Virus record (IMG/VR): IMGVR_UViG_3300010413_000237
Location: 1 to 30,812 of that record
DNA from: a virus
DNA length: 30,812 nucleotides
Reading direction: 5' to 3' (one strand)
Positions 1 to 30,812 of the stretch are shown piece by piece; the first letter of the stretch is position 1, and the number at the start of each line of letters is the position of its first letter. The position numbers and the translations under genes are program-made. The notes below the pieces were generated by a model. That model was not told the origin of the DNA, searched no databases, and saw only the letters and a list, made by a program, of their open reading frames with translations.

Positions 1-118
1 AGCCCATCCACTTCTTGTCGAGCAGCTTACCCAGCCACGCGGCTCGGGCGTTGGCCCGCCGCTGCTGCTTTGTACCCCGGCACCCATTCGGGTGACGCTT
101 ACTCAGTCTCTTGCTCAT
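1..118 (-). CDS. Partial small basic protein, hypothetical
   Basis: An ATG at 118 opens a frame that runs off the left edge of the window, giving 39 codons beginning MSKRLSKRHPNGCRGTKQQR. It is very basic (many Lys and Arg). A ribosome site AAAGGTG lies about 5 bases upstream, and the start overlaps the stop of the preceding membrane-protein gene by 20 bases, the packing seen throughout this block. Function is not recognisable from the fragment. The call rests on the good ribosome site and the absence of stops. Confidence 0.55.
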   Translation of the reverse strand, partial: MSKRLSKRHPNGCRGTKQQRRANARAAWLGKLLDKKWMG

Positions 119-395
119 ACCGCACCTTTACCCGTTTAACGTACTTGTGATGCAAGTGCATGGCGAGGAGGGCACCTGCCCCCGCGCCGGTACCCATGCC
201 CAATACCGCCAGTAGTGAGTAACCCTTCGTCGCTATCACCGTGATGACGTAGACCTCAGTCGCCGCCATCGCGAGGGACGTGGGGAACACCCACCTGTAG
301 TTGTCGAACGCCACGTTGCGCTGCTGGAACGCCTTCAGGAACACGAAGACGAACGACGCACCGAACAGTGTCACGGTGTGGATTAGCTCAGCCAT
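99..395 (-). CDS. Small multi-span membrane protein, hypothetical
   Basis: This frame gives 98 aa starting MAELIHTVTLFGASFVFVFL. An upstream in-frame start at 521 would lie inside the endonuclease gene, so the ATG at 395, which overlaps the endonuclease stop by 13 bases, is preferred. Three hydrophobic stretches are visible, around residues 5-20, 38-55 and 58-80, the last Gly/Ala-rich, followed by a basic charged tail (HKYVKRVKVRYEQETE) that probably stays in the cytoplasm. Similar small membrane proteins occur in other podovirus genomes without known function, from memory. A holin role is possible from size and topology, but no lysin gene is adjacent, so I leave it unassigned. Confidence 0.75.
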   Translation of the reverse strand: MAELIHTVTLFGASFVFVFLKAFQQRNVAFDNYRWVFPTSLAMAATEVYVITVIATKGYSLLAVLGMGTGAGAGALLAMHLHHKYVKRVKVRYEQETE

Positions 396-796
396 TCCTT
401 GGGCACCTCCACACCGAAGGCGCACTCGAACCCGAACTTGTCGCACCACTTCTGCAACGCAGCTTCGTCCTTCTTGCTGCGCCGCTGGAACAGCAGGCGG
501 AAGTCCTTGTCGGGATGGCACCGCTTCACGTCCCGCATCTTACTGCGGTCAGTGGACGGGAACCGGCCCTTGGCTTCGATGTACGTCTTCAGCCAGTTAC
601 GCGGGTCGTACGGGTCTGGTCTGAGGATAACAAAGTCGGGAGTGTACCTCCTCGGCTTCGTCACTTTGGCCCCGCACTCAGTGCAGCGGGCACCTTTGAC
701 CGGCGAATCGTAGTCGAGAGTCTCACTCTCGTACTCGTAGTCGATGTTATTGGCCTCAAGCCAGTCCCGTATCTGGTACTCGTACCCGGACCTCAC
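383..796 (-). CDS. Endonuclease I, Holliday-junction resolvase (T7 gp3-like)
   Basis: The product resembles phage T7 endonuclease I, which cleaves branched DNA during replication and packaging. The expected active-site pattern is visible: Glu in RSGYEYQI (E6 from the chosen start), Asp in YTPDFVI (D54), then Glu and Lys in YIEAKGRF (E74, K76). The later helical part also follows the family. A longer frame opens at 850 with GTG, but the GTG at 796 has the ribosome site GAGAGG 8 bases upstream and overlaps the preceding stop as GTGA, so I use it; this gives 137 aa and a shorter N-terminus than T7. An insert with a CxxC pair (ARCTECGAK) just before YTPDF is absent from T7 endonuclease I. It lies next to the 5'-3' exonuclease, a natural partner in host DNA breakdown and recombination. 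Confidence 0.93.
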   Translation of the reverse strand: MRSGYEYQIRDWLEANNIDYEYESETLDYDSPVKGARCTECGAKVTKPRRYTPDFVILRPDPYDPRNWLKTYIEAKGRFPSTDRSKMRDVKRCHPDKDFRLLFQRRSKKDEAALQKWCDKFGFECAFGVEVPKEWLS

Positions 797-999
797 GGGC
801 AGGACCTCTCGGTCTGGAACGCAAGGTACGCCGTACTGTCTGCCCTGCACGCAGCCCTGTGGATCAGCGTGTGCATCCGTTCACGTGCTCGCCACTTCCG
901 CAGGAACTCCGCGACGCTTATCAGCTTGTGCTGAGTTACTGTCTCGACCCCAGTCTCGGGGTCGTACTCTGTTATCGTACACCACCCTCGGTCACTCAT
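793..999 (-). CDS. Small hypothetical protein
   Basis: This 68-aa frame starts MSDRGWCTITEYDPETGVET. Its ATG overlaps the exonuclease stop as ATGA, it has the ribosome site GGTGAG, and its own stop overlaps the GTG of endonuclease I. That coupling between two recombination nucleases is the main evidence that it is real. The N-terminal half looks like a short beta hairpin segment, and the middle (SVAEFLRKWRARERMHTLIH) is an amphipathic basic helix. I do not recognise a family. Confidence 0.75.
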   Translation of the reverse strand: MSDRGWCTITEYDPETGVETVTQHKLISVAEFLRKWRARERMHTLIHRAACRADSTAYLAFQTERSCP

Positions 1000-1796
1000 G
1001 GTCTCACCTGCAACATGCGGATCAGTCGGATGTTCAGCTTCAGGTCACCCATCGCTGCGTTCACGTCACCATCGTACGCTTGAGTGTAGAGCCACTTGCA
1101 CACCTCAAGCATCTCCTCGTCGTCACTCGCGTCCCGTAACGCGTGGGCAGCTTTCGCTGGACCGATACCCGGACACCCCTTGATGTTGTCGACACTGTCC
1201 CCCACCAGTACTTGGTAATACAGGCAGTACCGCGCATCTTTGAGTTCCACTTCGTACAGCGACTTCTTGCGCCAGTCATAGTGCCACCCCGGTATCTGGT
1301 TCAGGTCCTTGTCCTGAGTCACGATGCACCAGCCCTTGCCGTGTGCGGTCAGCTCATTGGCCCTGATGTTGATAATGTCGTCAGCCTCCATGTAGTCGGC
1401 CACGACGGCACCGAGATGCTTCACGCCGTAGTTGCGCAGGGCCTTGTAGTGCGTAGGCTTGTGCGCGTTCTTGCGGTTAGCCTTGTACTCGGGGTAGATA
1501 CCGAACCGGAAGTTCGCGTTACCCTCGGGTGACAAGTACAGTTCACCTACGTCGCACTGTGCGTCGCGGATAGCTGCCTCAACCATCATCTTCATTGCGT
1601 TGATGGCGTTGGCCACGGGCTGAACATCGACCTCCTTGTCGATGTCGTCTTTGCTGAACCCGTACTGCTCGGCGTACTCGTTCGCCTGCTTCTTGAAGTC
1701 GAACCGCTGGCCATCCAGCGTGTAGTACACCGTCTCCGCGATGGCACCGGCTGCGTAGATCATGCCGTCCAGATCAATCAGCGCGATGCGTGCCAT
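996..1796 (-). CDS. 5'-3' exonuclease (FEN / T7 gp6-like)
   Basis: At 266 aa this is a typical FEN-fold 5' nuclease that would remove RNA primers and degrade 5' ends. Metal-binding acidic residues appear in order: LIDLDG (D8, D10), then EADDI, TQDKD, and GDSVDNI, the last leading straight into the helix-three-turn-helix loop KGCPGIGPAKA that grips DNA. YKANRKN provides the basic arch residues. It starts one base after the OB-fold gene stop (1798) with only a weak ribosome site, so translational coupling to that gene is likely. The downstream neighbour is endonuclease I through a 68-aa linker gene. T7 places its equivalent nucleases in the same early/middle gene set. Confidence 0.95.
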   Translation of the reverse strand: MARIALIDLDGMIYAAGAIAETVYYTLDGQRFDFKKQANEYAEQYGFSKDDIDKEVDVQPVANAINAMKMMVEAAIRDAQCDVGELYLSPEGNANFRFGIYPEYKANRKNAHKPTHYKALRNYGVKHLGAVVADYMEADDIINIRANELTAHGKGWCIVTQDKDLNQIPGWHYDWRKKSLYEVELKDARYCLYYQVLVGDSVDNIKGCPGIGPAKAAHALRDASDDEEMLEVCKWLYTQAYDGDVNAAMGDLKLNIRLIRMLQVRP

Positions 1797-1797
1797 G

Positions 1798-2412
1798 TTA
1801 GTCGTCCAAGAAAGCGTCGAGGCTCGGGGCCGGAGACGCGGGTTGCTCGGGTTCCGGCTCTGCTGCTGCCGGAGGCTCAGGCTCGGGACTCTTGCGGGTC
1901 TCGTGCTTCACCTGCGACTTGGCAGGCTCGGCTGCGGTCGGCGCATCCAGCCGGGCAGTCGGAAGCTCGATGCCGTCCGCGTTAATCTCGGCGTTGACGT
2001 ACGCCGCGATCACGTTGGCGACGTACAGCGTTGCCTTGATTGCCTGCTTGACGCTCGGGTACTGGGCGTTCTGCTGCTCCAGCAGCTTGAGCGCCTGATT
2101 CACGGCGTCGGTGCGTACGAGCTGGGGAACGCTGCGGAACTCACCCTTCGAGTAGCCGCCACCACCCTTGTTGCCGCCGCCACCTCCGCCACCACCGGAG
2201 GAGGACTTGCCCTCGGACTTCTCAAGCACCTTCAGGGTGCCGTCCGTGATGTTCTTGAAGTCACCCTTGCTGGTGAACTCGAACTCGACGGTGTCGCCTA
2301 CCTGCGCGTCACCAAGGAACGACGCCTTGTACCCGGAGTACCAGACATCGTCAATCATAAGGCCCTTGCGGTCCTTACGCATCTTCTCGATCTTACCTTT
2401 CATCTCAGACAT
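1798..2412 (-). CDS. OB-fold ssDNA-binding-like protein with acidic tail
   Basis: The chosen start at 2412 (MSEMKGKIEKMRKDRKG) has AGGAG about 6 bases upstream; a longer in-frame start would precede the promoter's transcription start. The 204-aa product has a beta-rich N-terminal domain (about residues 5-60, with DDVWYSGYKASFLG and VGDTVEFEF), a glycine run (GGGGGGGG, then GGGG), a helical middle, and a Pro/Glu-rich tail ending SLDAFLDD. Beta-barrel plus glycine linker plus acidic tip is the arrangement of phage and bacterial ssDNA-binding proteins, so an SSB role is inferred. It shares its WY...GD pattern with the protein at 6346-6717. It has its own strong promoter (2440-2469) and lies between polymerase and exonuclease. 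Confidence 0.75.
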   Translation of the reverse strand: MSEMKGKIEKMRKDRKGLMIDDVWYSGYKASFLGDAQVGDTVEFEFTSKGDFKNITDGTLKVLEKSEGKSSSGGGGGGGGNKGGGGYSKGEFRSVPQLVRTDAVNQALKLLEQQNAQYPSVKQAIKATLYVANVIAAYVNAEINADGIELPTARLDAPTAAEPAKSQVKHETRKSPEPEPPAAAEPEPEQPASPAPSLDAFLDD

Positions 2413-2439
2413 TGAAGTCTCCTGTTCCCCTACACCTAT

Positions 2440-2469
2440 ATTGTACCACGAAACCGTGGTGCCTGTCAA
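2440..2469 (-). promoter_or_regulatory. Sigma-70 extended -10 promoter with dyad
   Basis: Read on the minus strand: a perfect TTGACA (2469-2464), an 18-base spacer, then TACAAT (2445-2440) preceded by TGG, giving an extended -10. A perfect dyad ACCACG-AAAC-CGTGGT (2445-2460) fills the spacer, exactly where a repressor would block polymerase. It sits just after the DNA polymerase stop and drives the OB-fold gene. The -10 half and the flanking CCACG are shared with the promoter at 7008-7036. Confidence 0.85.
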
Positions 2470-2472
2470 GTA

Positions 2473-4539
2473 CTAATGTACGCCACGCATACCATCCGGG
2501 TTGTGTTCCGCATGGTACTTGTACCAGTTTCTCCCTGCCTCGGCTTCCGCCTTGATCGGGAGGTTGAACTCGAACCCGAACCGCTTGCGGATTACTTCCC
2601 GCACGCCGACGAACAGATTCACCAGCCTCGTTGCGAGGTCCTTCAGGTCTACCCACGCCGGCACGTCGAAGACGACCGAGTCGTGGACAGTCATTATCAC
2701 CAGCACTGGCTGGGAACCGGCAAGGTGCTCGACATTGTAGTTCCATAGGAACTGTCGGAGCTGGCCCAGTATCAGCTTGATGATGTCGCCGGCCATACCT
2801 TGCACCGGGTAGTTCTTGATGGTGGTCGGCTTGTACCCAAGCTCGCCCTTGTACTTCTCCCTGAAGAACCTGTACTCTGCACCGGTCTGTGTGGTTAGCA
2901 CACCGCAGACCTGACCGTCACGCTCAGCCGTGCTCCGGTTCACCTGCTTGATGCACTCGTTCTGGTAGTCCACCACACCGGGGTACATCTCCTCCTCGGC
3001 CCGGATCAGGGCCTCGACATCTCCGATGTCCATGCCAGTAGTGACGGCGATCTTCGGAGCGCCGGCACCGTACGCCCGCTGGAACGAGAACACCTTCGCT
3101 TCCTTACGCTTCTTCGTCCAGTACGGGTCCTCTGCCTTGTACGCTGCACGCACGTCGTCGTACGTCGCACCGTTCGCAGCGGCGGCACGCTTGCTATGGA
3201 AGTCCACCCCGGCGATGATGTCGGCCATGAGCTGGGCGTCCTGAGACAGGAACCCCTGCACCACAACCTCGATCTGTGACAGGTCGACCTCAAGCAGATG
3301 ACCGTCCACGTACCGTGATAAGAAGTGCCTGCGTATTGGCCCGTGAGCTGCGTTCTGCAAGTTCGGGGCGGAGGCAGACAGCCTTCCCGTCGCCACTATC
3401 GAGTGGTTCAGGTTACCGTGGATGAAGCCATCGGGGTACGTGAGTGCCGAGTACCCCTTGAAGTACGTCTTCGCTTCCTTGCTCACCGCTCGGAGCTTGA
3501 GCAGGATGTCGATGAACCCCTGCAACTCCTGCGATACCTTGGGCTTCAGCTTGACCAGCGACTCCTCGTCGGTGCTGGTGAGCTTGACCTTCGCCGGTAC
3601 CTTACGCGGCAACTCCAGCGTGTACTCGTTCCATCGTTTCTTGTGCTCGCCCTTCTTCTTCCCTGACTTGAACACAACCGGCGTCCCGTCCTCCTCGTAC
3701 ATTGGCTCGTTGAGCTTGTACTTCCACGGCCCGCCGTACAGGTACGCGTTCATGAACGGGTTGCTGTTGGGGTTAACGACATGCGCCGGGACCTTCAGGT
3801 CCTTGGCGATGTACTCCACCAGCCAGTCCATGTACTCGTCGACCTTGGGCTGTAACTCCTCGTCCAGCTTGGTCAGGGCACCGACCTTGTCGAAGGTCAT
3901 GCCGTTGATCTCCATGACGCACGTCGCTGCGATGGCGTCCATCTCCATCCGCATCAGCGGCATCAGTCCCCGCTCGGTTGCCTCGCGTACTTGGTCGACG
4001 AACAGACGGTGAGTCGTGTTGATGTCGTGCTCAAGGTACGGCTTGACCTCCTCGTCAGGGATGTCCTCGGTGCTGATCCCCGCTGACCAGTACTCTTTCA
4101 GCCGGCCGGGCTTGACCTCCCAGCCCCGGCGCTCGCAGCACCAGTCCATGCTCGGGTTGATCTGCGACTGGCCACGCAGGCGGAACTCTGCCTGCATACA
4201 GTCCCAGACCCGCACCCTCGGGTCGTCCATGAGCTGCCGCCATGCGGCGGCTGACTGGTTGTTGGGGCCGCACAAGTACTCGATGTCGAACTTGATATTG
4301 ACCCCGACGAGCATCAGCCCGTCGTCAGCAACCTTCGGTGCCGGGACATTCACTGTCCCCTTCGACTGGAACCGAAACGTCTGCGTCGCCTTCTGCACCG
4401 ACAGGTCGTCCCGCAGCCACTTCACTCCCAGCCACACCAGCCAGTTGTCCGGGTGCCACGGGTCCGCCGTGAAGTTCCCGACCGCCGTCTCGCCCTTGTT
4501 GTGCAGGCTCGTCTCGCCGTCTAACACTAATATCCGCAC
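2473..4539 (-). CDS. Family A DNA polymerase with 3'-5' exonuclease
   Basis: The 688-aa product is close to T7 gp5 in size (704 aa). Proofreading motifs are present: LDGET (D7, E9), NIKFD (D85) and YLEHD (Y168, D172). Polymerase motif A is LEVDLSQIEV (D419, E424), followed by LSQ; a product-template motif APNLQN lies at 391-396; motif B is EAKVFSFQRAYGAG (K482, Y490); motif C is TVHDSVVFD (H619, D620). Motif C reads HDS where many family A enzymes have HDE. The start is a GTG at 4539 with AGGGGG about 9 bases upstream and an in-frame TAA just before it. The upstream small ORF reads into this gene in another frame (see the findings). It is the replicative polymerase of the phage, working with the helicase and primase encoded upstream. 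Confidence 0.97.
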   Translation of the reverse strand: MRILVLDGETSLHNKGETAVGNFTADPWHPDNWLVWLGVKWLRDDLSVQKATQTFRFQSKGTVNVPAPKVADDGLMLVGVNIKFDIEYLCGPNNQSAAAWRQLMDDPRVRVWDCMQAEFRLRGQSQINPSMDWCCERRGWEVKPGRLKEYWSAGISTEDIPDEEVKPYLEHDINTTHRLFVDQVREATERGLMPLMRMEMDAIAATCVMEINGMTFDKVGALTKLDEELQPKVDEYMDWLVEYIAKDLKVPAHVVNPNSNPFMNAYLYGGPWKYKLNEPMYEEDGTPVVFKSGKKKGEHKKRWNEYTLELPRKVPAKVKLTSTDEESLVKLKPKVSQELQGFIDILLKLRAVSKEAKTYFKGYSALTYPDGFIHGNLNHSIVATGRLSASAPNLQNAAHGPIRRHFLSRYVDGHLLEVDLSQIEVVVQGFLSQDAQLMADIIAGVDFHSKRAAAANGATYDDVRAAYKAEDPYWTKKRKEAKVFSFQRAYGAGAPKIAVTTGMDIGDVEALIRAEEEMYPGVVDYQNECIKQVNRSTAERDGQVCGVLTTQTGAEYRFFREKYKGELGYKPTTIKNYPVQGMAGDIIKLILGQLRQFLWNYNVEHLAGSQPVLVIMTVHDSVVFDVPAWVDLKDLATRLVNLFVGVREVIRKRFGFEFNLPIKAEAEAGRNWYKYHAEHNPDGMRGVH

Positions 4540-4693
4540 GTGGCATTACCCCCTGTGACTTGTACGCCTTCTTCAGTTGCTTCTCGATGAACTCCACCGG
4601 AGGTATCTCCTCCGGCGGGTACCCTGCCGAGAGCAGCTTGAGCTGGATCAGCGGAGCTACCTTGCGTATCTGCTTCTTGATGCGCCCGTTCAT
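4325..4693 (-). CDS. Small hypothetical protein overlapping polymerase start
   Basis: The frame starts with ATGA overlap on the preceding gene's stop and encodes a plausible 48-residue N-terminal part (MNGRIKKQIRKVAPLIQLKL through KKAYKSQG), basic and helical with a Pro-rich turn. After that it runs 215 bases into the polymerase gene in a different frame, and the predicted residues there look like an out-of-frame shadow rather than protein. A run of five G lies at the boundary. Losing one G would give CAG GGG TAA, ending the protein at 48 aa just before the polymerase GTG. Either a base-call error, a programmed frameshift or a true long overlap is possible. Function unknown. Confidence 0.5.
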   Translation of the reverse strand: MNGRIKKQIRKVAPLIQLKLLSAGYPPEEIPPVEFIEKQLKKAYKSQGVMPRADISVRRRDEPAQQGRDGGRELHGGPVAPGQLAGVAGSEVAAGRPVGAEGDADVSVPVEGDSECPGTEGC

Positions 4694-5058
4694 AGCTTCA
4701 CAATGTCCACGCTTTCGCTGTAGTACCCGTTGCTCTCGCCAAGCCAGCGGATAGTCACGCTACCCTTGGCAGTGCCCAGCTTGTAGAACGTCCACGTGTA
4801 CGAGTCGTTGAATCCTTCAGGCTCGGGACCGTCGTAGTTACTCACCTCCTCGGCTAACGTGATAGGTGAGCCGATCAGGTCCTTCAGGTCACCGCAGATG
4901 TCCTCGACCTGCACGTTCTCGCAGCAGTCCTGAAAGTGTACCATCTTGAACGACTCGTCCCCGATGAAGACGATCTCGTCGTCGCCTACCTCACCCTTGA
5001 CCTCGGTGAACGTCTTGCCCAACAGGGCGTCAATGCTTACTTCGTTGCGCCATCCCAT
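4690..5058 (-). CDS. DUF7448-like phage protein
   Basis: This 122-aa acidic protein carries the stretch KMVHFQDCCENVQVED, which I recognise from memory as the signature of a small phage/bacterial family (DUF7448), with the paired cysteines and preceding HxQD conserved. The C-terminal half contains several aromatic beta strands (DSYTWTFYKLGT, SVTIRWLGESNGYYS). The biochemical role is unknown. It sits between helicase and DNA polymerase, starting one base after the helicase stop with no strong ribosome site, so it is probably translated by coupling. Family assignment is moderate because no search was run. Confidence 0.8.
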   Translation of the reverse strand: MGWRNEVSIDALLGKTFTEVKGEVGDDEIVFIGDESFKMVHFQDCCENVQVEDICGDLKDLIGSPITLAEEVSNYDGPEPEGFNDSYTWTFYKLGTAKGSVTIRWLGESNGYYSESVDIVKL

Positions 5059-5059
5059 A

Positions 5060-6337
5060 CTATTCGTCGAACCTCGCTACGTTGAACCTCGGATATACCT
5101 TGACCTTCGCGTTGCGCATCGTAGGGTCGCCCGGTGTCTCCGCCTTGTTCTTCGGAGTGTAGATGAACCGTGCTTCCTCGTCCGCGCCCTCGCCCAGCTG
5201 CCGCCCCAGTGTGATGATGACATCAGCCTCACCCTGCAACGCCTGCTGACTGCCGGCGAGCTGGTGCATCTCGATGTACGCCTCACCGTTCGCATCACCG
5301 CGTGCCTGATGCACGCCGATGACTGGACAGTACTCTTTGGCGATACCTCGGAACCACTCGAAGGTGTCCTGCAATGCGCCCAGCTTGTCGTCGCTGCCGT
5401 GCTTACCTACCCTGACCTTGTACGCTTGGTCGACCACGACCAGCTTGGCATTGTACTCCCGCAGCTTCCGGCGTATGAGTGCCGGGGTTATGCGTGCGGA
5501 GTCGATGAGCACGATACGATCCGGGTCACCGTTCATCCGCTTGGCGTACTCAGCCTCCTGCTCGCCGTCGTCCATCAGGTCCAGTTCCTCGTGGGTCACA
5601 CCCAGCGCAGCCTTGCGCAGGCGCAGCTTCACCTTGTCGCCTTCCTCCTCGTTGTTGAAGAACAGCACCTTCTCGTCACCGGACAGTTGCGTCGCCATGT
5701 AGGTTGCCTCGCTGGCAACGAACGTGGACTTACCGGTGTCGACGAAAGCAGCCACCACTACGAGGTCACCCTTGCGTATCGGTCCCACCGCCATGCTCAG
5801 GTTGGGGCTGCGCCAGTTCAGGCCACTGCCCAAGTCAGCGTACTTCGCGAGGATGTCACGGATGCTCGTGCGTACCTCGTGGTCGTGCTTGTTGAAGATA
5901 CCGGCCTCGACCTTTGCCGCCTCGACATCGTCCAGCAGTTCCTCGAACAGATCGAACGAGGTGTCCCCTGCGCTGTACTTGTCGGCCTTTGTTGCGATGC
6001 GCCCAGCCCAGTCACGCAGGGCCAGTACTCGCAACAGTTCATGTGCCTGCTGCTTGGTGTCGTCTCGCAGCGCCCGCTGGATGAACTGCTTCAGCATGTC
6101 CAGCTTTTCTTTCGGGCGATTGCTATGACGCGTGAACTTCAGCCACGTCCAGAAGTCCTGCACCAGTTCCGGTGAGTTCACCCCGGTAGCTCCGGGGTGT
6201 GACCTGTACCAGACCCGGAGGTCTTCCATCAGTTGCTTGGTGTCCTCCTCCAGCAGGTGTTGTGGTACTCCACCCTCGTACTTCTCGAAGGTGTCCCTGT
6301 CCTTGAGGAACAGGGAGAGTAACTGTACGTCTGCCAT
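5060..6337 (-). CDS. DnaB/T7 gp4-type replicative helicase
   Basis: The 425-aa protein has a helical N-terminal region and a RecA-type ATPase core from about residue 165. Walker A is AFVDTGKS (197-204), followed by the catalytic glutamate patch NNEEEG (229-233), Walker B LVVVDQ (D303) and the sensor GVHQARGD (H343, Q344). These match the DnaB/T7 gp4 helicase family that unwinds DNA as a hexamer. It has no primase zinc finger or Toprim; those are on the separate gene at 7207-8046. The ribosome site GAGGT lies 5-6 bases from the ATG. It follows the OB-fold gene by 8 bases. Confidence 0.93.
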   Translation of the reverse strand: MADVQLLSLFLKDRDTFEKYEGGVPQHLLEEDTKQLMEDLRVWYRSHPGATGVNSPELVQDFWTWLKFTRHSNRPKEKLDMLKQFIQRALRDDTKQQAHELLRVLALRDWAGRIATKADKYSAGDTSFDLFEELLDDVEAAKVEAGIFNKHDHEVRTSIRDILAKYADLGSGLNWRSPNLSMAVGPIRKGDLVVVAAFVDTGKSTFVASEATYMATQLSGDEKVLFFNNEEEGDKVKLRLRKAALGVTHEELDLMDDGEQEAEYAKRMNGDPDRIVLIDSARITPALIRRKLREYNAKLVVVDQAYKVRVGKHGSDDKLGALQDTFEWFRGIAKEYCPVIGVHQARGDANGEAYIEMHQLAGSQQALQGEADVIITLGRQLGEGADEEARFIYTPKNKAETPGDPTMRNAKVKVYPRFNVARFDE

Positions 6338-6345
6338 ACGCTACC

Positions 6346-6717
6346 TCAGAACGGGATGTCGTCGTCGTAGTCTGCCGGTGCCTCGGCTCGCTGCTTGGCT
6401 TTCTCCTCGATGCGCTTGCGCTGCTCAGCGCCTTCGCGGAAGAACTTGAACTCCTCTGCAACAGACTCAAGCACTGCGTTGGTACGCTTGAAGTCTACCC
6501 TGACATCCGTGAAGCGGATGGCAGTCACGTTGCGGTAGGTTCTCCACCCTGCACCGGTCTTGCTGCTCTTGGTATAGAAACCCACGGCGGCGAAGTCGCC
6601 GACGTTGGGTAGTTCGAGGTCACTGTCAGGATGTACCCCGTACCAGTTACCATCATCCAGCATGAAGCTGGATTCACGTACCGATTTCACAAGTCCAGTC
6701 ACTACACCATTTGCCAT
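6346..6717 (-). CDS. OB-fold ssDNA-binding-like protein with SSB-type tail
   Basis: The 123-aa product starts MANGVVTGLVKSVRESSFML and shows a beta-barrel-like pattern (WYGVHPDSD, NVGDFAAVGFYTK, WRTYRNVTAIRF), then a charged helix, and ends in DYDDDIPF. The last six residues, DDDIPF, are the terminal peptide by which bacterial SSB recruits partner proteins, so an ssDNA-binding or SSB-mimicking role is a strong inference. The N-terminal pattern resembles the protein at 1798-2412, suggesting two related OB-fold proteins with different tails. It is encoded directly upstream of the helicase; the leader contains a long hairpin at 6749-6770. Confidence 0.78.
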   Translation of the reverse strand: MANGVVTGLVKSVRESSFMLDDGNWYGVHPDSDLELPNVGDFAAVGFYTKSSKTGAGWRTYRNVTAIRFTDVRVDFKRTNAVLESVAEEFKFFREGAEQRKRIEEKAKQRAEAPADYDDDIPF

Positions 6718-6748
6718 GTCACTATTACCTCGTTACGTTACTGTTAAC

Positions 6749-6770
6749 CAAGTACCCTTACGGGTACTTG
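6749..6770. promoter_or_regulatory. Perfect 9-bp hairpin in leader of OB-fold gene
   Basis: CAAGTACCC and GGGTACTTG form a perfect inverted repeat with a 4-base loop; on the minus-strand transcript the loop is GUAA, a stable GNRA tetraloop. There is no U tract, so it is not a standard terminator. A second palindrome AAGTAC-a-GTACTT lies at 6777-6789 over the HTH gene's stop. The pair could be an operator, an RNA processing site or a translation control element. Confidence 0.6.
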
Positions 6771-6774
6771 TTAC

Positions 6775-6984
6775 CTAAGTACAGTACTTATTACTTATTA
6801 CTGCACCCGCGTAGTGCTTCCCGATCCACGGAGCAGTACCCGCCGCGTCAGTGTATCGGTGCCCCCGCAATATGTTGCTGATCTGCTTCTGGCTAAGCCC
6901 AAACATCCTTGCCAGATCACTCTGGTTCACAGGCCACTCCGCGTAGAAGTACCTGATCGCCTCATCCCGGTCGTCTTTCGTCAT
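6775..6984 (-). CDS. Small HTH DNA-binding protein
   Basis: The 69-aa product starts MTKDDRDEAIRYFYAEW and carries a clear helix-turn-helix: VNQSDLARMFGLSQKQISNI at about residues 20-39, followed by LRGHRYTD. In-frame ATGs at 7002 and 6993 are rejected because the promoter at 7008-7036 would start transcription near 7001, and only the 6984 start has a usable ribosome site (GGGAG at 9 bases). Being the first gene after a strong promoter with a partial dyad suggests an autoregulating repressor or activator. The inference that it also acts at the 2440-2469 promoter, which shares the CCACG element, is untested. Confidence 0.8.
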   Translation of the reverse strand: MTKDDRDEAIRYFYAEWPVNQSDLARMFGLSQKQISNILRGHRYTDAAGTAPWIGKHYAGAVISNKYCT

Positions 6985-7207
6985 CGTCTCCATCTCCCTC
7001 ATCCCTTATTGTACCACGATTCGCCTCCCGTGTCAAGCGGTGAGGCGGATGTTTGTCCAGCATTGCGAGCAGGAACTCGAACTCCTGCGAAAGCTGGACG
7101 AGGTACGCTTCGCACTGCGTACCGGTGCGATGCTCCAGCAATGCACGCTCGGTGATGATTACCATCGAGCGAACCTGCCCCATGATGTACTCGCTGGTCT
7201 CGCTCAT
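6962..7207 (-). CDS. Small hypothetical protein
   Basis: This 81-aa frame starts by TAATG overlap with the primase stop. The N-terminal two thirds (MSETSEYIMGQVRSMVIITE and on to LAMLDKH) look like two long helices; the tail is highly charged (DEGDGDDDERRPG). Its end overlaps the promoter and the start of the HTH gene by 23 bases, so the promoter at 7008-7036 is inside this gene. No family is recognised. Confidence 0.72.
   Translation of the reverse strand: MSETSEYIMGQVRSMVIITERALLEHRTGTQCEAYLVQLSQEFEFLLAMLDKHPPHRLTREANRGTIRDEGDGDDDERRPG
7008..7036 (-). promoter_or_regulatory. Sigma-70 extended -10 promoter
   Basis: On the minus strand a perfect TTGACA (7036-7031) is followed by a 17-base spacer and TGG-TACAAT (-10 at 7013-7008). 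Spacing, the full -35 and the extended -10 make it a very strong host-type promoter. It lies inside the 3' end of the preceding gene and should start transcription near 7001, feeding the HTH, OB-fold, helicase and polymerase genes. Confidence 0.85.
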
Positions 7208-8046
7208 TACGCTGCCCTCCTCAGTAATTGGACAATCTGTTCGTCGGAAAGTTCCTTCGGGTCTGCACCGACGCCGGTGATCTTAGTCACGTCGGCGTAC
7301 GGTGTGATCCTCCGGGCCAGCTTGCGCTGCGACTCGCGCACCGCAGGGTTGTCGTCGTCCAGCCACACCAGCACACGGTTCGGCTTGTACCGCAGGATGC
7401 CGGCCATCGTAGTCTCACCAAGCTGGGCGTTGAGGATGGCGGTCGCCGTAGCGAACCGCCCTACCTTCACCGCACTCAGCATGTCCTCGACCACTACCAT
7501 CGTGCCGAAGTCTAGGTGCTCGCCCCAGCCTGCCGTGAAGAACGGCCGGTCCCACCCCTCCTGCTTGCGTGTCAAGTACTTGGGTCCCTGATCGTGGTCA
7601 AGCAAGCGGCGCGCTTGGAAAGCGATCATCTCGCCGCCCTGCCAGATCGGGAGGATGGCCCGCTTCCAGTTGTCGGACCACCCAAACCCGTAGTGCCTCC
7701 GCTCCTCCATCGTGATCCCGTACTTGGCGAACCACACGTTGGCCTTGACGTGACAGTCACTCAGCTCGTACCGCATGTCGTTCGGTAAGCGCAGCTTATG
7801 GACCGTCCTGTCTTTCGCACGTTTCCTTATGAACGACTGTCGACCGAGGGACCAGCGCCCCGACTGGGCGCAATGGTGACAGTACCCGATCAGGTGTACC
7901 CCGTCCCGCTTCACGAACAGCCGGCCCTTCCGGTCGGCACCGCTCGGGCAGTTCGGGTGGTTGACGTGTACCTGCTGCCCGTCCTCCAGTTCCTTGAACT
8001 CCGGGTGCAGGGCCAGTACTTCATGCCAGTCAAGTCGGTCGAACAT
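7207..8046 (-). CDS. DNA primase (zinc ribbon plus Toprim)
   Basis: The 279-aa protein begins MFDRLDWHEVLALHPEFKEL. A zinc-binding N-terminus has H30, C33 (HPNCPSG) and C56, C59 (YCHHCAQSG). The Toprim domain shows the glutamate strand VVVEDMLSAVKVG and the metal-binding LVWLDDDNPA. This matches the primase half of T7 gp4, which makes RNA primers, but here it is a stand-alone gene rather than fused to helicase. A GTG two codons upstream (8052) is in frame, but the ATG at 8046 follows GAGGTG and is preferred. The pair with the helicase at 5060-6337 would form the priming-unwinding unit. Confidence 0.93.
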   Translation of the reverse strand: MFDRLDWHEVLALHPEFKELEDGQQVHVNHPNCPSGADRKGRLFVKRDGVHLIGYCHHCAQSGRWSLGRQSFIRKRAKDRTVHKLRLPNDMRYELSDCHVKANVWFAKYGITMEERRHYGFGWSDNWKRAILPIWQGGEMIAFQARRLLDHDQGPKYLTRKQEGWDRPFFTAGWGEHLDFGTMVVVEDMLSAVKVGRFATATAILNAQLGETTMAGILRYKPNRVLVWLDDDNPAVRESQRKLARRITPYADVTKITGVGADPKELSDEQIVQLLRRAA

Positions 8047-8056
8047 GGTCACCTCG

Positions 8057-8281
8057 TTAGTCGAGGAGGTACTTCTCCTCCGGGTAGATCACGACGTGGC
8101 TGGGATGGCCCAGCTTGTCGTGCCACAGGTTGTCGTAGCGGTGCTCCGGCAGGTTCTCGAACGCCTTCTGCAAGCACTTGGGGCAGCAGAACTCCTCGAC
8201 CGGGTTGCCATTCGCATCGTACGCATCCGGTATCAGCAGCGTAGCTGCCGGCATCGGACCATCACAGGCTTTGCAGTGCAT
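8057..8281 (-). CDS. Small zinc-ribbon protein
   Basis: The 74-aa product starts MHCKACDGPM and contains two cysteine pairs, CKAC (3-6) and CCPKC (about residues 31-35), spaced as in a zinc ribbon. The rest is aromatic and charged (HRYDNLWHDKLGHPSHVVIY). The ATG overlaps the preceding stop as TGATG, and a longer frame from 8398 is rejected because it would cover the neighbouring gene. Similar small zinc-ribbon proteins are common in phage early regions; function unknown. Confidence 0.78.
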   Translation of the reverse strand: MHCKACDGPMPAATLLIPDAYDANGNPVEEFCCPKCLQKAFENLPEHRYDNLWHDKLGHPSHVVIYPEEKYLLD

Positions 8282-8538
8282 CACTTCTTCCCCTTGGTTC
8301 CGTACTTGAACAGGTCGACAATGACTTGGTGGTGATCCCAGTCGATGTCGCAGCTTTCGTAAGGCCCACCGTCGATCAGGTCCGACAGTGCCTTCCACGT
8401 ACTGTGCAGTGTCGTCAGCCGGGCGTGGTTCTGTGCATCCACAGACATCGACCCGATCAGCAGCCGCACCTCACGCGCCTCGGCGTCGGTCAGCGTCAGC
8501 TTGATGTTGCCCTTCGTGGTGTATCGTGCCTTTGCCAT
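8281..8538 (-). CDS. Small hypothetical protein
   Basis: This 85-aa protein (MAKARYTTKGNIKLTLTDAE) has a beta start followed by two helices and a basic end (KYGTKGKK). The ribosome site AGGAG lies about 9 bases upstream, and the stop overlaps the next ATG. The opening IKLTLTDAEAREVRLLIG resembles short phage proteins of unknown role, from memory. No catalytic motif is visible. Confidence 0.75.
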   Translation of the reverse strand: MAKARYTTKGNIKLTLTDAEAREVRLLIGSMSVDAQNHARLTTLHSTWKALSDLIDGGPYESCDIDWDHHQVIVDLFKYGTKGKK

Positions 8539-8539
8539 G

Positions 8540-8779
8540 TTAGTTGATCTCCTGTGTGTCGGTAGGTTTCAGCAGGTGCAGCGGCTTGACTGCGCCCGAC
8601 TGTATCAGCTCGAAGTACATGCGAAGGAACCCTGTCGCCATCGCGTACATGCCGAACGAGTCGGCGTTACCCATGCCCTGCTCGTCAGGCTCAAGGGCGT
8701 CGGGGTTATCCCGTCGCCACTGTTCCAGTGTGCCGGCCATCAGGCCGAGGCTTACTTGCGTTGCGTAATCAAGACTCAT
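8540..8779 (-). CDS. Small hypothetical protein
   Basis: The 79-aa frame starts MSLDYATQVSLGLMAGTLEQ, with GAGG 9 bases upstream and an 11-base overlap with the previous gene. Upstream in-frame starts are shadow sequence of that gene. The protein is largely helical with an acidic middle (NPDALEPDEQGMG) and a C-terminal FLRMYFELIQSG segment. It is not recognised. Confidence 0.72.
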   Translation of the reverse strand: MSLDYATQVSLGLMAGTLEQWRRDNPDALEPDEQGMGNADSFGMYAMATGFLRMYFELIQSGAVKPLHLLKPTDTQEIN

Positions 8780-8936
8780 CGTCATCGTCCTCGTCTTTCG
8801 GTACAAAGATGTGGGCACGCACCGCGTACCCTCCAACCACCTCCCATACGTCGTCGTACGGGTCGTTCCCCACGTGGATGTTGTCGTCGCCGAGGTACCT
8901 GAACCTCGCCCGCTGCACCACCTCATCGTACGTCAT
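8769..8936 (-). CDS. Small acidic-tailed hypothetical protein
   Basis: The 55-aa protein begins MTYDEVVQRARFRYLGDDNI and ends in a strongly acidic tail (KDEDDDDES). An earlier ATG at 8954 exists, but GGGAGG sits 6 bases before the 8936 ATG, which also overlaps the upstream stop by 14 bases. The body has alternating aromatic and aliphatic strands (DVWEVVGGYAVRAHIFV), suggesting a small beta fold. Function unknown. Confidence 0.72.
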   Translation of the reverse strand: MTYDEVVQRARFRYLGDDNIHVGNDPYDDVWEVVGGYAVRAHIFVPKDEDDDDES

Positions 8937-9153
8937 AGTGAACCTCCCATCCAAGGTGCCAGCGCCAGAACTTCAGCGCGATACGAAAGCCACGGCGCAG
9001 CCAGTAGTCTTTCGGCTTGCGTATGCCCGGCTTGATGTCCGTCGCCGGAACCGGAGACTCCAGCGTCGTCACCGAGTACAGCGGTGTCAGCAGTACACAG
9101 GGCAGCAAGTTGTACACGTGCCCGCAGTAGGCGCATTGTTTCACGATCTTCAT
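8923..9153 (-). CDS. Small protein with N-terminal CxxC
   Basis: The 76-aa product starts MKIVKQCAYCGHVYNLLPCV, with a CxxC knuckle and a further Cys at residue 19. The C-terminal half is basic and Trp-rich (DYWLRRGFRIALKFWRWHLG), which could be an amphipathic or membrane-associated helix. AAGGAG lies about 10 bases before the ATG. A full zinc site is not evident. Function unknown. Confidence 0.72.
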   Translation of the reverse strand: MKIVKQCAYCGHVYNLLPCVLLTPLYSVTTLESPVPATDIKPGIRKPKDYWLRRGFRIALKFWRWHLGWEVHYDVR

Positions 9154-9342
9154 TCACGGGTGCTCCTTGATGCAGAGGTACTCGATGCTGCGCACCGCAT
9201 ACCTGTTGTCGTTCTGCTGTACCCACGCCTTGCCGGCCGCTTCGCACGCGGCCGAGTCCCGTGAGTGCAGCGTCACGTGGTCGATTGCAACACCGCTACT
9301 CGTTTGCAGTGTCAGGATCAGCAGCCACTCGTATGCTATCAT
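9154..9342 (-). CDS. Small protein with N-terminal hydrophobic segment
   Basis: The 62-aa product starts MIAYEWLLILTLQTSSGVAI, a short hydrophobic segment that may be a signal anchor, then a soluble part with two cysteines (AACEAAGKAW and EYLCIKEHP) able to form a disulfide if exported. A GTG one codon upstream is rejected for the ATG at 9342, which overlaps the ligase stop as TGATG and has GGAGGG 7-8 bases before it. It is probably a small periplasmic or membrane protein of unknown role. Confidence 0.7.
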   Translation of the reverse strand: MIAYEWLLILTLQTSSGVAIDHVTLHSRDSAACEAAGKAWVQQNDNRYAVRSIEYLCIKEHP

Positions 9343-10229
9343 CACATATCCCTCCAGTCTCGGAAGCCTTTGAACACAGGGAAGCGGGGCTTGTCCTGCA
9401 TCCCGCTTGGCTGGTACTTGAAGGTAACAGTTCGTCCAATAACTGCGGCAGCGTCACGCCAGATGGCAGCTCGGAGAGCATCATCGAATCCTGTACCGAC
9501 TCGCAGCTCACCCCATTCTGTTGACAGTACGAGAGCACCCGTAGTTCCAGCTCCGCGAAGTCCCGCCGCATGAGTGCTTCTCTTTGCATGTCCAAGTTCA
9601 TCGCGTTCCAGTTCATTGCCATTGTGCATCTTCTCCTCAACACCGACGACCACACCCTCGGCGTCGGCGAACTGCTTCAGCTTCAGCAACCATCCCTGCT
9701 TCAGCGTGCTACGTCCCTGCTTGTACTTGCCCTTCGGGTCACGTGTCATCGTGCCCTCGTACCCAGCCAGCACGTGCTCGCTGTCGAGATCACGTAGCTG
9801 CTGCGAATGGTACACGTACACGTGCTCCACTAACACCACCTCCTCGGGGAGGCGCTGGCACGCTGCTCCGGCGTGCATGAACCGCTGCTCAAACGGGTTG
9901 TCGGGGTGCATGAATGAGTCGAACACCTCGAAGCGGAACTCCGGGGTACCGTCGACCGACATTACCTTCGACTGCACCGTGTTGAAGTCGTCACGCACAC
10001 CGTCAGTGTAGGTGACCAGCTCACCGTCGAGGAACACGATGCTCACACCGAATGAGTCCAGCGTCTTGCGTATGTGGTCGTTCGGTATCGGCTTAAACTT
10101 CCGGCTAACCGGGCCGAGTGACGGGTGAATCAGGCACCGTATCCCGTCCAGCTTCGGGCTGGCGAGCACCGGGTAGCTGATAGACTCCGGGGCGTCCATC
10201 GCCACGGCCAACATGGGTTTCGTAATCAT
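9342..10229 (-). CDS. ATP-dependent DNA ligase
   Basis: At 295 aa it is a compact phage ligase. The adenylation motif I is SPKLDGIRC with nucleophile K26; motif III is FLDGELV; motif IV is YEGTMTRDP; motif V is WLLKLKQF with paired lysines. A C-terminal OB domain follows (GALVLSTEWGELRVG to FKYQPSGM). It would seal nicks in replicated phage DNA, after the exonuclease and polymerase process Okazaki fragments. The ATG overlaps the upstream stop as ATGA and is preceded by GAGGTG. Confidence 0.95.
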   Translation of the reverse strand: MITKPMLAVAMDAPESISYPVLASPKLDGIRCLIHPSLGPVSRKFKPIPNDHIRKTLDSFGVSIVFLDGELVTYTDGVRDDFNTVQSKVMSVDGTPEFRFEVFDSFMHPDNPFEQRFMHAGAACQRLPEEVVLVEHVYVYHSQQLRDLDSEHVLAGYEGTMTRDPKGKYKQGRSTLKQGWLLKLKQFADAEGVVVGVEEKMHNGNELERDELGHAKRSTHAAGLRGAGTTGALVLSTEWGELRVGTGFDDALRAAIWRDAAAVIGRTVTFKYQPSGMQDKPRFPVFKGFRDWRDM

Positions 10230-10813
10230 GCGTCACCTCGCAGGTAGTCAATGTGTCGGGCACTCACGTCGTACTGGTCGTCGTACTTGTCCGGGTTACG
10301 GTCGGCAAGGTTCACGCACCACTGCCGCCAAAGGTACTCGCTGCCACCGATACGCTCGCACAGGTCGATGTATCCGCGCAGCTTGATCTCACGTGTGCGC
10401 AGCGTGAGGTTCGGGTCGAGGCGTAACTGCGACGCAGCTACGTCGTACATCCTTGCGTTGTGGCTGTCGATGCAGCCGATACGGTTGAACATGAGCTGGC
10501 ACATGAAGCCCGCCTTCACCATACCGAAGCCGGGCACCGTGCTCCATAGGTCCAGCAAGTCGAGGTCGTTGTGCCGACTGATCGACTCCGAGTACAGCTC
10601 GTGCTTGTTCTCCTTCAGGTACAGGTACGTGTCCCGTTTGAATCCCCAAAGGTACTGCGACGTGTGGCCATGCTCGCGCACGTCCTTGAGCATGTGCCCT
10701 ACTTGATCCCACGACTGCTGGATACTGAGCACCACCATCAGCGCCGTGTCCACCATCTGGTCACTGTTGTACCGTGCATAGTCGTTGCACGACTTGATGT
10801 GTAGCCCGTACAT
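10226..10813 (-). CDS. HhH-GPD-like protein, possible DNA glycosylase
   Basis: The chosen start at 10813 (MYGLHIKSCNDYARYNSDQM) has GGAGG 5 bases upstream; a longer frame from 10879 runs through a neighbouring small ORF. The 195-aa helical protein contains TVPGFGMVKAGFMCQLM (92-108) then GCIDSHNARMY (113-123). This mirrors the helix-hairpin-helix and following catalytic loop of endonuclease III-type glycosylases, where LPGVG..K and VDTH hold the catalytic Lys and Asp; here K100 and D116 are candidates. No iron-sulfur cysteine cluster is seen. It lies directly upstream of ligase, which would fit base-excision repair. The lysine is one residue off the usual spacing, so activity is uncertain. 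Confidence 0.65.
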   Translation of the reverse strand: MYGLHIKSCNDYARYNSDQMVDTALMVVLSIQQSWDQVGHMLKDVREHGHTSQYLWGFKRDTYLYLKENKHELYSESISRHNDLDLLDLWSTVPGFGMVKAGFMCQLMFNRIGCIDSHNARMYDVAASQLRLDPNLTLRTREIKLRGYIDLCERIGGSEYLWRQWCVNLADRNPDKYDDQYDVSARHIDYLRGDA

Positions 10814-10814
10814 A

Positions 10815-10919
10815 TTACCTCCGCTTGTCAAGTGCGCGCCACCCTCGCAGGTAGCTTGCGTCAATGAGTTTGAACACACCCTTCTGCTCGTCGAAGTAGT
10901 ACTGCCCTACCACGTCCAC
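10815..10919 (-). CDS. Tiny hypothetical protein in gene gap
   Basis: A 34-aa frame opens with GTG at 919 in the 10900s (a second GTG at 10913 overlaps the previous stop) and ends with TAA two bases before the glycosylase-like ATG. It reads DVVGQYYFDEQKGVFKLIDA and then a basic end (GWRALDKRR). It carries the ribosome site of the next gene in its last codons, as other genes in this block do, and fills an otherwise unexplained gap of about 90 bases. The start codon is uncertain and no ribosome site is obvious. Confidence 0.5.
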   Translation of the reverse strand: MDVVGQYYFDEQKGVFKLIDASYLRGWRALDKRR

Positions 10920-11308
10920 TTCAGGCCAAGCCTCACGTTGTTGAGGGCGTACCCACCCTCGACCCCGATGGTCACCACCTGCCACCCTTCACGCCAGTAC
11001 CGGGGCAGCGCACGGCTGACCCCGTAGTGAAGGACCGACGTGCCTACAAAGTAGGCGACAGTCGGAAGTGGCTCCGGGTTGCGGCCGAGTACTAACCCGG
11101 CCGGCCCCCGTTCCTCGATGTTGTCGTGGTTGCGGATGTCCATCGTGGTTCGCATGTCGATCAATGCGAACAGGTTGTACCCGATCTCCAGTGCCGTGTT
11201 CTCCGGCGTCCACTTGTCGGCAGCGCATACGCTGTCCGAGTGGAACACCGCCCAGCACCAGAACCACAGCACCCCGATGAACGCCGCCGCTTCGAGTGCC
11301 CTACGCAT
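10907..11308 (-). CDS. Exported or membrane protein, hypothetical
   Basis: This 133-aa product begins MRRALEAAAFIGVLWFWCWA, a basic N-terminus followed by a hydrophobic core and SVCAADK, which fits a cleavable signal or a membrane anchor. The remainder has ALEIGYNLFALIDMRTT, an RNPEPLPTVAYFVGTSVLHY segment and a Gly-rich hydrophobic end (VVTIGVEGGYALNNVRLGL), so further membrane contact is likely. The ATG has AAGGAGG 7-8 bases upstream. The role is unknown; a host envelope function such as superinfection exclusion would be speculation. Confidence 0.75.
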   Translation of the reverse strand: MRRALEAAAFIGVLWFWCWAVFHSDSVCAADKWTPENTALEIGYNLFALIDMRTTMDIRNHDNIEERGPAGLVLGRNPEPLPTVAYFVGTSVLHYGVSRALPRYWREGWQVVTIGVEGGYALNNVRLGLKWTW

Positions 11309-11708
11309 CGCCGGCCTCCTTCACCTTGAAGTAACACCGGGTGAACGGGTCGTACGTGTAGTCACCGGCCGGCTCGTGACGGCCGACGTTCTCCATCACA
11401 CCGAAGTACTCCTCGTGACCGTTCGGGTACACCTTGTACACCTGATGGTTGTCGACCAGCAGGCACAAGTCCTGCCCGTACCGCTTCAGGTATGCCAGCA
11501 CCAGATCGTGGTAGTTCGAGCCGAGTACGACCGACGACTCACGCTCGCCGTTGTACTCACCGATCACCAGCTTGTACGGTATCGCCGCTTCCTCCAGCTC
11601 GTCGAGCAACTGGCGGCGGCGCTGCACGTTCTCGTCGACGGTCAGCTCCGCACGGTCAGCAGAGAATATGAATACAGCCGGGCCAGATTGTGCGCGGAAT
11701 AGTTTCAT
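11301..11708 (-). CDS. DUF3293-like protein
   Basis: The 135-aa product starts MKLFRAQSGPAVFIFSADRA. The order of short motifs, FSADRAELTVDEN, then RRRQLLDELEEAAIPYKLVI, GERESSVVLG and LKRYGQDLCLL, matches the DUF3293 family as I remember it (SA.N....N, E.S..V, ..YGQ). The function of that family is unknown. AAGGAGGTG lies before the ATG, which overlaps the upstream stop as TGATG; the GTG one codon earlier is less likely. It is one of the early small genes nearest the control region, where phages often encode host-takeover factors. Confidence 0.72.
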   Translation of the reverse strand: MKLFRAQSGPAVFIFSADRAELTVDENVQRRRQLLDELEEAAIPYKLVIGEYNGERESSVVLGSNYHDLVLAYLKRYGQDLCLLVDNHQVYKVYPNGHEEYFGVMENVGRHEPAGDYTYDPFTRCYFKVKEAGDA

Positions 11709-11878
11709 CACTTCACCTCCTTCAGGTTACGCTTCGCCACCACCTGCAACTGGCCGTTGACCAGTGCGAGAGTGTGCGTCTGCTCGTTGATCTCCAGCTC
11801 GCCGAACTTGCGCACCGCCTTCGGTGCCTGTCTGTTGATGAGCTGTACGCTTGCGCCGTTCTTGGTTACCAGTGCCAT
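11708..11878 (-). CDS. Small hypothetical protein (56 aa)
   Basis: This small gene begins MALVTKNGASVQLINRQAPK and ends NLKEVK. It is preceded by AAGAGGT at 8 bases, and its stop overlaps the next ATG as TGATG, while its last codons supply that gene's AAGGAGGTG. The pattern of short alternating strands (ASVQLINR, TLALVNGQLQVVAK) suggests a small beta protein. No family is recognised. The coupling signals at both ends make it a confident gene despite its size. Confidence 0.8.
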   Translation of the reverse strand: MALVTKNGASVQLINRQAPKAVRKFGELEINEQTHTLALVNGQLQVVAKRNLKEVK

Positions 11879-11883
11879 GTCGA

Positions 11884-12072
11884 TTACCTCTTGAGTGTGT
11901 TGGTTGCGCGCATCATTATGCAGTCGAGACCGTGATCGGTGCCGAATTGAACCGCTGCGCGTGCGGCTGTCGCTTCGGCTACCGGGTTAGGGAACAGGCG
12001 TACCACGTTGCTGTCACCGTACGTGGCGTACCACTTGCGCCAGCTATTCTGGCTCACGTTGCGTGTGTCCAT
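11884..12072 (-). CDS. Small hypothetical protein
   Basis: The 62-aa frame starts MDTRNVSQNSWRKWYATYGD with GGAG about 7 bases before the ATG and overlaps the preceding gene by 29 bases. Upstream in-frame codons are shadow sequence. The product is mostly helical with an Ala-rich middle (AEATAARAAVQFGTDHG) and a basic end. No function is evident. Confidence 0.72.
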   Translation of the reverse strand: MDTRNVSQNSWRKWYATYGDSNVVRLFPNPVAEATAARAAVQFGTDHGLDCIMMRATNTLKR

Positions 12073-12232
12073 CGTAGTACTCCGGGTTGAAGTTAACGTA
12101 GTTGATCCAGTCGACCGCCGCCCAGTAGTGCGTCGGCACTGGCGGTGCCCGGAATGAGTAGTCACCCTGCGCGTACGCTTTGCGTATGCGGGCAGGCACC
12201 TCGTCGAGTGTCTTGTAGTGCGGCTTCGACAT
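12044..12232 (-). CDS. Small aromatic-rich hypothetical protein
   Basis: This 62-aa product starts MSKPHYKTLDEVPARIRKAY. It is rich in Tyr and Trp (THYWAAVDWINYVNFNPEYY). The ATG overlaps the previous stop as TGATG and has AGGAGG 4-5 bases upstream; the GTG one codon earlier is not preferred. It contains no cysteine or catalytic motif. Function unknown. Confidence 0.75.
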   Translation of the reverse strand: MSKPHYKTLDEVPARIRKAYAQGDYSFRAPPVPTHYWAAVDWINYVNFNPEYYDGHTQREPE

Positions 12233-12699
12233 CACACCTCCTGCTCGATGGCCTTCAGTATACCCTGCTCAAGGCACCGGGTCACGAACGCCTGTTGGTC
12301 GTCGACGTACTTGCCGTGCTTCTGGTAGTACATCACCTGTCCGAGAATGTCCGCCGTGATAGCGGCGAAGTCCTCGGCGACTAGCCCGTACCGCTTCGCG
12401 TGCTGCGCCATGTGTGCGTGGCTAACCGCGAGCACCTGCTGCTCACCTGCCGGGCTGAAGTCCAGCTCGTGCGCGATGTGTATCCCGTCGTGCCACGCCC
12501 GGAAGGCGTAGTTCACGTTCGGCGATGAGTAGATGGTGCGGTCGCAGCCGCCGTTGTACACCGGCAACGGCTGGCCCATCCACAAGGTGCCCCGGTGCAA
12601 CAGCAGCGCCTTGTACGTGTTCGGTGCATCCGCTACCGCAATGTGTGGCGGTGCCGCATCACGTATGAACGCTTCGAGTCGTGAGCTTGCCTTGTACAT
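12232..12699 (-). CDS. Phage hypothetical protein (155 aa)
   Basis: The sequence includes DRTIYSSPNVNYAFRAWHDG followed by IHIAHELDFSPAGE, a block I recall from uncharacterised proteins in several tailed phages. The histidines and acidic residues there (AWHDGIHIAHELD) could bind a metal or form an active site, but this is a guess. The rest is helical (VLAVSHAHMAQHAKRYG, LGQVMYYQKHGKYVDD). It has TAGGAGG 6 bases before the ATG. Function unknown. Confidence 0.78.
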   Translation of the reverse strand: MYKASSRLEAFIRDAAPPHIAVADAPNTYKALLLHRGTLWMGQPLPVYNGGCDRTIYSSPNVNYAFRAWHDGIHIAHELDFSPAGEQQVLAVSHAHMAQHAKRYGLVAEDFAAITADILGQVMYYQKHGKYVDDQQAFVTRCLEQGILKAIEQEV

Positions 12700-12708
12700 G
12701 GTAACCTC

Positions 12709-12915
12709 CTACGGTTTCCGAAAGTAGTTGAACAGCCTGAGCCAGTCGCCCTCGTTGTCGCGTGCGATTTCACGCAGCCACTTGTACTCGTCGTTGGCGT
12801 TGCGCCAGCGTCGAAAGTCGTCGCTGTATTCGTACGACCAGTCGAAGTACCGCAGCCGGTACGCGTACTCCGCGAGGCCCAGTCGTGGGCCGCGCATGAT
12901 GCCATCATTCGCCAT
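12709..12915 (-). CDS. Small hypothetical protein
   Basis: The 68-aa product begins MANDGIMRGPRLGLAEYAYR and is rich in Arg, Trp and Tyr (LRYFDWSYEYSDDFRRWRNA), ending WLRLFNYFRKP. The ribosome site GAGGAGG is 6 bases upstream, and the start overlaps the preceding gene by 11 bases. It looks like a compact helical protein. No family is recognised. Confidence 0.75.
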   Translation of the reverse strand: MANDGIMRGPRLGLAEYAYRLRYFDWSYEYSDDFRRWRNANDEYKWLREIARDNEGDWLRLFNYFRKP

Positions 12916-13288
12916 GCTTCACCTCCTCGTACTTGCGCAGGCACCGTTCGGCAGCTTCCCAGTACCGCGTCTTGCGATTGTACCCCGCGCTGGCGGTAGC
13001 GGCCACGTTCCACAACGCAGCCGCACCTTGCCAGTCGCCCCGTTTTTCCGCCGCGCTTGCGTGCTCGACGTAGAAAGCCGGTGCTTCGAGTGTCATCTGC
13101 TGGTCACCTCCACGGTCCTCCACGGTTAGCCGCTTCTCACTGAACAGCACCACTTCGAGAGTGCCGCCCGCCTCGTCCTGCACACGCAGCTTAAAGACGT
13201 GCGTGTCGTTCTTGCGGTTCACGCTGAGCGTGTACTGCTCCACGTCGGCGGATACCGCCCGATGAAAGTCAACGCCTGTCGTACTCAT
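12905..13288 (-). CDS. Protein with ANR/PerC-like C-terminal domain
   Basis: The 127-aa product has a beta-rich N-terminal half (QYTLSVNRKNDTHVFKLRVQ, LEVVLFSEKRL) and a helical C-terminal part: ASAAEKRGDWQGAAALWNVA continuing to RYWEAAERCLRKYEE. The pattern A..E..G.W..AA.LW..A...A and a closing R.W...R..C resembles the ANR/PerC/AnsR family of small transcription regulators from phages and enterobacteria. Fusion to a beta domain is unusual for that family. The ATG overlaps the previous stop and has GGGAGG 7 bases upstream. A regulatory role is inferred from resemblance only. Confidence 0.7.
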   Translation of the reverse strand: MSTTGVDFHRAVSADVEQYTLSVNRKNDTHVFKLRVQDEAGGTLEVVLFSEKRLTVEDRGGDQQMTLEAPAFYVEHASAAEKRGDWQGAAALWNVAATASAGYNRKTRYWEAAERCLRKYEEVKHGE

Positions 13289-13521
13289 GCCCGATCCTCC
13301 CGCTCAATCCACTCCGCCCCGATCACCGACACGTAGTACTCGCTATCGCTGCGCCACTCGTCGGCCGGGTCATCGCTCACAGTGCGTACGCACACCTTGC
13401 CACTGCTGCTCGGCTTGTGCGGTGGCCTGAAGTACGTCACCTCCACCACTTCGCCGTCACGTAGCACCACGCGGTCGCCTACCCGCACCTCGTCGCCTGT
13501 TTCCTGATATACCAGTCGCAT
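13285..13521 (-). CDS. Small SH3-like phage protein
   Basis: The 78-aa product MRLVYQETGDEVRVGDRVVL continues VTYFRPPHKPSSSGKVCV and closes YYVSVIGAEWIERED. I recognise this order from a common small phage protein of unknown function; the GDxV..DG.VV.V.YF pattern suggests a small beta barrel. Start TAATG overlaps the upstream stop, and GGAGGTGGAG is the ribosome site. Function unknown. Confidence 0.82.
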   Translation of the reverse strand: MRLVYQETGDEVRVGDRVVLRDGEVVEVTYFRPPHKPSSSGKVCVRTVSDDPADEWRSDSEYYVSVIGAEWIEREDRA

Positions 13522-13661
13522 TACTCCACCTCCACGAAATCGGTCAGGGTTTCCAGCGTGATGATTTCCATCTCATGCTGGGCGTCGTCGTCGTAGTTCA
13601 CAAGCTCGCACACCCATTGTGTGCGCGTCCGGTAACAGTACCCCATTTCGTAATTGCTCAT
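13521..13661 (-). CDS. Small hypothetical protein (46 aa)
   Basis: The protein begins MSNYEMGYCYRTRTQWVCEL and ends acidic (TLTDFVEVE). GGAGG lies 7 bases upstream of the ATG, and its stop overlaps the next gene as TAATG, so the gene is supported by signals at both ends despite its size. Its central run of acidic residues (NYDDDAQHEMEI) is notable. No family is recognised. Confidence 0.78.
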   Translation of the reverse strand: MSNYEMGYCYRTRTQWVCELVNYDDDAQHEMEIITLETLTDFVEVE

Positions 13662-13675
13662 TGCCGTGCCTCCGC

Positions 13676-13825
13676 CTAGTACCAAGGATATTGCCGCGCC
13701 GACTTGCGCTGTACGCCAGTAGTCACCCGCCGCTTTGCCACGTCGCTACGTGCGGCCGGGATGTCGCCCGCGCCGCGTCTTGCCTTCCCGGTAACCATCC
13801 GGGCCTGTTTGTTGATCGGTCTCAC
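13676..13825 (-). CDS. Small basic hypothetical protein (49 aa)
   Basis: The GTG at 13825 overlaps the previous stop as GTGA and has GGGGAG 6 bases upstream, so it is preferred over the GTG at 13870, which lies inside the preceding gene. The product MRPINKQARMVTGKARRGAG is strongly basic and ends SARQYPWY. It could bind nucleic acid. Its end contains the ribosome site region of the following gene. Confidence 0.68.
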   Translation of the reverse strand: MRPINKQARMVTGKARRGAGDIPAARSDVAKRRVTTGVQRKSARQYPWY

Positions 13826-13998
13826 TGCCAGCTCCCCACGTAAACCGGTGAATTGCTGCCAAGCGGGCACACGTAACCGCCTTTGACGGTGTCAGCGCAC
13901 CGCTTCGCGTTGGTCAGGTTTTTGTACTTGCGCATAGTCCAGCGCGCTGCGCGTGTCGTGCCGTACGAATCCCGGTAAAAGTGCATTACAGTATACAT
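13822..13998 (-). CDS. Small hypothetical protein (58 aa)
   Basis: The product begins MYTVMHFYRDSYGTTRAARW and has two cysteines (KRCADTVKGGYVCPLG). GGGGTG lies about 5 bases before the ATG, and the stop overlaps the next GTG as GTGA. The alternating Tyr/Val pattern suggests a small beta-alpha fold. It is not recognised. Confidence 0.75.
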   Translation of the reverse strand: MYTVMHFYRDSYGTTRAARWTMRKYKNLTNAKRCADTVKGGYVCPLGSNSPVYVGSWQ

Positions 13999-14053
13999 GG
14001 TTCACCCCGTTGCGTTGTCGTGAGTAGGCGCGCATCCCTGCGCCGGTTTCCTA

Positions 14054-14554
14054 TTACGCCGCTTTAGCGGCTGCGCCGGTTTCAGATTCGAGCGCGAACC
14101 CGGCATCCTGTACGATTTCCAACAGCCCGAAGTCGCCCGCCTCCAGCGCCAGCGCCTCCAGCTCGGCGAGCTTTTTGGCCAGCGCCTTGCGCACCTTCGC
14201 GCCGTCGTATTTCGGCGTCTCGGCTTTCTTCGCCTCAAGCTCGGCGTACCAGAGCACGCCCATTGCATCCGCTACCCGGAACGCGCCGCCTTTCTTCGCC
14301 TTGCGAAATTCGCCGTCTTTCCACGTGGCCGGCGCGAACCGCACAACGAATTTGCGGAGCTGCGCACCGTTTTGGGGCGATGTCGCCTTGACCAATTTGG
14401 TGCAGAGCGTAAAGTCGCCATGCTCCGCCGCGTGCGCCAGCCCGCCGATAAGCGCCGCTTGAATGTCGTCGCGGTCGCGGCCGGTACGCTTCGCCACGCG
14501 GTCGATGGTTTTCAGGGTTTCGGCCTTGCTCAGGATGATGATAGTGTCGGTCAT
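14054..14554 (-). CDS. Phage hypothetical protein (166 aa)
   Basis: The protein starts MTDTIIILSKAETLKTIDRV and is helical with Ala/Lys-rich stretches. The middle block HGDFTLCTKLVKATSPQNGA continuing to LRKFVVRFAPATWKDGEFRK is reminiscent of uncharacterised T7-type phage proteins. The C-terminal half is a long Ala/Glu/Lys helix. GAGG is 9 bases upstream. A copy of the GTCGG...TTTACA repeat (14546-14562) covers its start codon, so whatever binds the central array may control it. Function unknown. Confidence 0.78.
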   Translation of the reverse strand: MTDTIIILSKAETLKTIDRVAKRTGRDRDDIQAALIGGLAHAAEHGDFTLCTKLVKATSPQNGAQLRKFVVRFAPATWKDGEFRKAKKGGAFRVADAMGVLWYAELEAKKAETPKYDGAKVRKALAKKLAELEALALEAGDFGLLEIVQDAGFALESETGAAAKAA

Positions 14555-14584
14555 TTTTACAGTCCTCGTCGGTTTACTTTACAC
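14546..14584. repeat. Two outlying copies of the array-B 17-mer
   Basis: GTCGGTCATTTTTACAG at 14546-14562 covers the start codon of the 14054-14554 gene, and GTCGGTTTACTTTACAC at 14568-14584 covers the end of the upstream gene. Their starts are 22 bases apart, within the spacing range of the main array at 15498-15635, about 0.9 kb away, and they have the same orientation. Confidence 0.75.
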
Positions 14585-14783
14585 TGAAAGCGGCGATTTC
14601 CGCCGCGCTGTACACTTTGCAGTCGCCGCTTCGCGGCTTGCCGTCACTGGCGGTACCTTTCCCCCACGTTGTGGGCTTTGCTTCCGGCCACGTTGCGGGT
14701 TCCAGCTTGCGGAATCCGGCCGCTTTCATCCGGGCGTTTTTCCTTGCGTGCCGGGCTTTGCTGTTGCGTTTCGTCGTGGGCAT
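14574..14783 (-). CDS. Small basic protein, first gene of the leftward block
   Basis: The ATG at 14783 gives 69 aa beginning MPTTKRNSKARHARKNARMK, very basic at the N-terminus, then Trp/Pro-rich, ending AAEIAAFSVK. An earlier GTG-type start at 14825 is less likely; GGGGA lies about 8-9 bases before the ATG. The basic start suggests nucleic acid binding. It is the gene closest to the central control region and so probably among the first transcribed. No family is recognised. Confidence 0.65.
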   Translation of the reverse strand: MPTTKRNSKARHARKNARMKAAGFRKLEPATWPEAKPTTWGKGTASDGKPRSGDCKVYSAAEIAAFSVK

Positions 14784-15091
14784 TGTTGCGGTCCCCGTGG
14801 TTACTTGTTCAAACGGCGGTACCAATCCGCCGTGACGCGTTTTCTCGTGGCCTTTTCAAGGGTGTTACCCGTTCGCCAGTCCCCCATGTCGGCCGGTTGT
14901 CAATCGGCCAGTGATTCCGTAAGCGTAGCTTTCAGGGTACTGACTAGCGCGGGTCAACCGCCTAGCGTTCCGAACTGTCTACCGTACCGCCTACCGTTTC
15001 GGGTGTGCCAGTCTATAGGGTACCGCCGTCCGGGCGTTCAATGCTATATGCTGGGCTTTCGTGGGCCGGTTCCGTCCGCCGTTGTGACAAG

Positions 15092-15120
15092 TTAACGCCA
15101 CGCGGCGAAAAATGTACAAT
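15092..15120 (+). promoter_or_regulatory. Possible sigma-70 promoter, rightward
   Basis: TTAACG (15092-15097), a 17-base spacer and TACAAT (15115-15120) in an A-rich context. The -35 matches only 4 of 6 positions. It would transcribe toward the repeat arrays. Confidence 0.4.
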
Positions 15121-15215
15121 AAAGGTTTCTTATGACCCCTATAGAAAAGATTGATTTGACACGTGTTTCCCCAGTCAATTCAACGGGTTACCGTAACCGC
15201 GGGCAATTTCAGGTC

Positions 15216-15248
15216 CCGACGAACGGTAGCAAACGGCCGACGAACGGT
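15216..15248. repeat. Direct repeat CCGACGAACGGT, two copies
   Basis: Two perfect 12-base copies at 15216-15227 and 15237-15248, 21 bases apart (two helical turns), just before array A. They may be a binding site for a protein that contacts one face of the helix. Confidence 0.65.
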
Positions 15249-15311
15249 CGGGCTGTCATAAGTAAAACTTACGGCAAAACCGGGCTAACCATTAAAAACT
15301 TTCATGACCAA

Positions 15312-15458
15312 GCAATTACCGTGCCAACCGGTTACCGTGCAAGTAACGTGCCAGTCCAGACCATGCAAGTAGTGTGCCACCTTGCGCCATGCAAGCGGCG
15401 TGCCATTCAATAGGTATGCAAGACGCGTGCCAGCGTCGCGCCTAGCAAGTACCATGCC
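15312..15458. repeat. Array A: six GCAAGnnnnGTGCCA repeats
   Basis: Copies start at 15312, 15339, 15365, 15391, 15418 and 15444, a very regular 26-27 base period (2.5 helical turns). Examples are GCAAGTAACGTGCCA, GCAAGCGGCGTGCCA and GCAAGACGCGTGCCA; the first (GCAATTACCGTGCCA) and last (GCAAGTACCATGCCA) each carry one change in the conserved part. The array looks like iterons bound by an initiator or regulator. The 11-12 base stretches between copies are not conserved. Confidence 0.85.
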
Positions 15459-15497
15459 ATAATAACCCCACGGTTTACTCAGGTATTCTCGGGACCT

Positions 15498-15635
15498 GTC
15501 GGTAAACTTTACACAGTGAGTCGGTACTCTTTACACGGGCAAGGATGATGTCGGATTACTTTACACGGGTGTCGGGGTACCTTACAGTCACGGAATGTCG
15601 GGGTACTTTACAGGGTATGTCGGTCCCCTTTACAC
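15498..15635. repeat. Array B: six GTCGG...TTTACAC repeats
   Basis: Six 17-base copies start at 15498, 15520, 15550, 15571, 15597 and 15619 (steps 22, 30, 21, 26, 22). Examples are GTCGGTAAACTTTACAC, GTCGGATTACTTTACAC and GTCGGGGTACTTTACAG. All have one orientation. The spacing is looser than array A and the sequence is unrelated, so a second binding protein is likely. Two further copies lie at 14546-14584. Confidence 0.85.
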
Positions 15636-15675
15636 TCTCCCCGCGTACGAAATCGGAACCGTAACGTAAGTACGA

Positions 15676-15873
15676 ATGAGAATGATTCGCGTTACCGTTA
15701 CGATTCTCGGTCACAGTTACCCGGTGACGGTACCCGTACCCCCCTGTGACCGGCACGGGCGCGGGTTTTATGCAACTCTGCACCGGACGGGGTACTTTTG
15801 GAAAGTGACCGGGGTACCGTACTCCGCATGGTACGAGGGTCAACGGTGGCTATGGGACGTGAGGCACGGGTAG
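15676..15873 (+). CDS. Possible small protein (65 aa)
   Basis: This frame starts MRMIRVTVTILGHSYPVTVP and ends with an aromatic pattern (RTGYFWKVTGVPYSAWYEGQ then RWLWDVRHG) that looks more protein-like than the surrounding frames. The ribosome site is weak, and the frame overlaps an inverted repeat (15708-15752). It would be the first rightward gene. I treat it as tentative. Confidence 0.35.
   Translation: MRMIRVTVTILGHSYPVTVPVPPCDRHGRGFYATLHRTGYFWKVTGVPYSAWYEGQRWLWDVRHG
15708..15752. repeat. Inverted repeat CGGTCACAG / CTGTGACCG
   Basis: A perfect 9-base inverted repeat, CGGTCACAG (15708-15716) and CTGTGACCG (15744-15752), with 27 bases between. It could be a paired operator or an RNA stem enclosing a smaller imperfect palindrome around GGTACC. 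Confidence 0.6.
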
Positions 15874-15987
15874 ACTTCAGGGTGGGGGTGGTACGTTCGG
15901 ATAGGGTACCGGGAGGACGGCTGTACGGGCCTCTCAGGAGGCCACAGGGGCCTGTAAATTACTGGGTATTTTCGTACACCGGGATGG

Positions 15988-16010
15988 CTTGTACATTATT
16001 GATGTACAAG
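15988..16010. promoter_or_regulatory. Operator-like dyad CTTGTACAT-N5-ATGTACAAG
   Basis: Perfect 9-base arms separated by TATTG, the usual size and symmetry of a dimeric repressor site. It lies about 150 bases before the HTH gene at 16165-16362, a possible ligand. Confidence 0.6.
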
Positions 16011-16131
16011 GGGATTCCGTGTACATACGGTACGGCGGATACAGGCCGTTTATACGGCCGGGCGTATGTCATTGATAATGCTGGTGATGTAAAATTATAC
16101 GGAACTCTGGGGAACTTTCCGGTAAATCTGG

Positions 16132-16146
16132 TGTCTAATTAGTGAG
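16132..16146. repeat. TGTCTAATTAGTGAG element, copy 1
   Basis: This 15-mer with the palindromic core CTAATTAG occurs exactly twice by eye, here and at 16373-16387, flanking the small HTH gene. It sits 19 bases upstream of the HTH ATG. It may be an operator or a promoter element. Confidence 0.65.
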
Positions 16147-16164
16147 ACCACCGAGGAGGTTCTA

Positions 16165-16362
16165 ATGAAGACTACCGCGAAACAGACCGTCGCCGTTTAC
16201 CTATCTTCCCAAGGAAAGTCATCGAGTTACATCGCACGTAAGCTGTACGTGACGGTGGGCAAGGTAGAGGAGTGGCTGTCCCAGAGGGACGACATCATCT
16301 CACGTGACAAAGAAAGACTCGCGTCTAGCCTGTTGAATGGGTTGAAGATGCGGGGTTACTGA
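16165..16362 (+). CDS. Small HTH protein, first clear rightward gene
   Basis: The 65-aa product starts MKTTAKQTVAVYLSSQGKSS and carries a helix-turn-helix-like stretch: SSSYIARKLYVTVGKVEEWL (residues 19-38), as in resolvase or sigma region 4 type motifs. GAGGAGG lies 6 bases upstream. The gene is framed by two copies of TGTCTAATTAGTGAG, so autoregulation is plausible. It is the best candidate in this block for a protein that binds the control-region repeats, but that link is inference. Confidence 0.75.
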   Translation: MKTTAKQTVAVYLSSQGKSSSYIARKLYVTVGKVEEWLSQRDDIISRDKERLASSLLNGLKMRGY

Positions 16363-16372
16363 GGCTGATTGT

Positions 16373-16387
16373 TGTCTAATTAGTGAG
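16373..16387. repeat. TGTCTAATTAGTGAG element, copy 2
   Basis: Exact second copy of the 15-mer at 16132-16146, just after the HTH gene and immediately before the hairpin-rich non-coding stretch. Confidence 0.65.
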
Positions 16388-16660
16388 GGATGCAGATTTC
16401 TGTAGCGCCCTCCTTGACACCAAGGATCGTGCTCGTAGGCACGCGTACACCGCTATCTGGCAAGGGGCGGTACGCAAGTACCCGCGTAGGTTTTGACCGC
16501 GTCGGGGAGGGAACACAGGGCTTTATGGCGTACGAAGGCCGGCAACGGCCGACCGGGTTTGGTTCACCTGCGGGATAGGCTCCGCGAACGGACGCCCTGA
16601 CAATAAGTACGGTGCCATTCGTGACTCATCCGTCCCCTTGTGGGGGACTGCTTACCCAGC
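16385..16660 (+). ncRNA. Candidate structured RNA or hairpin-rich leader
   Basis: The stretch has no convincing gene but a run of hairpins: GAGGG/CCCTC enclosing GCAG-attt-CTGT (about 16385-16412), TCCTTG-ACAC-CAAGGA (16411-16426), a CGTGC/GCACG stem, GGTAC-GCAA-GTACC, GGCCG-GCAA-CGGCC with a GNRA-type loop, TCCG-CGAA-CGGA, and GTCCCC-TTGTG-GGGGAC (16632-16648). Such density is unusual for intergenic phage DNA. A 62-codon frame starting at 16390 overlaps it, but its GAGGG directly abuts the ATG. Whether a stable RNA is made is unknown. Confidence 0.4.
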
Positions 16661-16767
16661 AACTGTGACCCGTACGAGATTACGGGGTTGACTCGGGGGA
16701 GTACTGTAACGTAATGCCACCTTCGGTGCCGGAACCCTTGCCCCCAGACCAAGACGAAGCGAGCCAG

Positions 16768-16959
16768 ATGACAGCACCCAATTCTACCCGACGTGAGGAC
16801 TGGTTACGGTTCGTTCACGCCATCACCGGTACGTCGTCCGAGAGACGACATCCGTGTCCAATTTTGAACTACGTCCTGCTGGTGGGTCACACCGGCAAGA
16901 ACATCCTCGTGGAGGAAGCCCGCCGCCACGGATTTGAGCTGCGGTGGGATAAACGATAG
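16768..16959 (+). CDS. Small hypothetical protein (63 aa)
   Basis: The preferred ATG gives MTAPNSTRREDWLRFVHAIT and ends EARRHGFELRWDKR. An earlier ATG at 16714 would add a Pro-rich 18-residue lead with GGGGGAG 12 bases upstream, so the start is uncertain. The hydrophobic PILNYVLLVGHTGKNILVEE segment suggests a small alpha/beta fold. It sits just upstream of a gene with the strong AAGGAG site. No family is recognised. Confidence 0.65.
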   Translation: MTAPNSTRREDWLRFVHAITGTSSERRHPCPILNYVLLVGHTGKNILVEEARRHGFELRWDKR

Positions 16960-16977
16960 AACCAAGGAGTCACCGCA

Positions 16978-17250
16978 ATGCCCAGTACCCCGTCACTGAA
17001 GGACATCATGCTCGCCACACAGGCGGCTGTTCAATCAATCGACGCCAAGATCGACACCGTCATCGCCAACCAAGGCGCTGACTCGGCCAACATCGCCGCC
17101 ATCGCGGCTGCTCAGGTAATCCACGAGCAGTTGCTCAGGGCTGATCTGGACCGCAGTTCGATTGACTACTCGGGCAAGTTCGGCGCGGACGCGGAGAACG
17201 CGGCCATCGACACCGCCGTTGCGGCGATTCCGACTCAGGTTGTTCCGTAA
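16978..17250 (+). CDS. Small helical hypothetical protein (90 aa)
   Basis: The product starts [20 protein letters not shown] and is Ala/Ile-rich with a heptad-like pattern ([20 protein letters not shown]), so a coiled coil is likely. The ribosome site AAGGAG lies 8-9 bases upstream and is part of an AAGGAGTCACC leader shared with the next gene. It precedes the tRNA and packaging genes. A virion or assembly role is possible; none is shown. Confidence 0.75.
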
Positions 17251-17260
17251 GGAGTCACCC

Positions 17261-17404
17261 ATGCCTCTCAAGAAAGGGTCGAGTAACAAGACCATATCCG
17301 CGAACATCAAGCGCGAGATGTCCCACGGCAAGCCGCAAAAGCAAGCCATCGCAATCGCCCTCCGGGCGGCAGGTAAGTCAAAGCGTTCTCGTAAGTCCAA
17401 GTGA
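17261..17404 (+). CDS. DUF6496-like small basic protein
   Basis: The 47-aa product [20 protein letters not shown] continues [20 protein letters not shown] and ends in Lys/Arg repeats. This matches, from memory, the widespread small phage family DUF6496 (PLKKGSS...NI..E...GKPQKQA.AIAL..AGKS). The role is unknown; the size and charge suggest nucleic acid binding. TAAGGAG precedes the ATG at about 8 bases; a longer frame from 17162 is shadow sequence of the previous gene. Confidence 0.88.
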
Positions 17405-17609
17405 CTACGCGGTCCACGAGGAACCGTTGATCCTCGCCAATTCCCTGCGCCTTGCCGGGCGCGCACATCCACACGGTACTGGGGAGTACCCGGATGGCCT
17501 GACCCTAAACCAGTCACGTTAAAGACCCGGCCTCGAATCCTTGCCCGCCCCGCCGAAAGCGCGTCCTTACTCCGCAGATGACCCGGAGCGGATCGGGGCA
17601 CCTATTCTT
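17405..17609. other. Intergenic stretch before tRNA
   Basis: About 205 bases without a gene. It contains the perfect hairpin GGTACT-GGGG-AGTACC (17475-17490), a GCGCC/GGCGC stem near 17450, and a CTCCG/CGGAG stem just before the tRNA. A sequence starting GGGGAGTACC resembles the tRNA 5' end but does not fold as a tRNA. Confidence 0.5.
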
Positions 17610-17694
17610 GGGGAGTACGCCTATTCGGTAGGGCACCCGGCTGTAACCCGGCGGTCGCGCACGCGTGGAGGTTCAAATCCTTCACTCCCCACCA
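17610..17694 (+). tRNA. tRNA-Tyr (anticodon GUA)
   Basis: The acceptor stem GGGGAGT (17610-17616) pairs fully with ACTCCCC (17684-17690), followed by A and encoded CCA. The D stem is GCCT/GGGC with a GG in the loop. The anticodon stem CCGG/CCGG holds the loop CTGTAAC with anticodon GTA at 17643-17645. A long variable arm with a CGC/GCG stem follows, as expected of bacterial tRNA-Tyr, then a T stem GGAGG/CCTTC with loop TTCAAAT. The outermost anticodon pair is a C-C mismatch. It reads UAC/UAU; UAC is common in this genome. Confidence 0.92.
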
Positions 17695-17720
17695 GTCATC
17701 CATCACACCCCGGAGGCTTC

Positions 17721-18080
17721 GTGGACGGTGAAACGCTCGACATTCTGCCCTCGCGGATCATCATCGGGGGAACACGGTACCGACTCATCGAACGTACCGC
17801 CCTCTGGCGCAAAGCCGAGGGTGTTGACGGGCAAGTCCGGTTTGACGATCTTGAAGTGGACATTGTCACGGAAGCCCGGCCGTACTCGGAAATCCTGAAC
17901 ACGCTCATGCACGAGCTTTGCCACGTTGTGTGGCGCGAGTATCACCTACCCGGTCGCCCCCGCGAGGAGCGCACCGTGACTGTCATGGGTTTCGGGTGGG
18001 CTGCGCTGCTCATCCAGAACCCTGAACTGCACGAAGTGCTGGGAGTACTCGCTGATGGCGCAAGAGATAACGAAGCGTAA
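17721..18080 (+). CDS. HExxH metallopeptidase-like protein
   Basis: The 119-aa product starts at a GTG with GGAGG 5 bases upstream; a longer frame from 17541 would run through the tRNA and is rejected. The helix EILNTLMHELCHVVWREYHL contains the zinc motif HELCH (H64, E65, H68), and REERTV follows with E82/E83 as possible third ligand or partner. This layout is known in small phage proteins of unknown function and resembles ImmA/IrrE- or SprT-type metalloproteases; whether it cleaves a host repressor or a virion protein is unknown. It stands between the tRNA and the DNA packaging genes, and its end overlaps the next gene. Confidence 0.8.
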   Translation: MDGETLDILPSRIIIGGTRYRLIERTALWRKAEGVDGQVRFDDLEVDIVTEARPYSEILNTLMHELCHVVWREYHLPGRPREERTVTVMGFGWAALLIQNPELHEVLGVLADGARDNEA

Positions 18081-18432
18081 AGGAACCCAGTTCCAGAAGG
18101 GCAAGTCGGGGAACCCGCTTGGCCGGCCGAAGGGGAGCAAGAACAAGACCACGCTGTTACGCGAGGCGATGCAGGAGAAGGCCGACCGGCAACTGAGCCG
18201 GAACGTCCCGAAGGTACTTGAGGTTGTAATCAAGGCCGCACTGGCCGGCGACATGAGCGCCGCCAAGATGATACTCGACCGGGCAGTCCCGGTCAAGAAG
18301 GCTGACGACGGTGATGGGGATACCGGTAAGCAACTGGTCAACATCACGATTACTAACCTGACCTCGCCCTATGGCAGCGACGCGCCTCCGGGCGTTACGA
18401 TCAATGGGGAAGCCATCCATGAGAACGGTTGA
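18055..18432 (+). CDS. DUF5681-like protein, possible small terminase
   Basis: The 125-aa product has the signature FQKGKSGNPLGRPKGSKNKT near its start, typical of DUF5681 proteins, followed by a helical middle (QLSRNVPKVLEVVIKAALAG, MSAAKMILDRAVPVKK). Such proteins often sit just upstream of the large terminase in tailed phages, so a small-terminase or DNA-recognition role is inferred. The ATG overlaps the metallopeptidase gene by 26 bases, with GGGAG about 9 bases before it. Confidence 0.82.
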   Translation: MAQEITKRKGTQFQKGKSGNPLGRPKGSKNKTTLLREAMQEKADRQLSRNVPKVLEVVIKAALAGDMSAAKMILDRAVPVKKADDGDGDTGKQLVNITITNLTSPYGSDAPPGVTINGEAIHENG

Positions 18433-18820
18433 GAAAGACATCCACACAGACTACGTGGCCGATGCGGTCTTTGGCACGCGCCACACTGAGCACTACCGGG
18501 CACAACTGCTCTGGGCGCACGTCACAGTCACGACCACGGCGACCGCCGGCAACCGCACGATCCTGTTCAGCGTTGTGCGCGACAGCGACAGCGCGGTGCT
18601 CTACACCATATCCGCCGGCGTCAACCAAGCCGCGAGTACGGTGCGGCACTACAACTTCGTGCCCGGCGCTGTGCGTGAGGGTAGCTTCTCGGGCGGCAAC
18701 GAAATCCTACTTCCACTGGCACCTATCATCTTCGGTGCCGGTATATCACTCAAGATTACTGACGTGAACGCCGTCGACGCGGCGGACACATACGCCCTCG
18801 GGTACCAAGCGGAGAAGTAA
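18419..18820 (+). CDS. Hypothetical protein, probable beta-rich virion protein
   Basis: The 133-aa product starts MRTVEKDIHTDYVADAVFGT. The body is dominated by alternating Thr/Val strands (AHVTVTTTATAGNRTILFSV, AVLYTISAGVNQAAST), consistent with a beta sandwich. It overlaps the preceding stop by 14 bases and ends one base before the terminase start. It may be a head decoration or completion protein; that is inference from fold pattern and position. Confidence 0.72.
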   Translation: MRTVEKDIHTDYVADAVFGTRHTEHYRAQLLWAHVTVTTTATAGNRTILFSVVRDSDSAVLYTISAGVNQAASTVRHYNFVPGAVREGSFSGGNEILLPLAPIIFGAGISLKITDVNAVDAADTYALGYQAEK

Positions 18821-18821
18821 C

Positions 18822-20102
18822 ATGGCGGTATTGGACTTCCAGCTACACCAAAAGCAGCAGGAGGTCTTCTTCAGCCCGGCACGGTTCAAGGTTTGCGCCG
18901 CCGGGCGACGCGGCGGGAAGACATTCCTCGCCGCAGTCATCCTTATCATCGAGGCACTGAAGAACGAGACCGAGTGGGGCAAGCCCCTCGGCCCCGCGAA
19001 CGCGGTCTGGTACGTGGCCCCGACGTACTCACAGGCCAAGGACATCATGTGGGCGACGCTGAAGGCGCTCGCCGCACCTGTCGCGAAGCAGATCAAAGAG
19101 AAGGACCTGACCATCGTCATGCCGAACGACCGCATGATCGTGCTCAAGGGGTCCGACCGCGAGGACACACTGCGCGGTATCTCACTCAGTTACATCGTAC
19201 TCGACGAGTACGCGGACATGAAGCCCCACGTTTTCGACGTGATCCTGCGCCCGGCACTCTCCGATTGCCGTGGCGGTGCCCTGTTCATCGGTACGCCGAA
19301 GGGTAAGAACCACTTCTATGAGGTGTGGCTCGCGGCTGACGGTGAGGACCGGCCCGACTGGGAACCGTTCCACTTCTGTTCGCTCGACAATCCGATGATA
19401 GACCCGGCGGAAATCGAGGCGGCACGCGTCGAAATGACGGCCGAGGGCTTCGCTCAGGAGTACGAGGCCAAGTTTAGCTCCGGCGGTAACGGCGGATTCA
19501 AGCACGAGAACTTCGTCATCCTCGATAAGCTGCCCGAAGCCGGGCGCGGTACCGTTTACATCGCGGTTGACCCTAACGGATTCAAAGAAGTGAACGGAGT
19601 CACGGCCTCAAAGCTCAAGAAACTCGACGAAACCGCCATCGCGGTAGTCGAAATCCGCGCTGACGGCTGGTACGTGCTTGATATGATACACGGACGGTGG
19701 GATATTCGCGAGACAAGTCTGCGAATCGTGCGTGCGGCGCAGCGTTACAAGCCCGCAGCACTGGGTATCGAGAACATCGACGCCATCCGGCCGTACTTGG
19801 AAGACCAAATGAAGCGCCTGAACGTGTTCCCACACGTCGTGGCGCTGAGACACATGGGCCAACGTAAGGTTGACCGCATCATGTGGGCACTTCAGGGCCG
19901 CTTTGAGAACAAGCGCATCAAGTTCATCAAGGCGGATTGGAACAAACACCTCATCGACCAGCTCATGGACTTTCCGTCCCCGCTGAGTCACGATGATCTA
20001 CCGGACGCACTCGCGTACATTGACCAGTTGGGCGGCACAGTCTTCACCGATGACGTAATTATCGACGACTGGGACCCGCTTGACGAGGTTGCAGGGTACT
20101 AA
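18822..20102 (+). CDS. Terminase large subunit
   Basis: The 426-aa product has an N-terminal ATPase with Walker A AAGRRGGKT (K33) and Walker B YIVLDEYADM (D128, E129), then the coupling motif FIGTPKGKNHFYEVW (155-169). A C-terminal RNase H-like nuclease follows, beginning TVYIAVDPNGF (D250) and ending with SHDDLPDALAYID. It powers DNA packaging and cuts the genome. It is shorter than T7 gp19 (586 aa) and closer to the general Terminase_6-type layout. The ATG follows AAGCGGAGAAG with the preceding stop directly upstream. It is followed by the portal, its docking partner. Confidence 0.96.
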   Translation: MAVLDFQLHQKQQEVFFSPARFKVCAAGRRGGKTFLAAVILIIEALKNETEWGKPLGPANAVWYVAPTYSQAKDIMWATLKALAAPVAKQIKEKDLTIVMPNDRMIVLKGSDREDTLRGISLSYIVLDEYADMKPHVFDVILRPALSDCRGGALFIGTPKGKNHFYEVWLAADGEDRPDWEPFHFCSLDNPMIDPAEIEAARVEMTAEGFAQEYEAKFSSGGNGGFKHENFVILDKLPEAGRGTVYIAVDPNGFKEVNGVTASKLKKLDETAIAVVEIRADGWYVLDMIHGRWDIRETSLRIVRAAQRYKPAALGIENIDAIRPYLEDQMKRLNVFPHVVALRHMGQRKVDRIMWALQGRFENKRIKFIKADWNKHLIDQLMDFPSPLSHDDLPDALAYIDQLGGTVFTDDVIIDDWDPLDEVAGY

Positions 20103-20113
20103 CAGGAGACCAC

Positions 20114-22219
20114 ATGGCTCAAATCGTTGACATCGCGCCCGATCCGGCGCTCGAAAAGCTGAAGGACGCCGCCCCTGCCCGCGAGAGACTGGCTGGGTAC
20201 GTGTCAGGACTGGTTGATTCATGGGCCAGTGACCGTGACGGTGACGGCCGGAAGGAACGGTGGGAGGAATACTACCGCCTGTGGCGTGGTATCTGGTCAA
20301 CCGAGGACCGTAACCGCAACAGCGAGCGTTCCCGCATCATCACGCCTGCCTTGCAGCAGGCAATCGAGGCGGTTACCAGCGAGATCGAGTCCGCCATCCT
20401 CGACAAGGCCCAGTGGTTCGACGTTGAGGACGACATCACCGACCAGAGCCGGGAAGACATCCTTGCGCTGCGCGCTACCTTGCGCGAAGACATGGACGAG
20501 GCCCAGTTCCAGCAGGCGATGAACCAGATATTCCTGAACGGGTCCATCTTTGGCACCGGTATCGGGAAGATCATCGTTGACGAAGTCGACGTGATGGACG
20601 TACGTCAGGGACGCGTGAGTGTCGAGCTGACTACCGACACGAAAGTACTGGTCAAACTCATGCCGGTCATGCCGCAGGAGTTCGCCATCGACCCGGCCGC
20701 GCACAGCATAGCTGACGCGTTCGGCGTTGCACACATTTACTCCACCCCGAACCACATAGTCACGTCCCTGCAAAGGTCAGGCACGTACTACTCGTGTGAT
20801 GTCGGGTCCGCCATGCCGGAAGACCCGCTGGAAAGCGATGAGTCCCCGGCCTCTGACGCCAGCGCGGTGAACCTGATCGAGTACAACGGTCTGGTACCCC
20901 GCGCCTTACTGAAAGCAGCACGCGATGAAGCTGATCTCGAACGAGCCGGCGCTGACGACGAAGACGAGATTGAGGACATCCTGCAAGACGGCACCAACAC
21001 GGACGAAGACGACGACCTCGTCGAGGCCATCATCGTAATCGGTAACGGGAAACTGCTGAAGGCAGTCGAGAACCCGACCCTTACGAAGGAACGCCTGTTC
21101 GTAGCTTACCGGCACGAGATCGTACCCAACCAGTTCTGGGGACGCGGCGTAGCCGAGAAGGGTTACAACTCGCAGAAGGCGCTCGACGCCAGTATGCGCG
21201 CCCGTATCGACGGGCTGGCCCTGACTGTTCACCCGATGATGGGCATTGACTCGACGCGTATCCCTCGTGGCTTCCGCTTCGCTATCGCCCCCGGACGTTC
21301 GATCCTCACCACCGGTAACCCGGACGAGGTCCTGCGGCCGGTCAAGTTCGGAAACATGGACCCGAACCAGTTCACCCAGACGAGTGAGTTGGAACGCATG
21401 GTGAGCATGAGCACGGGCGGCTTCGATACCGCCGCTCCGGTGTCAGTTAACAACCGTAACGAGACGGCCTCCGGCATGAGCATGATGCTGGGTGGTTTCG
21501 TCAAGCGCAGCAAGCGCACGATCCGCAACATCGAGAATGAGTTCATCATTCCGCTGGTGAAGCAGGTCGCCCGCTTGTACATGCAGTTCGCACCTGACCG
21601 TTACCCGGCACGTGACGTGACCTTCAAGGCCATGAGCGTACTCGGTACGATGGCACGGGAACTGGAACAGAACCAGTTCGCGAGTATGCTGTCAACGGTA
21701 CCGCAGGATTCGCCTGCGTTCTGGATGCTGCTGCGCAGCGTGTATGAGCACAGTCAGCTTAGCAACCGGGAAGACATGGTCAAGTTGATCGACGCCCAGT
21801 TGCAGACGGCCATGAACCCGCCGCCGCCTCCGCCCGATCCGCTGATCGAGCTGCGACGCCTTGAGGTCATGGGTAAGCTGAGAACCGAATCGGCACGTAT
21901 TCAGGTCGAGTACATCCGTGCTCAGGCCGAGATCGCACGTGCTGCAAACGACGCACGTCTTGCCCAGAGCAAAGAAGCGAAGCTCGAAGCAGACGCAATC
22001 CTCTCACTGGCCAAAGCCGCTGCGGAAGAAATCGGCAACCAGTGGGCAATGTACAACGCGCAGCTCAAGCAACTGGAAAGCGAGGCTGCAAGTGACAACT
22101 TAGGGCTGGCTGAAAATGTCATTAAGATCGCAAGCACAACGGGACTTGGAGTCAATTCTGGAAACCCTCAACTCGACGGGGGGCAAGTTGCTGCTGGAGG
22201 AATGGGGCAACTTCCTTAA
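20114..22219 (+). CDS. Portal protein
   Basis: At 701 aa it is longer than the T7 portal (536 aa). The N-terminal part has RNSERSRIITPALQQAIEAV, a typical portal entry segment; the central part has GVAEKGYNSQKALDASMRAR and GGFDTAAPVSVNNRNETASG. After a proline run (about residue 569) comes a long Ala/Glu/Lys helical C-terminus (IRAQAEIARAANDARLAQSK). Portals form the dodecameric ring at the packaging vertex. An acidic insert (AGADDEDEIEDILQDG) is notable. AGGAG precedes the ATG by 7 bases. The end overlaps the next gene by 104 bases. Confidence 0.94.
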   Translation: MAQIVDIAPDPALEKLKDAAPARERLAGYVSGLVDSWASDRDGDGRKERWEEYYRLWRGIWSTEDRNRNSERSRIITPALQQAIEAVTSEIESAILDKAQWFDVEDDITDQSREDILALRATLREDMDEAQFQQAMNQIFLNGSIFGTGIGKIIVDEVDVMDVRQGRVSVELTTDTKVLVKLMPVMPQEFAIDPAAHSIADAFGVAHIYSTPNHIVTSLQRSGTYYSCDVGSAMPEDPLESDESPASDASAVNLIEYNGLVPRALLKAARDEADLERAGADDEDEIEDILQDGTNTDEDDDLVEAIIVIGNGKLLKAVENPTLTKERLFVAYRHEIVPNQFWGRGVAEKGYNSQKALDASMRARIDGLALTVHPMMGIDSTRIPRGFRFAIAPGRSILTTGNPDEVLRPVKFGNMDPNQFTQTSELERMVSMSTGGFDTAAPVSVNNRNETASGMSMMLGGFVKRSKRTIRNIENEFIIPLVKQVARLYMQFAPDRYPARDVTFKAMSVLGTMARELEQNQFASMLSTVPQDSPAFWMLLRSVYEHSQLSNREDMVKLIDAQLQTAMNPPPPPPDPLIELRRLEVMGKLRTESARIQVEYIRAQAEIARAANDARLAQSKEAKLEADAILSLAKAAAEEIGNQWAMYNAQLKQLESEAASDNLGLAENVIKIASTTGLGVNSGNPQLDGGQVAAGGMGQLP

Positions 22220-22412
22220 CCACCTAATCACCACGTCACCCGACCAGTGTGACACGAGTGAGAAGTGGCATCAGCGGCGCGGCGAGATCGCTGCGCTGCG
22301 GTTCGTACTGGCTGCGAAGGAACAGGCTCAGATGTCTCTGAAGAACCTGCCCGACCGTGAGTTCCCAGACGAACCCGCCAAGGAACCCGAACGTAACCAA
22401 CTGGAAGACTGA
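22116..22412 (+). CDS. Hypothetical protein between portal and scaffold
   Basis: The 98-aa frame starts MSLRSQAQRDLESILETLNS, with RRGEIAALRFVLAAKEQAQM in the middle and an acidic/Pro tail. The first third overlaps the portal C-terminal coding sequence in another frame, so the true start may be downstream, though no better start is seen. The stop is one base before the zinc-ribbon gene. Similar small proteins occur at this position in other podoviruses, from memory. Function unknown. Confidence 0.65.
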   Translation: MSLRSQAQRDLESILETLNSTGGKLLLEEWGNFLNHLITTSPDQCDTSEKWHQRRGEIAALRFVLAAKEQAQMSLKNLPDREFPDEPAKEPERNQLED

Positions 22413-22413
22413 C

Positions 22414-22659
22414 ATGCGCAGGATGCGCGACTTCAAGTGCGGTGCTTGTGGCACCGTACACGAACGGTACGCCGATGACGCTGACCACACGGACCCTTGT
22501 CCACAATGTGGTGAGTTGGCTGACCGTATCATTTCACCTGTCAGGTGTAAACTTGACGGCACTGACCCCGGCTTCCCCGGTGCCTACGACAAGTGGGCAC
22601 GGGATCACGAGAAGTGGGCGAAGCAAGCCGCCAAGAAATCCGCCGAGCATGGTGAATAA
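22414..22659 (+). CDS. FmdB-like zinc-ribbon protein
   Basis: The 81-aa product starts MRRMRDFKCGACGTVHERYA. Two CxxC knuckles, CGAC and CPQC, about 20 residues apart with F/Y and hydrophobic spacing match the FmdB-type zinc ribbon. It is often seen near portal genes in tailed phages; its function there is unknown. The remainder is charged (KWARDHEKWAKQAAKK). The upstream start with GGAAG at 7-8 bases is chosen over an ATG nine bases later. Confidence 0.85.
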   Translation: MRRMRDFKCGACGTVHERYADDADHTDPCPQCGELADRIISPVRCKLDGTDPGFPGAYDKWARDHEKWAKQAAKKSAEHGE

Positions 22660-22663
22660 CCTT

Positions 22664-22682
22664 AACCCCAATAACCCCGCTA
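22664..22682 (+). terminator. Weak stem-loop CCCC-GCTA-GGGG
   Basis: A 4-bp G/C stem with GCTA loop lies in the gap before the scaffold gene. It lacks a U tract, so termination would be weak; an RNA processing or stabilising role is equally possible. Confidence 0.25.
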
Positions 22683-22698
22683 GGGGCTGGAGTGATGT

Positions 22699-23562
22699 AT
22701 GACTGCCGTAATTGTTGAAGGCACCCCCGCAGAGCCGGGCGAAGATGATGTATTAGTTGATCTGTTTGCGAAGGACGACGAAGGCAAATTCGTCGATGTG
22801 GAGGCAGGGGCCGACACCGAACAGAGTGACGACGTGGACGTACAGGAACCGGCGAAGGTTGCTGGAAAGGACCAGCACCCGGAGACGAAAATTCCTGAGA
22901 AGTTCCGTAACAAGTCCGCCGAAGAAATCGCAGCGAGTTACGCCGACCTCGAAAGAGAGTTTGGGCGCAGGAACAACGAGCTGAATGAGCTTCGCCGCTT
23001 GACTGATGACATCCTTCGTGCGCAACTCTCACCAGAGAAACCCGCCGAGAAGGCGGAGGAACCGGAGCTTACCGCTCAGGACTTCCTCAACGATCCAGTG
23101 AACGCCGTTCGTAAGGTCATAGAGAATGACCCAGAACGTAAACGTGCAAAGGACGACGCCATTCAGGCGGCGCGTGACGCTGCACTTACGCGATTCCGTG
23201 AATCGCACCCTGACGCAAAGGACATCATGGCCAACCCGTCATTCATAGAATGGCTCCAGAAGGTCCCGTCGCGTTACCAGCGTTTCGTCGCAGCAGATGC
23301 GAACCTTGATTTCGATACCGCAAACGAAACCATCTCAACCTACAAAGAGGTAATCTCCGTGGCGAAGGCCGAAGCTGACCAGCAGCGCGAAGGCGCACTG
23401 CGTGACGTGAAGTCAGCCGCCCCGGCGAATAAGGCAGGTGGCAACAAGCGGAAGATTTATCGCAAGGCCGACATCTTCAAGCTGAAAGAAACCGACCCTG
23501 TCCGATACGAGAAGATGCAGGACGCAATCCTGACAGCCTATCGTGAGGGACGCGTAATCTAA
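22699..23562 (+). CDS. Capsid scaffolding protein
   Basis: The 287-aa product is acidic at the N-terminus (EDDVLVDLFAKDDEGKFVDV, DTEQSDDVDVQEPAKV), helical with coiled-coil character in the middle (LEREFGRRNNELNELRRLTD), and basic at the C-terminus (GGNKRKIYRKADIFKLKE). Charge layout, helix content and position between portal and capsid identify a scaffold that guides procapsid assembly; sequence-level family is not identified. GGAG lies 6-7 bases upstream. Confidence 0.85.
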   Translation: MTAVIVEGTPAEPGEDDVLVDLFAKDDEGKFVDVEAGADTEQSDDVDVQEPAKVAGKDQHPETKIPEKFRNKSAEEIAASYADLEREFGRRNNELNELRRLTDDILRAQLSPEKPAEKAEEPELTAQDFLNDPVNAVRKVIENDPERKRAKDDAIQAARDAALTRFRESHPDAKDIMANPSFIEWLQKVPSRYQRFVAADANLDFDTANETISTYKEVISVAKAEADQQREGALRDVKSAAPANKAGGNKRKIYRKADIFKLKETDPVRYEKMQDAILTAYREGRVI

Positions 23563-23587
23563 CCTTTAACTTTAGGAGTAATACATC

Positions 23588-24517
23588 ATGGCCGCATGGT
23601 CTGATCCCGCAACTAGCATGAACAACACCACTCAGGCTGTCTTCATCCCTGAGATTTGGTCCGACGAAGTCATCATGTCGTACCAGAAGTCCCTCGTTCT
23701 GGCGAACATCGTCAAGAAGTGGAACTTCGTAGGTAAGAAGGGTGACACCGTCCACGTTCCGAAGCCGACTCGCGGCAGCGCGAACGCCAAGGTCGCAGGT
23801 GTCATGGTGACCCTGAACGCCGCTACCGAAACGGAGCTGGCGGTTTCCATTAACAAGCACTACGAGTACTCGCGTCTGATCGAGGACATCACCAGCAAGC
23901 AGGCGCTGGCCTCCATGCGCGGTCACTACACCGAAGACGCAGGTTACGCGCTGGGTAAGCAGGTTGACACCGACCTCGGTGCCCTGATCGCCGGCCTGAA
24001 CGGCGGTACCGCGTACAGCACCGCTGTCATCGGTTCTGACGGTTCGACTGTGTGGAACCCGAGTGCCAATACCAACACCGGTAACGGTGCCGACATCGCC
24101 GACGCTGGCTTCCGCCAGATGATCGAGACGCTGGACAATGCCGACGTGCCCCTTGACATGCGCTACCTTGTGGTTCCCCCGAGCCAGAAGAACGTGCTGC
24201 TGGGTATCACCCGGTTCGTGTCGAGCGACTACGCTGCGCAGGGTATCGCGCTGAAGGGCCAGTTCGGTGAGCTGTATGGCGTGAAGGTCCTGACCTCCAC
24301 CAACCTGCCGACCGTTGCCGCGACGGACACCACGACTCTGTACAAGGCTTGCGTGCTGATGCACCGCGACGCTCTGGTTCACGCCGAGCAGCTCAAGGTT
24401 CGTTCGCAGACCCAGTACAAGCAGGAGTACCTCGCTGACCTGTTCACGGCGGACACCGTCTACGGTGTTTCCGAGTACCGTGACGAGTGCGGTGTGCCGT
24501 TCATCGTTCCCGTGTAA
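23588..24517 (+). CDS. Major capsid protein
   Basis: The 309-aa product starts MAAWSDPATSMNNTTQAVFI. It has features typical of phage coat proteins: an N-terminal arm, VGKKGDTVHVPKPTRG, YEYSRLIEDITSKQALASMR, and a C-terminal segment YLADLFTADTVYGVSEYRDE. It would adopt the HK97 fold and form the icosahedral head. The strong ribosome site TAGGAG and the terminator just downstream fit a highly expressed gene. Confidence 0.93.
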   Translation: MAAWSDPATSMNNTTQAVFIPEIWSDEVIMSYQKSLVLANIVKKWNFVGKKGDTVHVPKPTRGSANAKVAGVMVTLNAATETELAVSINKHYEYSRLIEDITSKQALASMRGHYTEDAGYALGKQVDTDLGALIAGLNGGTAYSTAVIGSDGSTVWNPSANTNTGNGADIADAGFRQMIETLDNADVPLDMRYLVVPPSQKNVLLGITRFVSSDYAAQGIALKGQFGELYGVKVLTSTNLPTVAATDTTTLYKACVLMHRDALVHAEQLKVRSQTQYKQEYLADLFTADTVYGVSEYRDECGVPFIVPV

Positions 24518-24541
24518 TCCAGCCATTACACGTTAATTGAG

Positions 24542-24568
24542 CGCCCCCTTCGGGGGGCGTTCCCTTTT
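24542..24568 (+). terminator. Rho-independent terminator after capsid gene
   Basis: A 7-bp stem CGCCCCC/GGGGGCG closed by a TTCG tetraloop (24542-24559) is followed by TTCCCTTTT. The stem is very stable, and its position directly after the capsid gene would raise capsid transcript levels relative to tail genes. Confidence 0.88.
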
Positions 24569-24583
24569 ACGTGGAGGAGTACG

Positions 24584-24784
24584 ATGGCCGAACACGACGC
24601 ACGGATAACCGTACTGGAGGTCGAGATGACCCATGTACAGAACGATGTCAAATCACTACTCGCGGAAGTCCGCGAACTCAACGAATCGTTGGCCCGCTAT
24701 CGCGGGGCATGGGGCGCGATCACAATGATCTTCGCCGCCATAGCCACGGCTGCTGGGCTGGCATTTAAGTTCTTTCACAAGTAA
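24584..24784 (+). CDS. Small coiled-coil plus membrane-span protein
   Basis: The 66-aa product has an N-terminal heptad-rich helix (ITVLEVEMTHVQNDVKSLLA) and a C-terminal membrane span (AITMIFAAIATAAGLAFKFF) ending in a short basic tail. This layout resembles XhlA-type proteins and some small holins. GGAGG lies about 6 bases upstream. The position among virion genes, without a lysin nearby, leaves the role open. Confidence 0.78.
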   Translation: MAEHDARITVLEVEMTHVQNDVKSLLAEVRELNESLARYRGAWGAITMIFAAIATAAGLAFKFFHK

Positions 24785-24798
24785 CACCGGAGACCGCA

Positions 24799-26661
24799 AT
24801 GGCGATATACAGGGGTGATGGGACGCCTACGGCAGGCGACATACTGTACGATCAGGCCGACCTCGACGCCGCTGTCGCTGCGGCTGCTGCTTCCGAAGCG
24901 GCTGCTGCAACTAGCGAGACCAACGCGGCAACCTCCGAGACCAACGCAGCGGCCAGTGCGGCTGCTGCTTCTACTTCCGAGACGAACGCTGCGGCCAGTG
25001 AAGCTGCCGCTGCTGCGTCCGCCTCCGCTTCTGCCGCGAGCGCAAGTGCTGCGGCGACAAGCGAAACCAATGCTGCCGCCAGCGAAGCTGCGGCTGCTGC
25101 AAGCTACGATTCCTTCGACGACCGGTACCTCGGCGCGAAGGCGAGTGACCCCGCGCTCGATAACGACGGCGACCCGCTGGTCGACGGCGCGCTGTACTGG
25201 AACACGACGAACAACGTCATGCGGGTCTACGATCTGGGTGGTGCCGCTTGGGCCGACATCGGCCGGGCAACCGCCAACATCACCGAGTGGACCGTCACCG
25301 GCACGACTACCACGTTCACCGGGAATGACGACAACGGACTTACGCTGAGCTACGCGCCCGGTTACGTGATGGTGTTTCAGAACGGTGTCCTTCTGGACCC
25401 GGATGACTACACCGCGACGAACGGTACCAGTGTGGTGCTTGGTGTAGCCGCCGAAAGCGGCGACACGGTGAACATCATCGGCTTCGGTACGTTCGACGTG
25501 AGCACGTCGTACACGAAGACTGAGAGTGACGCACGTTACTACACGCAAACCCAGCTCGACGCTGGTCAGCTTGATACCCGGTACTTCACGGAGACTGAGT
25601 GTAACGCTAACTTCGCACCGATCACCCGGCAGATCAAGAACCTGCTCATCAATCCGACGTTCGAGGTGCAGCAGCGCGGATCGTCATTCACGAACCTTGG
25701 TTCTGTGGCGTCTGCGTACACGTATGATCGGTGGATTGTGGAATCTGGTGGTGCGCAGCGGTTGTCGCTGTACCGAGGAACCATTCCAACCTCGTTCCTT
25801 GGTTACGCAGAGTTCGTAGTAACCACGGCAAACGCATCTCCGGCCGCAGGCGACTACTGCATGGTCAGCCAGCGTATCGAAGGGTTCCGTATCCGTAACG
25901 GAGCGTGGGGTGGGGCGTCGGCCCAGCCGATCACCATTGGGTTCTGGCACAATCACACTGTTACCGGAACGTACTCAGTGTCGATACGCAACCCGGCGAA
26001 CAACAGATCGTACATAGCGACGTACACTCAAGCGACGACTGCCACTTGGGAGTATGCCACGATCACCATTCCGGGTGACCAGACTGGAACGTGGCCGCAA
26101 ACCTCTGCCGCTGGTCTTCTGCTGCACTTCGTTATGATGTGTGGTTCTACCTACCATCAAACGGCCGGTGCGTGGCAGGCCGCGAATAAGGTTGCTGATC
26201 CGGCGCAGGCGAACGCCCTTGCCTCCGTGTCTAACGTGTTCCGTATAGGTAACGTCAAGGCACAGTACGGCAACGTGAACACACCGCTCGAAGACCTTGG
26301 CTTCGACGAGGAACTGGCGATGTGTCAGCGGTACTACGAGAAGTCGTATGATCCGTGGGTTGCTCCCGGCACAGTAACCGCGAATGGTTGCTCGTGGATG
26401 TTCGGGTCTGGTTTTACTGCTGCTGCGTATACTGTAGGGCAGGATGTCCAGTTCCGGGTTGAGAAGCGGGCGTCTCCGAACTTCGCTGCGTACTCGTCTG
26501 ACGGAACAGGTGGTGCCGCGTACGACGTAAACGGAGCGACTAACGTGACCCCGACGATCCTTGAGTATAACACCACGCGGTTCGCGTGGTACTGTACTAA
26601 CAGCGGTTCGTTCGGCGGGTGGCAGTTCAAGATGCACTGGGTAGCAGACGCGGAGATTTAG
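24799..26661 (+). CDS. Tail fibre or appendage protein with Ala-rich stalk
   Basis: The 620-aa product begins with a short head (MAIYRGDGTPTAGDI), then an Ala-rich region of about 80 residues with recurring SETNAA units (residues 30-105), expected to form a triple coiled coil. Next comes DDRYLGAKASDPALDNDGDP with GALYWNTTNN, a block common in phage tail fibres. The C-terminal half is a beta-rich domain (QIKNLLINPTFEVQQRGSSF onward) resembling carbohydrate-binding or fibre tip modules. It probably recognises the host surface. It lies between capsid and tail tube genes, earlier than the T7 fibre gene. Confidence 0.88.
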   Translation: MAIYRGDGTPTAGDILYDQADLDAAVAAAAASEAAAATSETNAATSETNAAASAAAASTSETNAAASEAAAAASASASAASASAAATSETNAAASEAAAAASYDSFDDRYLGAKASDPALDNDGDPLVDGALYWNTTNNVMRVYDLGGAAWADIGRATANITEWTVTGTTTTFTGNDDNGLTLSYAPGYVMVFQNGVLLDPDDYTATNGTSVVLGVAAESGDTVNIIGFGTFDVSTSYTKTESDARYYTQTQLDAGQLDTRYFTETECNANFAPITRQIKNLLINPTFEVQQRGSSFTNLGSVASAYTYDRWIVESGGAQRLSLYRGTIPTSFLGYAEFVVTTANASPAAGDYCMVSQRIEGFRIRNGAWGGASAQPITIGFWHNHTVTGTYSVSIRNPANNRSYIATYTQATTATWEYATITIPGDQTGTWPQTSAAGLLLHFVMMCGSTYHQTAGAWQAANKVADPAQANALASVSNVFRIGNVKAQYGNVNTPLEDLGFDEELAMCQRYYEKSYDPWVAPGTVTANGCSWMFGSGFTAAAYTVGQDVQFRVEKRASPNFAAYSSDGTGGAAYDVNGATNVTPTILEYNTTRFAWYCTNSGSFGGWQFKMHWVADAEI

Positions 26662-26670
26662 GAGTAAGAG

Positions 26671-27621
26671 ATGAGCAGACCACAATCAGCAGCACGTTAC
26701 GCGTGGCTCGATCTACTCGGGTCAGCTCAGACGTACACGGGACTCGCCACGTTCAGTGGCGGGGCCTCCGTTACCAATCTGACCGTGGGCGGCACCAACA
26801 CCATCAACACGAGCTGGACTACCCTTGGCGCTACACAGGGAGGCTTTCAGCGAGGCGGCGACACAGGGTACACCGCCTTTACGGGAGGCTCTGCCCTAGC
26901 CGCCGCCAATGGTGCGTATCTATCTTTGTACGGTAACACTCACGCCACGTACCCCGGAAGGCTGTACCTAGTTCCCGGCACTGCCGGTGAAGTGCTTATG
27001 TACAACAGCGCGACCGCAAAGGTACTTGAGACAACCACTGGTGGTATACTGGTTACAGGCTCGCTAACGGCCAACAGTACGACGGGAACGTCAAACCTTG
27101 TTAGTGACGCCGGCAACGGCTTCACACCGTACATCTTCATTAAGGAGAACGGTAACAACCGGGGAACGATGATGTACGATCCGGTGAACCACTGGATGGT
27201 CGTCAGGAAGTACGTCGACGCTACACCAGCGAGTGTGGCGTGTCAGCTATTGTTCTACGATTCGGGGCAGGTTCGCGTACACGACGTAATTAACTCGAAA
27301 GACTTCTACGTCGGTGGCTCAGCCCGCTACTACGACATGCAGGGCGAGGAGCAGATGACCTTCGCCGGCCGCGTTGCGGCGGCAGGTACGTCAGTACGCC
27401 TGCCTACCGGGTGGTCAAGTGTTAAGAACAGTACCGGCGACTACACAGTAACCCATAACCTCGGCACGGGCAACTACACAATCACTTGTGAGATGCTTGG
27501 CAACACAGGTGAGTGGTACGTGTACTCGTTGGCGGCTAACTCGTTTGGCATCAGGACGTATAACTTGAACACAACCACCCTCACTGATAAGCAGTGGATG
27601 TTCATAATGAGGATGGATTAA
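26671..27621 (+). CDS. Second tail appendage protein
   Basis: The 316-aa product starts MSRPQSAARYAWLDLLGSAQ and is rich in Gly, Thr, Asn and Tyr with short repetitive strands (FSGGASVTNLTVGGTNTINT, GGILVTGSLTANSTTGTSNL), the look of a trimeric fibre or spike. There is no peptidase or lyase motif visible. It follows the first appendage gene by 9 bases with TAGGAG as ribosome site. It may attach to, or complement, the first appendage in host recognition; that is inference. Confidence 0.75.
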   Translation: MSRPQSAARYAWLDLLGSAQTYTGLATFSGGASVTNLTVGGTNTINTSWTTLGATQGGFQRGGDTGYTAFTGGSALAAANGAYLSLYGNTHATYPGRLYLVPGTAGEVLMYNSATAKVLETTTGGILVTGSLTANSTTGTSNLVSDAGNGFTPYIFIKENGNNRGTMMYDPVNHWMVVRKYVDATPASVACQLLFYDSGQVRVHDVINSKDFYVGGSARYYDMQGEEQMTFAGRVAAAGTSVRLPTGWSSVKNSTGDYTVTHNLGTGNYTITCEMLGNTGEWYVYSLAANSFGIRTYNLNTTTLTDKQWMFIMRMD

Positions 27622-27630
27622 GGAGCGCAG

Positions 27631-28281
27631 ATGACTTACTTGCAACTCGTCAACGCCGTACTGGCCCGCCTGCGCAAGACGCAGGTGGCCACGTACAATG
27701 AGACGACGTACTCCTCGATGATTGCGGAGTTCGTCAATCAGGCCACCCGTGAGGTTGAGAACGCGTGGAACTGGAACAGCCTCCGCACCACCGTTCAGGT
27801 GGCGACGGTCGCTAATGACTACAGCTACTCGCTGACAGGCGTAGGACCCAACGTGTTCATCCTCGACGTGTTCAACGACACGAGTGACGAGCCACTGAAG
27901 GTGGCCCCAACCTCAACGTGGATGACGCAGAAGTTGCTGGCCAACAACCAGCCGAAGGGTCCACCCGAAGTGTACGACGTGAACGGCTTCGACGCGAGTG
28001 ACCAGCCCATCGTCAACATCTACCCGATACCTGACGGGGTGTACAACATCAACTTCAACGTGGTTGACAAGACGGTGTTCACCGCCGGCACTGACAAGAT
28101 CAGTGACACGTACTCGCTTGCGGTGGTGCTCCGTGCCACGATGCACGCGGTACAGGAACGCGGTGACGACGGAGGCCAGGACCTCGGGTACTTGCAGGAT
28201 CAGTACACGAAGGCCATTGGCGACGCTATCGCGTACGACGTGTCCCTCCACTACAGCGAGACAACTTGGTACGAGGATTAA
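27631..28281 (+). CDS. Tail tubular protein A (T7 gp11-like)
   Basis: The 216-aa product starts MTYLQLVNAVLARLRKTQVA. The helical opening, REVENAWNWNSLRTTVQVAT, and the beta region with IVNIYPIPDGVYNINFNVVD match the gp11-type adaptor that joins the portal to the tail nozzle in podoviruses. AAGGAG lies 5-6 bases upstream. The nozzle gene follows one base after the stop, as in T7. Confidence 0.92.
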   Translation: MTYLQLVNAVLARLRKTQVATYNETTYSSMIAEFVNQATREVENAWNWNSLRTTVQVATVANDYSYSLTGVGPNVFILDVFNDTSDEPLKVAPTSTWMTQKLLANNQPKGPPEVYDVNGFDASDQPIVNIYPIPDGVYNINFNVVDKTVFTAGTDKISDTYSLAVVLRATMHAVQERGDDGGQDLGYLQDQYTKAIGDAIAYDVSLHYSETTWYED

Positions 28282-28282
28282 C

Positions 28283-29896
28283 ATGGCACAACTGCTACCG
28301 CTCAACATGCAATACCCCGGCGCTGCCGGGCTTAACCTCCAGAACTCGCAGGGCATACTTCCGCCTGTGTTCGCGACGGTGGCAGAGAACCTCGTGCTGG
28401 ATAAGAAGGGGCGGCTCACACTGCGCCCCGGCACCAAGGATGTAGGAGCACGTAACTGGACTTCTGGTTCTGGATTCTACACCGGACACATCTACACCCA
28501 GTACAGGCACCTGAAGAACGATGGCACCGAAGGCCATTATATGTACGCGTACGACAGTGGTCTGAACGTGAGGTGGATTTACGAACTGACCTCAAACGTG
28601 TGGACCGCAAGGTACACCGTGCAGATGTACTTCTCGGTCCCGAAGTTCTTCTCGTTCAATGGTCTCCCATACATGACGGGATACTCGACCGGTAGCCCGT
28701 ACTGGGTGTACCAGACCTCACCGGGTACGAACTTTACGTTCATGCCCGTGGTCAGTTCTGATGCCCCACCCCTCACTAATATACGCGATGTGCTGTCTGC
28801 GTGGGGACGTATCTGGGTGATAGACGACACCACACTATACTGGTGTGATCTCCTTGACTCGTCTCAGTGGGGTACTGGTGGATCAAACCAGATCGACCTA
28901 AAGAATGTGTGGGCGCACGGCAACGACACGCCGATAGCGTTGGCGGAGTTCAACGGCAACCTCGTCATCCTCGGTAAGCGGTCGCTCATCGTGTACGGTA
29001 GCCCTGACCAAGTAGCCGCAGGCAACATGGTAAAGGTCGAGGCCATTGACGGAGTCGGTTGTGTGGCCAGAGACACTGTGCAGAACATTGGTAACGACCT
29101 GATGTGGTTGTCGGCCGAAGGGCCGGCGACACTTGGCCGCGTGATCCAAGAGAAGTCGATGCCGCTGAACATGGTAGGTGGTCAGGTCGCTGACGCGATC
29201 CGTACCGCGATCAACGAGGAGTTGATCGACATACCGTACTACCAGTCACAGGCCACGTCGGCGTACTCCCAGAAGACGGGGACGTACTACTTGCGTATTG
29301 TACCGTCGTACGGCACGAACTCTCGTGACGTAACGTGGTGCTTCCATGTGAAGCAGACTGACGGTGAAGGTCACTTCCCAGTCACAGAGATACCAGCGAA
29401 ATCCGGCGCGGACCCGCTACCGATCTACTCGTCGCTAATCAACGGACCCACCGGCAAGGTGTATGCTGTGGATACGAGTGTCGTGAACCACCATCAGATC
29501 GTTGAACTGACGCCTACCGTGTACCTTGACAAGGTGGCTTACACCGGAAGCGGCGGATCAGCAATCGACCAGATCACGTTCACGACCGGGTGGTTGGACT
29601 TCTCTGAACTGGATGCCGGCGACATCGAGAAGATACTCAAGGAGTGTCGACTCATCGTTGAGGGTGGTAACTCGGAAGCCATCACGCTCAACGTGTACGG
29701 TGATTACGACGACACGACTGTACTGTCCACCGAGACGGTTACCGTTCCGGCGACTGGTGACGTGAACACACTGATCTTTAACATCGGCGGCGAGGCCGGC
29801 GTAGTGAAGCTCAGCTTCTCGGCCGCTACCCTGTCGTCCGCAATCACTCTCACTCGCGCTGCGGTGTATGCCAAGCGCGGTAAACTCTCGCAGTAA
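28283..29896 (+). CDS. Tail tubular protein B (T7 gp12-like nozzle)
   Basis: The 537-aa product starts MAQLLPLNMQYPGAAGLNLQ and includes VAENLVLDKKGRLTLRPGTK and FNGNLVILGKRSLIVYGSPD, both typical of gp12-type nozzle proteins, then SQKTGTYYLRIVPSYGTNSR. The gene continues an open frame upstream to 27998, but that part overlaps tail tubular A and has no signal; GAGG precedes the chosen ATG. It is shorter than T7 gp12 (794 aa) because the family varies in beta-propeller inserts. It forms the tail tip with protein A. Confidence 0.92.
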   Translation: MAQLLPLNMQYPGAAGLNLQNSQGILPPVFATVAENLVLDKKGRLTLRPGTKDVGARNWTSGSGFYTGHIYTQYRHLKNDGTEGHYMYAYDSGLNVRWIYELTSNVWTARYTVQMYFSVPKFFSFNGLPYMTGYSTGSPYWVYQTSPGTNFTFMPVVSSDAPPLTNIRDVLSAWGRIWVIDDTTLYWCDLLDSSQWGTGGSNQIDLKNVWAHGNDTPIALAEFNGNLVILGKRSLIVYGSPDQVAAGNMVKVEAIDGVGCVARDTVQNIGNDLMWLSAEGPATLGRVIQEKSMPLNMVGGQVADAIRTAINEELIDIPYYQSQATSAYSQKTGTYYLRIVPSYGTNSRDVTWCFHVKQTDGEGHFPVTEIPAKSGADPLPIYSSLINGPTGKVYAVDTSVVNHHQIVELTPTVYLDKVAYTGSGGSAIDQITFTTGWLDFSELDAGDIEKILKECRLIVEGGNSEAITLNVYGDYDDTTVLSTETVTVPATGDVNTLIFNIGGEAGVVKLSFSAATLSSAITLTRAAVYAKRGKLSQ

Positions 29897-29908
29897 GGAG
29901 GCCCACTC

Positions 29909-30760
29909 ATGGGTGGTATCGCAAGACAAGCAGCGGAGGACGCTGCCAAGCGCGTAGGTCAGGTACAGACCGGCTCGTATGCCGGTCCACTGGGAACAGT
30001 CTCGTTCGACCCTACGACCGGGGTGGCCAACGTAACGCCTTCCGGAAATCAGAGGTTCCAGCAGCAGACCCTCGGGTTCGCAGGCAACAACCTCGCGGCC
30101 GGGGTGCGGCAGCTTGAGCCGGGTGCGCAGCAGTTCGGCCAGCAGGCGTTCGACACCAGTCAGCAGCTTCTTCAGCAGGCGGGTGCGTTCGATCCACTCG
30201 GTGAGGCGGAGAAACGGTTCCAGCGGCTACAGGCCGCGCTCCAGCCGGGGCGCAAGGAGCAGCAGGACGTACTGCAAGAGCAGTTGTTCCGGCAGGGCCG
30301 GCTCGACTCGGGTCAGGGCGCACGCCTTGAGGCCCAGCAGCAGGCGGCGTTCAGGCTGGCGGACGTACAGGCGCTCAACGATATGTACGGTCAGGCGCAG
30401 CAGGCGCAGCAGCAGGCCATCCAGCAGGGCCTACAGGCCGGTGCGGCCGGTACCACGGCGCAGCAGTCACAGTCCGCCCTCCTCGGGCAGACGCTGAGCC
30501 AGCAGGAGCAGATAGCGGCCCAGCCCTTCCGTATCGCGGGCATGTTGCAGGACATCTCAGCAAATGAGGTCGCCCGGCGCGCAGCAGCGGCCGGGGCGTT
30601 GACGCAGAACAACGCGGTCACCGGTCAGGTGTCCGGTGGCGGGGGTGCAGGTGCGGCGCTCGGCGGATTGGCCGGCGCGGCAATAGGCGGGTACTTCGGT
30701 GGCCCCGCCGGGGCGTCGACTGGTGCAACGGTGGGCAGTAATCTTGGAAGTTTCCTGTAA
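29909..30760 (+). CDS. Gln-rich internal virion / DNA ejection protein
   Basis: The 283-aa product has a Gln/Ala-rich helical body (FGQQAFDTSQQLLQQAGAFD, YGQAQQAQQQAIQQGLQAG) and a C-terminal glycine-zipper tail (GGGGAGAALGGLAGAAIGGY) that could insert in a membrane. This mix, the size and the position after the tail tube genes fit an ejection protein that helps DNA cross the cell envelope. Sequence-level family is not identified. TAAGGAGG is 7-8 bases upstream. Confidence 0.75.
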   Translation: MGGIARQAAEDAAKRVGQVQTGSYAGPLGTVSFDPTTGVANVTPSGNQRFQQQTLGFAGNNLAAGVRQLEPGAQQFGQQAFDTSQQLLQQAGAFDPLGEAEKRFQRLQAALQPGRKEQQDVLQEQLFRQGRLDSGQGARLEAQQQAAFRLADVQALNDMYGQAQQAQQQAIQQGLQAGAAGTTAQQSQSALLGQTLSQQEQIAAQPFRIAGMLQDISANEVARRAAAAGALTQNNAVTGQVSGGGGAGAALGGLAGAAIGGYFGGPAGASTGATVGSNLGSFL

Positions 30761-30766
30761 CGGGGG

Positions 30767-30795
30767 TTGACAATGGCTCAGAATTATGGTACAAT
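30767..30795 (+). promoter_or_regulatory. Sigma-70 extended -10 promoter over gene start
   Basis: TTGACA (30767-30772), a 17-base spacer and TGG-TACAAT (-10 at 30790-30795). It has the same form as the promoters at 2440-2469 and 7008-7036 but on the plus strand. It covers the start codon of the next gene, so a transcript from it would begin inside that gene. The match could be chance. Confidence 0.6.
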
Positions 30796-30812
30796 ATTGG
30801 GTGTGGACCCCG
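30773..30812 (+). CDS. Start of next virion gene (partial)
   Basis: ATG at 30773 with GGGGG 6-7 bases upstream opens a frame reading MAQNYGTILGVDP that runs off the right edge. Its position after the probable ejection protein suggests another internal virion protein, but too little is present to identify it. The upstream -35 hexamer overlaps the spacer between ribosome site and ATG. Confidence 0.6.
   Translation, partial: MAQNYGTILGVDP

Follow-up and report, generated by a model that had tools for sequence, protein, structure and literature searches.

Two different tandem arrays of short repeats, here called A and B, lie side by side in the genome of an uncultured virus, which raises the question of what binds them and whether they serve one function or two. 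The window, meaning the whole stretch of DNA that was analyzed, is the complete record of 30,812 bases. Both arrays occupy the intergenic region that separates the leftward replication genes from the rightward structural genes, the latter encoding terminase, portal, capsid, and tail proteins. The replication side (996..14554, minus strand), presumed to be a single operon, encodes a family A DNA polymerase, a DnaB-like helicase, a primase, a 5′-3′ exonuclease, an ATP-dependent ligase, an S-adenosylmethionine lyase family protein (PF23780; 11301-11711, minus strand; possibly anti-restriction), and others. Its first gene (14054..14554, minus strand) encodes a 166-aa protein of phrog_1448 (function unknown), with a homologue in L008, the closest relative (81% TerL identity). 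AT skew switches sign at the array-bearing intergenic region. Known isolates are distant relatives of this virus at most, and the intergenic region, used as a DNA query, had no match in the phage collection.

Array B was described in an earlier note as six 17-mers in the same orientation at 15498-15635 with steps of 21 to 30 bases, and this description was recovered in full. The copies start at 15498, 15520, 15550, 15571, 15597, and 15619, all on the plus strand as direct copies, with start-to-start steps of 22, 30, 21, 26, and 22. GTCGG-N5-TTTACA is exact in five of the six; copy 4 (15571) departs from it at one position and ends in CTTACAG. With an extra 5′ T, the conserved unit comes to 17 nt, TGTCGG-N5-TTTACA. 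The copies are TGTCGGTAAACTTTACA (copy 1, 15497..15513; 22.2 bits), AGTCGGTACTCTTTACA (copy 2, 15519..15535; 14.5 bits), TGTCGGATTACTTTACA (copy 3, 15549..15565; 24.5 bits, the best in the window), TGTCGGGGTACCTTACA (copy 4, 15570..15586; 19.3 bits), TGTCGGGGTACTTTACA (copy 5, 15596..15612; 21.4 bits), and TGTCGGTCCCCTTTACA (copy 6, 15618..15634; 13.3 bits), with scores taken from a model of the box that was trained blind on PEP-CTERM promoters. A second cluster, not mentioned earlier, contains copies at 14546 and 14568 in the same orientation as array B, namely, TGTCGGTCATTTTTACA (box 7, 14545..14561, plus strand; 21.9 bits), which overlaps the start codon of the first leftward gene, and, 22 bp from it, CGTCGGTTTACTTTACA (box 8, 14567..14583, plus strand; 17.6 bits). 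The array was to stand or fall by a genome-wide motif search, and the copies do not occur at chance frequency. Across the whole record, the full 17-mer with up to two mismatches has 8 matches against 1.7 expected, at least 8 being reached in 0 of 100 dinucleotide shuffles, and all 8 fall into the two clusters. GTCGG-N5-TTTACA occurs 7 times forward and 0 times in reverse, and the reversed-pattern control gave 0.

The motif of array B is the PEP-CTERM box, motif 1 of Haft 2006, a predicted PrsR binding site. Haft 2006 described a 17-nt motif, with TTTACA at its end and sometimes repeated, 5′ of proteobacterial PEP-CTERM genes, followed by a sigma-54 site after a mean of 62.8 nt (range, 32-92), and predicted that the NtrC-like response regulator PrsR binds it (PMC1569441). 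RpoN dependence has been reported for the PEP-CTERM gene pepA (PMC9850573). The eight copies in the window fit the description of a 17-nt motif with a TTTACA end. Because the text of Haft 2006 gives the TTTACA end only, the motif was rederived independently from PEP-CTERM genes picked by Pfam model, not by motif, in six genomes; each genome was reached via one tandem-box locus, and a slight selection remains. Unsupervised EM on 28 PEP-CTERM upstream regions yielded TGTCGGAATTTTTTACA, and the best eight matches to this model in the window coincide with the eight box copies (six in array B and those at 14546 and 14568). In a separate dyad count, the commonest spaced pair, TGTCG-N7-TTACA, was present in 16 of 29 upstream regions versus a shuffle maximum of 3.

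The tandem motif was found in 51 stretches of the bacterial genome collection, mostly from Desulfuromonadales, Rhodospirillales, and Betaproteobacteria, and single boxes also occur in bacteria. Many of the tandem boxes precede an open reading frame (ORF) with a C-terminal PEP-CTERM sorting signal and have a sigma-54 -24/-12 site ~50 to 115 nt downstream of the box. PrsR (TIGR02915) scored above the curated cutoff in 16 of 26 tandem-box genomes versus 0 of 14 controls. Tandem boxes in bacteria follow a helical phase of about 10.5 bp (R=0.63; the loci are not fully independent); in the window, four of the steps (22, 30, 21, and 22) come near this phasing, and the step of 26 does not. No PEP-CTERM domain was found in the window proteins scanned or among the listed translations, and the boxes in the window are not upstream of a PEP-CTERM gene.

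Array A is made up of six minus-strand sigma-54 -24/-12 sites, all nearly perfect and aimed at the replication operon. Scored against the consensus TGGCACG-N4-TTGCW (12 positions), they are TGGCATGGTACTTGCT (site 1, 15444..15459; 11/12), which is nearest to array B (37 nt), followed by TGGCACGCGTCTTGCA (site 2, 15417..15432; 12/12), TGGCACGCCGCTTGCA (site 3, 15390..15405; 12/12), TGGCACACTACTTGCA (site 4, 15364..15379; 11/12), TGGCACGTTACTTGCA (site 5, 15338..15353; 12/12), and TGGCACGGTAATTGCT (site 6, 15311..15326; 12/12). All six have the GG-N10-GC core within TGGCAYR-N4-TTGCW and show zero mismatches to TGGCAYRNNNNTTGCW. They are the six top sigma-54 sites in the window, the next best scoring 10, and six sites were reached in 0 of 100 shuffles. 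On the minus strand, a promoter scan of 14000 to 16800 turned up nothing resembling a sigma-70 promoter.

Most likely, arrays B and A together form one module, with B as its enhancer half and A as its promoter half. The standard layout in NtrC-family systems has enhancer sites ahead of the sigma-54 promoter, and the two arrays are therefore read together as a module for the leftward operon. The 37 nt between copy 1 of array B and the nearest array A site fall within the published range of 32 to 92 nt. The earlier note inferred two binding proteins and two functions from two unrelated arrays. Its two proteins find a counterpart in PrsR-type NtrC-family sites in array B and sigma-54 elements in array A, but neither the unrelatedness of the arrays nor a pair of separate functions, such as initiation and transcription switching, is supported, because an enhancer array abutting a sigma-54 promoter array directly downstream reads as a single module. 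Nothing specific to replication initiation was found. Array B can be explained without the two helix-turn-helix (HTH) proteins that the note singled out (6775-6984 and 16165-16362), and neither has a demonstrated link to it; a family search on the HTH-like protein of 65 aa (ORF 16165-16362) gave no match.

On balance, we favor array B as a six-site enhancer for PrsR, or a close relative, that acts on the sigma-54 promoters of array A and switches on the replication operon. With an active host PrsK/PrsR system, PrsR would occupy array B and contact sigma-54 RNA polymerase poised as closed complexes on array A, which it would open by spending ATP; we infer here that the host has PrsR, that PrsR binds the boxes, and that it activates rather than being titrated. 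The phage replication genes would then be switched on in cells expressing PEP-CTERM/exopolysaccharide genes, as in a biofilm or floc. Boxes 7 and 8 (14546 and 14568), which lie across the start of the first operon gene, may serve as a downstream enhancer or in feedback. Orientation counts against such a module: at bacterial loci, the box points its TTTACA end toward the sigma-54 site (of 51 loci, 19 have a site on that side and 1 has one on the other), but the window is inverted, and a window scan found no good sigma-54 site on the TTTACA-facing side of array B. Because of this inversion, we do not class the window boxes with standard PEP-CTERM promoters and treat them as sites that may work in a similar way. 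The leader of ~750 nt to the first gene also counts against the module.

Arrays similar to array A recur in other viruses. A pattern scan for three tandem copies of TGGCA-N6-TTGC at 24 to 29 bp found at least 119 viral stretches (L098-L216), with arrays of 3 to 11 copies; these and array A are accordingly relabeled as sigma-54 sites. Among the stretches listed, the positions that the pattern leaves free agree with the sigma-54 consensus, with C/T in 99% after TGGCA, then G/A in 97%, and A/T in 91% after TTGC. Relatives of window proteins, mostly terminase or portal, are encoded by 65 of the 119 listed. The downstream gene is on the same strand as the array in 74 cases versus 25 (crude ORF calls, among the stretches listed), and three stretches (L103, L106, and L113) have sigma-54 sites on both strands, interleaved within the same 200 bp. 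Sigma-54 clusters upstream of TerL were clear in only 4 of 40 relatives, and array A is thus recurrent, not universal; L008 contains a single good sigma-54 site and zero boxes. No box was found within 500 bp upstream of other viral sigma-54 arrays listed (0/107), and a de novo search for enhancer-like repeats upstream of such arrays found no common motif.

The box itself also occurs in other viruses. The tandem motif was found in 10 stretches of viral contigs, which are unlike the window proteins tested except for terminase-like matches in L092 and L094. When 17 box-bearing contigs were compared, common proteins were limited to one duplicate pair, plus a weak terminase match between L092 and the window. 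Thirteen box-array contigs fetched without sigma-54 selection contain 8 good sigma-54 sites near boxes versus 0.85 expected (Poisson P ~3e-6). A box followed by a sigma-54 site in the host orientation was found in 15 viral stretches, seven of which precede PEP-CTERM ORFs and the others genes without a PEP-CTERM signal. The PEP-CTERM genes behind a box and sigma-54 promoter (L271, L274, L275, L277, L279, L282, and L285) could be phage borne or lie in flanking host DNA. The reversed orientation is rarer in viruses (3 stretches at 20 to 50 nt and 3 at 35 to 65 nt, two of them in both). Inverted geometry like that of the window is present in L096 and L321 (~39 nt) and in L268, L269, and L270 (32 to 43 nt); the search range partly selects for such spacings.

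The main rival to activation is sequestration, with the arrays as a sponge for PrsR and sigma-54. Each of many replicated genomes would bring eight PrsR sites and six sigma-54 sites as decoys, soaking up both factors and silencing host PEP-CTERM/exopolysaccharide genes and other sigma-54 genes, and orientation would be irrelevant. We regard this as unlikely, although it is the best placed of the alternatives; it is retained because the orientation of the boxes is opposite to that in host promoters, L008 and the 107 listed arrays are boxless, and the host searches were empty. A sponge would also suit the pairing of arrays B and A, which match the two factors that one host regulon needs, and the both-strand sites in some phage arrays. 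Against it, all six array A sites aim at the replication operon, itself without a sigma-70-like promoter in the region, other viral arrays mostly share the strand of the downstream gene, and box-to-sigma-54 spacing is alike across unrelated contigs.

That a phage protein, such as an HTH protein of 65 or 75 aa, binds array B as an operator or replication iteron, with a borrowed or convergent likeness to the PrsR box, is improbable. The 65-aa ORF does adjoin the array and has no match in the closest relative, likewise boxless, and a shift of GC and AT skew at ~15 kb would suit an origin or divergent transcription. The position-by-position agreement of the boxes with the host motif, and their recurrence in viral contigs unrelated to one another, nevertheless speak against it, and a phage binder would not predict six sigma-54 sites adjoining array B. 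An examination for an iteron origin found two small HTH-like ORFs and no initiator family, and the repeats match transcription factor sites. We give very little credence to array B as a set of weak rightward sigma-70 promoters for the late genes, with TTTACA as the -35 element and TACACT/TACAGT of the copy 21 to 22 bp on as the -10 element. Three promoter-scan matches do lie inside boxes (14556-14585, 15560-15588, and 15607-15636), among 7 found versus 1.1 expected, but each scores only 9/12 and arises from box sequence that is conserved in bacteria for another reason; the steps of 26 and 30 are at odds with such a layout, and bacteria also have the box as a single copy.

The preferred enhancer-promoter reading can be set beside known systems. 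The window resembles the PEP-CTERM motif 1/PrsR regulon in its 17-nt box, tandem copies, and sigma-54 -24/-12 site within 32 to 92 nt (PMC1569441; PMC9850573) but differs in being phage borne, with 6+2 inverted boxes and six sigma-54 sites instead of one, and in targeting a replication operon. The nearest analogue is the Pho box of cyanophages, lytic phages with sites for a host two-component regulator (PhoBR) before their own genes, including DNA polymerase; PhoB binding was shown there by gel shift, with the caution that predicted phage boxes are not always functional (PMC10976474). The window differs from that system in its NtrC-like, sigma-54-dependent regulator, in its eight-site tandem array, and in that its sites are predicted. 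Array A shares with RpoN -24/-12 promoters that have NtrC-type upstream activating sequences the GG-N10-GC core, the TGGCACG-N4-TTGCW consensus, and upstream enhancers, and it differs in having six promoter sites in tandem at 26 to 27 bp. We know of no described bacterial promoter with such sixfold packing. No report of phage sigma-54 arrays or phage PEP-CTERM boxes was found in the literature searched, which was largely outside subscription journals.

Little is known of sigma-54 control over phage genes. If the preferred reading is correct, a lytic phage reads the biofilm or floc switch of its host and ties its own replication to that switch (or disables it), which would bear on the ecology of phages in sludge, sediment, and biofilms. 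For an uncultured phage clade, the reading would also predict that the hosts have both RpoN and PrsR. More tentatively, and with somewhat less confidence than its negation would command, the viral tandem arrays of 3 to 11 sigma-54 sites may be a widespread element, previously undescribed, that recruits or sequesters host RpoN polymerase, with single lineages grafting on enhancers for a host regulator (here PrsR, which controls biofilm-matrix genes) that couple infection to the biofilm state or shut it off.

Searches for a host with tRNA and DNA in several hundred genomes found none, and no host could be read off the terminase because its clade lacks a close isolate. A tRNA-Tyr gene in the late region (17610-17694, plus strand) had no close match among ~750 genomes searched. 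One DNA match of 42 bp (E=2.5e-6; window 2155-2196) falls within the coding stretch of the glycine-rich repeat in ORF 1798-2469 and was discarded. Near the arrays, a Fur-box-like element, AATGAGAATGATT, is present at 15675-15687, with similar elements in L008 (2227), L045, L048, L057, and L118. As a clade-wide partner of sigma-54 arrays, it was rejected, being present in few relatives only and not significant overall. A conserved palindrome, TTGTACATtattgATGTACAA, at 15989-16011 (~3394-3416 in L008) is a probable operator, with a related half at 15108. The 65-aa HTH-like ORF is flanked by the repeat TGTCTAATTAGTGAG at 16129-16146 and 16370-16387.
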